DNA of 64,000 bases from Eubacterium sp. (GTDB lineage Bacteria; Bacillota; Clostridia; Lachnospirales; Lachnospiraceae). A model generated the notes under the pieces. The model was not told the DNA's origin and made no database searches. It saw only the letters and a program-made list of their open reading frames with translations. Positions within the stretch are counted from its first letter, which is position 1. Each line of letters opens with the position of its first letter. Both the position numbers and the translations under genes were made by a program. The DNA is taken from the NCBI GenBank assembly GCA_017619835.1, contig JAFZRN010000007.1, positions 1 to 64,000 on the forward strand, read 5' to 3'. Of the stretch, positions 1-64,000 are shown piece after piece.

Positions 1-262
1 ATTCCGTTCCGTAACCAAGATTCTGATAGCCAGACATAATATCTATTGCGTGCAGATAAAAAGTCTTTCGTCCATCAGGTTCATTTAATACATAACCGTA
101 CGCAAATCCAATTGCTTTTCCGTCGTCTACGGCAATATAACCGTATGCGTTCTTTTCATTCAAAAACGCTTTCAGCACGGTTTCATCGTATTTTGTGTTC
201 ATATCATCAATAAAGTCCAGCAGCAACGCATAATTTGATTCTGCTAACAGTTCACACTTCAT
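1..262 (-). CDS. GNAT-family N-acetyltransferase (3' end outside window)
   Basis: This is the N-terminal 87 residues of a protein that runs off the left edge. It reads MKCELLAESNYALLLDFIDD and continues through a beta-strand pair (YIAVDDGKAIGFAYGYVL) to YLHAIDIMSGYQNLGYGTE, which fits GNAT motif A with its Q-x-x-G-x-G-type acetyl-CoA pyrophosphate loop. GNAT enzymes transfer an acetyl group from acetyl-CoA to an amine. The sequence resembles AAC(3)-I-like members, but the substrate cannot be told from this fragment. An in-frame ATG lies 15 bases upstream at 277; I prefer 262 because a GAGG lies about 10 bases ahead of it. Confidence 0.7.
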   Translation of the reverse strand, partial: MKCELLAESNYALLLDFIDDMNTKYDETVLKAFLNEKNAYGYIAVDDGKAIGFAYGYVLNEPDGRKTFYLHAIDIMSGYQNLGYGTE

Positions 263-313
263 ATCATCCGACCTCATATTTCGATTTGTGCCTTTAGCAC
301 ATAATATTCAAAG

Positions 314-1063
314 TTATCGAACCCATGTACTTTTATCTTCCGGATCCTCTTCCCAATCTTCACACTGTGCAAGGTATGCACCATCAAAAGCGCCATAAAA
401 ATATAGTTTAATTAACGTTTCAAAATCAGGGAACATTACACTTCCGACAATATCACCATCTTCTCCGATATATCCCTCACTTTCCCAGTCGAGTTCTTCA
501 TGATCGAACCATCTTATCTGCCACGTATCAGGATTATCTATATCTACGTCTTCCTTCTTTTTAGATGTATCTATACATAAAGCTCCGGCACTCATCCATT
601 CACCAATAGGAAGAAATCTTTTTATCTTTTCATCATCTATCTCAGGATTTTCGACGCATCTTGCATATTCTCTAAAACCTTCTATCGCTCCTTTAATACC
701 CTTCAGAGGATTATCTCTCTCAAACTTAATAAAATCACTCCATGTGATTGCAAGGTCAAATTTATCATCCTCGTCCAGTTCAGCGATTTCTTCTGGTGTC
801 ATATTAATCTGCTTACAGATATCTACTACATAATCGCTATGCGCATATAAATCCTCTGGCACAGGCGCAGCCAGCATATAAAAAGAATGCCCATAGGCTC
901 TTAAATATGCGCGAACCTCATCCGGAATCTGAATATCGCATTCTTTTTCCAGTATCTCAAATTCCTCATCTGAAATGCTCACTTCTGTTAATGCAGAGCT
1001 ATCGATCACCCCACGAGCTACCAGAGCATCAAATGCCCCCTTCATAAACTTAGTATAATCCAT
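314..1063 (-). CDS. SMI1/KNR4 (SUKH) family protein
   Basis: This is a 249-residue soluble acidic protein without signal peptide or membrane segment. Residues about 31-60 (SDEEFEILEKECDIQIPDEV then RAYLRAYGHSF) match the SUKH entry helix with its IP-x-E/D-V/L turn. The middle RFLPIGEWMSAGALCIDTS and the later WQIRWFDHEELDWE plus FPDFETLI fit the strand-rich core of this superfamily. SUKH proteins are often immunity proteins against contact-dependent toxins, but also occur as general binding modules. No toxin gene is visible beside it, so an immunity role is inference. It ends about 50 bases before the acetyltransferase and follows the zinc-ribbon gene, so the three may be cotranscribed. Confidence 0.65.
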   Translation of the reverse strand: MDYTKFMKGAFDALVARGVIDSSALTEVSISDEEFEILEKECDIQIPDEVRAYLRAYGHSFYMLAAPVPEDLYAHSDYVVDICKQINMTPEEIAELDEDDKFDLAITWSDFIKFERDNPLKGIKGAIEGFREYARCVENPEIDDEKIKRFLPIGEWMSAGALCIDTSKKKEDVDIDNPDTWQIRWFDHEELDWESEGYIGEDGDIVGSVMFPDFETLIKLYFYGAFDGAYLAQCEDWEEDPEDKSTWVR

Positions 1064-1090
1064 CTTATACCCCCCTAAGATAACTTGAAT

Positions 1091-1333
1091 TTATCGTTGA
1101 TTTAAGTCTGCTTTCTCATCAGAATAATCAATAATCACTTTTTTACATTCTCGGCATAGGAATGCCACTACAGCAGAGCCTTTCATAAATGATAGTTCGG
1201 AAAGGACAACCGATCCTTCGTGGAATTCCGCCCTCCCCAGTACCGGTCTTTTGGTTCCTCTTTTCCAGGACAACTCATGAGGACTCTGGATGATTCCCTG
1301 TTCCATCTCATTATTGCAATATGGACACGTCAT
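1091..1333 (-). CDS. Small zinc-ribbon protein (DUF6487/PF20097-like)
   Basis: An 80-residue protein begins MTCPYCNNEMEQG and has a second Cys pair in FLCRECKKVII, giving two CxxC knuckles about 50 residues apart. That spacing fits a zinc ribbon interrupted by a beta-sheet insert, as in the small PF20097-type proteins common in Lachnospiraceae. The function is unknown. The ATG at 1333 is preceded by GGAGGTAGATTAGTA, a strong Shine-Dalgarno. It lies 27 bases upstream of the SUKH gene on the same strand, so the two are probably one transcript. Confidence 0.6.
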   Translation of the reverse strand: MTCPYCNNEMEQGIIQSPHELSWKRGTKRPVLGRAEFHEGSVVLSELSFMKGSAVVAFLCRECKKVIIDYSDEKADLNQR

Positions 1334-1460
1334 TACTAATCTACCTCCACAAACTGCTATTTGTCTTACTCATTTATATTTAAAGATAATTATCCCACCC
1401 GATAGTAAGAAAAAACGAAATTTTCTCTTAATACTTCCTAACAATAATACCATAAAGTTG

Positions 1461-1513
1461 TAAAAACAAAAAGGACTATACAGCAACCATATAAGGTTAA
1501 CTGTATAGTCCTT
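1461..1513 (-). terminator. Rho-independent terminator of ppdK
   Basis: A perfect 13-bp stem (arms 1471-1483 and 1501-1513, AAGGACTATACAG) is followed on the minus strand by TTTTTGTTTTT. It lies 36 bases after the ppdK stop codon. Confidence 0.9.
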
Positions 1514-1548
1514 TATAATTTCACTTAACTTTTACTGCAAAGCGGATA

Positions 1549-4188
1549 TTACTGCTTGTCAGCGATTGCTGCCTGTGCTGCAGCAAGTCTAGCTACAGGT
1601 ACACGGAATGGTGAACATGATACATAGTCAAGTCCAATCTTGTGGCAGAACTCAACTGATGAAGGATCTCCACCGTGCTCTCCACAGATACCGCAGTGAA
1701 GTGCAGGATTAACCGGCTTACCAAGCTTGATAGCTGTCTCCATAAGCTTACCAACACCTGTCTGGTCAAGCTTAGCAAATGGATCGTTCTCGAAGATCTT
1801 AGCATCATAGTAAGCATCAAGGAACTTACCAGCATCATCTCTTGAGAAACCAAATGTCATCTGTGTAAGGTCGTTTGTACCGAAGCAGAAGAAGTCAGCT
1901 TCTGTTGCGATCTCATCAGCTGTAAGTGCAGCTCTGGGGATCTCGATCATTGTACCAACTTCGTACTTAAGCTCAACGCCTGCAGCAGCGATCTCAGCAT
2001 CAGCTGTCTCAACTACTACCTTCTTAACATACTTAAGCTCTTTAAGCTCACATGTAAGAGGAATCATGATCTCAGGCTTAACATCCCAGTCAGCATGCTC
2101 TTTCTGAACTTCGATAGCAGCTCTGATAACAGCCTTTGTCTGCATCTTAGCGATCTCAGAATATGTAACTGCAAGACGGCATCCTCTGTGACCCATCATA
2201 GGGTTGAACTCCTTAAGAGACTCAACGATAGCCTTAACTTCATCAAGTGTCTTGCCAAGGTCATTAGCTAGCTTGATCTGCTCAGCTTCCTCATGAGGAA
2301 CGAACTCATGAAGTGGCGGATCCAGGAATCTGATTGTAACAGGACATCCCTCAAGTGCCTCATAGAGTGCCTTGAAGTCGCTCTGCTGATAAGGAAGGAT
2401 CTTATCAAGAGCCTTCTCTCTTGCTTCTACTGTATCTGCACAGATCATCTCACGGAATGCAGCAATTCTGTCTTCCTCGAAGAACATGTGCTCTGTACGG
2501 CAAAGTCCGATACCCTCTGCTCCAAGCTCACGAGCTTTCTTAGCATCTGCAGGTGTATCAGCATTTGTTCTAACCTTAAGCTTTCTGAACTGATCAGCCC
2601 AAGCCATGATCTGTCCAAACTCACCGGCGATCTGAGCATCAACTGTAGGGATAAGTCCCTGATAGATGTTACCTGTTGTACCATCGATAGAGATCTCTGA
2701 ACCTTCTACAAACTCAACTCCGCCAAGAGTGAACTTCTTATTCTCTTCATCCATAACGATGTCGCCGCATCCTGATACACAGCATGTACCCATACCACGA
2801 GCAACAACGGCAGCGTGTGATGTCATACCACCACGAACTGTAAGGATACCCTGAGCACTCTTCATACCTGTGATATCTTCAGGAGATGTCTCAAGTCTTA
2901 CAAGTACTACCTTCTCTCCTCTTGCAGCCCACTCAACAGCATCATCAGCTGTAAATACTGCCTTACCACAAGCAGCACCAGGAGAAGCTCCAAGTCCCTT
3001 TCCAAGTGGTGTTGCAGCCTTAAGTGCAGCAGCATCGAACTGAGGGTGAAGAAGTGTATCAAGGTTACGAGGATCGATCATAGCAACTGCCTCTTCAGGA
3101 GTCTTATGTCCCTCAGCAACGAGGTCACAAGCGATCTTCAGAGCAGCAGGAGCTGTTCTCTTACCATTTCTACACTGAAGCATGTAAAGCTTCTTATTCT
3201 CAACTGTGAATTCCATATCCTGCATATCATGGTAGTGATTCTCAAGTGTATCACAAACCTTAAGGAACTCAGCATAAGCTTCAGGGAATTCCTTCTCCAT
3301 CTGAGCGATAGGCATAGGTGTACGAACACCTGCAACAACGTCCTCGCCCTGTGCATTGATGAGGAACTCACCCATGAGCTTGTTCTCACCTGTAGCAGGA
3401 TCTCTTGTAAAAGCAACACCTGTACCTGACTGGTTGTTAAGGTTACCAAATACCATCGGCATTACGTTTACAGCTGTACCCCATGAATAAGGGATATCAT
3501 TGTCACGACGATATACGTTAGCACGAGGGTTATCCCATGAACGGAAAACTGCCTCGATAGCAAGCTTAAGCTGCTCAACAGGATCTGAAGGGAAGTCTGT
3601 TCCGAGCTGATTCTTGTACTCAGCCTTGAACTGCTCTGCAAGAGTCTTAAGATCAGCTGCTGTAAGATCAACGTCGAACTTAACACCCTTCTCTTCCTTC
3701 ATCTTGTCGATAAGCTGCTCGAAATACTTCTTACCAACTTCCATAACTACGTCAGAGAACATCTGAATGAATCTTCTATATGAATCATAAACGAATCTCT
3801 CGAATGCAGGATCAGGATTACCCTTGATCATTGCAGCAACAACCTCGTCATTAAGACCAAGGTTAAGAATTGTATCCATCATACCGGGCATAGATGCACG
3901 AGCACCTGAACGAACTGATACAAGAAGAGGATTCTCAAGATCACCAAACTTCTTACCATTTTCTTTTTCCATCCAAGCTACACCTTCCATAGCCTGTGAC
4001 ATGATCTCGTCATTGATCTTACGACCATCCTCATAGTACTGTGTACAAGCTTCTGTTGTGATAGTGAAACCCTGGGGAACCGGAAGACCGATCTCAGTCA
4101 TCTCAGCAAGGTTAGCACCCTTACCACCAAGCAAGTTACGCATAGACATATTACCTTCTTTGAAGGTGTATACCCATTTGTTTGCCAT
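1549..4188 (-). CDS. ppdK: Pyruvate, phosphate dikinase
   Basis: This 879-residue cytosolic enzyme interconverts pyruvate, ATP and phosphate with PEP, AMP and pyrophosphate. In anaerobic Clostridia it commonly serves glycolysis or gluconeogenesis with pyrophosphate. The N-terminal ATP-grasp domain has GGKGANLAEM near residue 21 and SVRSGARASMPGMMDTILNLG near 91. The swivelling phosphohistidine domain carries GGMTSHAAVVARG with His458. The C-terminal PEP/pyruvate barrel contains GHRGCRLA and the catalytic Cys motif CGICGEHGGDP at about 832-842. Length matches the family (about 875 residues). The start at 4188 has AGGAGGTCTAATTAAA ahead of it. The gene is monocistronic, between its own extended -10 promoter and a strong terminator. 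All key residues are present. Confidence 0.97.
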   Translation of the reverse strand: MANKWVYTFKEGNMSMRNLLGGKGANLAEMTEIGLPVPQGFTITTEACTQYYEDGRKINDEIMSQAMEGVAWMEKENGKKFGDLENPLLVSVRSGARASMPGMMDTILNLGLNDEVVAAMIKGNPDPAFERFVYDSYRRFIQMFSDVVMEVGKKYFEQLIDKMKEEKGVKFDVDLTAADLKTLAEQFKAEYKNQLGTDFPSDPVEQLKLAIEAVFRSWDNPRANVYRRDNDIPYSWGTAVNVMPMVFGNLNNQSGTGVAFTRDPATGENKLMGEFLINAQGEDVVAGVRTPMPIAQMEKEFPEAYAEFLKVCDTLENHYHDMQDMEFTVENKKLYMLQCRNGKRTAPAALKIACDLVAEGHKTPEEAVAMIDPRNLDTLLHPQFDAAALKAATPLGKGLGASPGAACGKAVFTADDAVEWAARGEKVVLVRLETSPEDITGMKSAQGILTVRGGMTSHAAVVARGMGTCCVSGCGDIVMDEENKKFTLGGVEFVEGSEISIDGTTGNIYQGLIPTVDAQIAGEFGQIMAWADQFRKLKVRTNADTPADAKKARELGAEGIGLCRTEHMFFEEDRIAAFREMICADTVEAREKALDKILPYQQSDFKALYEALEGCPVTIRFLDPPLHEFVPHEEAEQIKLANDLGKTLDEVKAIVESLKEFNPMMGHRGCRLAVTYSEIAKMQTKAVIRAAIEVQKEHADWDVKPEIMIPLTCELKELKYVKKVVVETADAEIAAAGVELKYEVGTMIEIPRAALTADEIATEADFFCFGTNDLTQMTFGFSRDDAGKFLDAYYDAKIFENDPFAKLDQTGVGKLMETAIKLGKPVNPALHCGICGEHGGDPSSVEFCHKIGLDYVSCSPFRVPVARLAAAQAAIADKQ

Positions 4189-4288
4189 TTTAATTAGACC
4201 TCCTAAAAAATTAATATTATTTCTCGGAACCTAAGAAAAGAATGAGGATAAATTACCCAAAAACCCCCTAGAGTCCGCAACTGACAGC

Positions 4289-4297
4289 ATTATATCA
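4289..4297 (-). promoter_or_regulatory. Extended -10 promoter element of ppdK
   Basis: The minus strand reads TGATATAAT, an extended -10 (TGN-TATAAT), about 100 bases upstream of the ppdK ATG. No good -35 hexamer is visible, which is usual for extended -10 promoters. Confidence 0.5.
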
Positions 4298-4352
4298 TAA
4301 TTATATTGAGAAATGAACACAAAAATGAAGATATTTTTTGTTTTTTTTTGTC

Positions 4353-4392
4353 AAAAAAGCACCTCAGCGGGTCTTTTGAACCCGATGAGGTG
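4353..4392 (-). terminator. Rho-independent terminator of glyS
   Basis: The 12-base arms (ACCTCAGCGGGT at 4361-4372 and ACCCGATGAGGT at 4380-4391) pair with a single mismatch and are followed on the minus strand by GCTTTTTTG. It lies 10 bases beyond the glyS stop and closes the M16C-less era-recO-glyS group. Confidence 0.88.
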
Positions 4393-4401
4393 TTTATGGA
4401 T

Positions 4402-5808
4402 TTAGAAATCAAATTTTGCTTCGAAGTAAGCTTTCAGATCTTCGATCTTAACTCTCTCCTGCTCCATGGAGTCACGGTCACGGACTGTAACTGCTCCATC
4501 CTCCTCTGAATCAAAATCATAGGTGATGCAGAACGGTGTTCCGATCTCGTCCTGACGACGATATCTCTTACCGATAGCTCCTCTGTCATCATACTCGCAG
4601 TTCCAGTACTTGCTGAGCTGTGAATATACCTTCTCTGCTCCTTCACCCAGCTTCTTTGAAAGCGGGAATACACCGATCTTTACCGGTGCGATGGCAGGAT
4701 GGAAATGAAGTACTGTACGTACATCGTTCTTCTCAGCATCCAGAACTTCTTCGTCATATGCTTCGCAAAGGAATGCAAGTGTTACACGGTCTGCACCAAG
4801 TGACGGCTCAACTACATAAGGGATATACTTCTCATTTAACTCATCATCAAAATACTCCATAGGCTCGCCGGAAGTATTCTGATGCTGTGTAAGGTCATAG
4901 TCGGTTCTTGAAGCAATGCCCCAGAGCTCGCCCCAGTCAGTGAACGGGAATGCATATTCGATATCTGTAGTATGATCGCTGTAGAAGGAAAGCTCTTCGG
5001 GATCATGATCACGGAGTCTTAAGTTCTCTTCCTTAAGTCCAAGTGAAAGAAGCCACTCGAAACAGAACTTTCTCCAATATTCAAACCACTCGGTCTGGGT
5101 TCCGGGCTTGCAGAAGAACTCAAGCTCCATCTGCTCAAACTCTCTTGTCCTGAAAGTGAAGTTACCGGGTGTAATCTCATTTCTGAAAGATTTACCGATC
5201 TGGCCTATTCCGAAAGGAACCTTCTTACGAGAAGTTCTCTGAACATTCTTAAAGTTAACAAAGATACCCTGAGCAGTCTCAGGTCTTAAGTAAACAGTAT
5301 TCTTTGCATCCTCAGTTACTCCCTGGAAGGTCTTGAACATGAGGTTGAACTGTCTGATACCTGTGAAGTTATGCTTTCCGCAGGAAGGACATGGAACGTT
5401 ATTATCCTCGATGAATTTCTCCATCTCTTCATTTGACCATCCATCGACAGATGAAGTGAGCTCGATGCCATTTTCAGCTGCAAATGCTTCGATTACCTGA
5501 TCTGCTCTGAATCTCTCGTGGCACTCCTTACAGTCCATCAGAGGATCGGAAAAGCTTCCGAGATGTCCTGATGCAACCCATGTCTGAGGGTTCATGAGGA
5601 TGGCGGTGTCAACGCCTACATTATAAGGGCACTCCTGGACAAACTTCTTCCACCATGCCTTCTTAACATTATTCTTAAGCTCAACGCCGAGATTACCGTA
5701 GTCCCAAGTGTTGGCAAGACCGCCGTAGATCTCCGAACCGGGGTAAACAAAACCACGTGTCTTCGCGAGCGAGATTATCTTTTCCATTGTTTTTGCAGAT
5801 TTATCCAT
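4402..5808 (-). CDS. glyS: Glycyl-tRNA synthetase (homodimeric type)
   Basis: This 468-residue class II synthetase charges tRNA-Gly. The N-terminal [21 protein letters not shown], motif 2 region ([11 protein letters not shown] then [14 protein letters not shown]) and motif 3 region ([14 protein letters not shown]) identify the single-chain alpha2 type found in many Bacillota rather than the alpha/beta type. [12 protein letters not shown] and CPSCGKHNF pair suggests the usual zinc-binding insertion. The ATG at 5808 has AAGGAGGAAAGC directly upstream. It is the last gene of the era, recO, lipoprotein, glyS run and is followed by a terminator. No T-box leader is visible in the 28-base gap upstream, so it probably depends on the upstream promoter. 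Confidence 0.96.
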
Positions 5809-5836
5809 GCTTTCCTCCTTGGATGAAAATGAGTAA

Positions 5837-6667
5837 TTAATAGTTATATTTATAGATCACGACCGCAACGCCGTCTCCGCTGAGGTCTGCTGTTGTTTCA
5901 TTTATTATCTTTGCATAGTGGTTTACATAAAGTATCTCGCCACCATTGATCACGATATTCACGTCTGCCTTGGTTGTGAGCATCATGTACTGTCCCTGCT
6001 CGATATCTTCCGAAACGGTCTCATTTCCGGAAGCATCTGTAAATGTTGCGGCAACGGCATCAGTCTCGGATGCGTCACCTGCCGAACCTGTCTCGCCCTG
6101 CTGCTCACTCTGCATCGCAAGCACATCTTCTAATGTGTAGCCTGCGGCTGCGAGCTCTTCCTCGGAAATCTCCGAAAGGTCGGTGGTGTTATCGATCACG
6201 AACTCCTCAACCTTCTTATGCTTCTCTGCATCCTCGGTTGCCAGTCTGTCGGCCTCCTTGATACTGTAAAGCGACATAAAAATGTCGGTATTATTGAACT
6301 CATTATAAGTATCGATATCGCTGTACTGGATCGCGGTGGTCACAATGCCGCCGTCCTCCTTATACTCAACCAGCGTTATCTTGCTGGCACCGCGCTCGGT
6401 GTTGTAGCCCTCGATCTCGGACTTAACATGCTTCTCAAGTCCATCGGTCGCGATTCCGGCGCTAGCGAAATCCTCGCAGGATATCTCGGTCACAGAACCG
6501 TTCATATTCAGCTTGAGAGTGTTGGTCCCGACCTCGCCGATGGTCGACGTGGTGTTGACCGCAGGAGTGATCTCCTCCTCTTCCTTCTCGAGAAATGCAC
6601 ATCCGCACATGTTAAATGTCATCGCAAGAATTAAGGCTGCACATATTTTACTTTTTAAGCTTTTCAT
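5837..6667 (-). CDS. Secreted lipoprotein of unknown function
   Basis: A 276-residue protein has a lipoprotein signal peptide: basic MKSLKSK, a hydrophobic stretch, then NMCGC with the probable lipidated Cys23. The mature part begins with an acidic EKEEEEITP linker. It has two predicted alpha/beta halves (about 45-150 and 215-276) separated by a Gln/Ser/Gly/Asp-rich stretch around 185-215. I recognise no catalytic motif. It sits between recO and glyS with 39- and 28-base gaps, an unusual insertion in the otherwise conserved era-recO-glyS order, and is probably cotranscribed. A role at the cell envelope is all that can be inferred. Confidence 0.75.
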
Positions 6668-6706
6668 TTAATCACCATTCTCTAAAATTTTAAACACCAT
6701 GACATT

Positions 6707-7450
6707 CTATATCAAATCCTTTAAGATATCAAGTGATTTAAAATGTCTTTCCGCGTGCATCGCGATATACTTTGTCGAGAGCGCCTCCAGCTCATCCAGA
6801 ACTTTAAGCGAAACGTCGAAGCCGTAGACCGCTGCGATATCGCGGCTGAAGATATATCTTATAGCATAGATAGCGTCATCGGATATCAGAACTGCGCCGA
6901 GCACGGTCTTAAGCGCCTTATCTGAGATAAGGCCGCCGTCCTTAAGGCTGATGTGATGCAGGTTCTCTGTCTCGCCGGACTTTACGCAGTGCTCCATCTG
7001 AAGGCCGAAGCCCGCGATATCAAGAAGCTTGAAATCGAATATCGTTTTTATCAGTCGCATATCCTGTCTTCCGGCAAGGAGAGCCTTGAAGGTAACATAT
7101 AAAAGATTCAGCTCGTCCTTTGCGCCAACGCCTTCTTCCGTAAATGCCCCCGCTGCCTCACAAGCATACGAAGCATAGGCCATCCTCTCGATATCATATG
7201 AAAGGTCGATGAAATTCTCCTCAACATCCGCACTTACAAGTGTATAAGCATTCTTTCCCGGATGCAGCGTAAAAGAGCCCATGACGAACCGCTGGCTCAC
7301 AGCCGTAAACTGCGAGTTCTTGCGTCGGGCTCCGTTTGCAAAAACGACGATCCTGCCCTGCTCCGCAGTGAGGATAACAAGACGCTTGTCATATTCTTTT
7401 AAAAGAGATGTGTCGAGGATGATACCCCGAACCGTGATATTATCATACAT
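6707..7450 (-). CDS. recO: DNA repair protein RecO
   Basis: This 247-residue protein belongs to the RecFOR recombination-mediator system, which loads RecA on SSB-coated gaps. The N-terminal OB fold (residues 1-80, with GIILDTSLLKEYDKRLVILT then GRIVVFANGARRKNS) and the helical C-terminal domain are both visible. The zinc finger usual in Bacillota RecO is degraded: only one Cys remains in HCVKSGETENLHHIS, and the later CxxC pair is missing. The ATG directly follows the era stop codon (TAA-ATG), so translation is coupled to era, the classical neighbour of recO. Confidence 0.93.
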   Translation of the reverse strand: MYDNITVRGIILDTSLLKEYDKRLVILTAEQGRIVVFANGARRKNSQFTAVSQRFVMGSFTLHPGKNAYTLVSADVEENFIDLSYDIERMAYASYACEAAGAFTEEGVGAKDELNLLYVTFKALLAGRQDMRLIKTIFDFKLLDIAGFGLQMEHCVKSGETENLHHISLKDGGLISDKALKTVLGAVLISDDAIYAIRYIFSRDIAAVYGFDVSLKVLDELEALSTKYIAMHAERHFKSLDILKDLI

Positions 7451-8431
7451 TTACTTTTTGTATCCGTATTCGTTAAGGTAGAGACTCTTATCGCGCCAGC
7501 CGGGTCTTACTTTAACCCATAGCTTCAGGTTGACTCTCATTTCGAGAAGATTCTCTATCTCGCGCCTTGCCTCGGTACCGATCTTCTTAAGCATGGAACC
7601 GTTCTTACCGATTATGATACCCTTATGACTATCTTTTTCGCAGATAATAGTAGCCTCTATATCAATCAGACTGCCATCAGGCCTGGTCTTCATCTTATCT
7701 ATAATGACTGCGATGCCATGAGGGATCTCTTTGTCGAGATTTCGAAGGCACTTCTCGCGGATATATTCCGCTGCAATCTCACGCTCGGTCTCGTCGGTTA
7801 TCGTATCTTCATCATAGTACATCGGGCCTTCAGGGAGATTATCGAAAATGGTTTGCAGAAGTTCATCTATTCCCTGAGTTTTTGTGGCGGATATCTCTGC
7901 GATATTTGTGAAGGTGACCGACTCATTTTCGGACATATATGAGGTGTAGGCTTCGCGGGCTTTCTCTATCTGGTCAGGCTCCGCAGTGTCAACCTTGTTG
8001 ATGACAAGAATGACGGGGATCCCGGTATCAGAACCATCACCGGATTCATTGCCGGTATTATCTGCCGAGGTCTTCTTTGAAGATTTCACAGTTTTCCCGA
8101 TAAGCTCCGCGATCAACCTCTCACCCGTACCGATAAATGTCGAGGGCTCGACAACCCAGAGGATCATATCGGCAGTCTTCAGCGTATCGACTGCGCTGTC
8201 GTACATGAACTCACCGAGCTTGGTCTCGGCCTTGTTGATCCCGGGGGTATCGAGGAAGACGATCTGCCCCCTCTCATCCGTATATACAGTTTGAATCTTC
8301 TTCCTGGTCGTCTGGGCACGCTTGCTCACGGCAGCGATCTTCATCCCGATCAGATGATTCATGATTGTGGATTTACCGACATTCGGGCGGCCAAGGATGG
8401 CCACGAAGCCGGACTTCTTCTTTTCTGACAT
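7451..8431 (-). CDS. era: GTPase Era
   Basis: This 326-residue ribosome-assembly GTPase binds the 3' end of 16S rRNA through a KH domain. G1 GRPNVGKS is at 14-21, G3 DTPG at 61-64, G4 NKVD at 145-148 and the G5 ISATK near 182. The KH domain carries GIIIGKNGSMLKKIG near 275. The protein is about 25 residues longer than usual. The extra length is a Ser/Asp/Gly-rich insertion at about 113-137, between the helix after G3 and the strand leading to NKVD, so it should form a surface loop. AGGAGTATT precedes the ATG. It is coupled to recO downstream. Confidence 0.96.
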   Translation of the reverse strand: MSEKKKSGFVAILGRPNVGKSTIMNHLIGMKIAAVSKRAQTTRKKIQTVYTDERGQIVFLDTPGINKAETKLGEFMYDSAVDTLKTADMILWVVEPSTFIGTGERLIAELIGKTVKSSKKTSADNTGNESGDGSDTGIPVILVINKVDTAEPDQIEKAREAYTSYMSENESVTFTNIAEISATKTQGIDELLQTIFDNLPEGPMYYDEDTITDETEREIAAEYIREKCLRNLDKEIPHGIAVIIDKMKTRPDGSLIDIEATIICEKDSHKGIIIGKNGSMLKKIGTEARREIENLLEMRVNLKLWVKVRPGWRDKSLYLNEYGYKK

Positions 8432-8453
8432 AATACTCCTGGTTTACATAAAA

Positions 8454-8466
8454 GGGGTCTGACCCC
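8454..8466. repeat. REP-like palindrome, copy 1 (era / M16C junction)
   Basis: The core GGGGTCTGACCCC lies alone, without the extended arms seen in other copies, in the 71-base gap between the M16C stop and the era start. On the mRNA strand it would form a small GC-rich hairpin without a U tract. Confidence 0.8.
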
Positions 8467-8502
8467 ATATCGGTTTTGTGTATATTTTGTCGTTTTTATG
8501 AC

Positions 8503-11439
8503 TTAGTAGAGTTTCGTTACTTCGCCGAAGGAGTCGCTCGCCTCGACGATCTTCTCCTCGCTGCCGACTGCGCAGATGATGTTGCTGTCGGCCAGTGTCT
8601 TTGCATATGGTGCAAGGCTGCGGATGGTCTCCTGCGTACATGACAGGATGGCGTCACGGTTCTGCTGCCTCTCCTCATCGGTTATACCGTTCATGTAGAA
8701 GCTGAACGAGATTGCACCCTCAGATGACGGCGGCAGCGGATTATCGATCTTTGAGATCGTACCGATGATATATTTAGTCATGTCCCTATCGGAGCAGTCA
8801 AAATTCTCAACATATTTATAAGCATCCTTATAAATCTGATAAGTCTCCAGCAGATTAGGGTCACGATACGAAGCCATAAAGCCTAAGCCGGTCCTCGCAA
8901 AGTCACACATTGTACCGTACGCACCACCGGTCACTCTCACATTCAGCCATAGATAATCATATGCGAAAATGATTTGGAGAACGTTCAGTGCACCGTTATA
9001 TTTTAGTCCCGCATCCTTATAATTTGAGACAGCCGCAACATACTGAACCTTCGATGAAGTCTTAAAGCCCTCATTAAGAACCTTAAGCGGAACCTCGAGT
9101 CCTTCATCCTTAACCTCTGCGTCAGAAAGAACCGCGCGCATATTTTTAAGCGCACCTTCGAAGGAAGAAGGTCTCTTTTTCGAAGTGAAATTGATCAGCA
9201 TCGCATCGCGCCTGAAAAGCATCTTGTAAAGCCTTTCGAGATCATTTGCAAGTGACTCGTACTCTTCTTCAAAATTCTTATCAAGATTATCGATGAATCT
9301 GTAAAAATCAATTCCGTCAAGGCAGTCAACTATCTTATGAGTCTTGAAAATGTATGACGCCGCACGTGATCTTGCGGTAACGTGTCCGCCATCAACAAGG
9401 ATATTCTTTCCCTGGGCCAGAATCTCGGAAATGATCTCGCGGATCCTCTTTTTATCAGTGATATGTGACTTGGTGATGATCTCGGTAATGAGATCCACGC
9501 CGTCCTCTATCTTATCGTCAAATGTCTTGGTCTTACACTGAACATAAGTCAGGATACCGTCATTCTTAACGTTCATGCATCCCATGTTGAAAGAGACAAG
9601 TCCTGTCTTCAGATTGATTTCAGTCGACAAGTCATTATATGTATGATCGTCCGTATCAACATATTTGAGAAGCTCGACCAGAAGTTCTGCCTTACAAAGG
9701 TCTTCGTAGGCAATATCATTTAACTTGAAAAATATGTCAAGGTAGGAAATACCGTTCGTGAAAATGTCATGGTAAAGCGTCTTAACTCCATCAACCTCGG
9801 TCTCCTCGATCGGGTACTTCTTGATCTCTTTTCTGATGTCGCTGATATCAAGAAGAGGAATCTTCGCAAGTTCTTCGGGAGTAGACGGCTCAAGCTGATA
9901 CTTCTTAAGATGGGCCGTATCGGCGATCAGCTGCTCTATCTCAGCGTCGCTTAAGGATGCCTTGTATTCAGCCAGCTTTGCGGCAAGCTTATCATCCTTT
10001 TCCTTATTGATACCGATCTTCGGAACGCCCATGACAAAACATTTGTGATCATTATTCAGGAGCCTGTTTTCAATAATGTCTTCAAAGTACTTCCCATTAA
10101 TAGCTTCGCGAAGGAATGAATAGACTTCATTAATAGAAAATTTATACTGCGCCAGCTCATCATCATAGAGCCAGCTCTCAAATGAATCAAGTCCAACAGC
10201 AAGTCCCTTGGGGAAGCGTCCGAATACACCCTCTTTTGCCCTGAACTCAAAGTTAGATACAGCAGCCTCGAGAGCCTTTTTATCCAGGCCTTCCTCAACA
10301 TACTTACGAAGTTCTGATTCGATCATCTCGATAAACTTAGCCTCATCCGAATCATTTGCATCTCTTGCTAAAATCGAAAATGCCGGCTGACGCATGGTGC
10401 TGTCATACTGAGACTCGATATCGGAACATATTCCGGAATCGATCAACGCCTTTTTGAGTGGTGCACCCGGAGAGTCGATCAGAACAAACTGCAGGATATT
10501 CATGGCTTCGGTGAGTATCTTATCCGTGCTGTTGCCGACAACAACGTTATATGTAAGAATCGCATTCTGCTCAAGCTCATCCTCATCCGTAACAGAGAAT
10601 TCGATGGTGTCATATACCGGCTCAGCAAGCGGCTTCTGAACAGGAATTTCTGAAGGCACATACAGATAGTCGTAGCTGCTGAGATACTCCTTATCGATAT
10701 AGTCAAGATGATCAGCTGCGTCCAAATCGCCGTAAAGATAGATGTAGCTGTTCGATGGATGATAATAATTCTTATGATAATCGAGATACTCCTCCCGGGT
10801 AAGTTCGGGAATCATGTCAGGTTCGCCGCCGGAATCTGAACTGTACACCGTATCAGGATAAAGCACCTGATTGATCCTGTTTGCAAGGAGCGCATCCGGC
10901 GAAGAAAAAACTCCGCGCATCTCGTTATAAACAACACCGTTTATGATGATGTCGCTATCCTTATCTGCAAGCTCATAATGCCAGCCCTCCTGCTTAAATA
11001 TCTCCTCGCGGGAATAAATGTTGGGATTAAAAACGGCGTCGAGATAAACGTCCATAATATTACGGAAATCCTTATCATTGCAGCTTGCAATCGGATAAAC
11101 GGTCTTATCGCCGTAGGTCATTGCATTAAGAAATGTATTGAGCGAGCCCTTTGCAAGCTCAACAAAAGGATCCTTCACGGGATATTTCTTGGAACCGCAG
11201 AGAACCGTATGCTCCACTATATGCTGGATGCCCTTCGAATTAGTTGGAGGAGTCCTGAAGCCAATCGCAAATGCCTTGTTATCATCATCATTAATAACGA
11301 CTGATACTCTGGCTTTTGTCTTATTATGACTCAGCACAAAACCCGTACCATTCAAGTCCGGAAGATCATTCTCCTGAACGATCGAATACGTCTCAAGGTT
11401 CTTCAGTTTCTCACGAATCTCATTAATATCGTTTATCAT
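8503..11439 (-). CDS. M16C (PreP/insulinase-like) zinc metallopeptidase
   Basis: This 978-residue protein has the inverted zinc motif HIVEH at 73-77 (zinc ligands His73 and His77, general base Glu76). The third ligand is probably in FKQEGWHYEL near residue 151. Two M16 halves joined by a helical hinge make up the M16C presequence-protease family, and the length (about 970) fits. Family members degrade short unfolded peptides inside a closed chamber. No signal peptide is present, so the enzyme is expected in the cytosol. AAAGGACACATTT precedes the ATG at 11439. REP-like palindromes flank it on both sides. Placement between era and cdd suggests it shares the long minus-strand transcript. Confidence 0.92.
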   Translation of the reverse strand: MINDINEIREKLKNLETYSIVQENDLPDLNGTGFVLSHNKTKARVSVVINDDDNKAFAIGFRTPPTNSKGIQHIVEHTVLCGSKKYPVKDPFVELAKGSLNTFLNAMTYGDKTVYPIASCNDKDFRNIMDVYLDAVFNPNIYSREEIFKQEGWHYELADKDSDIIINGVVYNEMRGVFSSPDALLANRINQVLYPDTVYSSDSGGEPDMIPELTREEYLDYHKNYYHPSNSYIYLYGDLDAADHLDYIDKEYLSSYDYLYVPSEIPVQKPLAEPVYDTIEFSVTDEDELEQNAILTYNVVVGNSTDKILTEAMNILQFVLIDSPGAPLKKALIDSGICSDIESQYDSTMRQPAFSILARDANDSDEAKFIEMIESELRKYVEEGLDKKALEAAVSNFEFRAKEGVFGRFPKGLAVGLDSFESWLYDDELAQYKFSINEVYSFLREAINGKYFEDIIENRLLNNDHKCFVMGVPKIGINKEKDDKLAAKLAEYKASLSDAEIEQLIADTAHLKKYQLEPSTPEELAKIPLLDISDIRKEIKKYPIEETEVDGVKTLYHDIFTNGISYLDIFFKLNDIAYEDLCKAELLVELLKYVDTDDHTYNDLSTEINLKTGLVSFNMGCMNVKNDGILTYVQCKTKTFDDKIEDGVDLITEIITKSHITDKKRIREIISEILAQGKNILVDGGHVTARSRAASYIFKTHKIVDCLDGIDFYRFIDNLDKNFEEEYESLANDLERLYKMLFRRDAMLINFTSKKRPSSFEGALKNMRAVLSDAEVKDEGLEVPLKVLNEGFKTSSKVQYVAAVSNYKDAGLKYNGALNVLQIIFAYDYLWLNVRVTGGAYGTMCDFARTGLGFMASYRDPNLLETYQIYKDAYKYVENFDCSDRDMTKYIIGTISKIDNPLPPSSEGAISFSFYMNGITDEERQQNRDAILSCTQETIRSLAPYAKTLADSNIICAVGSEEKIVEASDSFGEVTKLY

Positions 11440-11454
11440 AAATGTGTCCTTTCT

Positions 11455-11473
11455 GTGTCCGGGGTCTGACCCC
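11455..11473. repeat. REP-like palindrome, copy 2 (M16C / cdd junction)
   Basis: GTGTCC followed by GGGGTCTGACCCC, then TTTCACAC and TTTTTTCAC. It fills most of the 47-base gap between the cdd stop and the M16C start. Confidence 0.85.
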
Positions 11474-11486
11474 TTTCACACTTTTT

Positions 11487-11900
11487 TCACAGATTGAAGC
11501 TGTGTGGAAGCAGCTCAGATAATTTCAGTGTCATATAGTCCTCTGTATTTTTTGCGACGATGACGTCGATATCACCACTCTCCGGCAGGAACTCCGAAAG
11601 CACCTGGCGGCAGGCACCACAGGGATAAGGATAATCAGCATCCGAACCATCCAGCGGTCCGCCGACTATCGCGATCGCATCTATATGACGCTGGCCCTCG
11701 CTTACGGCTTTAAAGACAGCCGTCCTCTCAGCACAGTTAGTAAGTCCGTAGGAAGCATTTTCCACGTTGCAGCCGGTGAAGACATTACCGGAGGGCACGA
11801 CAAGTGCTGCCCCAACCAGATAATTCGAATATGGTGCATAGGCCATTGACCGTGCCTTCACCGCTTCATTTATAAGTAGTTCTATAACTTCTTTTTTCAT
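11487..11900 (-). CDS. cdd: Cytidine deaminase
   Basis: This 137-residue enzyme hydrolyses cytidine or deoxycytidine to the uridine form in pyrimidine salvage. The zinc site is complete: CAE (Cys56, proton-shuttle Glu58) in NCAERTAVFKA, and PCGACRQ with Cys94 and Cys97. The substrate-binding GCNVENASYG is at 43-52. Length matches the homotetrameric class. The ATG at 11900 follows GGAGTAGTGGGGTT. A terminator separates it from the GH5 gene upstream, so it needs its own promoter in the short A/T-rich gap or receives read-through. Confidence 0.95.
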   Translation of the reverse strand: MKKEVIELLINEAVKARSMAYAPYSNYLVGAALVVPSGNVFTGCNVENASYGLTNCAERTAVFKAVSEGQRHIDAIAIVGGPLDGSDADYPYPCGACRQVLSEFLPESGDIDVIVAKNTEDYMTLKLSELLPHSFNL

Positions 11901-11920
11901 ATAACCCCACTACTCCAATA

Positions 11921-11963
11921 CTCAAAAAAATGAGTAAAAGGGGATTAACCCTTTTACTCATTT
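11921..11963 (-). terminator. Rho-independent terminator of the GH5 gene
   Basis: Arms AAATGAGTAAAAGGG (11928-11943) and CCCTTTTACTCATTT (11949-11963) pair almost perfectly and are followed on the minus strand by TTTTTTTGAG. Confidence 0.88.
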
Positions 11964-12021
11964 CATTATAATTGCAACTCCACTTACCGTCAATCGATGT
12001 TTTCGGAGTTTTGATCAGGTT

Positions 12022-15000
12022 TTACTTTGAAGCTTTAACCTTTGGACTCTTAGCGCCCTTCTTCTTAAAGAGCTTCTTGTAAGCCTTAACCTTAGCCTTA
12101 GGAACCTTGAATGTAGCCTTCTTCTTGATTCCCTTGAAAGCGCCGGCACCAACATTCTTTGTAGTAAGCTTATCAGTCTTTACCGTGATAGTCTTCAGCT
12201 TCTTACATCCGTTAAATGCGTTCTTGCCGATCTTAGCTACATTTGCCCCGATCGTAACCTTGGTAAGCTTCTTATTTGACTTAAATGCGCCGGCAGATAT
12301 AGCAGTCACTTTATAATCCTTACCATCGGAAAGCTTAACTGTACTTCCGATTGTAAATGAAGTGAGCGTTGTCTTTGTAGGCTTAACTAATGTCACTTCA
12401 TCAGCAGCCGTAATCTTGTAAACACCCTTGCCTACTGTTTCCTCATCACCGACCTTGAGTGCAGCTTCTTCCTGAAGTTTCTTGATAAGAGCTTCCTGCT
12501 CAGCAATCTTAGCTTCAAGCTTAGCCTTCTCATCTTCAAGAGCCTTAACCTTTGAATCTCCGCTCTTCTTAAGATTATCTATCTCTTCAGATATAGCTTT
12601 GTTTTCTTCTTTAAGCTTATCAAGATTCTTAAGAAGCTGTTCGATAGCAGGACTGACTATAGCTTTAAGGTCCTCATCACCAGCTCCAAGTTCTTTAAGC
12701 TTATTTTTCATAGCTTCAATATCACTAAAGGCACTTTCATCGCCATCAGCTACTTTATCCTCATTAAGTCTCGAATAATTATTGATAATATAATATAAAT
12801 CATCTGTACCGAGATCACCGGGTTCAAGCTTATTAACTATGTCAAGAAAAGTCGCATTATTTCTTTCAAGCATTTCGTTTGTCAGATCATAGTTACTAAG
12901 AGCATATGCAGCTAAAATTACCTGATTCTTCTTGGCATCATCTTTCATAGCAAGAGGGAAAATGATGTCAGAATGCTGACCTATAGCAAATTCACCATCA
13001 GCAAAGCCAATATATCTATCAACTAAAGTGATATTGTCATAATAAATGCGTCCGTCAAAATCAGAATCAAGATTATGAAGAGCAAGTACGATATTTCTTA
13101 AAGGAACATTATCCGGATGTGTATACTCACCATAATTTTCAATATCCTTGTTTAATGGAACAAATCCACTAAACTTAAGTAATTCTCTTCCGCCTGGTGT
13201 AGTAACAGGAGTTCCACCATTAACAGGATCTATAACTATCTGTCCGGCCTGATACCACCATCCGTCACCATCCGGAATCGGACATACTTCGATACCGATC
13301 TTACCAGTTGTAGCTTTATCCTTATCAACATATATATTCATTGCAAATGCAATATATTCTTTAGAATCTTCAAGAGAACAGATTCCGAAAGGACTTGTAA
13401 GTCTTACACCGTCTTCCCAATCATTCTTTCCAACTTCAAGCTTAGCAGGGAAGGACATAGCATGATCATATTCATCAATTTCATCAATGGAAATCGTCTG
13501 GTAATCGATCTTTGAATCTCCATCCGGCTTCCAGCCTTCTCTCTGATCATTTTCAAAGTAGAAAGGAAGATAAAGAAATGAACCGGGCTGATCAGGAACT
13601 ACAGGTTTACTGGAAATGTCTCCGTTATAGAACATTTCGAGACCGATATTATCAAGGTAGAATCCTTTTGTGTCTCCAAAAAGAAGCGTGATATGACCAA
13701 GTTTATCATCTGCCGCCTTAATGGAATCATAATTAACTTTTGCCGTTGCTTTCATAAGTCCTGTAGAATCATCAAGAGCAAAATCACTTGGAGTAAGTGT
13801 TATCTGTGAAAGCTGTCCCCACCAATTAAGTTTTTCAGTCTGTATGATTGGCTGAATCTCAAATTTATCATTTACAAGAGATGTTCCATCAGGTAGATAA
13901 ACATCAAATGTAAGATCACTATAAAGTGAATAAGCTGTACCAAGATCCTGGAATGAAATACGTGCTCCACTCCAAGGTCCTCCACTTATTTCACCAGCTT
14001 CCAAAACCTTATTTCCATCCGATAAAGTAGTAACACTGAGCGGATAATTTTCAGCATTATATGCACCTGGATTACCTTCACCATCTGTGTATGACTGTAC
14101 AGATGCATTTGTACTTCCATCCTCAAAATCAAGTATATTTACAGAAGATCCAAACATCGGAGCAACGTCTCCGCGAATCTTAGAACGAACATAAAGACCT
14201 GTTATGGAAAGATCTGTATTAGTTCCATCTGTAGCAGTATCCCAGTTAGGAATTCCGTCATCATCAAGGTCAATCGGCTCTTTTGTTGCTGTCTTAAGCA
14301 TTGATGCAGAAATCTCGTTCTTAAGAGCAAGTGACCATGAACACCAGCTGATCTTCATATCAGCAAGAAAATCAAGCCATCTCTCAGCATAGTTGATGTA
14401 AGGACCACCATCTCCGGTAGCTTCAGATGTACCCCACTCTGTACAGAATACAGCAATACCACCCTCAAGTGCCTTCTCAATCTTGGAACCTAACCAGTAA
14501 TTTCCATCTTCATCGGGCTCTGTATCATGTGTACCTGCATAAAAATGTACAGTATACATGATCTGATCATCTAGTGCAGATCCATTTGCAACTGCTGGAT
14601 CAACTACAGGATCAGAAACAGGTGCATCGACAAACTGGCTCCAGTTATCAGTACCACAGATAACGATATTAGGATTAGGATCCTTATCATAATCACGGAT
14701 TGCATTAACAACTCCCTGATGATAAGGAAGAAGCTTTTCTGACCATACAGAAGCTGCAGCTGCTTCTGAGCCAAGTCCGTTAGGCTCATTAGCTGTCTCA
14801 AAAAGCACATTTCCCTGATCTCCGTATTTTTCGGACAGATATGCGAAGAAAAGCTGAGCGCCATTATAATCCGGATGGGCTTCCTTTATGTCTGTATATA
14901 CTGGAAGATTCTTTCCTGCATTAAGATAAACCTCATTTGTCGGATCTCCGGGACTTAAGATATGCCAGTCAACCAGAACATACATTCCTCTTTCGGTAGC

Positions 15001-15399
15001 AAGCTGAATACCCTGCTCAACTCTTTCGAGTCCTGCAGCGGGATCATCTGCATATCCGGTTTCGGTAACATACATAGCAAGCCTTATAATGTCACAGTTC
15101 CAGTCATAAGCAAGTGCATCAAATGCAGCATCATTAAGTATCCAGTTTCCATCTCCCCACTGAAGACCAAATGTACTCATACCTTTAAGTTGCACGGGAT
15201 TACCGTTTTCGTCGCAAAGCTGCATATAACCAGTAGAACTGTCTTCTGCAACTTTAAGATCGCCGTACTTCTCGTATGGCGTTACATGACCGGTGGGCTT
15301 ATCGATACCCTTGGCATTTGCTGTTACAGGACTGAATCCGGCAAGCAGAAATCCACAGGCAAGAGCACCAACGATCATTCGTTTAACAAATCGTTTCAT
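12022..15399 (-). CDS. Secreted GH5 endoglucanase with tandem CBM17/28, coiled coil and LRR_5 tail
   Basis: This 1125-residue extracellular enzyme probably hydrolyses beta-1,4-glucan. The signal peptide (1-29, ending TANA) leads into a GH5 barrel at about 33-380. Acid/base Glu205 is in the NEP motif (FETANEPNG), nucleophile Glu321 in FCTEWG, and VDWH lies at 143-146. Two domains resembling CBM17/28 follow (about 420-600 and 610-810; the second has FENDQREGWKPDG). After a helical segment comes a coiled coil (about 930-985) and a leucine-rich LRR_5/BspA-like domain (about 1000-1125) ending in Lys-rich KKLFKKKGAKSPKVK. The tail is shared with the next two genes and may hold the enzyme at the surface; that is inference. 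A strong AAAAGGAGG precedes the ATG. It diverges from an AraC-type regulator, the likely controller. Confidence 0.92.
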   Translation of the reverse strand: MKRFVKRMIVGALACGFLLAGFSPVTANAKGIDKPTGHVTPYEKYGDLKVAEDSSTGYMQLCDENGNPVQLKGMSTFGLQWGDGNWILNDAAFDALAYDWNCDIIRLAMYVTETGYADDPAAGLERVEQGIQLATERGMYVLVDWHILSPGDPTNEVYLNAGKNLPVYTDIKEAHPDYNGAQLFFAYLSEKYGDQGNVLFETANEPNGLGSEAAAASVWSEKLLPYHQGVVNAIRDYDKDPNPNIVICGTDNWSQFVDAPVSDPVVDPAVANGSALDDQIMYTVHFYAGTHDTEPDEDGNYWLGSKIEKALEGGIAVFCTEWGTSEATGDGGPYINYAERWLDFLADMKISWCSWSLALKNEISASMLKTATKEPIDLDDDGIPNWDTATDGTNTDLSITGLYVRSKIRGDVAPMFGSSVNILDFEDGSTNASVQSYTDGEGNPGAYNAENYPLSVTTLSDGNKVLEAGEISGGPWSGARISFQDLGTAYSLYSDLTFDVYLPDGTSLVNDKFEIQPIIQTEKLNWWGQLSQITLTPSDFALDDSTGLMKATAKVNYDSIKAADDKLGHITLLFGDTKGFYLDNIGLEMFYNGDISSKPVVPDQPGSFLYLPFYFENDQREGWKPDGDSKIDYQTISIDEIDEYDHAMSFPAKLEVGKNDWEDGVRLTSPFGICSLEDSKEYIAFAMNIYVDKDKATTGKIGIEVCPIPDGDGWWYQAGQIVIDPVNGGTPVTTPGGRELLKFSGFVPLNKDIENYGEYTHPDNVPLRNIVLALHNLDSDFDGRIYYDNITLVDRYIGFADGEFAIGQHSDIIFPLAMKDDAKKNQVILAAYALSNYDLTNEMLERNNATFLDIVNKLEPGDLGTDDLYYIINNYSRLNEDKVADGDESAFSDIEAMKNKLKELGAGDEDLKAIVSPAIEQLLKNLDKLKEENKAISEEIDNLKKSGDSKVKALEDEKAKLEAKIAEQEALIKKLQEEAALKVGDEETVGKGVYKITAADEVTLVKPTKTTLTSFTIGSTVKLSDGKDYKVTAISAGAFKSNKKLTKVTIGANVAKIGKNAFNGCKKLKTITVKTDKLTTKNVGAGAFKGIKKKATFKVPKAKVKAYKKLFKKKGAKSPKVKASK

Positions 15400-15563
15400 G
15401 TTAAAAAACCTCCTTTTTAGAATACGATCAATATATGTAATCTTATTTTATTATTTGCAGACGATATACTATATATGAATTTATATTTTTATATAACGAT
15501 TTATTGTAAAAATGTTCGATTTTTGTAAGAAATATTGTTTCTGTTTTTGGTAGTATTGAGTTA

Positions 15564-15576
15564 CAGTCTCAGACTG
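15564..15576. promoter_or_regulatory. Candidate operator in the GH5 / AraC divergent region
   Basis: A short inverted repeat CAGTCT-C-AGACTG lies just upstream of TTTATATATT, a possible -10 for the AraC gene. The 221-base gap 15400-15620 is otherwise very A/T-rich with many TATA-like stretches. It must hold the promoters for both divergent genes, but I cannot assign a confident -35/-10 pair for either. Confidence 0.3.
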
Positions 15577-15620
15577 ACCTTTTATATATTTTTACAACAT
15601 ATTTAAAAGGAGAATATCTT

Positions 15621-16358
15621 ATGGGGAAAATGAATTCTGACCTGTTGAATACGCTTATGGAACAAAATGACGACTCTGTACGTCACACTGATCCGGATGA
15701 TGAATTCAGTTTTTATCATCTTGTAAGTACCGGAAATATCGAGGGGCTTAAATCCCGCGGTTTTTCCCTTATGGATAAAGGACTTGGAGTTCTTTCAGAT
15801 GATCTTGCTAGAAATGTACTCTACCATTTCATCATAAGCATCTCCATGATTACAAGACACTGCATTGATAAGGGCATGCCATCAGAGGTCGCTTATACTC
15901 TGAGTGATCTCTATATCAGAAAAGTTGATAAACTGAAAAAAGCAGACGAAATCAACCGTCTGCATAAAACAATGGTTTATGACTATGCCGAAAGAATGGC
16001 TCAGATTGCGGAAAACGACAGATACAGCATTCATGTCACCAAAACCATTAAATATATAAATGACCATATAACCGAGCCGATCAGTGTTAAGGATATAACC
16101 GAAAATGTCAAGCTTAACAAATCCTATCTCTGCGCTCTCTTCAAAAAAGAGACAGGCAAAACCATCGGCTCATATATCGATACAAAAAAAATTGAGCTTG
16201 CAAAGGAATACCTTACGAATACGGAGCTACGATTCATCGAAATATCAAATGCTCTCGGTTTCAGATCCTACAGCTACTATATCCAGATGTTTAAGAAGAT
16301 CACGGGGATTACCCCGAAAGAATACAGAAGTATATACTATAACAGATATATAGTATAG
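15621..16358 (+). CDS. AraC-family transcriptional regulator
   Basis: A 245-residue regulator is the only plus-strand protein gene I can support. The C-terminal 100 residues hold two helix-turn-helix motifs: ISVKDITENVKLNKSYLCAL then FKKETGKTIGSYI, and LRFIEISNALGFRSYSYYIQ then MFKKITGITPKEYRS, the AraC signature. The N-terminal half (VSTGNIEGLKSRGFS through RHCIDKGMPSEVAYTLSDLY) resembles a helical sensor-like domain seen in Lachnospiraceae AraC proteins rather than a cupin. The effector is unknown. AAAAGGAGAATATCTT precedes the ATG. It diverges from the GH5 cellulase and faces the operon of its two degenerate paralogues, so it may control all three. Confidence 0.92.
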   Translation: MGKMNSDLLNTLMEQNDDSVRHTDPDDEFSFYHLVSTGNIEGLKSRGFSLMDKGLGVLSDDLARNVLYHFIISISMITRHCIDKGMPSEVAYTLSDLYIRKVDKLKKADEINRLHKTMVYDYAERMAQIAENDRYSIHVTKTIKYINDHITEPISVKDITENVKLNKSYLCALFKKETGKTIGSYIDTKKIELAKEYLTNTELRFIEISNALGFRSYSYYIQMFKKITGITPKEYRSIYYNRYIV

Positions 16359-16375
16359 ACTGCACAGGGGGACGG

Positions 16376-16415
16376 AAAAATCCGCCGGAATGTCATTTCA
16401 TTCCGACGGATTTTT
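16376..16415. terminator. Bidirectional terminator between AraC gene and 606-residue gene
   Basis: Arms AAAAATCCGCCGGAATG (16376-16392) and CATTCCGACGGATTTTT (16399-16415) pair with one mismatch. A T run follows on both strands, so it can end both convergent genes. Confidence 0.9.
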
Positions 16416-16433
16416 TCATTTGATTATACTTAA

Positions 16434-18254
16434 TTATTTTATCTTCGGCTTCTTTGCGCCCTTCTTGGTAAAGAGCTTCTTATAATCCTTCTTCATCGAA
16501 GCCGGAACCTTGAAGGTAGCTTTCTTCTTTATTCCCTTGAAAGCATTTGAACCAACGGTCTTTAATGTAAGCAGCTCGGTATTAACCGTGATGGTCTTAA
16601 GCTTCTTACATTTGTTAAATGCGTTCTTGCCGATCTTAGCTACATTCGCTCCGATCGTAACCTTTGTAAGCTTAACATTTTCTTTGAAAGCATTTGCCTC
16701 AATAGCTGTAACCTTATAATCTTTTCCATCCATAAGTTTTACAGTATCTTCTATTGTAAATGACTTCAAAGTGTCAGACTTCGGGCTCACAAGAGTAACC
16801 TCGTCAGCAGATGTAATCTTATAGATGCCATTTCCGACAACGAATGTATCGCCAACCTTGAGAGTGACTGACGGCTTATCATCGGTAGACGGATTAGTTC
16901 CGGGATCGGTCTTGCCGGCTGCTTCATCCTGAAGCTTCTTAACAAGAGCTTCCTGCTCTGCGATCTTGGCATCGGTCTTAGCCTTCTCATCCTCGAGTTC
17001 CTTAAGTTTCTTCTCAAGTTCAGCTACATCAGCGGCATTCTTCTCATTTTCCTTCTTAAGCTTATCGATCTCTGATGACTTTTCGCCGATCTCCTTATCT
17101 TTATCATCGATAGCCTGCTGCTTCTCTTCAAGCTGTTCTTGTACTTCAGCAATCTCTTCTTCGATCTCTTTATTTGACTTTGAAAGATCAGCGACCTTAT
17201 CTATCAGAGCCTTAGTAACCGGATCAATGGATTTATTTATAGTATCGTCAGAAACTCCAAGTGCTCTTAAGTTATCTGCAAAAGCGCCGAAATCAGTATA
17301 TGCAGTCTCATCTCCATTAAGAAGCATGTCTTCATTTAGTTGAAGATAATCACCTAATAATATCCCTAAACATTTCTGAGAAACATCTCCTTCATCAAGA
17401 TCCGCAACAAAATCTGTAATGAATTTAGAACCTTTATTATAGATTTTTTCATGAACATTATCAAAAAGCAGATAATCAGTCTCAAGCTCCTTCAAAAGTG
17501 CAGCTAACTGTTTAGAAGTAAGATAGTCGATATCAACTAAAACGATAATTTCATCATATCTCATGCCAGTACATGGACCATAACCTTCAATAACTTCTAT
17601 ATCCAACAGAGGATTACAAATTGCTATTGCAAAAGCTGCATAATGCTTTGGCCTGGCATTTCCTTGTCCTATACAAAAACATAAACTTATAAAATGTGAA
17701 ATTAGATTATATTCAGTATCAATATCATCAAGGTTTTCAGCATCAACATAACGAACATTGTCGTAAGTTATCGTTCCATCATAATCAGACTGATTATTAA
17801 CAATAATTACAATCTTATCTAGATATGCATTATCTTCAAAAGGGTTTTCTCCATAATTATCTATAACCGGATTTAACGGCAAATATAAGCTATATTTATA
17901 AAGAATAGTTCCGTCAGATGTCGTCACTTCTTCATGGTCTTCCCCTTCGGAAATATAGTTTTCCAAAGATGTATACTCGGTATCACCAGAATCAGGATCC
18001 GATCCTACGGCGATAGTCATCATTCCGGTTGTCGGCTCTCTTTCAAGATAAAGATTCATTGAAATCGCTTCATATTCTACGCTTCCATCCTCAGGTGTCA
18101 CTTCAATAGCGGGTGATATCATTTTGCTTCCATCAATTGTCCAGCCATCCATAGGATCCGTGCCATCCGCCTTTGCTGTGATCGGGCTGAATCCGGCGAG
18201 CACAAATCCGCAAGTAATAGCGCCAACGATAATTCTTTTTATAATTCTTTTCAT
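16434..18254 (-). CDS. Secreted GH5-less paralogue: partial CBM, coiled coil, LRR_5 tail
   Basis: This 606-residue secreted protein shares its signal peptide (MKRIIKRIIVGAITCGFVLA then GFSPITAKA) and C-terminal 250 residues with the GH5 proteins beside it. It lacks any glycosidase domain. Residues about 35-180 align with the second half of the downstream CBM17/28 module (MNLYLEREPTTGMMTIAVGS; YLPLNPVIDNYGENPF; TITYDNVRYVDAENLDDIDTEYN). Then come a helical segment, a long heptad-rich coiled coil (about 365-450), a DPGTNPSTDDKP linker and the LRR_5 domain ending KKGAKKPKIK. It follows the 1088-residue gene by 18 bases with its own GGGGAGG, so the two form an operon. It may be a scaffold or remnant; no catalytic role is expected. 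Confidence 0.8.
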   Translation of the reverse strand: MKRIIKRIIVGAITCGFVLAGFSPITAKADGTDPMDGWTIDGSKMISPAIEVTPEDGSVEYEAISMNLYLEREPTTGMMTIAVGSDPDSGDTEYTSLENYISEGEDHEEVTTSDGTILYKYSLYLPLNPVIDNYGENPFEDNAYLDKIVIIVNNQSDYDGTITYDNVRYVDAENLDDIDTEYNLISHFISLCFCIGQGNARPKHYAAFAIAICNPLLDIEVIEGYGPCTGMRYDEIIVLVDIDYLTSKQLAALLKELETDYLLFDNVHEKIYNKGSKFITDFVADLDEGDVSQKCLGILLGDYLQLNEDMLLNGDETAYTDFGAFADNLRALGVSDDTINKSIDPVTKALIDKVADLSKSNKEIEEEIAEVQEQLEEKQQAIDDKDKEIGEKSSEIDKLKKENEKNAADVAELEKKLKELEDEKAKTDAKIAEQEALVKKLQDEAAGKTDPGTNPSTDDKPSVTLKVGDTFVVGNGIYKITSADEVTLVSPKSDTLKSFTIEDTVKLMDGKDYKVTAIEANAFKENVKLTKVTIGANVAKIGKNAFNKCKKLKTITVNTELLTLKTVGSNAFKGIKKKATFKVPASMKKDYKKLFTKKGAKKPKIK

Positions 18255-18272
18255 AAAAATGTACCTCCCCTA

Positions 18273-21200
18273 TTACTTAACCTTAGGCTTCTTTGCGCCC
18301 TTCTTACTAAAGAGCTTCTTGTAAGCCTTCTTCATTGAAGCCGGAACCTTGAAGGTTGCCTTCTTCTTGATACCCTTGAAAGCGCCGGCGCCGACATTTT
18401 TAGTCGTAAGCAGCTCGGTCTTAACAGTGATAGTCTTCAGTTTCTTACATCCGTTAAATGCGTTCTTACCGATAGATGCAACATTCTCCCCTATCGTAAC
18501 GTTCGCAAGTTTCTTGTTAGCTTTGAAAGCATTTGCAGCAATAGCTGTTACCTTGTATTCTTTACCGTCAATAAGCTTAACGGTGCTATCGATTGTGAAT
18601 TTCTTCAGCTTTGAAGAAGTAGGGCCTGTAAATGTCACCTCATCGACAGCGGTTATCTTGTAAACACCCTTGCCAACCACTACTTCGTCGCCAACCTTAA
18701 GCGTTACTTCTGATTTATCGGTCGTTCCCGGTTTATCAGGAGTCTCGGATGAACCTGCGTCATCCTGAAGCTTCTTGATAAGAGCTTCCTGCTCTGCGAT
18801 CTTAGCATCCTGGGCAGCCTTCTCTTCTTCAAGCTTCTTGATATCTTCCTTAAGCTTATCGATTTCCTTTGCAGTCTTATCTGCTTCATCATTCAGTTTC
18901 TTAAGATCATCATCTTTTGCATCTACATTTTTCTGGATCTCGTCAAGTTCGTCGGTCTTATCCTGAAGCTCCTGCTTCTTGTCATCGATCTCGTCGGAAA
19001 GAGTGGCATTTGCATCTTTCAGATCTTTTACATCCTTTAACAGAGCTTCAACAAGAGGATCTATCATATCTTTTATCTGGTTATCTGTAGCACCGAGGTC
19101 CTTGCAGACTTCCTTCATCTTCTCTGCATCCTTATAAGCATCCAGATCGTCATTCTTGATCTTTTCATTGTTGATTTCCGTATATAGCTCCATAATATCC
19201 TGGAGAGTATTATTATTTATGGAAGTCAGATTATCAAGGATATCAGCGAGTGAGACATCATTTCTCTCGAGAATCTCAGGTGTAAAGAGAGCGTCTTCAA
19301 TTACAAGAATAGCTTCCTCGGCATGGTGAACCTTTCCTTCTTCTTTAGCAGCCAGCGGAAGCAGGATGTCAGCATGCTGATTATAGTTATATTCTTTATC
19401 AATATTATCCAGATTCTGAGCATCAACGTAACGGATGTTGTCGTAGTAAACAAGTCCGTTATAATCAGTATCATCTCCACTGATTATCAGAACGATATTT
19501 CTAAGATATCCGGCATCGAAAGGATTCTCACAATAATTAGCTGTAATATTATTAAGAGGAATATATACACAGTACTTAAGAAGTTCCTTACCATCAGGTG
19601 TTGTGATGGTTTCGTCTTCTTTAAGAGGATCAAAAAGCTGTTCTCCGGATTCATACCAGTATGGATACTCATTAGGAACTGAAGCAACCGCAAGAACAAG
19701 TGAACCGGTGGTTGCCTTCCCCTTTTCAAGATAAACATTCATAGCAAATGCATCATATGTCTTGCTTGTAGCACTGTCAAATATATTCTGGTCGGTTGTA
19801 AGTCTTGCACCGTCTCCTCGGGTATTTTTTCCAACCTTCAGTTTAAGAGGGAATGTCAGAGCATGATCTCCTTCTATCACCTCTTTTAATGTTATGGTTG
19901 TATGATCCATCTTTGTATTACCGTCAGGTCTCCAGCTCTCTCTTGAATCACTTTCAAATGTCATCGGGAAACCAATGAATTTTCCGGCATTATAAGGAGG
20001 AAGCGGTCTGTCTTCATAATCACCGTTATAACAGCTGGTAAGGGCAATATCATCAATATAAAAGCCTTTTGTATCACCGATCAAAAGCACCATGTTGTCA
20101 AGCTTGTCAGTACCCTCATGAAGGACATGAGTATAATCGGAATCAACATAAGCTACCAGAAGACCGGTTTCAGGATCCTGTGAAAAGTCGTCAGCTGTCA
20201 GTGTCACGGAAGTGGTCTGCCCCCACCAATTAAGTGTGGGTGAAACAAAAACAGGATATATAACCAGCTGATCATCAACAAGATCTTCAAGGCTTTCTAT
20301 ATATACTTTAAATGTCAGTCTTCTGTAAGGAGTATAGGTTGCTGTCGTATTAAATTTTAACCTGACACCCTTATCACCAAATGCTCCTTCACCTTCAGTA
20401 TCTATCGCACTAAGGTATAATGCTTTATTACTATCAGAAATAGACTTTACAGAAAAATCATAATTACTTAACGTATGATTTTGGTCATCTATACGAACAC
20501 AGTTAGCTACACCTGACTGGAAATCAAAAAGCATAAGTTCATTTCCGAAAACAGGAGTCTCATCGCCACGAAGCTTAGCACGTAGATAAATACCGGATAT
20601 AGTAAGATCCTTATTAGAATCATCGGTTGAATAATCCCAGTTAGGAATGCCGTCTGAATCAGTATCTTCAGGCTCTTCTTTAGCTGTAGTCTTAAATACT
20701 TCTGCCGGTTTACCTGTATTTGTAAGTGAAGAATAACACCAGCCTATCTTCATCTCTTCAAGATAGCCAAGCCATTTCTCTGAATTATTAATATATGGAC
20801 CTGTGGTTGAATCAGCCTTAGCAGTGCTCCACTCATCGCAGAAAAGAGCCTTGCCGCTTTCAAGCGCATTTTCAATCTCGGTCTTTAATACACTGTCATC
20901 AAAATCATCAGTCTCTGAATTAAAATGTACCGAATACAGGATCTGATTATCTTCAATTACAGGTGCATTACTAAGGTCGTCAGTATCTATAATAACAATA
21001 TTAGGCGTGTTACCTTCTTCTTTTTCACGAATTATTTGAAGCTGTTCCAGAGAAGAAACCTCGAAGAGAATATTATCCACGCCTGCAGCCCCAGAGGTAA
21101 TTGCATTTAGATAATCTAAATTTAAACTTCGTAAATCAATAATGACATACAAGCCTTTATTAATTGACGTATTTATCGCATATGAAAAAGTTTCAAGATT

Positions 21201-21539
21201 TGCAATACTATCCAAAGCAATACGGATAAAGTCACATTTAAAGTCATATGCAAGAGAATCATAAGACGCTGCATAGTCTATCCAACTATTTTCTGAATCT
21301 GAATGAATTGGTAAACTGACACCCTTAAGCTGCACAGGCTTACCATCCTTGTCGCAAAGCCGTGGATATCCGGCTTCAGAATCAAAAACAACCTTAAGCT
21401 TTCCATACTTCTCATAAGGTGTAACAAAACCCTCCGGTTTAGGAATTCCTGCAGCATTAACACCTGCAGAACCAAAACCGGCAAGTATAAATCCTAAGGT
21501 AAGTGCACCAACGATCAAAAGTTTAATCAATCGCTTCAT
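18273..21539 (-). CDS. Secreted GH5-like protein with disrupted active site, CBM17/28, coiled coil and LRR_5 tail
   Basis: A 1088-residue paralogue of the 1125-residue cellulase. The order is the same: signal peptide 1-29, GH5-like region about 33-300, two CBM17/28-like regions, coiled coil (about 850-920) and LRR_5 tail ending KKGAKKPKVK. The catalytic region is damaged. The segment aligned to FETANEPNG reads FEVSSLEQL, so the NEP motif and its acid/base Glu are gone. The VDWH motif reads IDLR, and roughly 35 residues around it are missing. The nucleophile motif is kept (FCDEWST, Glu236). It should therefore be inactive as a glycosidase but could still bind glucan through the CBMs. AAGGAGGTTACAAA precedes the ATG. 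It is the first gene of a two-gene operon. Confidence 0.85.
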   Translation of the reverse strand: MKRLIKLLIVGALTLGFILAGFGSAGVNAAGIPKPEGFVTPYEKYGKLKVVFDSEAGYPRLCDKDGKPVQLKGVSLPIHSDSENSWIDYAASYDSLAYDFKCDFIRIALDSIANLETFSYAINTSINKGLYVIIDLRSLNLDYLNAITSGAAGVDNILFEVSSLEQLQIIREKEEGNTPNIVIIDTDDLSNAPVIEDNQILYSVHFNSETDDFDDSVLKTEIENALESGKALFCDEWSTAKADSTTGPYINNSEKWLGYLEEMKIGWCYSSLTNTGKPAEVFKTTAKEEPEDTDSDGIPNWDYSTDDSNKDLTISGIYLRAKLRGDETPVFGNELMLFDFQSGVANCVRIDDQNHTLSNYDFSVKSISDSNKALYLSAIDTEGEGAFGDKGVRLKFNTTATYTPYRRLTFKVYIESLEDLVDDQLVIYPVFVSPTLNWWGQTTSVTLTADDFSQDPETGLLVAYVDSDYTHVLHEGTDKLDNMVLLIGDTKGFYIDDIALTSCYNGDYEDRPLPPYNAGKFIGFPMTFESDSRESWRPDGNTKMDHTTITLKEVIEGDHALTFPLKLKVGKNTRGDGARLTTDQNIFDSATSKTYDAFAMNVYLEKGKATTGSLVLAVASVPNEYPYWYESGEQLFDPLKEDETITTPDGKELLKYCVYIPLNNITANYCENPFDAGYLRNIVLIISGDDTDYNGLVYYDNIRYVDAQNLDNIDKEYNYNQHADILLPLAAKEEGKVHHAEEAILVIEDALFTPEILERNDVSLADILDNLTSINNNTLQDIMELYTEINNEKIKNDDLDAYKDAEKMKEVCKDLGATDNQIKDMIDPLVEALLKDVKDLKDANATLSDEIDDKKQELQDKTDELDEIQKNVDAKDDDLKKLNDEADKTAKEIDKLKEDIKKLEEEKAAQDAKIAEQEALIKKLQDDAGSSETPDKPGTTDKSEVTLKVGDEVVVGKGVYKITAVDEVTFTGPTSSKLKKFTIDSTVKLIDGKEYKVTAIAANAFKANKKLANVTIGENVASIGKNAFNGCKKLKTITVKTELLTTKNVGAGAFKGIKKKATFKVPASMKKAYKKLFSKKGAKKPKVK

Positions 21540-21616
21540 TTTGTAACCTCCTTAAACCAATACAATAATATATTATTATATACCATTCAACGTATTATTG
21601 GAATACAGAAATCTAA

Positions 21617-21809
21617 TCATCATCCGCAGTTTTGGCCACGTAGTATTCGGAAATACGCGACTTCGTCGCTTCAAGATTTGCTACGCAAATCAATTTCCTC
21701 ATACATACTTTGGCCAAACCATTCTGGTTAAGGGAATAAGAAAAAGCCCGTCATAGCATGGCAAGCATGCTGACGAGCTTTTTCTTATTCCCTAACCTGC
21801 GGATGATGA
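21617..21809. repeat. Inverted-repeat-bounded, hairpin-rich element after groEL
   Basis: A 13-base perfect terminal inverted repeat (TCATCATCCGCAG at 21617-21629 and CTGCGGATGATGA at 21797-21809) bounds about 193 bases. Inside are small hairpins (GCGACTTCGTCGC; GATTTGCTACGCAAATC), two TTTGGCC copies and the groEL terminator. It has no ORF. It may be a MITE-like or REP-like insertion, or a composite 3' UTR structure. Confidence 0.5.
21730..21795. terminator. Long bidirectional terminator after groEL
   Basis: Arms of about 31 bases (21730-21760 and 21764-21795) share GGGAATAAGAAAAAGC and its complement with a few internal mismatches. They are followed by T-rich sequence in the groEL direction. 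It ends the groES-groEL operon. Confidence 0.85.
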
Positions 21810-21815
21810 CCTTTT

Positions 21816-23753
<1,938 letters not shown>

Positions 23754-23811
23754 TCATTCCTCCTTCTTATATCCATTGCAAATGCTTTGGATAACAAATA
23801 CTTTTTCTATT

Positions 23812-23838
23812 TTAGCACTCATTATACCAGAGTGCTAA
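23812..23838 (-). promoter_or_regulatory. CIRCE operator (HrcA binding site) with embedded -10 of groES-groEL
   Basis: TTAGCACTC, nine bases, GAGTGCTAA is a perfect match to the CIRCE consensus. On the minus strand the nine-base spacer ends in TATAAT, so the -10 hexamer lies inside the operator and HrcA would block polymerase directly. The -35 region is weak. Confidence 0.96.
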
Positions 23839-23895
23839 CACAAATCATATTGTAACACTAATTATATAAAAATCAAGCACTTTTTTAACTAAAAT

Positions 23896-23952
23896 AAATC
23901 AAAACAGACGGTTCAGACTGACTCATTCCGATAGGTCAATCCGAACCGTCCG
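23896..23952 (-). terminator. Terminator of the 1510-residue surface protein gene
   Basis: ACGGTTC-AGACTGAC pairs with GTCAATCC-GAACCGT (partial mismatch in the middle), with outer GC pairs. It is followed on the minus strand by TTTTGATTTATTTTAG. Confidence 0.75.
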
Positions 23953-23979
23953 CTTTTTACTCACTTTACTATCATTTTA

Positions 23980-26900
23980 CTATCTGACCGTTACTTTGAT
24001 CTTGGCTGCGACGCCGTTCTGGGCGTATGCATATACGTAGCATGTACCCTTCTTCTTTGCAGTGATCACGCCCTTCGCTGATACTGTTGCAACCGATTCG
24101 TCGGTGCTTTCGTATGCGACCTTTCTGTGGCGGGCCACCTTCTTATTCTTCTTCTCGGGCACGGCCTTTGCCTTAAGCTTAAATGTCTTCCCGACCTTTA
24201 ATGCAACCTTACCGCCCTTTGCCTTGGTCGTAACCTTCTTATCATTACAGTTCTTTCCGCCGGTTGTGGAAACGTGGATGGTCTTTGACGTTGAAAGAAC
24301 CTTCTTACCGCTGTCTACCGAAACTATCAGGAACTTATAATATGTACCTTTCTTCAGCTTCTTTCCGGCTACCTTCTTTATGGTAATACTGTTCTTCTTT
24401 ACGGTAGTAAGCTTCTCGTATTTGTTTTTCTTTCCGCATTTATTTGCGTAGATGATATATCCGTCGGCTCCGCTTATCTTCTTCCAGGAAAGCTTTATGC
24501 TGTTCTTTGTAACCTTTGTTACCTTTGCCTGAAGTCCTGCAAACTCAGTTCCTGCCGGATCATTATCATCCGGAAGCGCCGCGATTGCCTTATCAAGCTC
24601 GTCCTCCGTGCTGCCTGCACTGAAAGGTGTTTCAGGCTTTGACTCTTCCGGTCCTGCTGAAGGTGTCGGCTGTGTACCGGGGTCCTCAGTCGGCTGTGTT
24701 TCCGGTGTCGGTGTTGCCTGAGCAGGCGTCGGTGTTGCTGTCAATCCCGGATCCGATGTAGGTGTCGGAGTCGGTGTTGGCGTCGGAGTCGGTGTTGGCG
24801 TCGGCGGAGCAGGAAGCTTCGGAATTATCTCCGTCACTTCATCACCGCAGTTATTACACTTCGATACCTTCTTGCCATCAGTAGTTACTGTAGCCTCTTC
24901 TTCATAGATCACTTCATAATCATGACCTGTCGCAGGAATTACTATATCATCCTCAGAAACCTCAAATACTCCGCCTTCGTCAGAGAACGTCTTATGACAT
25001 TTTGAGCAGGTATAGTATTCGATGTTTCCGGCAGTCTCACATTTTGCTTCAACTCTATCAGTCTTAGTCATGTCATGTGTATGATCAAGCTTCGGAATTT
25101 CTTCTACATATTCGTGTCCGCAGACCGTACACTGATACTTTATCTCTCCTGTGCTATATTCAGTTGCGGGAGTTGTAGATATTACCTCATAGTTATGTTC
25201 TTCAGTTTCACTCTCCGTACATCCCAGGTGGATACATTTTCTCGTATGTTTTTCATCGTCTACTGAAGTCCAGTCACCCATTTCATGACCTGTAGCCGAT
25301 ATTTCCTCTTCTTTTGTACCATGACATAAATTACAGGTATATCTGAACACTCCGGCTTCCGTACATGTCGGATATTCTGAAACAAATCCATCATCCCACT
25401 CATGAGCGCCTTCTCCTATATGTGTGTAATCATATTTACAAATCATACTATGCTTATCTTTATCCACATAAGTATATTCCCAATAATGACCCCTGGGTTT
25501 TATAACAAAACTTTCCTCAGGAGCTTCAGTAATACATTGATCGTCTTCAAAACATTTACCACAATCTAAACACTTATAGTATTTTTCATGACCCGAAATC
25601 TCACACTCAGAATATTTAAAAGGAATTTCATCTACTGTATGACCATTATTCACATAATATATCTTGCTATACATACAATAAAAATTATTCAGATAAAAAG
25701 AATCATTCTCATAGTTAAGCGTCGGTATTGATAACGAATAGGGCTTTTTAAATTCAATCGCATCCTGATAGTCATCATCTACAATTAAATAAAACGAAAT
25801 ATAATATAATCCTGGGATAATCTCATCACCGTTTTCAACTTTTGAAATTACGGAAGAATAATACGCAGAAAAGCTTAATTCATATTCAGCTTTTATATAA
25901 GGTTTTGCCTCAGCAGGAGTAACATCAAATGTAAATGATTTATCTGCATACTGTCCTTCTATAGGAATCTTATCAAAATTTATTTTTACATCTGTTATCT
26001 CTACTGTCGGTAGAACCGTCATCGACATTTCCTTAACTGAGCTGCCGGCATCATTTTCAACTTTAACCGAAAATGTATAGGTGCCGGAAGTACCTCCATA
26101 TGCCTTTCCCTTTATATAACCATCAGATGTAAGACTGATTCCGGAAGGAAGTGAACCAGAAACTATGGACCACGTTTTTACGATTGTATTAGTTTCAATT
26201 TTAAAGCCATCCGGGTCCTCATTATAATACAAACCCATTCTTGTATCAGGAAGTGATGAGGTCGTGATCTCCGGTACTGATATAGATATAAACGGTTCTA
26301 AATATACAGTAATACTTGTACTGCTTGAACCATCTATCGCATCAACGTGACCTGATTCATCATTTAAGAGTACATTAACATCTGGTTTTCCATCTGAATC
26401 GACTTTGAATTTAAATCCTGACATCGATCTGAGACTGATTACCGGATAATAATATAGTCCCTCTTCAAATGTATCACCTACTTCCTGTAGACCATATTCT
26501 TCAATTATTTCATTAAATCTATTTTCATCTCCGGCAAATAAAGCCTCCCTCAACTCCTGAATAACCTCATAATAATTCATTTTCTTTTTAGAGGCGACAG
26601 CATATGTAATACTTAATTCAGCATTATCAACAATACGGACATCTGAAGAGGCTGCAGTGTAGCCTGAAGTTGGCATTCCGACAGAACCTTTTTCCATTAC
26701 AATATTTATTTTATCGATTTCCTCGGGTCCCGTAAGATAATCCTTACTTACCAGAAGATAATCCTCTACATTAGTAAGACCATAATCAGGAAAATTACCA
26801 TTAAGTCTTGTAGATTTCACACCGTCAACCTCTTGGTTAAATGCGACCTGACCATTATAGGTACTTCCGGATCCATCAAAGGTATAGCCATTAATGGGTT

Positions 26901-28512
26901 GAAGGATGGCTTTACAGGTATATTTTCTGTTTCCTTCAAATATACCTTCCGTATCTACTTCATTTCCCGATGCATCCTCCCACCAGTATTTATATACCAT
27001 AAATTTATCACGGTCATAATACTGTACATCTACTTGGCTTCTTTCTACAGAATATCCGCTGCCTATAAACCCGGTAGACATATTAACACCTATAGCGCTG
27101 CCACTAAGCGGTAAGCCTTCACACTTATATGTTCTGTGGATCACATAGTAAGTTACATCGTTATTCTTCCATATTTGAGCATTAAATATAGTCGAACCGT
27201 TTCCACTTGCCACTGAACTTCTGGTTATTCCGTTTACCTTAGGATTAATTGTTGATTGATAATCTGCATAATCAAAGGTATAGCCCGACTTCGCTCTTAA
27301 ATAGATTACGCTGTCATAGTATTCACCCTTTTCAAAGGTTTGATCGTTAATTTGAGGAAAATCTCCTTCATGTCCATAAGAAGCCTTAAGCCAATAGCAG
27401 GGCCGCTCGGAAGCGATATAATAAGGAGCATCCTTATCAACAGTAATATTAGATAATAATGCCTTTTTGCCGTGTACCGGTTTGACAACATTTACACTTA
27501 CTTCAGTGATGTTCTCTTTTGATTGTTCAATAGTGGTTGTAAGATCCGATACATAAGATTGCTGGTCAACACCTGTGTTGGTGATTTTGTAGCCTTCTAT
27601 ACCTTCTTCACCAATCACATTCTTACTCATTGTATCAGGATAATAACCAACTGACTGAATAAAAAGCTTCGGACAATTCTGAAGAATGAATTCGGGATTG
27701 GTAGTATCATTAATATATATACCAAAAGAATGATCGGATTTATAATCTTTAACCGGATTATAAGCCTTTAATGATATTTCCTTGTTTGTGGTTATACTTA
27801 CGGTTTTCTTCCTGGCTTGTATACAATAATTCTGTCTTGTACAAATACCATCTATATCAATATCTACAGATGCCTGATTCGAAACAAAAACATTATGTGC
27901 GCTGATTCCGACAGATCCGTAAGTAGCCTCATCATCCATAGGAGTATCAAGATCTATATCAATTATTACATTTCCTTTTATGGTAAGATTTGAATCATAG
28001 GTATTTCCGCCACCAAAGCCAACATGTATACCGCTTTTGGCATTTTTGTAATAACCTGCTTTTAAATTTAAGGTTCCATTAGTGCTACTGGTTATAATGA
28101 CACTGCGGGCTCCATAAGAAACCAACGGCCTGTTAGTATCATCAGAACCAATGGTGTTTGTTCCTTTAACATCAATTGTGACCGTTTTATACAGGACCGT
28201 AGCATCCTGATTTCCAAAATTCAAACTTCTGCCTTTAAATCCATTTAAATATATTTTCTGGTTGTTTTTATCAAAATACAGATTATAATTGCTCGCACTG
28301 GACCTTGCGCTGCTTTCGCCATTTATATAATATGGATTCTCGGAACTCAAAGCTATATTACCCGAAACACCTTCAACCCTTATATTTACAAATTCCACCT
28401 CATCATCTGCAGCCAAAACCGTGCTTCCGTAAAATATAGTAAAACACAGTAAAAAGACTACCGCCGTAATAAAGCCTGATAGTCTTTTAAAATCAAAAAA
28501 ACTTTCTCTCAT
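23980..28512 (-). CDS. 1510-residue secreted surface protein: beta-helix-like, Ig-like, CxxC repeats, fn3 and Big_2
   Basis: A large extracellular protein. The start at 28512 (MRESFFDFKRLSGF) has AAGGAAGGG upstream and yields a signal peptide ending VLAA; a longer frame to 28776 would overlap the DNA glycosylase gene and lacks these signs. The N-terminal third has repetitive beta-strand sequence (TVTIDVKGTNTIGSDD; SNLTIKGNVIIDIDLD). A putative Ig domain lies near 790-890 (SGSLPSGISLTSDGYIKGKA). Next comes a region with six CxxC-type motifs (CLDCGK, CNLCHG, CTVCGH, CSKCHK, CNNCGD and CIHLGC), each tied to an ATGH/RGH motif. Then come a Thr-Pro linker, a fibronectin III domain and a Big_2 domain. 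The last two resemble the tails of the five tandem paralogues at 42826-59985. Ligand unknown. Confidence 0.8.
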   Translation of the reverse strand: MRESFFDFKRLSGFITAVVFLLCFTIFYGSTVLAADDEVEFVNIRVEGVSGNIALSSENPYYINGESSARSSASNYNLYFDKNNQKIYLNGFKGRSLNFGNQDATVLYKTVTIDVKGTNTIGSDDTNRPLVSYGARSVIITSSTNGTLNLKAGYYKNAKSGIHVGFGGGNTYDSNLTIKGNVIIDIDLDTPMDDEATYGSVGISAHNVFVSNQASVDIDIDGICTRQNYCIQARKKTVSITTNKEISLKAYNPVKDYKSDHSFGIYINDTTNPEFILQNCPKLFIQSVGYYPDTMSKNVIGEEGIEGYKITNTGVDQQSYVSDLTTTIEQSKENITEVSVNVVKPVHGKKALLSNITVDKDAPYYIASERPCYWLKASYGHEGDFPQINDQTFEKGEYYDSVIYLRAKSGYTFDYADYQSTINPKVNGITRSSVASGNGSTIFNAQIWKNNDVTYYVIHRTYKCEGLPLSGSAIGVNMSTGFIGSGYSVERSQVDVQYYDRDKFMVYKYWWEDASGNEVDTEGIFEGNRKYTCKAILQPINGYTFDGSGSTYNGQVAFNQEVDGVKSTRLNGNFPDYGLTNVEDYLLVSKDYLTGPEEIDKINIVMEKGSVGMPTSGYTAASSDVRIVDNAELSITYAVASKKKMNYYEVIQELREALFAGDENRFNEIIEEYGLQEVGDTFEEGLYYYPVISLRSMSGFKFKVDSDGKPDVNVLLNDESGHVDAIDGSSSTSITVYLEPFISISVPEITTSSLPDTRMGLYYNEDPDGFKIETNTIVKTWSIVSGSLPSGISLTSDGYIKGKAYGGTSGTYTFSVKVENDAGSSVKEMSMTVLPTVEITDVKINFDKIPIEGQYADKSFTFDVTPAEAKPYIKAEYELSFSAYYSSVISKVENGDEIIPGLYYISFYLIVDDDYQDAIEFKKPYSLSIPTLNYENDSFYLNNFYCMYSKIYYVNNGHTVDEIPFKYSECEISGHEKYYKCLDCGKCFEDDQCITEAPEESFVIKPRGHYWEYTYVDKDKHSMICKYDYTHIGEGAHEWDDGFVSEYPTCTEAGVFRYTCNLCHGTKEEEISATGHEMGDWTSVDDEKHTRKCIHLGCTESETEEHNYEVISTTPATEYSTGEIKYQCTVCGHEYVEEIPKLDHTHDMTKTDRVEAKCETAGNIEYYTCSKCHKTFSDEGGVFEVSEDDIVIPATGHDYEVIYEEEATVTTDGKKVSKCNNCGDEVTEIIPKLPAPPTPTPTPTPTPTPTPTSDPGLTATPTPAQATPTPETQPTEDPGTQPTPSAGPEESKPETPFSAGSTEDELDKAIAALPDDNDPAGTEFAGLQAKVTKVTKNSIKLSWKKISGADGYIIYANKCGKKNKYEKLTTVKKNSITIKKVAGKKLKKGTYYKFLIVSVDSGKKVLSTSKTIHVSTTGGKNCNDKKVTTKAKGGKVALKVGKTFKLKAKAVPEKKNKKVARHRKVAYESTDESVATVSAKGVITAKKKGTCYVYAYAQNGVAAKIKVTVR
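24764..24799. repeat. 18-bp tandem repeat coding Thr-Pro linker
   Basis: Two perfect copies of GTCGGAGTCGGTGTTGGC (24764-24781 and 24782-24799) plus partial flanking copies encode the (TP)n linker of the 1510-residue protein. Copy number could vary by slippage. Confidence 0.75.
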
Positions 28513-28587
28513 TTTTACCCTTCCTTCCAATTTCCGACTGTCATATATGTCAAATATATAATAATAAGATATATAGTAATAATCAAC

Positions 28588-28612
28588 CAAAAAAGGGCTG
28601 AAAACAGCCCTT
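28588..28612 (-). terminator. Terminator of the 8-oxoguanine glycosylase gene
   Basis: AAGGGCTG and CAGCCCTT form an 8-bp stem with a TTTT loop, followed on the minus strand by TTTTTTGG. Confidence 0.85.
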
Positions 28613-28648
28613 CTCTGCAAAAGTATCCATTGGATACCATGGTTTAAT

Positions 28649-29563
28649 CTATCTTTTGATCCCAATTTTGTGTTTCTGACCGTACATGAAGAGGTACTGC
28701 TGGGCGTAACCGGCGTATTTGCCGAAGCGTTTGCGGGCATCCTCTTCGATGATGGCTTTCGGTGTATCAGCCTCATCGTAGTACATGTATTCGCAGATTC
28801 TCTTCATCCATACATCAACGGGAAATGCCTCTCTCCGGCCGAGTCCGAAAAGCAGCACGCAGTTTGCTACCTTTTCGCCGACGCCGTGGATCGACATGAG
28901 AACTTCTCTTGCCTCATCAGTATCGAGCTTCGAAAGCATTTCCAGCGTTATCTCACCGTTATAAACCTTCTCGGCTGCATCCTTGATATATGGTGCCCTG
29001 AAGCCGCATTTGGAGCTTCTTATCTCGTCTTCGGATGCCAGATTCAGCTGTTCGGGCGTCGGGAAGAACGCATCGAACTCCAGGTCCGGCCTGTCGAACA
29101 TCGTGATATCGAACTTCGAGCCGAGCTCTGAGGACAGATTCTTCACAACCTGCTTTATCTGCGGAATCTGTTTATTCTGAGAAATGATAAACGAAATAAG
29201 CGTCTCGAAGAAATCCTGGTTAAGAATCCTGATGCCGCTGTTCTCGTAGATTATATCCTCAAGCCTCGGATCGGCCTCGATGATATATCCCTTGATTTCG
29301 GCATAATCCCTGTCCAGATCAAAATAATCTTTCCAGACCGTATCATACTCCCATTTCTCTGTATTAAAAAATGTCAGCCTTACACCTTCCGAGTCCGGCT
29401 CTTCTTTGATCCGGAGGATCCTGTCCTTCGCAACGATCTCATACTCGAACTCATCCGGATTAATTCCCGAATCAATACGTTCAAAATGAAAACACTGGCC
29501 GCACTCCAGAACATCCCGGAGATGAAAGTCCTTTATATTCTCTATTATGTAATTCTTATTCAT
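28649..29563 (-). CDS. 8-oxoguanine DNA glycosylase (OGG1-like, HhH-GPD)
   Basis: A 304-residue bifunctional base-excision enzyme removes 8-oxoG and nicks the strand as an AP lyase. The OGG N-terminal domain is followed by the helix-hairpin-helix and GPD region: FIISQNKQIPQI (compare the OGG1 NNN-binding segment), SIHGVGEKVANCVLLFG with catalytic Lys231, and FPVDVWMKRI with Asp250. Length fits OGG1-type bacterial enzymes (about 280-310). The ATG at 29563 has GAGG in GAGGCATAA. A terminator follows it, and a REP-like palindrome lies between it and glnS. Confidence 0.93.
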   Translation of the reverse strand: MNKNYIIENIKDFHLRDVLECGQCFHFERIDSGINPDEFEYEIVAKDRILRIKEEPDSEGVRLTFFNTEKWEYDTVWKDYFDLDRDYAEIKGYIIEADPRLEDIIYENSGIRILNQDFFETLISFIISQNKQIPQIKQVVKNLSSELGSKFDITMFDRPDLEFDAFFPTPEQLNLASEDEIRSSKCGFRAPYIKDAAEKVYNGEITLEMLSKLDTDEAREVLMSIHGVGEKVANCVLLFGLGRREAFPVDVWMKRICEYMYYDEADTPKAIIEEDARKRFGKYAGYAQQYLFMYGQKHKIGIKR

Positions 29564-29591
29564 TTATGCCTCGTAAATTTGTGAACTTTTT

Positions 29592-29616
29592 GTGTCCGGG
29601 GTCTGACCCCGGACAC
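29592..29616. repeat. REP-like palindrome, copy 3, full-length form (OGG / glnS junction)
   Basis: A perfect 12-base-arm palindrome with GTGTCC + GGGGTCTGACCCC + GGACAC. It is one of two copies in which the outer arms also pair perfectly. Confidence 0.9.
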
Positions 29617-29629
29617 ATTTTATACATAT

Positions 29630-31288
29630 TTATGCTGGTTTGTAGGAGCTCTTCAGGCCGACAACGCGGTTAAATACCATATGGTCAGGGGTCGAATCCT
29701 TTGTGTCGACTACGAAGTAGCCGTTTCTGATGAACTGTACGTGATCGCCCGGCTTAAAGTCAGCGGAAGCTGCCTCAAGCTTTGACTCAAGTACTTCGAG
29801 CGAATTCGGATTGAAGTTCAGGGTGCCGTCATCGTTAAGCTTGCCCTTCTCTTCATCGATAAGGTTCTCATAAAGTCTTACCTCAGCATCGATTGCGTCT
29901 GCGGCATTAACCCAGTGGATTGTGCCCTTGACCTTGCGTCCTTCGAACCCGCTGCCTGAGCGTGTCTCAGGGTCATAGGTTCCGTGAACGGCGATAATGT
30001 TGCCCTCGGCATCCTTATCGCAGCCGGTACATTTAACGAAGTAAGCGCCCTTGAGGCGGACCTCGTTACCGGGGAAGAGGCGGAAATACTTCTTAGGCGG
30101 CTCTTCCATAAAGTCATCCTGCTCGATGTATAATTCTCTTGAAAATGTAATCTTCCTCATACCTGCATCAGGATCATCCGAATTGTTCTCAATCTCGAAC
30201 TCTTCCGTCTGTCCTTCAGGATAGTTATCGATTATAAGCTTCAGCGGACGCAGAACGCCCATATATCTCGGAGCCTTCGGCTTAAGATCTTCTCTTATGC
30301 AGTACTCAAGCATTGCATAGTCGCAGGAGCTCTGTGACTTGGATATACCTGACAGCTCCATAAAGGTCTTGATAGAGCTCGGCGTGAAACCGCGGCGGCG
30401 AAGTGCAGCGAGTGAAACAAGTCTGGGATCATCCCAACCGTCAACCACACCGTCCTCAACCAGCTTCTTGATATAACGCTTGCCTGTGACAACATTTGTA
30501 AGATAAAGCTTTGCAAACTCGATCTGCTTCGGCGGATTCTCAAACTCAGCCTCCTGAACAACCCAGTCGTAAAGCGGTCTGTGGTCCTCGAACTCAAGCG
30601 TACAGAGCGAGTGCGTGATACCCTCGAAAGCATCCTCCAGCGGATGCGCAAAATCATACATCGGGTAAATGAGCCATTTGTCGCCGGTATTATGATGAGT
30701 CATTCTAGCAATACGGTAAATGACCGGGTCACGCATATTTATATTAGGAGAAGCCATATCGATCTTCGCACGAAGAACCTTGGCGCCGTCTTCATATACG
30801 CCGTCCTTCATTTCCTCGAAGAGTTTGAGATTCTCCTCAACACTTCTGTCACGGTAAGGACTGTTCTTTCCGGGCTCGGTAAGGGTACCGCGGTACTCTC
30901 TTATCTCCTGAGCCGAAAGGTCATCGACATAGGCCTTGCCCTTCTTTATAAGCTTGATTGCAACTTCATACATCTTGTCGAAATAGTCGGAGGCATAGAG
31001 AACCTTGCCGCCGAAATCCGCACCAAGCCACTTGATATCTTCGATGATGGAGTTAACGAATTCCTCGTCCTCCTTTGTGGGGTTTGTGTCATCGAATCTG
31101 AAGTTGAATTGTCCGCCGTACTCCTGTGCGATACCATAATTAAGAAGTATGGACTTGGCATGGCCTATATGAAGGTAGCCATTTGGCTCGGGCGGGAAAC
31201 GTGTAACGATCTTCTCGTACTTGCCTTCTGCTAAGTCTTTATCGATTATGTTCTCAATAAAGTTTTTTGATCTTGTTTCTTCAGACAT
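29630..31288 (-). CDS. glnS: Glutaminyl-tRNA synthetase
   Basis: This 552-residue class I synthetase charges tRNA-Gln directly. The HIGH motif is [15 protein letters not shown] near residue 32. [19 protein letters not shown] and CIREDL are diagnostic for GlnRS rather than GluRS, and the C-terminal half is the two-barrel anticodon-binding domain. The second signature is not a textbook KMSKS: the region aligned to E. coli VMSKRKL reads [11 protein letters not shown]. The ATG overlaps the stop codon of the upstream membrane-protein gene (TAATG), so translation is coupled. A glnS gene suggests that tRNA-Gln does not depend on GatCAB, though gat genes may exist elsewhere. Confidence 0.96.
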
Positions 31289-33399
31289 TATTCTTCCTCC
31301 TCGTCGGTCTTAGGTAACACGACTTTTTTATCTTTATCTGATTTTTTCTCTGATTTTTTTGACTTCTTGGATGATTTTTCTGTTTTTTCTTCAGATGCCT
31401 TTTCAGATGCTTCTGTCTTCTCAGCAGCTTTCTTATCTTCGGGCTCTTCGGAAGCTTCTTCTGCATCATCTCCTTCTTCTGAATCTACAGCTTCTGCCTC
31501 ATCCTCAACTTCATCATCTTCTACGTCTGCGGGGTTGATGAAGTTTGTGAATTTGAGCCAGAGATTCTTGGCCTTTTCTATAGGTGAAAATGGCTCCTCG
31601 TCGTCTTCTGAGTCGACATCCTCGTCGTTCTCTTCGGACTCTTCGGAAGATTGTTCCTCAACAACTTTCTCTTCGGCAGCTTCCTCTGCAGTCTCCGGAA
31701 TCTCCATCTGCTCAGTCGGTTCGTCGATTTCCTCCATCGGTTCGGTGGGTTCTTCGACTTCCTGCTCAGCCTCAGCCTCGGCAAGCTCTTCGTTCTTCTC
31801 ACCGCGAACCTTCTCTATAGTTTCTTTATCTACAACGTCCTTCTTCGGACCCTGCTCTACATATACATGCTCGCCCTCGGGAGCTTCATCCGGTGCAGCC
31901 ACACTGAATGCGGAATCGATACCGAAAGGCTTCTGCTTCATGGCTTCTTCTACCTTAGAGATCTGCTGATCTTCTGCAGGTGGAACATTAACGCCTGCGT
32001 TATTATCCTCAGCTTCCTCGAGAAGGATCTCGCCTGTATCTTCGTTCACGCCGTAGCTCTTGTTCTTGCCAATAACTTTTTTATCAGCGGCATCACGCTT
32101 TGCTCGTTCAGCTATCTCAGCGTCATGAGCTTCCTGCTCAGACTGGGTAGATTGAGATTGATCAGAAGATGATGAGTAATCATATTCATCCTCATCGTAA
32201 TTTCCATCTTCTTCATCATCGTCCTCGTAACCATCGAGGCGGTTCTGAAGGATGCTGGTCCTTACAACAAGGATTATCACAACGATGCACATCACAACGA
32301 AAAGAACGATCATCATGGAAAGAAGGCGCTTCAGGGTTTCCCTGCTTACAAGGCCTTCCTCCTCATCAGTCTCTGACTTGTCATCACCGAAAAGAGGTGC
32401 AGCATACTGCTTCTCGGTAGTCTCGGTGTTGGCCGAATCATTTGCAGCATTGGACTCGGATGCGATTCTTGCAGCATTCTGAGCGGTTGCCGTATCGATC
32501 ATGTTCTTAACGATCTCATATCTTGTGAGCGTTCCCTCTTCGGAGTCGAAATAGTAAAGCCCGGACTCGCCGCGCGGATTCATGGCATAAACGAGAAACA
32601 CGCCGTTCTCGCTGCCATCCGTATATGCTGTAAACTGCGTCTTATCAAGTGTGAGGCTGGTCTCAGTGAAACCATCCGGAAGCTTGACATCGTCAGGCTT
32701 ATTGATAACGACATAATTGATGCCGTCGAGCTTATACTCGAGGAAAGGCGAAAAGCTCTGTGTCTTTTCATCGAAAACAAACCATTTCTGCTCGCCGTCA
32801 ACGTTCTGGAGGCAGACAACCTTGAGATTCTGGTTGGGCGCCTGGTAGCAGAACCACTCCCTCTCACCAAGGGTAACATAGGATATAACGTAATCCTTCG
32901 GCGGCGTCGGAAGGTGATATTCATTAACAAGTGTGTAGGTCTCGGAGCCTACCTTTATAGTATTGTCGGTCTCCTGCACGGTTCCGATGGTTATGTTTGC
33001 GCCGGCATGAGCCACCGTGAGCTGGTTGCCCTCGGCATCATATACCTCCGAGCCGTCGGTCGATACGCTGGCGCGGCCTTCTCCTACTGCCTTAAATGTG
33101 TAGGAAACGGTAGTCGGCCCGGACCCCGATATCGCAATCGAACCTGTATTGCCGTCCCCGGACTGGTACTCGAGAAGTCCAGATGAATACTTAAGATAGA
33201 TCGTATAATTTGCCACGTAGTCGCCGCTGATCATGACTGTCGCGGTTATGGTATCGCCGACCCCGATCTCTCCATCGGGCGTAAGTGCGATGACAACATT
33301 AAGGTCTTCGGCGTGAACGTCGTAAGAACCGACCGACTGGAAGACGGCGAATGTAATGACAAATGCTATTATGTATAAGATTTTACGTAACTTATTCAT
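31288..33399 (-). CDS. Cohesin-like, single-pass membrane protein with long acidic cytoplasmic tail
   Basis: A 703-residue membrane protein. Signal peptide 1-30 (ending DVHA) is followed by a cohesin-like beta sandwich at about 33-140 ([37 protein letters not shown]). An uncharacterised domain rich in aromatic residues spans about 150-298. A membrane helix at about 358-380 ([19 protein letters not shown]) leads to a 320-residue tail that is extremely Glu/Asp-rich and ends with a Lys/Ser-rich stretch. With an N-terminal signal and one membrane helix, the tail should be cytoplasmic. LPKTD near the C-terminus is not followed by a hydrophobic segment, so sortase anchoring is unlikely. The role is unknown. 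It is translationally coupled to glnS, an odd pairing. AAAGGGGAACAA precedes the ATG. Confidence 0.75.
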
Positions 33400-33450
33400 T
33401 TGTTCCCCTTTATAAGACTTCGGGTTGCGAAGTCATTTCCATAAAAATCA

Positions 33451-33479
33451 GAAAGCCCCAACATATATGCCGGGGCTTT
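33451..33479 (-). terminator. Terminator of tRNA-Thr
   Basis: AAAGCCCC and GGGGCTTT pair around a CATATATG centre, with G-U pairs extending the stem on the tRNA strand. A short TTTTTA tract lies 6 bases further. The hairpin begins two bases after the tRNA. Confidence 0.75.
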
Positions 33480-33480
33480 A

Positions 33481-33553
33481 AGCTGCTAACGGGAATCGAA
33501 CCCGTGACCTCAACATTACCGATGTTGCGCTCTACCGTCTGAGCTATAACAGC
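33481..33553 (-). tRNA. tRNA-Thr(GGT)
   Basis: The 73-base cloverleaf is complete: acceptor GCTGTTA/TAGCAGC with one T-G pair, D stem GCTC/GAGC, anticodon stem CAACA/TGTTG, and T arm ACGGG-TTCGATT-CCCGT. The anticodon loop TCGGTAA gives anticodon GGT for Thr codons ACC/ACT. Position 33 is C where almost all tRNAs have U. CCA is not encoded, so it must be added. It lies downstream of sigH with its own strong promoter. Confidence 0.93.
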
Positions 33554-33584
33554 GAATTTTGTGTGATGATTCACACAGTTTCTT

Positions 33585-33613
33585 ATCTTACTTGAAAGCG
33601 GTTTTGATGTCAA
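33585..33613 (-). promoter_or_regulatory. Promoter of tRNA-Thr
   Basis: The minus strand reads TTGACA (33608-33613), a 17-base spacer and TAAGAT (33585-33590), a near-consensus vegetative promoter about 30 bases upstream of the tRNA. Confidence 0.85.
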
Positions 33614-33638
33614 GTAATTTTGCCTCTAACTACACTTT

Positions 33639-34229
33639 TCAGTTTTTCAATTTGTTGTGCACCCTGTTGAGAGCATTATCGACGGATTTCTCGGTCCGGC
33701 CGAGCCTGTCGGCGATCTCCTTACGGGACAGCCCTTCGAGATAAAGCTTGGTGACCATCTTCTCCATCGAGCTCAGCTTCAGGTTCATTTCCTCATACAT
33801 CTGCTCAATCTTCTCGTGCCTGAGGACGATATTCTCGGGATTGGAATGCTCCTCGTCGCTGATGAAGTCCTTCTCCTCCGCGCTGTCCTCGGTCTCGTTA
33901 TAATAGATCGACACCGCATTATTCAGCGGGAAATGTTTTAGCCGGTTGGCAGCGCTTATGGCAGCATGGATCCTATTCCGCACGCACACGGTGGCAAATG
34001 TGTGAAAGCTCGTATTCATGTCCTGCTTATAATCCCTGATCGCGGTGAAAAGCCCGATCATGCCCTCCTGGGCAAGGTCCTCGGTCTCTGCGCCGACAAG
34101 ATAAAGGAATCTCGTCTCGCTTATAACGAGGGGCTTATACTTCAGAAGCAGGAACTCTTCCGCATCACGGTCGCCGGAGCCGATAAGCTCAAGAATAATG
34201 CTATCCGGCAGCTTGTCGTATTTCGTCAT
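33639..34229 (-). CDS. sigH: RNA polymerase sigma factor SigH-like (sigma-70 family)
   Basis: A 196-residue sigma factor has region 2 (EDLAQEGMIGLFTAIRDYK; SFHTFATVCVRNRIHAAI), an acidic linker and region 4 (LSRKEIADRLGRTEKSVDNA). Regions 1.1 and 3 are absent, as in SigH. In B. subtilis SigH directs early sporulation and competence genes. In this family of anaerobes the regulon is uncertain. The ATG overlaps the rlmB stop (ATGA), giving translational coupling. The cysS-mrnC-rlmB-sigH order matches B. subtilis except that the yacP/rae1 gene normally found between rlmB and sigH is missing. Confidence 0.9.
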   Translation of the reverse strand: MTKYDKLPDSIILELIGSGDRDAEEFLLLKYKPLVISETRFLYLVGAETEDLAQEGMIGLFTAIRDYKQDMNTSFHTFATVCVRNRIHAAISAANRLKHFPLNNAVSIYYNETEDSAEEKDFISDEEHSNPENIVLRHEKIEQMYEEMNLKLSSMEKMVTKLYLEGLSRKEIADRLGRTEKSVDNALNRVHNKLKN

Positions 34230-35059
34230 TTAGATAACCTCTGTCTTACTATCTCATACGCAAGGATGCCCGTAGCAACTGATGCGTTAAGTGATTCTAT
34301 CTGTCCCATCATCGGGATTGAAACTATGTAGTCACATTTTTCCTTTACGAGACGTGAAACGCCCGAGCCCTCATTTCCAACTACCAGACCTATCGCGCCG
34401 GTAAGATTGCATTTGTACATGACCTCGCCTTCCATGTCGGCGCAGGCAAACCAGAGACCCCTCAGTTTCAGCTCCTCGATGGTCTTGGCGATGTTCGTGA
34501 CCTTTACGACGGGCGTAAAGTTGATCGCGCCGGCTGATGCTCTCACAACTGTCGCGGTAAGGCCGGTGGCACGATGCTTCGGGATGATTACGCCGTGGGC
34601 GCCGCTTATGTTGGCGGTCCTGATTATCGCGCCGAGGTTGTGCGGATCCTCAATCTCATCAAGAATAATGATAAATGGCGGCTCTCCCCGTTTCTTCGCA
34701 AGCACGAATATGTCTTCCAGCTCGGAATACTCATAGGAAGTGGTCATTGCGATAATGCCCTGATGATGACCGGTCTCGGACATCATATCAAGACGCTGCT
34801 TTTTAACAAAGGATACGGAAGCACCTGTGCCTCTAAGCTTTGAAAGAATATTTGAGATTGCACCATCCCTCAGGCCATCCTGGATATATACCTTGTCGAT
34901 GGTCCTGCCTGCTTTTATCGCTTCAAGGACCGCATTTCTGCCCTCGAGGCGGTTGTTCTGAGCGATAGTCTCCTCCTCAGGTGCCTGAGTCTGCGGCGCA
35001 GACTTGGCCGGCTCAGCCTTGATCTCTGTTATATCATTTCCAAATATCTCGTATCCCAT
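34226..35059 (-). CDS. rlmB: 23S rRNA (guanosine-2'-O-)-methyltransferase RlmB
   Basis: This 277-residue SpoU/TrmH-family enzyme 2'-O-methylates a guanosine in 23S rRNA with SAM. The N-terminal substrate-binding domain (NRLEGRNAVLEAIKAGRTID) precedes the knotted SPOUT domain with motif 1 (NLGAIIRTANISGAHGVII), motif 2 (LVVGNEGSGVSR) and motif 3 (IPMMGQIESLNASVATGILA). An ATG at 35104 would add 15 residues encoded by a REP-like palindrome (MGPDPITKVLRNGVF). I reject it, because the ATG at 35059 (MGYEIFGN) has GGAG in AATGGAGTTTTT. The stop overlaps the sigH start. Confidence 0.93.
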   Translation of the reverse strand: MGYEIFGNDITEIKAEPAKSAPQTQAPEEETIAQNNRLEGRNAVLEAIKAGRTIDKVYIQDGLRDGAISNILSKLRGTGASVSFVKKQRLDMMSETGHHQGIIAMTTSYEYSELEDIFVLAKKRGEPPFIIILDEIEDPHNLGAIIRTANISGAHGVIIPKHRATGLTATVVRASAGAINFTPVVKVTNIAKTIEELKLRGLWFACADMEGEVMYKCNLTGAIGLVVGNEGSGVSRLVKEKCDYIVSIPMMGQIESLNASVATGILAYEIVRQRLSK

Positions 35060-35084
35060 AAAAACTCCATTTCGTAACACTTTC

Positions 35085-35107
35085 GTAATGGGGTCAGGCC
35101 CCATTAC
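35085..35107. repeat. REP-like palindrome, copy 4, GTAATG-arm form (rlmB / mrnC junction)
   Basis: The core GGGGTCAGGCCCC has arms GTAAT/ATTAC and an outer inverted repeat (GTAACACTTT on one side, AAAGTGTTAC on the other). It overlaps the mrnC 3' end: the mrnC stop codon TAA (35104-35106) and its last codons lie inside the repeat. Confidence 0.88.
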
Positions 35108-35505
35108 AAAAGTGTTACAGATTTACATACTAACTCATTCAGGCGGGTGTCCTGGCCGGTAAGGTACAGGTACCCGATTACTGCTTCGAAGCCGGTGGCT
35201 GTCAGGTAATCTGTGAGTGACGCATTTTTGGCCTTGGTATGCGGGGAGGAATTCCTCGCTCTCTTAAATACCGCAAGCTCTTCTTCTGTAAGCTCATCCA
35301 TTATCCCGGTCACAAACTCGGCCTGCGCAGCCGCACTTACGATCGATGTCACCTTTTTGTGGTATTTTTCCGGCTGCATATTTGACTGCTTTACAAAGTA
35401 GGTCTTAACCATCAGGTCATATACGCTGTCGCCGATATAAGCAAGCGCCAGCGGTGAATATTTCGACGACACCTCATGAGGCGTCATCACATAATCTTTT
35501 TCCAT
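35104..35505 (-). CDS. mrnC: Mini-ribonuclease 3
   Basis: This 133-residue RNase III-type endonuclease lacks a double-stranded RNA-binding domain. In B. subtilis it matures the 23S rRNA ends. LALAYIGDSVYDLMVK near residues 16-31 holds the catalytic Asp, and LTDYLTATGFEAVIGYLYL is the second acidic motif. The last residues (SVTLL) and the stop are encoded by a REP-like palindrome that has entered the gene end. The start is three bases after the cysS stop, as in the conserved cysS-mrnC pair; Cys-tRNA synthetase and this nuclease are coexpressed in most Bacillota. Confidence 0.93.
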   Translation of the reverse strand: MEKDYVMTPHEVSSKYSPLALAYIGDSVYDLMVKTYFVKQSNMQPEKYHKKVTSIVSAAAQAEFVTGIMDELTEEELAVFKRARNSSPHTKAKNASLTDYLTATGFEAVIGYLYLTGQDTRLNELVCKSVTLL

Positions 35506-35508
35506 ATA

Positions 35509-36915
35509 TTACACCAGTTCCCAGACTGTGCCTTCTCTGGTATCCTTGATCTGAACACCCTTACCAAGTAGTTCTTCTCTTATCGCATCGGCCTTTGCGA
35601 AGTCCTTCGCGGCCTTTGCCTCTTTACGCTCTGCGATCTTGCTCTCGATAAAACTAAGGAGCTCATCAGAAACATCTGCTCCGCCGGCTTCTTCTTCAAC
35701 CTTGAGAAGGTCAAGTGAAAGCACCTTGTCATAATCCTCAAGCACAGCTCGCTTCGTAGCATCCGATATATCAGCCTTAAGAACATCATAAACAAGGGTT
35801 ATGCCCATTGACGTATTGAGATCATTTCCAACCTCATCGACAAACTTATCATGCCACTCCTTAACTGCCGCAGAATCAGCTTCGCCGGCACTGTCAAGAG
35901 CCGCAATACGCTTCTTAAGCTTCTTATATGTCACCGTCGCCTGATCCAGCGCTTCATATGAAAATGTGAGCGGCTTGCGATAATGACTCTGAAGGCAGAA
36001 CATCCTGTAAACGATGGGATCATAGCCCTTGGACTCCAGCAGGCTGACCGTAAGGAAATCTCCCTTTGACTTACTCATCTTGCCGGTCTCATCATTCAGG
36101 TGATGTACATGGAACCAGTAGTTTACCCACTTATGTCCCATGTAGCTCTCACTCTGCGCAATCTCATTAGTATGATGAGGGAAAATGTTGTCGACACCGC
36201 CACAGTGTATATCCATATACTCGCCGAGATGCTTCATGCTTATGCAGGAGCACTCAATATGCCAGCCGGGATAACCAACGCCCCATGGGCTGTCCCACTT
36301 AAGCGCCTGGTCCTCGAATTTCGACTTGGTAAACCACAGAACGAAGTCATTTTTATTACGCTTATTGGTATCCTCGGTCACGTCGTCCCTGACGCCGACC
36401 ATGAGCTCATCCTCATTCTGTGCGCCGAAAACATAGTATTCCTCGAGCTTTGAAGTGTCAAAGTAGACATTTTCGCCCGCCTTATATGCATAGCCCTTTT
36501 CCAGGAGAACTTCGATCATATGAATAAACTCGTCTATGCAATTGGTCGCAGGCTCCACCACGTCGGGAGTCTTAATGTTCAGCTTCGCGCAGTCGCTGAA
36601 GAAAGCGTCCGTATAGAACTTCGCGATCTCCATAACACTCTTATGCTCGCGCTTTGCGCCCGCAAGCATCTTATCCTCGCCGGTGTCCGCATCTGATGAA
36701 AGGTGTCCGACGTCGGTGATGTTCATGACACGCTTCACGTCGTAGCCCGAAAACCTCAGCAGTTTCTCCAGCACGTCCTCCATGATGTAGGTACGTAAAT
36801 TTCCGATATGCGCAAAATGATACACTGTCGGGCCGCAGGTATACATTGAAACCTTGCCCTCGACATTTGGTTTGAATTGTTCCTTATTCTTAGTAAGTGT
36901 GTTGTAGATTATCAT
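35509..36915 (-). CDS. cysS: Cysteinyl-tRNA synthetase
   Basis: This 468-residue class I synthetase charges tRNA-Cys. It shows TCGPTVYHFAHIGNLRTYI (zinc Cys and HIGH motif), CSCISMKHLG and HCGGVDNIFPHHTNEIAQSE for zinc and adenylate binding, and KMSKSKGD. Length fits the family. ACGAGGAAAATC precedes the ATG. It is the first of cysS-mrnC-rlmB-sigH on one transcript. No T-box structure is evident in the 42-base gap upstream, so regulation by tRNA-Cys level is not supported here. Confidence 0.97.
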   Translation of the reverse strand: MIIYNTLTKNKEQFKPNVEGKVSMYTCGPTVYHFAHIGNLRTYIMEDVLEKLLRFSGYDVKRVMNITDVGHLSSDADTGEDKMLAGAKREHKSVMEIAKFYTDAFFSDCAKLNIKTPDVVEPATNCIDEFIHMIEVLLEKGYAYKAGENVYFDTSKLEEYYVFGAQNEDELMVGVRDDVTEDTNKRNKNDFVLWFTKSKFEDQALKWDSPWGVGYPGWHIECSCISMKHLGEYMDIHCGGVDNIFPHHTNEIAQSESYMGHKWVNYWFHVHHLNDETGKMSKSKGDFLTVSLLESKGYDPIVYRMFCLQSHYRKPLTFSYEALDQATVTYKKLKKRIAALDSAGEADSAAVKEWHDKFVDEVGNDLNTSMGITLVYDVLKADISDATKRAVLEDYDKVLSLDLLKVEEEAGGADVSDELLSFIESKIAERKEAKAAKDFAKADAIREELLGKGVQIKDTREGTVWELV

Positions 36916-36957
36916 GATTTTCCTCGTAAATGATTTCGTTATATTTTCTCTTCCGAG

Positions 36958-38337
36958 TTAGTAGTTTGCTTTCCTCGGATAGATATAGATTTCGTATCTG
37001 TCGAATTCCTCGTAGCAACACAGCTCCTTGGATACTTCTTCGCCGGCCTTAAGATTGTAATCGCTGCCCATGAAATAATTCACATCGGCACCAACCACCT
37101 CGTCTCCCTTGAAGAATATTGCTCTTGCCTCGACATTATCAAGATCCTTATCGGATGTATTCTTTACAGTAACAACGAGCTTATCGGGGTTCTCGCTGAT
37201 ATCATAATCGATCGCATCAGTTGCGGGAATGAAATATTCATCCACCTTGGGAACAACCGTATATTCTGCTTTAGTGAAGCCTTCATCCGGATAGAATATA
37301 AAGAGTGCCTTATTACCGCAGTCGATTGCATATGTAGAAGAATCATCAGTTCCTATCAGCTTATCATCATCGTCATAATACTTAACGCTTACATCAAAGT
37401 CGAGCCAATAACTTGAAGTATTTTCAATGAGAATAAAATACTGATTATAATATTCACCTATCTTTGTATAGGTGGTAATGTTAAGATTTTCAGCTACTGT
37501 CTGAGCGTCGAAGCCGGCTGTATTAACCTCTACTCTGTCGTCGGAACTATCCGGAGCATCTTCATCCGAATCATTTGAATAATCAAATGAGAATTCCTCG
37601 GTAGTATCATAGCTTTCCGTCGTAGCCTCAGTCGAATGCTGAGTGGTGATACCGTAGCCATATTGCTTCTCGATCTGTTTAACCAGCTTATCGGAGATCT
37701 GCCCGCTGAATACGGTAATGAGAACAGATCCGATTATCCAGAGTAAACTGATGATGATACCCGCAATCGCACAGCCTTTCTTTCTTCCGTTCTTCTGCAC
37801 AACATCAATCAGACCCATAATGAGTCCGAAGAAAGCCGTACAGCCCAGAATCGAGAAGACAAGAGAACATATACCGAGTGCGGAATTACCTAAGGGTTCT
37901 CCCTGGACATAGCCGCCGCCCTTTGAGCCCTGGTTCATGACGGTATTTGTGCGATATGCATCGCGCGCCGCAAATGGGTCGGCCCCGCCGGCATATGGAT
38001 TACTTCCGCCTGCATAATTCTGGTTAGGATTCACCTGTCCCGTCACATAATTCATGGAACCATCGTACGGATTGCCGCCGCCTGAATACGAAGTATACGT
38101 TGGCTCAGCAGACTGCCCGGCCTGTCCGGCCTGAGCATTCAGTTCAGCCAGCGAAGGATCCTGGTAAGTCATTCCCGGCTGCGAGACATTTCCATACTGG
38201 TTGGGATCAGTCTGATAACTGCCATACTGGTTCGGATCATAGCCATAAGGATTCTGCCCAGGATCTGCCGCATACGGATTACCCTGATTCGGATCATAGC
38301 CATAAGGATTATTATAAGGATTCTGATTGTCGCTCAT
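36958..38337 (-). CDS. Membrane protein with prion-like N-terminus (DUF4190/FxLYD type)
   Basis: A 459-residue protein. Residues 1-145 are low complexity, rich in Asn, Gln, Tyr, Gly and Pro, with repeated NPYG and DPNQ units. Two membrane helices follow at about 148-215 (SALGICSLVFSILGCTAFFG; IAGIIISLLWIIGSVLITVF), separated by a basic QKNGRKKG loop, resembling DUF4190. The C-terminal half (about 290-459) has an FxLYD-like beta domain (TSSYWLDFDVSVKYYDDDDK; NVEARAIFFKGDEVV). The disordered N-terminus should be cytoplasmic and the beta domain outside. No catalytic motif is seen. AGGAGGTTCTGTTA precedes the ATG. It lies between cysS and the antiporter, 17 bases downstream of the latter's side. 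Confidence 0.7.
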   Translation of the reverse strand: MSDNQNPYNNPYGYDPNQGNPYAADPGQNPYGYDPNQYGSYQTDPNQYGNVSQPGMTYQDPSLAELNAQAGQAGQSAEPTYTSYSGGGNPYDGSMNYVTGQVNPNQNYAGGSNPYAGGADPFAARDAYRTNTVMNQGSKGGGYVQGEPLGNSALGICSLVFSILGCTAFFGLIMGLIDVVQKNGRKKGCAIAGIIISLLWIIGSVLITVFSGQISDKLVKQIEKQYGYGITTQHSTEATTESYDTTEEFSFDYSNDSDEDAPDSSDDRVEVNTAGFDAQTVAENLNITTYTKIGEYYNQYFILIENTSSYWLDFDVSVKYYDDDDKLIGTDDSSTYAIDCGNKALFIFYPDEGFTKAEYTVVPKVDEYFIPATDAIDYDISENPDKLVVTVKNTSDKDLDNVEARAIFFKGDEVVGADVNYFMGSDYNLKAGEEVSKELCCYEEFDRYEIYIYPRKANY

Positions 38338-38354
38338 TAACAGAACCTCCTAAA

Positions 38355-40025
38355 CTACGCCTTGGTTTCTTCTTTATTAGATGTCACGTACTTGATGATC
38401 ACAATAACAAGTACCATCACGATAAGTGTGATCGGTAGTGATACCATTGCGATCGAGCCTTCAGCTACGTAGCCGATAACACCTGCGATGAGGTAGCCGA
38501 TTGCTGAAACAGCAGCTGCGGTAAGTGCATACGGAAGCTGTGTCGATACGTGGTTAACGTGATCTGAATGTGCTCCGGCTGATGCCATGATCGTTGTATC
38601 CGAGATCGGTGAACAGTGGTCGCCGCAAACAGCACCAGCGAGACATGCAGAGATGGAGATAACAAGCATCTCATATGAATCAGCGCCGTCAAATACGTTA
38701 CAAACGATAGGTATAAGTATTGCAAATGTTCCCCAGCTTGTACCTGTTGAGAAAGCAAGGAATACAGCTACAATGAATATTATAGCGGGCAGGAACATCT
38801 GAACGCCACCAGCGGATGCTGCTACAAGGTCATGTACATAGAACTTAGCGCCGAGAAGGCCTGTCATTCCCGAAAGTGTCCATGCCATTGTAAGTATAAG
38901 GATAGGTGCAACCATGGCCTTGAAGCCCTCAGGGATGCACTCTGCGAATTCTTTAAATGTAAGCACTCCTCTTACCATGTAGAAGCAGAAAGAGATAAGA
39001 AGTGTAACAAGGCTTCCGAGTACGAGACCCATAGATGCGTCTGCGTCTGCAAATGCCTGAACAAAACTTACGCCATCGAAGAAGCCGCCTGTGTAAACCA
39101 TACCGATGATACAGCAGATAATAAGAATGATTACAGGGAACACAAGGTCTATTACCTTTCCTGTAGGTGTCTTCATCTCTTCGTCGGCATTTCCGTAAGG
39201 ACGTGCCTCTGTTGTGAAAAGGTCACCCTTTTCGAAGGCATTTTTCTCATGCTTCTTCATAGGGCCGAACTCGAAATTCATAACGATCATGAGGATCATC
39301 ATGAGAATTGTAGTCAGCGCATAGAAGTTGTAAGGGATCGTCTTAAGGAACATCGTGAAGCCGTTGATGCCCGAATCATCGGGAACGGACGATGTAACTG
39401 CTGCGGCCCAGCTGGATACGGGTGCTATGATACACACAGGAGCTGCCGTAGCATCTATAAGGTATGCAAGCTTTGCACGTGATACCTTCTGTCTATCAGT
39501 AACCGGTCTCATAACCGAACCAACTGTAAGACAGTTAAAGTAATCGTCTACAAAGATAAGAACTCCGAGAACTACCGTTGCGATCTGGGTTCCGACTCTG
39601 GACTTGATATGCTCTGCTGCCCACTCACCAAAGGCTGCGGATCCGCCGACCTTATTCATGAGAGCAACCATGATACCGAGAATTACAAGGAATACAAGGA
39701 TTCCGACATTCCAGCTGTCAGCAAGCTTGTAAACCATACCCCCATCCTCGTTGAAAAGCATGGTGTTGAGCATAAGCTCCATATTTCCGTTTGCATAAAG
39801 AAGTGCACCTGACACGATTCCTACGAAAAGTGATGAGTAAACTTCTTTGGTGATAAGCGCCAGCACGATAGCGATAACAGGTGGTAACAGAGAGAAAATT
39901 GTTGAATAAACAGCCGGTTCATAGGACTCAGGGTCCACGCTTCCGGGGTTATTAACCGAAAATGCAATCAGTATACCTAGAATCACCAGTGCCGAGATTA
40001 GGAAAATGATACCTTTCTTTTTCAT
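38355..40025 (-). CDS. NhaC-family Na+/H+ antiporter-like transporter
   Basis: This 556-residue polytopic membrane protein has about 11-13 hydrophobic segments. Signature stretches include GSVMRPVTDRQKVSRAKLAY, IAPVSSWAAAVTSS, AFSTGTSWGTFAILIPI and GAVCGDHCSPISDTTIMASA, typical of the NhaC/PF03553 group. Members exchange sodium for protons or couple sodium to organic acids, so the substrate is not certain. A frame to 40088 adds 21 residues, but GGAGGCGAAGT sits directly before the ATG at 40025 (MKKKGIIFLISAL), which I use. It is followed within 17 bases by the prion-like membrane protein gene. Confidence 0.92.
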   Translation of the reverse strand: MKKKGIIFLISALVILGILIAFSVNNPGSVDPESYEPAVYSTIFSLLPPVIAIVLALITKEVYSSLFVGIVSGALLYANGNMELMLNTMLFNEDGGMVYKLADSWNVGILVFLVILGIMVALMNKVGGSAAFGEWAAEHIKSRVGTQIATVVLGVLIFVDDYFNCLTVGSVMRPVTDRQKVSRAKLAYLIDATAAPVCIIAPVSSWAAAVTSSVPDDSGINGFTMFLKTIPYNFYALTTILMMILMIVMNFEFGPMKKHEKNAFEKGDLFTTEARPYGNADEEMKTPTGKVIDLVFPVIILIICCIIGMVYTGGFFDGVSFVQAFADADASMGLVLGSLVTLLISFCFYMVRGVLTFKEFAECIPEGFKAMVAPILILTMAWTLSGMTGLLGAKFYVHDLVAASAGGVQMFLPAIIFIVAVFLAFSTGTSWGTFAILIPIVCNVFDGADSYEMLVISISACLAGAVCGDHCSPISDTTIMASAGAHSDHVNHVSTQLPYALTAAAVSAIGYLIAGVIGYVAEGSIAMVSLPITLIVMVLVIVIIKYVTSNKEETKA

Positions 40026-40190
40026 ACTTCGCCTCCTCCGTGGATTTTTCATAGGTTTTATTATAAATAAAAAGGGTAATAAATGCAATTATACTTTTAA
40101 GAAGAAGAAACTCGTTTGATGTAATTTCCGATAATTAAGTAAAAAGTTCGAAAAAATCGAAAAAAAGTTATGAAAAATCAAAAAAAGTGC

Positions 40191-40219
40191 GTGACAATTC
40201 ATTAAATTCGTAGTATGAT
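40191..40219 (+). promoter_or_regulatory. Promoter of tRNA-Pro
   Basis: GTGACA (40191-40196), a 17-base spacer and TATGAT (40214-40219) lie about 45 bases before the tRNA. The rest of 40026-40265 is A/T-rich and holds no gene; it must also contain the promoter for the antiporter gene on the other strand (a TATAAT lies near 40091 on the minus strand). Confidence 0.8.
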
Positions 40220-40265
40220 ACATTAGCTCAAAGAAATAGCAATGTTTTTTTGTTGCGTAATAAAT

Positions 40266-40339
40266 CGGGATGTGGCTCAGTTTGGTAGAGCGCCACATTA
40301 GGGATGTGGAGGCCGCAGGTTCAAGTCCTGTCATTCCGA
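40266..40339 (+). tRNA. tRNA-Pro(AGG)
   Basis: A complete 74-base cloverleaf: acceptor CGGGATG/CATTCCG with the C1-G72 pair typical of bacterial tRNA-Pro, D loop AGTTTGGTA, anticodon stem CCACA/TGTGG, loop TTAGGGA with anticodon AGG, T arm GCAGG-TTCAAGT-CCTGT, discriminator A. CCA is not encoded. An A34 proline tRNA is unusual in bacteria, and A34 may be deaminated to inosine by TadA. Confidence 0.95.
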
Positions 40340-40346
40340 CAAAACC

Positions 40347-40385
40347 AAAATGTGACAAACAGTTCAGATCTGTTTGTCACATTTT
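40347..40385. terminator. Terminator of tRNA-Pro / cysK; copy 1 of a second palindrome family
   Basis: Arms AAAATGTGACAAACAG (40347-40362) and CTGTTTGTCACATTTT (40370-40385) form a perfect 16-bp stem with T runs in both directions, so it can end both the tRNA and cysK. The same stem recurs at 41727-41759. Confidence 0.88.
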
Positions 40386-40411
40386 TGGGTTTGGCGGGGA
40401 ATTATATTAAT

Positions 40412-41341
40412 TTACTCCTGGAAAAGCACCGTCGAGAAATACCTCTCCGCCGTATCAGGCAGCACGGTTACGACCGTCTTCCCTTCTCCGAGCTTCTTCG
40501 CAAGCTGCAGCGCAGCTGCCACATTGGTTCCGCTGGATATTCCGCACAGCAGCCCCTCTTCTCTTGAAAGCCTCCTCGAAGTATTTATCGCTTCATCATC
40601 GCTTACAATATAGATATCACTATAGATATTCTGATTGAGGATCTTCGGAATGATACCGTCACCGATACCCATCTGCATATGAGTACCGATCGTACCGCCT
40701 GCAAGGATAGCCGCATTCTCCGGCTCAACAGCCCAGATTTCGATATCCGGATACTGAGCCTTCAGTACCTCACCGATTCCAGTTATCGTACCGCCGGTAC
40801 CGATACCCGAACAGAATCCGTGAATCGGACCTGCCACCTGCTCCATGATCTCGAGTGCCGTATGATTCTTATGAGCCATTATATTATTGGGGTTTTCAAA
40901 TTGCTGCGGCACAAAAACCTTCGGGTCAGCCTTCTGCATATCAAGTGCAGTCTGCACACACTCATCCATACATTTTCCGATATCACCGTCATCATGGATA
41001 AGGATAACCTCAGCACCGTAATGCTTAACGAGCTTTCTCCTCTCCTCACTAACCGAATCCGGCATGATGATAATGGTCTTGTAGCCCCTGACCGCACCAA
41101 CAAGCGCAAGTCCTATGCCCTGATTTCCACTGGTAGGCTCAACGATTATCGTATCTTCCTTGATAAGTCCCGCCTTCTCGGCAGCCTTGATCATATTGTA
41201 TGCAGTACGTGTCTTGATAGAGCCGCCGATATTGGTGCCCTCAAACTTAACGAGCACCTCAGCCATTCCCGGCTCAACCATCTTATTAAGTCTGACCATG
41301 GGTGTATGTCCGATGGCCTCTAAAATATTATTGTATATCAT
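40412..41341 (-). CDS. cysK: Cysteine synthase (O-acetylserine sulfhydrylase)
   Basis: A 309-residue PLP enzyme makes cysteine from O-acetylserine and sulfide. GGSIKTRTAYNMI carries the PLP-Schiff-base lysine, where the common CysK form is SVKDR. EPTSGNQGIGLA is the substrate-binding TSGN loop, and GSGIGTGGTITGIGE is the phosphate-binding loop. CGISSGTNVAAALQ is the C-terminal substrate motif. The KTR form is a variant, so substrate preference within the CysK/CBS group could differ. GAGGAAAGACCA precedes the ATG. It follows the tautomerase gene by 21 bases. Confidence 0.93.
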   Translation of the reverse strand: MIYNNILEAIGHTPMVRLNKMVEPGMAEVLVKFEGTNIGGSIKTRTAYNMIKAAEKAGLIKEDTIIVEPTSGNQGIGLALVGAVRGYKTIIIMPDSVSEERRKLVKHYGAEVILIHDDGDIGKCMDECVQTALDMQKADPKVFVPQQFENPNNIMAHKNHTALEIMEQVAGPIHGFCSGIGTGGTITGIGEVLKAQYPDIEIWAVEPENAAILAGGTIGTHMQMGIGDGIIPKILNQNIYSDIYIVSDDEAINTSRRLSREEGLLCGISSGTNVAAALQLAKKLGEGKTVVTVLPDTAERYFSTVLFQE

Positions 41342-41362
41342 TGGTCTTTCCTCGCAAATGTT

Positions 41363-41704
41363 TTAGAAGTTTCCACCGTTCCAGCCCCATGATGTGGTTG
41401 CACGGTAATCAACATATATACTGTCAGCCGGAATTCCGAGCTCCTCCTCATAGATCTCACAGATCTTGGCAGTCATAGCATCACTGGATGAAGGAACATT
41501 TCCGCCGTAAATGTCTACTGAAACATAAACTGCCTTCTCCATCTTCTTTCCACCAAAATACAGACAGTAATCGTCATCAAAACCAACCATCACAAAACGC
41601 TCTGATTTTCCAATCAGTGCAGCTGCCTCAGCAAGCTTAGCCTTGATGGACTCCTTCTTCTCGTCAGAAACTTTAATTGAAATCTTTGAATCAATAAATG
41701 GCAT
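41363..41704 (-). CDS. MIF-type tautomerase
   Basis: A 113-residue protein of the macrophage migration inhibitory factor superfamily. MPFIDSKISIKVSDEK gives the catalytic N-terminal proline after Met removal. FDDDYCLYFGGKK and the GIPADSIYVDYRATTSWGWNG ending match MIF/phenylpyruvate tautomerase-related proteins (about 115 residues). The enzymes ketonise enols such as phenylpyruvate; the true bacterial substrate is unknown. AAAAGGAGGCGCGAT precedes the ATG. It is probably cotranscribed with cysK downstream. Confidence 0.9.
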   Translation of the reverse strand: MPFIDSKISIKVSDEKKESIKAKLAEAAALIGKSERFVMVGFDDDYCLYFGGKKMEKAVYVSVDIYGGNVPSSSDAMTAKICEIYEEELGIPADSIYVDYRATTSWGWNGGNF

Positions 41705-41726
41705 ATCGCGCCTCCTTTTTTATATT

Positions 41727-41759
41727 ATGTGACAAACAAATCAGATCTGTTTGTCACAT
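41727..41759. repeat. Second palindrome family, copy 2
   Basis: ATGTGACAAACA (41727-41738) and TGTTTGTCACAT (41748-41759) around a TCAGATC centre. The stem matches the hairpin at 40347-40385, but no T run follows on the minus strand, so it is not a clear terminator for the gene upstream. Confidence 0.75.
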
Positions 41760-41767
41760 TTTTCTTC

Positions 41768-42805
41768 TTATTCTCCGGAAATGTCTTCCTCAGCCTCAGT
41801 AATCGAGTCAGCAACTTCTTCTGCCGCCTCAGAAACTTCCTCTTCGGCTTCTGCGACTTCTTCCACAGTATCATGGGCAGCTTCTTCAGTCTCTTCAACC
41901 GCCTTAGAAACAGTCTCAACAGCATCCGTCGGCTCAGCCATCTCATCTTGAGGCTCCTCATCAACATCGGATGCTTCTTCAGTCTTTGTATCGTCTTCGA
42001 CATCATTTCCAGCCTCAGCATCGCCTTCAGATTGTTCTCCAGCCTCAGCATCGCCCTCTGCAGATTCCCCACCCTCAGCAGCTTCCCCATACGGCTGGTA
42101 TGGCTCGTAGCTTGCGTTCATAGCCTTCTTGTTACGATTGGACGCAACAAAGATGATAATGATAGCAGCCACAATTATAACAAATATCAGCGAAAGCGCT
42201 GCGATGATAAGAGGCCAGTTAATGATAGAAAACTCCGCATGCATTCCCTCGCCCGGCTTAACCCTGAGCATATCCCACTCAAGCGTCCTGCCGCCATCGA
42301 GAACATTGTGCGCATTAGAATTCTTTGCCGGCGAAGGAACTTTAAGAACAAACTTCATATATCCGCCCGACTTCTCAAATTCATCATAATATGCAGCATC
42401 CTCTTCCGATTCCTCGGAATCAGGAAGGAAATTGTAGTCAAATGTGTAATTGAAGCCATCTTTTACAATGCTTATTTCTTCATTCTCCGAAAATGTTCCG
42501 GCCTCGGTACCGCTCATCTCACCTGAGAGGTTGTCTATCTCAAGATCCTTCTTCCCAATAATATAGCCGGCATATCCGTCCTCTGAATACTCCTGGCACT
42601 CCCAGCCTGCTTCTTTCAGACGATCCATACTTTCCTTCATGTCATCAGCATCATAAAGACTATCTTCTGATGTATTGACAGCATAAGTAATTGTCAGATC
42701 AGCCTTTCCATTTCTCTTGATCTCAACCTCAGTGTTGTACCTCATACAACCGGCCAGGCCCATCATAATCGCTAGCATGACCACAACCACATAAAACTTC
42801 TTCAT
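41768..42805 (-). CDS. LppM-like lipoprotein with membrane helix and acidic tail
   Basis: A 345-residue envelope protein. The start at 42805 (MKKFYVVVVMLAIMMGLAGC) follows AAAGGATTTAGTTTT; an ATG six codons upstream lacks a ribosome site. LAGC is a lipobox, with Cys20 as the lipidation site. The exported domain (about 21-215) has the NTEVEIKRNGKADLTITYAV opening seen in LppM/DUF3153-type proteins. A membrane helix lies at about 220-245 (LIIAALSLIFVIIVAAIIII). The rest is a long Glu/Ala/Asp-rich tail of about 90 residues, like the acidic tail of the 703-residue protein. The function is unknown. It lies 20 bases after the last giant paralogue and may be cotranscribed. Confidence 0.72.
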   Translation of the reverse strand: MKKFYVVVVMLAIMMGLAGCMRYNTEVEIKRNGKADLTITYAVNTSEDSLYDADDMKESMDRLKEAGWECQEYSEDGYAGYIIGKKDLEIDNLSGEMSGTEAGTFSENEEISIVKDGFNYTFDYNFLPDSEESEEDAAYYDEFEKSGGYMKFVLKVPSPAKNSNAHNVLDGGRTLEWDMLRVKPGEGMHAEFSIINWPLIIAALSLIFVIIVAAIIIIFVASNRNKKAMNASYEPYQPYGEAAEGGESAEGDAEAGEQSEGDAEAGNDVEDDTKTEEASDVDEEPQDEMAEPTDAVETVSKAVEETEEAAHDTVEEVAEAEEEVSEAAEEVADSITEAEEDISGE

Positions 42806-42825
42806 AAAACTAAATCCTTTCATTC

Positions 42826-45393
42826 TTACTTAACGGTTACTTTTATTTTCTTGGTAATACCGTTCTGAGCGTAGACGTATATGTCGCACTTGCCTTTGCC
42901 GACTGCTTTGATAACGCCCTTGTTGCTGACGGTTGCAACGGCTGTATCCGTACTCTCATACTGGATTGCACGGTGCTTCTTAACCTTAAGCTTCTTGCTT
43001 GCTGCTTTCTGCTTTGCCTTAAGCTTAAATGTCTTGCCTGTTTTAAGTGAAACTTTATTCTTCTTAGCCTTAGTTGTCAGGCTCTTGGCATTACCGACCT
43101 TACCGCCTGTCGTTGCTGCATGGATTGTTTTTGATGTCGAAAGAACCTTTCCGTCTTTATCAACCGCAACAATGAGGTATTTATAATATGTACCTTTCTT
43201 AAGCTTCTTCTGGGTAAATGTCGTCTTGGACACTACCTTTATCTTCTGGTACTTATTCTTATTACCGCACTTATTTCCATAGATATAATATGATGCTGCT
43301 CCTGCAACCTTCTTCCATGTAAGCTTTACTGAATTCTTTGTAACCTTGGATGCTTTAGCTTGTAACGTTGCGAAATCATTTCCAGAAGGATCGTTATCAT
43401 CCGGAAGTGTTGTGATCACTGCCTCTACATCTTCAATCGGATTTCCGGGTGAAACTGTTCCGGGCTCAGGAGTTGTTCCGGGAGCAGGTGTGGTTCCGGG
43501 CTCAGGTGTCGTACCGGGCTCAGGTGTAGCTCCGGGTTCCGGTGACTCTCCAGGCCCAGGAGTCGAATCAGGCGTTGGAGATGCATCGGGTGTAGAGCTT
43601 CCCTCGGGTGTTGGCGTTACATCCGGGGTCGGTGTAGTCTCCCCCTCCTTAACGATTTTTACTATTTGAACCGGATTTCCGTCAGCATCAACAATACATC
43701 TTTTATCGTAATCAAATTTTCCATCTTCCGGAATGATAATTTCAGAACCATCCTTAATCTTTATATCACGCGCATATAATGGCACAAACCAAACCGCTTC
43801 TATATAAAGATTTCCATCAATAGTAAGTGTATATGGCCAAGAAACTATTATTCCCGAAACACCTTTAATATTCACATCTCCTTTTGTTACAACGTTTAAA
43901 TCCCCAGCGCAATAGATTGCTTCTTCATTATCGTCCACATCTAATACTGCATTTTCCAGATATAACGTCTTTGTTTCAGGATCATATTTTCCTTTACCTG
44001 ATAAAAGCCCCTGAATATCGTCACTCGTATCATGAGAAAGCTTTTCACCACCGACATATATCGGATACATATCCTTTATATCTACATATATTGCAAACTG
44101 ATCATCATCAGTCAGAAAATGTTTTTTATCATCACTTATATGACTTGCCGAAGGAGCTATAGAATCTATAACATAACCATAGTCGGGATGGATTATCAAT
44201 TCTCCTCCGACAGTAACTGCTTCTGCATCAGCATGTGCAGAAAAATCTCCATTTATTTTTATATCTTTTTCCGCACTGATACAATATTTTCGTCCGGTAT
44301 TTCTACATTGTCCATCTACAATGATATTTCCCTTGCTAAAAATACATATTGCATCACTATAATGTGTGTATGCTCTCAAAGAATGATCTTTCTTAATCAC
44401 AATGTCATCTTTTACATAGACTCCATATGATTTAAAATATTTAATATTTACATCTCCGTCTATTGTAAGACTCTTTTGGCAAATGATTCCGTAAGCCACA
44501 CCTTCAGCATCTATATCCATCTTACCACTGATTTTCAGATCATCATCCGATTCAATCAATGCATCTGTACAGTCATGATCAAACTTTGCACCTTCACCCC
44601 AATAAAGAGTTTTTGTCGAAGAATTATAAGATACTGTACCACCGGTTATTCCAGGGATTTTATTATAATTTTTTGATGTTACCTGAACGCCACCTACTTT
44701 TATACCATACACTGTAAAACCGATTTTAAACTTTGTTATGGGTGTTAAATCAGAATCAGAATAATAATATATAGAGTTTCCATCAGTAATATATGAATAT
44801 ATATCCGGTTCAATAAACCTTAAACCTTGACTTAAATTAAACTCGGCCGCTCTAACGGAAGTAGATTCATTATCAACCACATATGTCCCATCAATAAACT
44901 CAATTTTATCTGCCCAAAGAGTTCTATGACTTGACTCCTTAGTTGTAAATGAGCTGGTTCCGTTAACAAATTCCACTCCGGCATTTTCGGCATATATAGC
45001 TTCTCCGCTGGTAGTAATGTCAAAATCACCATTAAGTTTCAGATCAGCCTGAGAATAGATACCATACAGCGTTTTAGGAAAATTAAGCACTGCCTTACCG
45101 GTTATCGTAATGGTACCAATACCTGAACCAACTTTCACTAATGGCTCCGAACTGGTAGTATTAGAACTTGCGGAAACATTTTCAAAATTCAACGTTTTAC
45201 TCGCGGGATCATAAGATACAGTTCCCGAGCCAAAACCGGGGATATTTCCCTTATTTGCATCGGTAACCTGGGTACCCTTAATCCAGATGTCATACTTTGT
45301 TTCCCCCGCATGAACATCCGGCGCAGTATTAACACCGAAAATGACTGCCATAACAAACAGTATCGAAACAACCACTTTAACTGTTCTTTTCAT
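42826..45393 (-). CDS. Giant secreted paralogue 1 (855 aa): 3 beta-helix modules, TP linker, fn3, Big_2
   Basis: The smallest of five tandem paralogues. Signal peptide 1-29 (ending DVHA), then three modules starting near residues 33, 228 and 442. Each begins with a Y-x-I/L-x-V-G-x-x-V-T...I-P-G header ([20 protein letters not shown]) followed by strand-turn repeats such as [19 protein letters not shown]. These suggest right-handed beta-helices. A Pro/Glu/Thr-rich linker (about 586-650) leads to a fibronectin III domain (about 665-755) and Big_2 (about 760-855) with a strongly basic end. No LPxTG or transmembrane segment is present. A role in surface binding is inference. It is the last paralogue in transcription order. 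Confidence 0.75.
42835..43400 (-). repeat. Fn3-Big_2 tail cassette, copy 1 of 5 (direct repeats)
   Basis: About 570 bases encoding the C-terminal tail recur with very high identity near 45465-46030, 49494-50070, 52787-53375 and 56762-57340. [19 protein letters not shown] is shared by four of the five, with one substitution in the last. These are long direct repeats that could recombine. Confidence 0.85.
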
Positions 45394-45422
45394 AAAAATA
45401 CTTTTCCCTTCTTAACATTTTT

Positions 45423-45445
45423 GTAATGGGGTCAAGCCCCATTAC
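45423..45445. repeat. REP-like palindrome, copy 5, GTAATG-arm form (paralogue 1 / 2 junction)
   Basis: GTAAT arms around GGGGTCAAGCCCC, followed by AAAAGTGTTACA as in copy 4. The 64-base gap between the two paralogues consists largely of this repeat. Confidence 0.88.
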
Positions 45446-45457
45446 AAAAGTGTTACA

Positions 45458-48400
45458 TTATTTAACGGTTACTTTAATCTTCTTTGTTATACCATTCTGA
45501 GCATATACGTATATGTCGCACTTACCCTTGCCGACTGCTTTGATCTTGCCGCTTGAGTTTACTGTTGCGACCGCGGGATTCGTGCTCTCGTACTGGATTG
45601 CACGGTGTTTCTTAACCTTAAGCTTCTTGCTTGCTGCTTTCTGCTTTGCTTTAAGCTTAAATGTCTTGCCCTTCTTGAGTGTAACCTTATTCTTCTTAGC
45701 CTTGGTCGTAATGCTCTTTGCATTGCCGACCTTACCGCCAAGAGTTGCTGCGTGGATAGTCTTCGATGTCGAAAGAACTTTTCCATCCTTATCAACCGCA
45801 ACGATAAGATACTTATAATATGTGCCCTTCTTAAGCTTCTTCTGGGTAAATGTCGTCTTGGACACAACCTTTATCCTCTTATACTTATTCTTTACTCCAC
45901 ACTTATTTCCATAGATATAATATGACTTAGCTCCGGCAACCTTCTTCCATGTAAGCTTGATGGAATTCTTGGTAACCTTGGATGCTTTTGCCTGAAGTGT
46001 AGCAAAGTCACTACCTGCAGGATCGTCGTCATTTGGAAGTGCGAGGATAACTGCCTCAACATCTTCTATCGTATTTCCGGGTGAAACCGTTCCGGGTTCA
46101 GGAGTAGTTCCGGGTGTAGGTGTTGAGCCAGGTGTAGGAGTAGCCTCCGCCTTCTTACCAATCTTTACTATCTTTGCAGGATTTCCGTCTTTATCGACAA
46201 TAGTCTCCTGAGTCTTATCGAACTTTCCACCTTCAGGGATAAGGATCTCATAACCATCTGATAGTTCGAAATCATTAGCAGTAATTGCTTGGCCATCTTT
46301 CATCTCAATATATAAGCTTCCATCAACAGTAAGTATTCCTGTAATATAGATTCCAATACTGCTTGTAGTATTTATAATTTTACAATCGCCCTTGGTAACA
46401 ACTTTCAGATCAATTAATGAATCGATACAGCTATACCAAACATCATTAATGACCGCATCTTCAAGATATAACGTTTTATCTGCCGGTTTATAAGAGCCCT
46501 TTCCTGAAGCAAGACCTAATATATTATCTTTTGATTCAGAAGTTATCTTCTTTCCACCAACATATACCAGATATAAATAATTAATTTCAACCTGTTTTGC
46601 CACTATATCATCAGCTGTCAAAAACTTCTTTTTATCATCACTTAAATGAGTTGCTGACGCGACTTTATCATAATAGCTTCCTCTGATAATGCCGTAATTC
46701 GGGTCAATCGAGACAGTGCCACCAACAGATATAGCTTCACCAGAACTACGTGCTTCTACTTCACAAGCAATTTTGAAATCATTTACAACCCTGATACCAA
46801 ATTTATCTCCTTCACCATCAATATAATTTGCCGAATCCATATTTATGGAACCATCTACATATATTCCGGTTTCGCGTCCAATTCCCCTTATATTACCTTC
46901 TTCACAAATAAATATATTCTTCTTTGTACGGATACCAGTTCCGTTACTTGCATTTGTAGCAGTACCGATCAAATATGCATAAGTACCGGGCTTAATTTCA
47001 ATATCTCCATTAGCAAATACACCATATGTATCAGCTTTAACTCTTATCAAACCATTTATTGTAAGCTTATTACATACGATTCCATAATGTGCCTTGTTAT
47101 CATTCAAAACCATTCCGCCGGATATAGTAAGATCATCATCAGAATCTATCAAGGCATATGTACTGGTATTCTTTAATTTACAAGTATTGCTCCAATATAA
47201 AGTTTTAGTAACAGGATCATAAGAAGCCGTTCCACCATACACACCGGGAATAGCATTACAGTTTTTAGATGTAATCTGAACGCCTCCAACCTTGAGATTA
47301 TACTTTTCGGGTCCGATTGTAACCTCAGAAACAGGGGATCCTGAAGAAACGATTGAATTCTGAGAGCTATCGAAAACGCCATCCGACGGTTCAAGTATTT
47401 TAATTCCATCTTCCAATTCAAGACCAAATGAGTAAATAGCATAATGCGGCGAGCTGAAGCTATGTTCTCCGTCTATAACCTTTATACTATTAGCATCAAT
47501 ACAAATTCCCAAATAAAAATCCGTTCTAAAATGTGTCTCTCCGGATTCAAACGTTACTTTAACGGCATAAATCGCAGAATTATCAACAGTAATGTCAAAT
47601 ATTCCGGAAATGATAATATCTTTATACGAATAAAATCCATAAGTACAATTCTGACAATCTATCGTAGCATTTCCTGTAATCCTAAGATCCTGAATATTTG
47701 ATTGTACGATTGCAGATTTAGAAGCAGACGAATCACAATTTACATTATCAAAAAACAGAGTATTTGAATATGGATTATAGGATACCGTTCCGCCATCAAA
47801 ATCATAGATGTCAAACCTATTTCTATTCGTTACCTGGGTATCCATTACATAAAGATCATAATTTTGTAATGCTTCTCCTACTTCAACATATTTAAGTCTA
47901 TTAGATTCATAATCTTTATAAAAGTAATTAAGTTCAGAATTACTGGTTACTTTACCATCAGAAGGATAAAGAATACTAACTTTAGAATCTATAATAATCA
48001 TTTGATCAGCAAAAACCGCATTAGCAAATGAAGAACTATCATAAGTATGGGCTATTATATAGCCTCCGTCAAAATAACAGCTTCCATTGGTATGAATGCC
48101 ATAATATTTTCCTAAACATTCAATATTACCATCCACAATATAGAAATCATTTTTACAGAAAACAGCAGCATCTCCATATGGAGTATCTATACATGATTGA
48201 CCACCTGAAAACTGAATGCTTCCATCTGATGAAATACATTCTAACGAATTAGAATTTGAAGTTCTTATTTTAAAGTTTCCATTAAAATCTATATCTTTAG
48301 AGCTAAAAATAGCGGTCGTACTACTATATTCATTAATGTTACAGCTACCTTTGATCGTAAGGTTTTCAACCTCAGAATATATTAGGCATTGCATATTGGG

Positions 48401-49405
48401 GTGATTTGTTTTATCAGGATTTTCTTTTAGGCCATCAACTCCGGTAACATTATTCAGAGTAAGAGTTTTAGCCACAGGATTATAAGATGCCGTACCACCT
48501 GAAACAGGAATATTATCTTTGTTTGCTGCTGTAACCTGATGTTTTCCAACCCATAAAGGATATGTCACAGAAGATGCACTCTGAATACTTATATTCTTAG
48601 CATCCTTAAAAAAATTATCAACTATTTTTGTACCATCCAGACTTAATAATGAACCTTGAGGTAATATAATAAGCTTCGGGTCTATATCAATACCGCTTCC
48701 GGCATATAATGTTTTATCAGAAGTAAGAGAACCACCATTCAGATAAAAATGGCCATATTCTGAATAGATACCATATTCCCCGTAATTAATTGCAACATTT
48801 CCGCCATTAAGATAAAAATCTTCGTTAAGATATATTGGTGAACGATAAGTATTCGAAAAATCGATAACAGCTAATAATGAGCCATCATTAATGACAATAT
48901 CACCATAGGAAGTGATAACAGAATCATCATCAGAACGAGCTCTGACACTTCCCGAATTAAGAACAAAACCACAACTATAAAAAGCACCGGATTTACCAAA
49001 AATATCAATATATGTATCTGAATCATCAATTGTCAGAATTCCATCATCAACATAAATCGCCGTATATACTGCAGAATCTGCAGGAGTAAACTTACCCTTT
49101 ATTGTCAGATCACCCTCTTTGAAATATATAAGAGCATCCCTGTCAAAATTCGGGTTATACATATACGTTTTCTGAACTCCGGTGACATTGCCGGAAAACC
49201 GAAGAACATGATTCACAGGATCATAGGATGCTTTTCCTCCTACTATTCCCGGGATGTTGTCCTTATTGGCGCTTGTGACCTGTACCTCTCCTACCCAGAG
49301 CTTGTACTTTACTTCTTCCGCCTTAACTGTCGATGCAGACTTCATGCAGAATATGCATGTGAAAACGAACAATAAAGCTGCCACTATCCTAACTGTTTTA
49401 TTCAT
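45458..49405 (-). CDS. Giant secreted paralogue 2 (1315 aa): 5 beta-helix modules, TP linker, fn3, Big_2
   Basis: The signal peptide (1-29, MNKTVRIVAALLFVFTCIFC) has the same first module as paralogue 4. Five module headers lie near residues 33, 281, 516, 701 and 940 (KYKLWVGEVQVTSANKD; LWVGKHQVTAANKD; YDLYVMDTQVTNRNR; YNLKVGGVQITSKNC; VYVGGKKITSESKD). The interiors are runs of short strands ending in DG/NG turns (ILTIDDSDTYIDIFGKSG). A short [14 protein letters not shown] linker precedes the fn3 and Big_2 domains. It has the same length as paralogue 4 and an identical 29-base leader, so the pair looks like a recent whole-gene duplication that has since diverged inside. No catalytic motif is recognised. 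Confidence 0.75.
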   Translation of the reverse strand: MNKTVRIVAALLFVFTCIFCMKSASTVKAEEVKYKLWVGEVQVTSANKDNIPGIVGGKASYDPVNHVLRFSGNVTGVQKTYMYNPNFDRDALIYFKEGDLTIKGKFTPADSAVYTAIYVDDGILTIDDSDTYIDIFGKSGAFYSCGFVLNSGSVRARSDDDSVITSYGDIVINDGSLLAVIDFSNTYRSPIYLNEDFYLNGGNVAINYGEYGIYSEYGHFYLNGGSLTSDKTLYAGSGIDIDPKLIILPQGSLLSLDGTKIVDNFFKDAKNISIQSASSVTYPLWVGKHQVTAANKDNIPVSGGTASYNPVAKTLTLNNVTGVDGLKENPDKTNHPNMQCLIYSEVENLTIKGSCNINEYSSTTAIFSSKDIDFNGNFKIRTSNSNSLECISSDGSIQFSGGQSCIDTPYGDAAVFCKNDFYIVDGNIECLGKYYGIHTNGSCYFDGGYIIAHTYDSSSFANAVFADQMIIIDSKVSILYPSDGKVTSNSELNYFYKDYESNRLKYVEVGEALQNYDLYVMDTQVTNRNRFDIYDFDGGTVSYNPYSNTLFFDNVNCDSSASKSAIVQSNIQDLRITGNATIDCQNCTYGFYSYKDIIISGIFDITVDNSAIYAVKVTFESGETHFRTDFYLGICIDANSIKVIDGEHSFSSPHYAIYSFGLELEDGIKILEPSDGVFDSSQNSIVSSGSPVSEVTIGPEKYNLKVGGVQITSKNCNAIPGVYGGTASYDPVTKTLYWSNTCKLKNTSTYALIDSDDDLTISGGMVLNDNKAHYGIVCNKLTINGLIRVKADTYGVFANGDIEIKPGTYAYLIGTATNASNGTGIRTKKNIFICEEGNIRGIGRETGIYVDGSINMDSANYIDGEGDKFGIRVVNDFKIACEVEARSSGEAISVGGTVSIDPNYGIIRGSYYDKVASATHLSDDKKKFLTADDIVAKQVEINYLYLVYVGGKKITSESKDNILGLASGKGSYKPADKTLYLEDAVINDVWYSCIDSLIDLKVVTKGDCKIINTTSSIGIYITGILTVDGSLYIEMKDGQAITANDFELSDGYEILIPEGGKFDKTQETIVDKDGNPAKIVKIGKKAEATPTPGSTPTPGTTPEPGTVSPGNTIEDVEAVILALPNDDDPAGSDFATLQAKASKVTKNSIKLTWKKVAGAKSYYIYGNKCGVKNKYKRIKVVSKTTFTQKKLKKGTYYKYLIVAVDKDGKVLSTSKTIHAATLGGKVGNAKSITTKAKKNKVTLKKGKTFKLKAKQKAASKKLKVKKHRAIQYESTNPAVATVNSSGKIKAVGKGKCDIYVYAQNGITKKIKVTVK

Positions 49406-49434
49406 GAATACCTATCTCCCTTCTTCACCTTTCA
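49406..49434 (-). repeat. 29-base leader shared with 56728-56756
   Basis: The 29 bases directly before the ATG of paralogue 2 are identical to those before paralogue 4 (56728-56756) and contain the ribosome-binding site (GGGAGATAGG). This supports duplication of gene plus leader. Confidence 0.85.
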
Positions 49435-49449
49435 AAATGTGTACAAATT

Positions 49450-49468
49450 GTGTCCGGGGTCTGACCCC
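49450..49468. repeat. REP-like palindrome, copy 6 (paralogue 2 / 3 junction)
   Basis: GTGTCC + GGGGTCTGACCCC with an imperfect outer AATTGTG / CACAATT pair extending the hairpin to about 49446-49477. Confidence 0.88.
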
Positions 49469-49486
49469 ATTCACAATTTTTTCACA

Positions 49487-52400
49487 TTATTTTACAGTGA
49501 CTTTAATCTTCTTTGTTATACCGTTCTGGGCATATACGTATATGTCGCACTTACCCTTGCCGACTGCTTTGATCTTGCCGCTGGTATTTACTGTTGCAAC
49601 AGCGGGATTCGTGCTCTCGTACTGGATCGGGCGATGCTTCTTAACCTTAAGCTTCTTGTTTGCTGCCTTCTGCTTTGCTTTAAGCTTAAATGTCTTGCCC
49701 TTCTTCAGCGTTACCTTATTCTTCTTAGCTTTCGTTGTCAGGCTCTTTGCGTTACCGACCTTTCCGCCGGTCGTTGCTGCATGGATTGTCTTTGATGTTG
49801 AGAGAACCTTTCCATCCTTATCAACCGCAACTATTAAGTACTTATAATATGTGCCCTTCTTAAGCTTCTTCTGGGTAAATGTCGTCTTGGACACTACCTT
49901 TATCCTCTTATACTTATTCTTTACTCCACACTTATTACCATAGATATAATATGATGCTGCTCCTTCTACCTTCTTCCATGTAAGCTTGATGGAATTCTTG
50001 GTAACCTTGGATGCCTTTGCCTGAAGAGTAGCAAAGTCACTGCCTGCAGGATCGTTATCATTTGGAAGTGCGAGGATAACTGCCTCAACATCTTCTATCG
50101 TATTTCCGGGTGAAACCGTTCCGGGTTCAGGAGTAGTTCCGGGTGTAGGTGTTGAGCCAGGTGCAGGAGTAGTTCCCGGCGTCGGTGTCGGTGTAACATC
50201 TGACTTCTTACCAATCTTAACTATCTTCGCCGGTTTACCATCTTTATCTACGATACAATATTTATCATTATCATACTTTCCACCCTCAGGGATAAGGATC
50301 TCACAACCATTCTTTAGTTCAAAATCAAATGTATATATTGCGAATTCATTTGCCTCTGCATAAAGATTTCCATCAACCGTAAGCTTAGAAGCAAATATTG
50401 CCCCATTATTATCAGCAATAACACTTACATCACCTTTAGTCACAATATTTAAGTCCAAATATGAATCAATGCAAGCCCCGTTATGTTTTAAAACCGCATT
50501 ATCAAGGTTAAGTGTACATGTATCAGCATCAAAAGTACCTTTTCCGGACGTAAGTCCCTGGATGTCATTTCTGGTATCATAAGTCAACTTTTTACCACAG
50601 ACTAATATACAATACTTGTCTTCAAGATACACCTTTTTTGCGACGTCATTTCCGGAAGTCAAAAAATGCTTTTTATCATCACTCAAATGAGTTCCGTCGG
50701 TCGCCTCATCATAATATGAATCTTTCCTAAAACCATATTCGCGGTTAATTGTAATTTCTCCACCGACAGAGACGGCCTCGTTTTTGCTTTCCGCTTCTAA
50801 CATACATATATTTTTAAAGTCTTTTCCGGCCCTGACACCATACTGGTCTCCTTGAGCTCTGACAATTGAATTATCTTTACAATCAATTGAATTCTTTGCA
50901 TATATTCCTATATTACAACCATATCCGTTAAGACAGCCGGCTACATCAATATCACCCTGACAGTAAATTCCCTTTCCATCACTGTCTTCCATAGCTGAAG
51001 CATCTAAAAATCCATCCTCGCTTATAACAAGATCATCATTTGTATATGATCCAAATAATTTGGCATCAACATGAATATCTCCATCTATCGTAAGTCCTTT
51101 AAGACTTCTGATTCCAAACTGAGCCCTTGTATCACGCAGATACATGTTTCCCTTTATCGTAAGATCATCTTCTGTATCAATTATTGCAAATGTGCTGCTA
51201 TTATCGATCTTTGAATAATCTTCAAAGGTGAGCGTCTTTGTTTCAGGATCATATGATGCGCTGCCATCATATACGCTGGGGATGGCTTTACAGTTTGCGG
51301 TTGTTACCTGTACGCCGCCAACTCTGAGGCTGTAATCCTTTGGACCGATTTTGACTTTATTAGCTTTAGTATTATCGCTTTTTTTTATCCCACAATCAGT
51401 ACTATCAAAATAACCGCCTTCAGGTTCAAGAATATACATTCCATCATTTAGGTTGAAATCATATGTACTAATAGCGCTATAATAATCGTTCTGATTTGCG
51501 TTAAATATATATGTACCATCCAAAAACTCAGTACGATATGCCATGAAAGACATTCCACTATATCCAGAACTAGTAAATGTGCAGTTTCCGCCTGCAAATA
51601 ATACTTCACATCCCATAGAACCAACCACATAATCTTTAGTGGTAATATCAAAATCACCTAATATCTTTAATTTACCAGGAGAATAAAAACCATGATTAAT
51701 GCCCGAATAAATCAATGTTGCTTTACCCATAATAGTTAAAGTTTCAATTTTGGTTCCGGCATCTACAATAGGATCCGGACTAGATATATTCGAGTTATCG
51801 GAGACATTTTCAAAATACAGTGTATTGCTGGATGGATCAAAAGAAACATGTCCGGATGGGAAGGCTTTTATATCAAAACGATTATAGTTATTAACCGGAA
51901 CACCCATAACCTTAAGGCCATAATTCTCTTCCATCACACCGATTTCCGCTTTTTGAACACGTTGTGAAGATGAATTAAAGATATGGTATTCGGAAGTCAC
52001 ACATTTGACTTCTCCGCCGGACGGATTAAAAATATGCGTATCACCATTGATATTTATTCCTTTAGATGATGTAATCGCATCGCCAAACGATGAATCAGTT
52101 CCTTCGGCAGTTACATATCCCCCCTCAAAGTATACTTTTCCGGTTGCTAAAATGCCTTCATAATCACCCTTTGTATCAATAAATCCGTCCACGACAATTA
52201 AGTCATCACAAGATATTCCAACACCTGACCCACTGATTGCAGATATATTAATGTCACCGCTTTTAATATAAATGTCACCTAAAGCTCTGATTCCGTAGCA
52301 ATCATATAAAGTCGAAGTATTATTAACGTCTATACTTCCGTCAAGTATAATATCTTCGGTACTATAAATAACAGAAGTAAGATTTGAAGCAGATATATTA

Positions 52401-52708
52401 CAATATCCTTTAATGGTAAGAACATCTAAGGTAGTATAAATCGAATATTTACTAAGATTGGAAGTATCCGTCTTTGTTCCATCAACTTTAGTAACATCCT
52501 TCAGCGTAAGAGTTTGTGTTTCAGGATCATAGGATGCCGATCCATCTAAAACAGGAATATTATCCATGTTTTCGCTGGTGACCTGATGCTTACCAACCCA
52601 AAGATCGTACTTTGTCTCTTCAGCATTAACGCTTGAAATCGGTTTAACACTAAAAACAAACGTGAAAACGATCAAAAATGCTACTGCTAACCTTACTATT
52701 CTCTTCAT
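49487..52708 (-). CDS. Giant secreted paralogue 3 (1073 aa): 4 beta-helix modules, TP linker, fn3, Big_2
   Basis: The start at 52708 (MKRIVRLAVAFLIVF) has AAGG in AAGGTATTGGTT ahead of it; a frame seven residues longer is less plausible because it breaks the signal peptide. Signal cleavage is near VNA at 29. Four module headers lie near 33, 263, 458 and 690 (KYDLWVGKHQVTSENMD; YGLKVMGVPVNNYNR; YSLRVGGVQVTTANC; YCILVCGKKLTYDTR). The header types map one-to-one to those of paralogue 2 minus its first module, so modules appear to have been gained or lost as units. The TP linker, fn3 and Big_2 tail follow. Ligand unknown. Confidence 0.75.
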   Translation of the reverse strand: MKRIVRLAVAFLIVFTFVFSVKPISSVNAEETKYDLWVGKHQVTSENMDNIPVLDGSASYDPETQTLTLKDVTKVDGTKTDTSNLSKYSIYTTLDVLTIKGYCNISASNLTSVIYSTEDIILDGSIDVNNTSTLYDCYGIRALGDIYIKSGDINISAISGSGVGISCDDLIVVDGFIDTKGDYEGILATGKVYFEGGYVTAEGTDSSFGDAITSSKGININGDTHIFNPSGGEVKCVTSEYHIFNSSSQRVQKAEIGVMEENYGLKVMGVPVNNYNRFDIKAFPSGHVSFDPSSNTLYFENVSDNSNISSPDPIVDAGTKIETLTIMGKATLIYSGINHGFYSPGKLKILGDFDITTKDYVVGSMGCEVLFAGGNCTFTSSGYSGMSFMAYRTEFLDGTYIFNANQNDYYSAISTYDFNLNDGMYILEPEGGYFDSTDCGIKKSDNTKANKVKIGPKDYSLRVGGVQVTTANCKAIPSVYDGSASYDPETKTLTFEDYSKIDNSSTFAIIDTEDDLTIKGNMYLRDTRAQFGIRSLKGLTIDGDIHVDAKLFGSYTNDDLVISEDGFLDASAMEDSDGKGIYCQGDIDVAGCLNGYGCNIGIYAKNSIDCKDNSIVRAQGDQYGVRAGKDFKNICMLEAESKNEAVSVGGEITINREYGFRKDSYYDEATDGTHLSDDKKHFLTSGNDVAKKVYLEDKYCILVCGKKLTYDTRNDIQGLTSGKGTFDADTCTLNLDNAVLKHNGACIDSYLDLNIVTKGDVSVIADNNGAIFASKLTVDGNLYAEANEFAIYTFDFELKNGCEILIPEGGKYDNDKYCIVDKDGKPAKIVKIGKKSDVTPTPTPGTTPAPGSTPTPGTTPEPGTVSPGNTIEDVEAVILALPNDNDPAGSDFATLQAKASKVTKNSIKLTWKKVEGAASYYIYGNKCGVKNKYKRIKVVSKTTFTQKKLKKGTYYKYLIVAVDKDGKVLSTSKTIHAATTGGKVGNAKSLTTKAKKNKVTLKKGKTFKLKAKQKAANKKLKVKKHRPIQYESTNPAVATVNTSGKIKAVGKGKCDIYVYAQNGITKKIKVTVK

Positions 52709-52742
52709 AACCAATACCTTTCCCTTCAATTGTGTCCGAATT

Positions 52743-52767
52743 GTGTCCGGGGTCAGACCCCGGACAC
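52743..52767. repeat. REP-like palindrome, copy 7, full-length form (paralogue 3 / 4 junction)
   Basis: Perfect GTGTCC + GGGGTCAGACCCC + GGACAC. It is preceded by a partial duplicate (TGTGTCCGAAT then TGTGTCCGG), as though the left arm had been copied. Confidence 0.9.
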
Positions 52768-52779
52768 ATTTTTTTCACA

Positions 52780-55700
52780 TTATTTTACAGTGACTTTGAT
52801 CTTCTTCGTTATACCGTTCTGGGCATATACGTATACGTAGCACGTTCCTTTGCCGACTGCCTTGATCCTGCCATTAGGATTGACGGTTGCAACGGCGGGA
52901 TTCGTGCTCTCGTACTGGATCGCACGGTGCTTCTTAACCTTAAGCTTCTTGCTTGCAGCCTTCTGCTTTGCTTTAAGCTTAAATGTCTTGCCCTTCTTCA
53001 GCGTTACCTTATTCTTCTTAGCCTTGGTTGTAATGCTCTTTGCATTACCGACCTTTCCGCCTGTCGTTGCTGCGTGGATAGTCTTCGAGGTCGAAAGAAC
53101 CTTTCCATCCTTATCAACCGCAACGATAAGATACTTATAGTATGTACCCTTCTTAAGCTTCTTTTGGGTAAATGTCGTCTTGGACACAACCTTTATCTTC
53201 TTATACTTGTTCTTTACACCGCACTTATTACCATAGATATAATACGATTTAGCCCCCGCCACCTTCTTCCAGGTAAGCTTGATGGAATTCTTGGTAACCT
53301 TGGATGCTTTTGCCTGAAGTGTTGCAAAGTCACTGCCTGCGGGATCGTTATCATTTGGAAGTGCGAGAATAACTGCCTCAACCTCTTCTATCGTATTGCC
53401 TGCTGATACTGTTCCCGGCTCGGGTGTTGTTCCGGGAGCAGGTGAAGTTCCGGGCTCAGGAGATGCATCCGCTTTCTTTTCAATCTTAACGATCTTAGCA
53501 GGATTACCGTCCTTATCAACGATGCAACGTTTTTCCTTATCAAATTTTCCACCTTCAGGCTCTACTATAACGGAACCATTTTTAAGTTCGAAATCATCCG
53601 CTTCTATTGCTACTTTTTCTGATTTGACATAGAAATTACCGTCTATTGTCAGTTTTCCATACACACCCATAGCATAATTATGTGAAGAGATTATCTTAAC
53701 ATCACCCTTAGTTACGATATTCAGATCGTCTACTGTATCAAGACATGTCTCCCATGAATCTGTTATCTCGGCATTTTCCAGGTAAAGCGTATGAGTATTT
53801 ACATCATATGATCCCTTACCTGACTTGAGCCCCTTTATATCATCCTTTGTTTCAGCAGTAATCTTCTTTCCGCCTACATAGATAAAATAAAGGTCATCAA
53901 TCTCAACTTTCTTTGCAACTTTATTATCAGCTGTAAGGAACTGTTTTTTATCATCACTCAAATGAGTTGCTGACGTTACGATATCGTATTCATGTCTTTT
54001 TACAATCCCATAGCTCGGATCAAGTGCGACTGTTCCGCCAACATATATAGCCTTGTTCTTACTAATGGCATTGACACTACCACAGATTGCGAAATCATTT
54101 CCAACATTAATACCAAAATCGTCACCGGTTCCACTGCAGGAGGCTTTTCTAGCAATACTTATCGAGCCACTAGCTTCAATACCTGTTGAAGCGCCTTTAC
54201 CTGTTACACCGCTACCGTAGTTTTCACATTTTAAGTTTTTACAATATATACCACATCCGGCATTATCTTTTAATCCTTCAGATGAAAGATATGCTTCTTC
54301 TCGAAACTCCAGATCATTTGTAACATAAGTACCATATGTACCAGCTGTAACGTATATCACACCATCTACTATCAGATTTTTACATCTGATACCACAGTAA
54401 GCCTTCTGATCATTTAAATGCATTCTGCCACTGATTGTCAGTTCATCATCAGCCTGGATCATCGCAGTTTTGCTATTATTTTTCAGAGTAGCATTTTCGT
54501 TCCAATAAAGAGTTTTTGTCGCCGGAAAATACTCAGCCGAACCATTATATAATCCGGGGATATTTTTACAGTTCTTGGAAGTGATCTGAACGCCTCCGAT
54601 CTTAAGATCATAAACCTTAGGGCCGATCTCTACTGAATCGCAAGTATAATTTCCAACTGCAACAGTACTTAGAGATTTAATATATACAGCATTTTCGGGA
54701 TAAAGAATATACATACCCGAATCCAGAGTAAAATCGTTGCTTGTTTCAAACGCTTTATCATCTCCGCCAAAAGAATAATGGCCATCAATTATAGAAACAG
54801 ACGGAGCCGAAACACCAATTGAGTGTTCGCCTGATGCATAGTATTGTCCTTCTCCCGATAAGAATATCACTTCGTCGTTAGATATTATTGCATATTTTTT
54901 AGTACGGATTGTAAAATCACCTGATATATATAATTTATTATGATTAAGGGAATGGAAACCATAATAATATTCCGAATAATCTAGATCAGCATTTCCGGTA
55001 ATTGTAAGACCATCAATATATGACTCTACCAAAGGATCTGTAGTATTTGAATTCGAATCAAAACCTGTCACATTATCAAAATTCAGAATATTCTCATCTG
55101 GATCATAAGAAACTATTCCGGAATCAAATCCGGGAATATCAAAACGATTAATTGAATTTACCGGAGTCGCTTTAACCATAAGATTATAGTGTTCCGGTTC
55201 AACTCCTATCTCGGCATATGTAAGATTATTATTTGAACTGTCTACAAGATAATGTCCATATCCAGGCCCATATGTATACTCACTTGTACCCGAAGGATAT
55301 CTTACCTCTACTCCTGAATAGAAGTTTATATCAACATCTGCATAAACAGCATACCCATGACTAGCATCACATGAAGATGCATTAACATATCCACCATCAA
55401 AATATATTTCATTAAGAGAATGTAAAGCAATAGTTTTTCCAGTAGCTTCTAAATATCCATCATTAATATAAATATTATTTTCGGCTAATAATGCATCATT
55501 TTTCGGAGCATCTATTATTAAATGTCCTCCCCAGATTTTGATATCTTCATTTGAATATAAAACAGGCCACGCAGAACCAGAATCCATCTTAATTTTGATA
55601 TTTCCGTTAATTATCAGATCACCTTTACATCTTATTCCGGTAATGGCTTCTGAATCATATATATCGCAATCGCCTATTACAGAAAGCGATTCTTCACCTG

Positions 55701-56727
55701 AATAAACTAAACAACTAAGATATGTGGCATCAGGATCAACATGTGATTCATCAACTCCGGTCACACCTTCAAATTTAAGAACTCTCATAGCCGGATCATA
55801 GGATGCAGTACCACCTTTTACGCCGGGAATGTCATCCTTATTTGCTCCTGTTACCTGATGTTTTCCAACCCATACATTGTATTTAATAGATTCTCCATCT
55901 TCTATTGCAATACTTGAAGGAGTATCTCCAAAATAATCTACAATTTTAGTTCCATCTTCACTGAGCTTTGCACCGAGAGGCTGTGAAATACAAAGACCGG
56001 GAGCGATATCAATTCCTCCTCCTGCATATATTGTATTATCACAATAAACAGAACCGCCATTTATATAAAAATGTCCATATTCAGAGTCAATACCGGTTTT
56101 ACCACCATTTGTAGCTATGCTTCCTCCATTAATATATAAATCTCCGGCATATACACAAATCGCAGATCCATTAGAATTATTTCTTACAGCAAGTATACTT
56201 CCGTTATTAACTACCATTCCGCCATAAGAAATGATAGCGGTTCTATTCTTTGAAGTAGATCTTAAGGTTCCGTTATTAAGCGTAAACCCTTCAGTAGCAT
56301 AAATGCCTTCATTTTTAGAGCCCACAATAATCGTAGTTGATGCCCCATCAATTGTAAGAGCACCCTGATATAAATATATAGCATTACTAATATCATTATT
56401 ACTTGGAGTAAAGGTTCCGGTTATAGTAAGATCTGAATATTCACAACATATCAGACAGTCAGATTCACCATAACTACTATAATTATGCGTACCTTTTACA
56501 CCGGTTACTGAACCGGAAAAATTAAGAACATGTTTCACCGGATCGTAGCTTGCAGTTCCGCCCACTACTCCAGGGATGTTGTCCTTGTTTTCACTTGTGA
56601 CCTGTACTTCTCCTACCCAGAGCTTGTACTTAACTTCCTCTGCCTTAACTGTTGATGCGGTCTTCATACAGAAAATATATGTGAAGACGAACAATAAAGC
56701 TGCTACTACCCTAACTGTCTTTTTCAT
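52780..56727 (-). CDS. Giant secreted paralogue 4 (1315 aa): 5 beta-helix modules, TP linker, fn3, Big_2
   Basis: The signal peptide (MKKTVRVVAALLFVFTYIFC) is near-identical to that of paralogue 2, and total length is equal. Five headers (KYKLWVGEVQVTSENKD; YNVWVGKHQVTGANKD; YNLMVKATPVNSINR; YDLKIGGVQITSKNC; FIYVGGKKITAETKD) occur at positions matching paralogue 2. The module interiors differ markedly, which suggests duplication followed by diversification of exposed loops. The tail is [19 protein letters not shown], then fn3, then Big_2 ending [20 protein letters not shown]. It starts 30 bases after paralogue 5 stops, so it is surely cotranscribed with it. Confidence 0.75.
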   Translation of the reverse strand: MKKTVRVVAALLFVFTYIFCMKTASTVKAEEVKYKLWVGEVQVTSENKDNIPGVVGGTASYDPVKHVLNFSGSVTGVKGTHNYSSYGESDCLICCEYSDLTITGTFTPSNNDISNAIYLYQGALTIDGASTTIIVGSKNEGIYATEGFTLNNGTLRSTSKNRTAIISYGGMVVNNGSILAVRNNSNGSAICVYAGDLYINGGSIATNGGKTGIDSEYGHFYINGGSVYCDNTIYAGGGIDIAPGLCISQPLGAKLSEDGTKIVDYFGDTPSSIAIEDGESIKYNVWVGKHQVTGANKDDIPGVKGGTASYDPAMRVLKFEGVTGVDESHVDPDATYLSCLVYSGEESLSVIGDCDIYDSEAITGIRCKGDLIINGNIKIKMDSGSAWPVLYSNEDIKIWGGHLIIDAPKNDALLAENNIYINDGYLEATGKTIALHSLNEIYFDGGYVNASSCDASHGYAVYADVDINFYSGVEVRYPSGTSEYTYGPGYGHYLVDSSNNNLTYAEIGVEPEHYNLMVKATPVNSINRFDIPGFDSGIVSYDPDENILNFDNVTGFDSNSNTTDPLVESYIDGLTITGNADLDYSEYYYGFHSLNHNKLYISGDFTIRTKKYAIISNDEVIFLSGEGQYYASGEHSIGVSAPSVSIIDGHYSFGGDDKAFETSNDFTLDSGMYILYPENAVYIKSLSTVAVGNYTCDSVEIGPKVYDLKIGGVQITSKNCKNIPGLYNGSAEYFPATKTLYWNENATLKNNSKTAMIQADDELTISGRMHLNDQKAYCGIRCKNLIVDGVIYVTAGTYGTYVTNDLEFREEAYLSSEGLKDNAGCGIYCKNLKCENYGSGVTGKGASTGIEASGSISIARKASCSGTGDDFGINVGNDFAICGSVNAISKNKAIYVGGTVALDPSYGIVKRHEYDIVTSATHLSDDKKQFLTADNKVAKKVEIDDLYFIYVGGKKITAETKDDIKGLKSGKGSYDVNTHTLYLENAEITDSWETCLDTVDDLNIVTKGDVKIISSHNYAMGVYGKLTIDGNFYVKSEKVAIEADDFELKNGSVIVEPEGGKFDKEKRCIVDKDGNPAKIVKIEKKADASPEPGTSPAPGTTPEPGTVSAGNTIEEVEAVILALPNDNDPAGSDFATLQAKASKVTKNSIKLTWKKVAGAKSYYIYGNKCGVKNKYKKIKVVSKTTFTQKKLKKGTYYKYLIVAVDKDGKVLSTSKTIHAATTGGKVGNAKSITTKAKKNKVTLKKGKTFKLKAKQKAASKKLKVKKHRAIQYESTNPAVATVNPNGRIKAVGKGTCYVYVYAQNGITKKIKVTVK

Positions 56728-56757
56728 GAATACCTATCTCCCTTCTTCACCTTTCAT

Positions 56758-59700
56758 TTACTTGACGGTTACTTTGATTTTTATCGTGATACCGTTTTGA
56801 GCATAAACGTATACGTAGCACTTGCCCTTGCCAACTGCTTTGACGACACCCTTGGTGCTTACTGTGGCTACGGCTGTATTTGTGCTCTCGTACTGGATTG
56901 CACGGTGCTTCTTAACCTTAAGCTTCTTGCTTGCAGCCTTCTGCTTTGCTTTAAGCTTAAATTTCTTTCCCTTCTTGAGTGTAACCTTATTCTTCTTAGC
57001 CTTAGTCGATATGCTCTTTACATTACCGACTTTGCCGCCGGTCGTTGCCGCATGGATTGTCTTTGATGTTGAAAGAACCTTTCCAGCCTTATCAACCGCA
57101 ACGATCAGATATTTATAGTATGTGCCCTTCTTTAGCTTCTTTTGGGTAAATGTCGTCTTGGACACCACCTTTATCTTTTTATATTTATTCTTATTTCCGC
57201 ACTTATTTCCATAGATATAGTACGATTTAGCTCCGGCAACCTTCTTCCATGAAAGCTTTATTGAATTCTTTGTAACCTTTGATGCCTTAGCCTGGAGAGT
57301 AGCAAAGTCACTGCCTGCTGGATCGTTATCATTCGGAAGTGCAAGGATAACTGCTTCAACGTCTTCTATTGTATTTCCGGGTGAAACTGTTCCCGGTTCC
57401 GGAGTCGTTCCCGGTGCAGGTGTTGAACCGGGCTCGGAAGATGCAGCCGGTGTGGGTGTAGCGACCTCTTTCTTAACAATCTTAACTATCGTTGCAGGAT
57501 TTCCATCCTTATCAACGATACATTTCTGTTCCTTATCAAATCTTCCGCCTTCGGGAATGAGGAGCTCTGAGTCGTTTAAGAGTTCGAAATCATATGCATG
57601 AATTGCATGATCATCCAATGTCTCTATATAAAGATTTCCATCGACTGTAAGTTTTCCTTTGATGTTAAGGCCATAATACCGTCTGGTTTTTGTAACTAAA
57701 TTTACATCGCCCTTAGTAACAAGATTCAGATCATCCAAGGTAATGATACATTCGTCTTTTTCATCATTAATTACAGCATTATCAAGATAAAGAGTATGTG
57801 TATCAGCATCGTAAGAGCCTTTACCGGACTTAAGTCCTGCTATATCATTCCTGGTCTCATAAGTTATCTTCTCGCCATTAATATAGACGCCGTATTTGTC
57901 GCCGATCTCAACTATCTTTGCAACAGAATTATCGGCAGCCAGGAAATGCTTTTTATCATCACTAAAATGGGTTGCTGAAATCTCACTATCATAATTTAAC
58001 GCCTTGACAATTCCTACATAGGGGCTGAATTCCATGGTTCCGCCAAATGATATGGCCTCGCCTTCACCATGTGCATAGACATCACAATCGGCTTTGAAAT
58101 CATTTCCAATCTTGATGCCATAGTCAGTGCCGGTTCCCTCAATTTTATTGGAGGAATCTGTATAAATGGAGCCGGTTACAGATATACCTGTCGTTACTCC
58201 GCCACCAACTAAAGTACCATTTTTGCCGACATCAATATTACCACCGGTGCTAATGCCCTTTGCGTCATTTGTCTGCATGGCATATCCATACAGGTTTGCA
58301 TCGGGCTTTATATCAATACCACTTATTGTAAAAACACCGCATTCTTTAGCATTAACAATTACATTTCCATCAACTGTAAGCTTTTTGCAGGCAATTCCAT
58401 AAGTAGCATTTGTATCCATGAGGCGGATTTTTCCGGTAATGGTAAGTTCATCACCGGACTCGATCATAGCGTGATCACTGGTATTCTCGAATTTGGCTCC
58501 TTGACCAAAATTCAAAGTCTTTGTTTGGGGATCAAAAGAAGCTTCTCCGGTGACACCGGGAAGGTTATTGCGGTTTTTAGATGTTACCTGGACACCGCTG
58601 AGTTTGAGATCGTATTTATCGGGGCCGATGGTAACTTTTTTGGGATATGTACCATCGCTGTTAACTAATGTCCATTCATCAGCATCGAAAATAGCACCAT
58701 TCGGGGATTGGATCTTGATACCTTCATCAAGCGTAAGACTACTTGTTTCAATAGCCTTTTCATCACCCTCGAAAATGTGTTCGCCGTCTTTTATAACAAC
58801 ACTATTAGATTGAATAGCAACCGATTCATTTGAGATCAGATGGCAAGTTCCGGATTCAAATGTAACTTCCGAAGCATAAATAGAATTATGTTTGGAAGAT
58901 ATATAAAAATTACCGGAGACCTTAAGCTTATTATTATTACAGTTAATACCATCGATACAATTTGGATAATCAAAATGAGCATTTCCGGCTATAATAAGAT
59001 CATGATTACGAGAACTTACAATGGGATTCGATATTGAATTGGTTGAACTACCATATACATCATCAAAGAAAAGCGTATTGGTATCAGGATCGTATGTAAC
59101 TATTCCTTCTTCAAATATATATATACCAAATCGATTTCTATTTGTTATCTGTTCTCCCAGAATAGAAATACCATATGATCCTACCTTTTCTTCTATTGTT
59201 GCTGATTCAACACCTTTTGACGGATCAGTATCATATATATAATTATGAGAAGTATATTCAGTCACATTGCCGGATGCAGGTGTAGAAACATATACTTTGG
59301 GATCAAGAGAGATCACTCCATCGGCATAGATAGCTATACCTTTTTCACCAAAACCAGCAGCTTGAGTATATGAAAAAATATACCCCCCGCTTATATATAT
59401 ATCTCCTTCAGAATAAATACCATAGAACGCAGCAGTTAGCCTAAGATTTCCGCCCTTAATATATATGTCGCCTTTACTATGGAGCATAGCATCTGTATTC
59501 GAGCAGTCACAATTTAGTTGTCCGCCCAGAATTATAAGATCTTTTCCGGAAGAGATGCCATAATTGGGATAATCTTCATCATAAGGTCCTGATATCCACA
59601 CTAAAAAGTTTCCATTTAAATTCAGATTCTGAGTACAAACGAAGCCTTCTGAAGCATATTGATTTTTTATATCACAGCTGCCGGTTATTGTAAGATCATC

Positions 59701-59985
59701 AATTTCAGAATAGATAAGACACTTAAAGTTAGGATCATCAGGTTCTACTTTTAACCCATTTACACCGGTAACATTATTAAGCTTCAGAGTTTTGGTAGCA
59801 GGATTATAGGATGCACTTCCACTTTTTACCGGAATATTATCCTTGTTGGCGCTTGTAACCTGCACTTCACCAAGCCAAAGATCATACTTTGTCTCTTCTG
59901 CATTTACGACAGGCGCTGTCTTCATACAGAAAATGCATGCCATTACCAGAACAAATGCAGCTATTGTCCTAACTATATTTTTCAT
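56758..59985 (-). CDS. Giant secreted paralogue 5 (1075 aa): 4 beta-helix modules, TP linker, fn3, Big_2
   Basis: The first gene of the array in transcription order. Signal peptide MKNIVRTIAAFVLVMACIFC ends near NA at 29. Four headers ([62 protein letters not shown]) repeat the usual order. The last module ends in the conserved ELLIPEGGRFDKEQKCIVDK segment before a [13 protein letters not shown] linker, fn3 and Big_2. The tail differs slightly from the others (GITIKIKVTVK). GGGGGATACG precedes the ATG. A REP-like palindrome separates it from the GTPase gene upstream. Confidence 0.75.
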   Translation of the reverse strand: MKNIVRTIAAFVLVMACIFCMKTAPVVNAEETKYDLWLGEVQVTSANKDNIPVKSGSASYNPATKTLKLNNVTGVNGLKVEPDDPNFKCLIYSEIDDLTITGSCDIKNQYASEGFVCTQNLNLNGNFLVWISGPYDEDYPNYGISSGKDLIILGGQLNCDCSNTDAMLHSKGDIYIKGGNLRLTAAFYGIYSEGDIYISGGYIFSYTQAAGFGEKGIAIYADGVISLDPKVYVSTPASGNVTEYTSHNYIYDTDPSKGVESATIEEKVGSYGISILGEQITNRNRFGIYIFEEGIVTYDPDTNTLFFDDVYGSSTNSISNPIVSSRNHDLIIAGNAHFDYPNCIDGINCNNNKLKVSGNFYISSKHNSIYASEVTFESGTCHLISNESVAIQSNSVVIKDGEHIFEGDEKAIETSSLTLDEGIKIQSPNGAIFDADEWTLVNSDGTYPKKVTIGPDKYDLKLSGVQVTSKNRNNLPGVTGEASFDPQTKTLNFGQGAKFENTSDHAMIESGDELTITGKIRLMDTNATYGIACKKLTVDGNVIVNAKECGVFTISGIDIKPDANLYGYAMQTNDAKGISTGGNIDVGKNGTLVGGGVTTGISVTGSIYTDSSNKIEGTGTDYGIKIGNDFKADCDVYAHGEGEAISFGGTMEFSPYVGIVKALNYDSEISATHFSDDKKHFLAADNSVAKIVEIGDKYGVYINGEKITYETRNDIAGLKSGKGSYDADTHTLYLDNAVINDEKDECIITLDDLNLVTKGDVNLVTKTRRYYGLNIKGKLTVDGNLYIETLDDHAIHAYDFELLNDSELLIPEGGRFDKEQKCIVDKDGNPATIVKIVKKEVATPTPAASSEPGSTPAPGTTPEPGTVSPGNTIEDVEAVILALPNDNDPAGSDFATLQAKASKVTKNSIKLSWKKVAGAKSYYIYGNKCGNKNKYKKIKVVSKTTFTQKKLKKGTYYKYLIVAVDKAGKVLSTSKTIHAATTGGKVGNVKSISTKAKKNKVTLKKGKKFKLKAKQKAASKKLKVKKHRAIQYESTNTAVATVSTKGVVKAVGKGKCYVYVYAQNGITIKIKVTVK

Positions 59986-60028
59986 GAAAACGTATCCCCC
60001 TTCTTACGTTTCAAAATGTGTCCAAAAT

Positions 60029-60047
60029 GTGTCCGGGGTCTGACCCC
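60029..60047. repeat. REP-like palindrome, copy 8 (paralogue 5 / GTPase junction)
   Basis: GTGTCC + GGGGTCTGACCCC, preceded by a duplicated AAAATGTGTCC and followed by ATTCACA. The same arm duplication occurs at copy 7. Confidence 0.88.
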
Positions 60048-60065
60048 ATTCACAGAATGTTCACA

Positions 60066-61265
60066 TTATCGGATGTTCTTCAGGATGATCATCACGATAT
60101 CTTTTGTCGAAAGTTTCTTGGTTGCGCTCTTCGTCTGGATCTCCGTTAAGATCGGGTTGAGTCTGGACATCAGCTTCTTCAGAACCTCGGACTCCATTGA
60201 TTTTTTAACCCACTCTATATCATCCGGGGATTTCTCGCCCAGATATATCTTTTCAAATACGTAGATGCAGCCTTCACCAAGTGCCGCGACTATGGTACCG
60301 GCAACGATGGCATTTAACACCTCGGCAGCAAGATTAATGCCGGGGATCGTGTTGAGGACGCTGAGCGCAGTCTTTCCTATGACGCCCGCAGCGCCGGCCT
60401 CGATGATGGTCTGGAACAGGTTCGACTTCTCGTCAAACTGCATCTCATACATCTTGGAAAGGCTCTTGATCTCACCTATCTCAAGCGGAGTCAGAAGTGC
60501 TCCGTCCGAAAATGGGATCGGCGACAGACCGATCGTAGCAGCTGCAAGTGTGGACGCACCTACAAGCGAATGAGACATCATCCTCTTCTGGTTCAGCTTG
60601 AAACGGCCGATGTCGTGCTGGGCAGCTGTCTTTCCTTCAGGAAGGTAGAAGCTGGTCGCCATCAGCAGGTCGTCAAGTCCGTAAGGGACGACATTTACAT
60701 TTTCATCTATCTGATAGGTGCTGGCGACAACCGGGATAATGGCTTTTAAGTTCATATCGGTTTTTGCATTGTTTGCAAAAGCCTCCTGGACCATGCGGAC
60801 ATTTTCCTCGCGCTCTATCTTGGAATATGACTTGGTAATTACAACGATTATGGGAACACTCTTCCAAACGGAGGTCGACTTGATGAACATGTCGACGTTA
60901 CGCTTGGCAAATCTCTTCGAGGTTCCGTCGATGCAGTACCAGATCATGTTGATCTGACGGTTAAGGTCGTTGGTCTTGATAGAATCCTTCGACCACTTCT
61001 TGATGGCATTTACGGCCTTGACCTGATTGATGTAGCCGTACTCGAAGCCGATCGTATCAATAAGACGGAAACCCAGGGAACGGCTGTCATAAAGACGAAG
61101 TTCCTTTGTGATCTCTGTCTGAAAATCCTGGTCTGCGAGGAGCGTCCTGATAAGGGTCGTCTTGCCCACGCCCGAATTGCCGATCACGACAACGTTCGGG
61201 ATGAACGGGTGTTCCTCGGTATATATGCTGGTTGGCTGCTGTGTAGCAGGCTGCTGTGTATCCAT
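60066..61265 (-). CDS. Era/YcjF-type GTPase with C-terminal DUF697-like domain
   Basis: A 399-residue P-loop GTPase: G1 GNSGVGKT at 29-36, G3 DTIGFE near 74 and a modified G4 (VVITKSYS, TKS in place of NKxD). The C-terminal half (about 200-350) is Ala/Gly/Ile-rich and resembles DUF697 (GASTLAAATIGLSPIPFSDG; NTIPGINLAAEVLNAIVAGT), which binds membranes or forms bundles. Members are linked to stress or envelope functions without a firm role. A TTG at 61283 would extend it, but the ATG at 61265 (MDTQQPATQQP) has AAAAGGAGAAAAGT and is preferred. It lies downstream of the DUF4230 gene by about 40 bases. Confidence 0.82.
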   Translation of the reverse strand: MDTQQPATQQPTSIYTEEHPFIPNVVVIGNSGVGKTTLIRTLLADQDFQTEITKELRLYDSRSLGFRLIDTIGFEYGYINQVKAVNAIKKWSKDSIKTNDLNRQINMIWYCIDGTSKRFAKRNVDMFIKSTSVWKSVPIIVVITKSYSKIEREENVRMVQEAFANNAKTDMNLKAIIPVVASTYQIDENVNVVPYGLDDLLMATSFYLPEGKTAAQHDIGRFKLNQKRMMSHSLVGASTLAAATIGLSPIPFSDGALLTPLEIGEIKSLSKMYEMQFDEKSNLFQTIIEAGAAGVIGKTALSVLNTIPGINLAAEVLNAIVAGTIVAALGEGCIYVFEKIYLGEKSPDDIEWVKKSMESEVLKKLMSRLNPILTEIQTKSATKKLSTKDIVMIILKNIR

Positions 61266-61307
61266 ACTTTTCTCCTTTTGCAACTCATCCCCCGTCCCCG
61301 AGTTGCA

Positions 61308-62003
61308 TTATTTACTCGTCTCGTTCCATTCGTACTTGATGACGTACTCATCAAGCTGGTCGTTGGCCGACATAAGCCCGGAAATGGTTTTCTCCGTATT
61401 CTTTCTCAGCTGGTCCCAGAACTCACGATTAGAATTGAGCTTGTCTTCCTCAGATGCCTTAAGCTCACCGATAAACTGCGTATAATCTTTCAGATCAGAG
61501 CTGGTGAAGATTGAGCGTCTGACATCATAAGTCTGGAAGCTCTTCTCATCGATCTCATTTGAAAGAACCTTAGGTTCGGGAAGGTAAACCGTGATGACCT
61601 TCCTGTCGTTATCTACATCGAAGTCGACGTCATTTAAATCAATACCTGCACCTATCGTGCCCGAGAAAGTATATACCGTCTCGTCAGTGGTGAACGGGAT
61701 CACGAAATCGGTATCCGTGATGGTCTGGCTCTTCTTATAGGAACCGGCATCGGTGTAATAATATTTGTAGGAAACCAGTTCGCCTGCGGGCGCAATGATC
61801 TCCTCAACCGTCTGCTTATCGATCGTTATCTCGGGCGTAATGATCGGAGCCTCGGTGGTCGGCGCCTCAGTTGTGGGTATGACAAATGTCTCCTTCGCCT
61901 TCTTCTTTCCAACCGAACTTCCTATCATAAACGCAAGCGCCGTGCATATGATGATAACAAGCAGAGATGCCACTATTACTTTAATGATATCGGACTTTTT
62001 CAT
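61308..62003 (-). CDS. DUF4230 membrane-anchored protein
   Basis: A 231-residue protein. One N-terminal membrane anchor (about 8-28, IKVIVASLLVIIICTALAFM) is followed by a Thr/Pro linker with repeated TTEAP and a DUF4230 domain (about 60-215: ELVSYKYYYTDAGSYKKSQ; YTFSGTIGAGIDLNDVDFDV; DNDRKVITVYLPEPKVLSNE). The anchor and domain order suggest an exported globular domain tethered to the membrane. The function is unknown. The ATG at 62003 has GAGGAGATAAAGAAT. It precedes the GTPase gene, and the pair may act together. Confidence 0.8.
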   Translation of the reverse strand: MKKSDIIKVIVASLLVIIICTALAFMIGSSVGKKKAKETFVIPTTEAPTTEAPIITPEITIDKQTVEEIIAPAGELVSYKYYYTDAGSYKKSQTITDTDFVIPFTTDETVYTFSGTIGAGIDLNDVDFDVDNDRKVITVYLPEPKVLSNEIDEKSFQTYDVRRSIFTSSDLKDYTQFIGELKASEEDKLNSNREFWDQLRKNTEKTISGLMSANDQLDEYVIKYEWNETSK

Positions 62004-62034
62004 ATTCTTTATCTCCTCAAAATGTGAAAATTCT

Positions 62035-62053
62035 GTGTCCGGGGCCTGACCCC
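62035..62053. repeat. REP-like palindrome, copy 9 (DUF4230 / htpG gap)
   Basis: GTGTCC + GGGGCCTGACCCC, a one-base variant of the core, followed by CTTCACAATTTATTCACAA. This is the only copy downstream of a clear terminator-bearing gene. Confidence 0.82.
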
Positions 62054-62095
62054 CTTCACAATTTATTCACAACAATGCATACCAAGTAAATTGTA

Positions 62096-62132
62096 ACAAA
62101 AAAAGGCAGTTTCCACAATGAGAAACTGCCTT
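62096..62132 (-). terminator. Rho-independent terminator of htpG
   Basis: AAGGCAGTTTC (62103-62113) and GAAACTGCCTT (62122-62132) form a perfect 11-bp stem, followed on the minus strand by TTTTTTTG. Confidence 0.92.
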
Positions 62133-62151
62133 ATGATGTCACTATTCTTAT

Positions 62152-64000
62152 TTAGATCAGCTTGGTCAGGATTTCGTTGCTTCTTGCCACGAATCTGGTG
62201 AGTTCTTCTGCAGTAAGAGGCTTGTTTGCAAGTACTGCAAGATCATAGAGCTGACAGCAAATCGTCGGCGTCAGATCGGCCTCGGGATTATCGAGCACGT
62301 ACTTCACAAGCTTGTTGTTCGAGTTAAGCACCAGCGTCTCGGCGCCCTCGCCGAAATTCATGCCCATTCCGCCCATTCCGGCGTCCGCATACATCTTCAT
62401 CATCTCAGCCATACGCCTGTCTGCCTCGGACTGTGTAAGCATCGAGGAGACATTTTCATCCTTGAGAGACTCAACCTTGATCTTGATATTTTCAACACCC
62501 AGCGCTTTTTTGAAAATGTCACTCAGCGCGTCAGTGTACTTCTTCTCGTCTTCCTCCGAAAGCGCCTCGCCCTTGAAGGATGCGCTGACATCGGAGTCAA
62601 TGCGGGCGAACTTGACCTTGTCGTCCCTCGCCTCCATCATCGTAATGTAAGGATTATCGATATTATGAGTAAGGTAAATGGCGTCGATACCCTCATCCTT
62701 AAACATCTGGATGTAATTAGCCTGGGTTTCGGCATCGGATACGTAGAATACCTGATTCTCGTGAGTTTCCTTAGCGGCCTCGAGATATTCCGGAAGAGTC
62801 AGATACTTGTCCTCAAGGTTCTTGAAGATCATATATTCCTTCATCTTCTCATCGAACTTGTTATCTCTGAGGCAGCCGAACTTGATGAACGGGCTTAAGT
62901 CATCCCAGAGAGCTTCGTAATCTTCTTTATGATTCTTGTACATGCCGATAAGCTTGTCGGCAACCTTCTTTGTGATATAATCGGAAATCTTTGCGACAAA
63001 GCCATCATTCTGAAGTGCACTACGTGAAACATTCAGCGGAAGATCCGGACAATCGATAACGCCCTTAAGCACAAGCAGGAATTCGGGAATTACTTCTTTA
63101 ATGTTGTCAGCTACGAAAACCTGATTATTGTAAAGCTTTACTGTTCCTTCCAGCTTATCCATGTTCGGATTGAGTCTCGGGAAGAAAAGGATTCCCTTAA
63201 GGTTGAAGGGATAATCCATGTTGAGGTGGATCCAGAACAGGGGCTTCTTGAAGTCAAGGAATACATGCTGATAAAAATCGATATAGTCCTCATCCTTGCA
63301 GTCGGCCGGAGCCTTTGTCCAGAGCGGGTGAATGTCGTTGAGGGGCTTGGGAGCGTTCTTATCCTCGGGTTCCTCGGTTTCTTCCGATTCTTCTACATCT
63401 TCCGCTTCGTCAGTAGTTTCTTCGGAAACCTCGGCGTCTTCGACGTCATTTCCAATAAGATCGTCCTCTTCGGCCTTGGCTTTCTTCTTGGCCTCCTCGT
63501 CGATGATCTTAGCCTCGGCCTCAATCTCCTTCGTAACCTCTTCCTTGGCCTTATCCTCATTTATGTAATAAATCTCGATTGGCATGAAGGAACAATACTT
63601 GTTGATCACTTCCTTCACCTTGTACTCATTGCAGAACTCTAGACTGTCGTCGGCAAGATAAAGCGTGATGACGGTTCCGCGGGTGTCCTTGTTGCCCTCG
63701 GCGATCTCATATGTAAGGCCGCCCTCGCTTTCCCAGTGAACCGGCTCGGCATCCTCCTGATAGGACTTGGTCTCGATGGTAACCTTGTCGGCAACCATGA
63801 ATGCGGAATAGAATCCGAGACCGAAATGACCGATTATCTGCTCGCTCTGATCCTTATCCTTATATTTCTCGAGGAAATCAGCAGCGCCTGAAAATGCAAT
63901 CTGGTTGATGTACTTCTCAACCTCTTCGCGGGTCATACCGATACCGTTATCCTCGAAGGTAATGGTCTTATCCTTGGGACTGGATGAAACCGTAACCTTG
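62152..64000 (-). CDS. htpG: HtpG (bacterial Hsp90), 5' end outside window
   Basis: The visible part is 616 residues; the reading frame stays open to the window edge, beginning KVTVSSSPKDKTITFEDNGI then GMTREEV. DNGIGM is the ATP-binding Bergerat motif and HFGLGFYSAFMVA the lid/glycine motif. The middle domain has LWTKAP, NVSRSALQ and LPLNVSR. This dimeric ATP-driven chaperone is usually cytosolic. The stretch EAEAKIIDEEAKKKAKAEED through EETEEPEDKNAPK, between N and middle domains, is an acidic linker of about 60 residues. Most bacterial HtpG proteins have a short linker; long charged ones are typical of eukaryotic Hsp90. It ends in a strong terminator. Confidence 0.95.
   Translation of the reverse strand, partial: KVTVSSSPKDKTITFEDNGIGMTREEVEKYINQIAFSGAADFLEKYKDKDQSEQIIGHFGLGFYSAFMVADKVTIETKSYQEDAEPVHWESEGGLTYEIAEGNKDTRGTVITLYLADDSLEFCNEYKVKEVINKYCSFMPIEIYYINEDKAKEEVTKEIEAEAKIIDEEAKKKAKAEEDDLIGNDVEDAEVSEETTDEAEDVEESEETEEPEDKNAPKPLNDIHPLWTKAPADCKDEDYIDFYQHVFLDFKKPLFWIHLNMDYPFNLKGILFFPRLNPNMDKLEGTVKLYNNQVFVADNIKEVIPEFLLVLKGVIDCPDLPLNVSRSALQNDGFVAKISDYITKKVADKLIGMYKNHKEDYEALWDDLSPFIKFGCLRDNKFDEKMKEYMIFKNLEDKYLTLPEYLEAAKETHENQVFYVSDAETQANYIQMFKDEGIDAIYLTHNIDNPYITMMEARDDKVKFARIDSDVSASFKGEALSEEDEKKYTDALSDIFKKALGVENIKIKVESLKDENVSSMLTQSEADRRMAEMMKMYADAGMGGMGMNFGEGAETLVLNSNNKLVKYVLDNPEADLTPTICCQLYDLAVLANKPLTAEELTRFVARSNEILTKLI

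Follow-up and report, generated by a model that had tools for sequence, protein, structure and literature searches.

A tandem array of five candidate plant-polysaccharide adhesins with a common cationic tail in a Eubacterium genome

In the 64,000 nucleotides of Eubacterium sp. DNA analyzed here (the window; positions 1 to 64,000 of contig JAFZRN010000007.1), five large codirectional genes, g1 to g5, stand in tandem on the minus strand. The locus poses the question of what their products bind, how these stay with the cell that makes them and how the array came about. The reading that we favor, at a probability of about 0.5, is that they are plant-polysaccharide adhesins kept at the surface without a recognized anchor, with both the binding and the anchoring predicted from sequence.

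Layout of the array and its modules

The ORF list confirms an earlier, sequence-only reading of this DNA, which had described five giant paralogues of the lengths given in Table 1 (855–1315 residues; for g3, the listed length counts from the ATG, and the longer form in the ORF list, 1080 residues, starts at TTG 52729). Each product has a signal-peptide-like start, Cthe_2159-like modules and then an FN3+Big_2 tail that finishes in ...KVTVK. At the N termini, we read by eye a hydrophobic helix and an A-x-A-like site, features by which Sec would export each protein. An NCBIfam scan gave no match above cut-off, and a promoter and terminator scan found fewer sites than in shuffled sequence and was left unused as evidence. 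By eye, the LppM-domain protein encoded on the far flank starts with a lipobox-like sequence, contains a single hydrophobic stretch and has an acidic C terminus; its gene likely shares a transcript with g1.

A profile search finds 21 modules with a Y-x-L-x-V-G-like header, distributed as 3+5+4+5+4 over g1 to g5, which matches the earlier count. The proposal that header types keep a fixed order holds for the order, and falls short on the number of types: four had been named, and the module tree splits a fifth type, a, from A. Modules are 29–60% identical within one type and 17–34% across types, and the last 202 residues of g1 to g5 are 89–96% identical, so that the described pattern of diverging interiors and a near-constant tail is borne out. 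In a search of the whole genome, the best matches of the array modules have E values of 4e-24 to 1e-60; outside the array, only two matches reach E ≤ 0.01, both weak and on contig C25 (1e-9 and 4e-5). A later profile search (18 sources, E ≤ 1e-3) left the C25 protein of L041, the one found before at 1e-9, unmatched, and L168 as well.

Table 1. Positions of the array genes, their modules and tails, and the flanking genes in the window
Feature	Position	Strand	Details
LppM-domain protein	41768..42823	-	2 bp after g1; far flank of array
g1	42826..45393	-	855 aa; modules B-C-D, Pro/Thr/Gly-rich linker, FN3+Big_2 tail
g1 FN3+Big_2 cationic tail	42829..43446	-	
g1 module D	43636..44067	-	module profile
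g1 module C	44068..44709	-	module profile
g1 module B	44710..45294	-	module profile
g2	45458..49405	-	1315 aa; modules a-A-B-C-D, tail
g2 FN3+Big_2 cationic tail	45461..46078	-	
g2 module D	46142..46573	-	module profile
g2 module C	46574..47302	-	module profile
g2 module B	47303..47860	-	module profile
g2 module A	47861..48562	-	module profile
g2 module a	48563..49306	-	module profile
g3	49487..52708	-	1073 aa from ATG; modules A-B-C-D, tail
g3 FN3+Big_2 cationic tail	49490..50107	-	
g3 module D	50195..50614	-	module profile
g3 module C	50615..51334	-	module profile
g3 module B	51335..51922	-	module profile
g3 module A	51923..52609	-	module profile
g4	52780..56727	-	1315 aa; modules a-A-B-C-D, tail; Cthe_2159 40.5 bits
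g4 FN3+Big_2 cationic tail	52783..53403	-	AlphaFold pLDDT 95.3, pTM 0.89
g4 module D	53464..53889	-	module profile
g4 module C	53890..54612	-	module profile
g4 module B	54613..55188	-	module profile
g4 module A	55189..55881	-	module profile
g4 module a	55882..56628	-	module profile
g5	56758..59985	-	1075 aa; modules A-B-C-D, tail; Cthe_2159 45.4 bits; AlphaFold pLDDT 80.4
g5 FN3+Big_2 cationic tail	56761..57378	-	
g5 module D	57460..57894	-	module profile
g5 module C	57895..58614	-	module profile
g5 module B	58615..59175	-	module profile
g5 module A	59176..59886	-	module profile
GTPase with DUF697-like part	60066..61283	-	upstream flank of array

Origin and divergence of the array

Each module type (a, A, B, C and D) forms a single clade in 98–100% of 200 bootstrap trees, which points to whole-gene duplication. 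The sequence-only reading had instead seen a repertoire that diversifies as whole modules are reshuffled, inside a gene or from one gene to another. Module number does vary (3, 4 or 5), and in g2 modules A and B cluster with those of g5 (92/94 and 90/87) while module a and the leader go with g4; but the single-clade types keep an unchanging order, trees that pair a with A of the same gene are rejected (p-AU 1e-74 for g2 and 3e-5 for g4) and the conflict between gene trees is non-significant (p-AU 0.09–0.18). We therefore reject shuffling as the main process, and consider it very improbable that the repertoire was diversified in this way. The gain and loss of whole modules, also proposed at the outset, stands: roughly a single gain, of a, and a single loss, of A, would account for the module numbers. 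We thus favor whole-gene duplication with module divergence as the probable source of the diversity. Starting from a single ancestral ABCD gene, the array would have grown by tandem expansion specific to this lineage, a proposal that, as part of the overall explanation, shares its even odds.

The bacterium's relatives include Clostridia of the gut and rumen. The array is absent at this locus from all six close relatives examined, and in three of them the GTPase and LppM genes adjoin with no array between. A module search beyond this genome found related proteins in other Clostridia, as the sequence-only reading had allowed, the multi-module ones being single genes. Three header modules occur in each of L110 (genome G080), L109 (G020) and L272 (G367) and four in L273 (G245), with one module gene per stretch examined; the search across the order scored at most seven candidates per genome and may miss additional or weakly matching module genes. 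The C terminus of L110 is the FN3+Big_2 tail of the array, that of L109 LRR_5. A module alignment against the named genomes found no relative, and on viral contigs no relative was confirmed. The impression that no described system has this layout has to be divided: relatives and precedents exist, and no other five-gene array appears in the material examined. The array would be an expansion, in this lineage, of an already known kind of surface protein.

With divergent modules facing outward on a constant base, the proteins could also form a variable coat that protects the cell surface from phage, protozoa or host antibodies, for which CwpV, a cell wall protein of C. difficile, offers a comparison. 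Interiors that diverge while the base stays alike would fit such a coat, as would the presence of five paralogues here and of no comparable array in any relative examined. The genes, however, appear to be co-transcribed and not alternately expressed, judging from spacers of 64 bp (g1–g2), 81 bp (g2–g3), 71 bp (g3–g4) and 30 bp (g4–g5), and the crude dN/dS of the modules lies below 1 (0.11–0.66 where finite, with dS near saturation). A coat of this kind strikes us as quite unlikely.

We aligned 28 of the 29 tails found in this genome, excluding a 173-residue ORF near a contig end. Of the fourfold-degenerate third positions, 334 of 886 (0.38) differ within the set of array tails and 3197 of 5087 (0.63) when array tails are compared with the other 23 in the alignment; in the modules, the fraction is 0.57–0.68 per gene pair. 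Silent-site divergence is far lower in the array tails than in the modules, which suggests gene conversion. Such conversion would keep the tail uniform as the modules diverge, although the tails of g4 and g5 differ at 0.51 of silent sites, on a level with the 0.52 of one non-array tail.

Module family, fold and candidate ligand

In a Pfam scan, g4 and g5 pass the gathering score of 25.8 for Cthe_2159 (PF14262; scores in Table 1), which shows membership of the family for these two proteins. The family finds no match at E ≤ 1 in g1, g2 or g3, where it would have to hit the whole protein, and of the 21 modules taken singly, five do so at E ≤ 0.1; by homology to g4 and g5, the other three proteins would belong to the family as well. 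A profile of the five module regions finds the solved chain 4peu/4phb (E = 3.3e-4); we take 4phb, whose database entry is titled 'Uncharacterized protein', to be Cthe_2159 itself. Tapirins are cellulose-binding solenoid adhesins of Caldicellulosiruptor, and the tapirin 6n2c gives a weak profile match (E = 0.0051 over the whole chain, i-Evalue 0.059 for the best stretch) with no clear homology. For the congener module protein L109, the search returned no solved relative. The AlphaFold model of whole g5 is made of all-beta repeats, and in a fold search with our models the matches listed fall solely on FN3 and Big_2. A solenoid fold for the modules is therefore argued from sequence relatives and from the strands of the model. 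We infer that the modules form a clostridial solenoid family adjoining Cthe_2159. They depart from Cthe_2159 in that each array protein has three to five diverged modules with their own headers, in that five tandem genes carry an FN3+Big_2 tail and in that g1 to g3 lie below the cut-off.

The Cthe_2159 family is described as beta-helical and as binding cellulose and polygalacturonic acid (PMC6712302), and the three to five modules of each array protein, facing outward, would have plant cell-wall polysaccharides, for instance pectin or cellulose, as their ligands. GH5 cellulases with CBM17/28 are encoded at 12–21.5 kb of the window. The exported, beta-helical adhesins or glycan-binding proteins foreseen by the sequence-only reading are thus consistent with the family scores of g4 and g5, the match to 4peu/4phb and the all-beta model, and remain predictions at that strength. 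Cthe_2159 is also called polysaccharide-lyase-like, with similarity to PL9 (PMC6712302), and a Pectate_lyase_5 domain is found in another tail protein of this genome; yet no lyase family scores above cut-off in any of g1 to g5 (Pfam), and we find it scarcely credible that the solenoids are lyase-like enzymes cleaving pectin.

The putative adhesive role of the array proteins has a parallel in the fibrillar adhesins of Firmicutes (PMC9210967), which are likewise long and in which an Ig/FN3-type part follows an adhesive solenoid toward the C terminus. That survey contains a Cthe_2159-related solenoid cluster as well as Big_2-type clusters, and known anchors or sortase motifs are present in only 846 of its 1,666 training proteins. 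The array proteins differ from them in lacking a recognized surface anchor and in having one FN3+Big_2 pair and no long stalk.

The cationic tail and retention at the surface

FN3 and Big_2 usually serve as spacer or stalk domains. In the AlphaFold model of the g4 tail, they form a rigid pair. The tail, of about 205 residues, contains about 22% lysine and has in g1 to g5 a net charge of +34 to +41. With g4 as a full-length query, 39 places are hit: nine belong to the array, and the remaining 30 are confined to the tail and the stretch leading into it (residue 1059 onward). We count 29 tail proteins in this genome, 24 of them outside the array, excluding two L058 ORFs and one L059 ORF that give partial matches and have no full C-terminal tail. 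The tail is the very end of the protein in 28 and is followed by a single residue in the other. Its net charge is +30 to +46 in all 29, and the part outside it is acidic in each of the 28 that have such a remainder. Its partners, from a Pfam scan of 19 of the 24 non-array proteins, include GH10+CBM9 (a xylanase), BspA-type LRR, GLUG, Pectate_lyase_5, LRR_5 and MBG.

Among Pfam matches at E ≤ 1, g1 to g5 have no SLH, choline-binding or Gram-positive-anchor family. We tentatively propose, rather short of even odds, that gut and rumen Clostridia have in this tail an undescribed, sortase-independent module for surface retention, which docks dozens of otherwise unrelated acidic exoproteins to anionic wall polymers, the array being the most expanded adhesin set, kept compatible with docking by gene conversion of the tail; 'undescribed' is itself a weak claim, set against open-licence papers. 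The tail would hold each protein non-covalently at the producing cell, standing in for an LPXTG, SLH or choline-binding anchor. This genome gives two sortase matches and 21 choline-binding-repeat matches, so other anchors are at hand, and the kinds are not mutually exclusive. The idea that genomes with the tail lack choline-binding repeats was rejected, given these 21 matches and the 16–34 in six relatives with at least five tails.

The tail may instead bind plant fibre and not the cell. Released proteins would then coat the fibre, with modules and cationic tail both binding substrate, as a scaffold and not an anchor. Pectin is anionic and the tail cationic, the best-scoring structural match of the Big_2 domain is a Big_2–CBM56 pair (7r3t), and the tail is present on the GH10 xylanase. 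However, at that same end the related module proteins of congeners, ten of which were scanned, have choline-binding repeats (6), SLH (1) or LRR_5 (1), and many tail partners (LRR_5, GLUG and MBG) belong to types often met on the surface of cells. We judge the scaffold unlikely and prefer retention of the proteins at the cell.

Such retention has a likeness in M1-C of the Methanobrevibacter ruminantium adhesin-like proteins (PMC2812497), an Ig-like C-terminal domain of about 200 residues that 44 of that genome's large surface proteins have in common, compared with 29 here. Its wall attachment, too, is a proposal only ('may be involved'). M1-C is archaeal and Big_1-like, and the two are likened by layout. 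If our reading is true, the tail would be a general non-sortase way of holding about 30 exoproteins at one cell's surface, and the array a model of a plant-wall adhesin repertoire built by gene duplication in a fibre-degrading gut Clostridium. The position, charge and FN3+Big_2 make-up of the tail offer a sequence handle for candidate surface proteins, in which family libraries register nothing more specific than Ig-like or fibronectin type III domains.

A scan of the named genomes with the tail confirmed at least 176 relatives, the best 80 of 176 being kept; Eubacterium uniforme ATCC 35992 is a cultured species that bears the tail. In other genomes, the tail lies 0–3 residues from the C terminus in 82 of 86 ORFs and more than 30 residues from it in four (one of 87 ran off its locus and was excluded), and the remainder is acidic in 74 of the 76 tail ORFs longer than 350 residues. 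The tail occurs in 22 of 150 genomes sampled from the family, and 17 of the 21 others among these have one to four matches, where at most 21 candidates were scored per genome and high counts are lower bounds; a 'many or none' distribution, suggested inside the genus, therefore fails in the family. In two of ten tail proteins of other genomes (L170 and L157), a marginal SLH match accompanies the tail.

Organization of the array

The ORF listing of the window shows the array as five minus-strand genes, g1 to g5, named by rising coordinate and transcribed from g5 to g1. Each product carries a hydrophobic N-terminal stretch, the repeated modules, a Pro/Thr/Gly-rich linker and a cationic C-terminal FN3 and Big_2 pair (the tail), and all five tails end in ...KVTVK. 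The short spacers within the array (30–81 bp), together with an LppM-domain protein gene that follows g1 after 2 bp, make a single transcript spanning g5 to g1 and the LppM gene likely. REP-like palindromes based on GGGGTCNGACCCC, frequently bearing TGTGTCC/GGACACA arms, occur at 46 exact sites in the window's own assembly, where the reversed pattern used as a control has no site. Between the flanking GTPase gene and g1 there are five spacers, four of which carry the palindrome or a variant; the exception is the 30-bp g5–g4 spacer, which matches the g3–g2 spacer's end over its own final 29 bases.

Coordinates of the array and of other features discussed
Feature	Sequence	Coordinates	Remarks
Two GH5 cellulase genes with CBM17/28, CBM17/28 protein gene between	window	12022-21539	all three end in BspA-type LRR_5; plant-fibre degradation genes, ~20 kb from array
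1598-aa protein	window	23980-28776	cationic FN3+Big_2 tail and He_PIG domain; outside array
LppM-domain protein gene	window	41768-42823	next gene downstream of g1
Array, g1-g5	window	42826-59985
Mostly lower G+C over array	window	44001-60000	0.36-0.40 per 2 kb vs 0.44-0.49 in flanks; cellulase region likewise low, 0.37-0.41
REP-like palindrome, exact	window	8454, 11461, 29598, 49456, 52749, 60035
REP-like palindrome, variants	window	35090, 45428, 62041
Clusters of neighbouring tail genes	L044; L052	1406-7776; 334-9985	own genome
655-aa tail protein	L168	1361-3328	water-buffalo rumen Lachnospiraceae MAG
LRR proteins with marginal single SLH match and tail	L170; L157	6174-8603; 6027-8597	one from Eubacterium uniforme ATCC 35992

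Module types and gene duplication

With a profile of the window's own modules, 3, 5, 4, 5 and 4 header-bearing modules are recovered in g1 to g5, the same total of 21 as was counted in the sequence-only reading. A whole-genome search at E ≤ 0.01 found only two module matches in the rest of the genome, both weak and on contig C25. The modules fall into five types, a, A, B, C and D, each forming one clade in 98–100% of 200 bootstrap trees of the 21 modules, a topology that places the types before the gene duplications. Their order, a-A-B-C-D, is constant across all five genes, as that reading had noted for its four header types, and the whole-module gains and losses it proposed reduce to a single gain, of a in g2 and g4, and a single loss, of A in g1, which would account for the module numbers. 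Its suggestion of diversification by module shuffling finds no support in these single-clade types and constant order, nor in within-gene pairing of a with A, which is rejected for both g2 (p-AU 1e-74) and g4 (p-AU 3e-5). There is some gene-level conflict, as A and B of g2 cluster with g5 while the g2 leader and a resemble g4, but it is not significant: trees constrained to unite g2 with g4 are not rejected for A, B or C (p-AU 0.17, 0.09 and 0.18), and their D modules are already paired, weakly, in the tree.

Silent-site divergence of the tails

In codon alignments, modules of one type share 30–60% protein identity between genes and the tails 89–96%, bearing out the described pattern of divergent interiors and a near-constant tail. 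Protein-level purifying selection by itself would be expected to leave the tails' silent sites as diverged as those of the modules. At conserved fourfold codons, third bases differ by 0.57–0.68 per gene pair in modules and by 0.28–0.51 in array tails (334 of 886 pooled), with the g4–g5 pair, at 0.51, giving the weakest sign of conversion. In a control comparison with the 23 aligned tails from elsewhere in the genome, array tails differ at 3197 of 5087 such bases (0.63; 0.52–0.73 by tail), so silent sites in tails can change freely. Low silent divergence relative to the modules, combined with this freedom, is most simply read as gene conversion among the array tails after the modules diverged. 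Two more clusters of neighbouring tail genes in the genome also have tails less silently diverged than bodies; four comparisons of five genes gave tail and body values of 0.33/0.43, 0.48/0.66, 0.50/0.70 and 0.58/0.74, the last two resting on 20 and 23 body codons.

Relatives and a putative surface role

Members of the Cthe_2159 family are described as beta-helical proteins that bind cellulose and polygalacturonic acid (PMC6712302). In a Pfam scan of the five proteins, g4 and g5 exceed the Cthe_2159 cut-off and g1, g2 and g3 have no match to it. A profile of the module regions of all five proteins matches the solved structure 4peu/4phb, which we take to be Cthe_2159 itself, at E 3.3e-4. The predicted g5 model is all-beta, with pLDDT mostly 80–97 across modules and dips to ~55 between some.

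Homologues, which had been thought possible, are indicated by profile matches at E ≤ 1e-5 in 50 of 61 genomes of the genus, many through one ORF of ~420–560 aa matching the putative solenoid part alone; single genes with three to four modules also occur in other genomes. Ten module-type proteins, some lacking the header, carry choline-binding repeats (six), SLH (one), LRR_5 (one), the tail (one, from C25 of the window's own genome) or none of these (one). Among 392 genomes of the order, with up to 7 candidates scored in each, at least five others match at E ≤ 1e-15, and six sequence stretches from the five contain no second module gene. The L168 protein combines a header-like YNVWVNG start with the tail at its C-terminus; it has no module-profile match at E ≤ 1e-3, its kinship to the modules being a by-eye resemblance.

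The flanking GTPase was found in six relatives (78–88% identity), none with the array beside it, an absence that concerns this site only as the assemblies are fragmented. It adjoins LppM in G020, G025 and G080 (gaps of 200, 93 and 92 bp), lies in an Hsp90-GTPase-DUF4230-113 aa-PALP order without LppM in G067, in a similar arrangement with two additional ORFs in G071, and beside different genes in G029. On a contig other than that of the GTPase, G080 carries a tail-bearing relative with three modules, and G025 has a broken one. Most simply, the array would have formed at, or moved into, the GTPase/LppM site within the window's lineage.

We read the array products as putative adhesins for plant-wall polysaccharides, the ligands being inferred from family membership, with the cationic tail retaining them on the cell surface. 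It is equally possible that the tail binds pectin rather than anchoring the protein; other anchor types encoded in the same genome, and the marginal SLH match in two tail proteins of other genomes, count against anchoring. Anchoring by the tail is supported by its fixed position, its varied partners, the charge contrast and the known surface domains at that position in related proteins of congeners. A precedent is the M1-C domain of M. ruminantium, described as common to 44 adhesin-like proteins and proposed to mediate wall attachment (PMC2812497).
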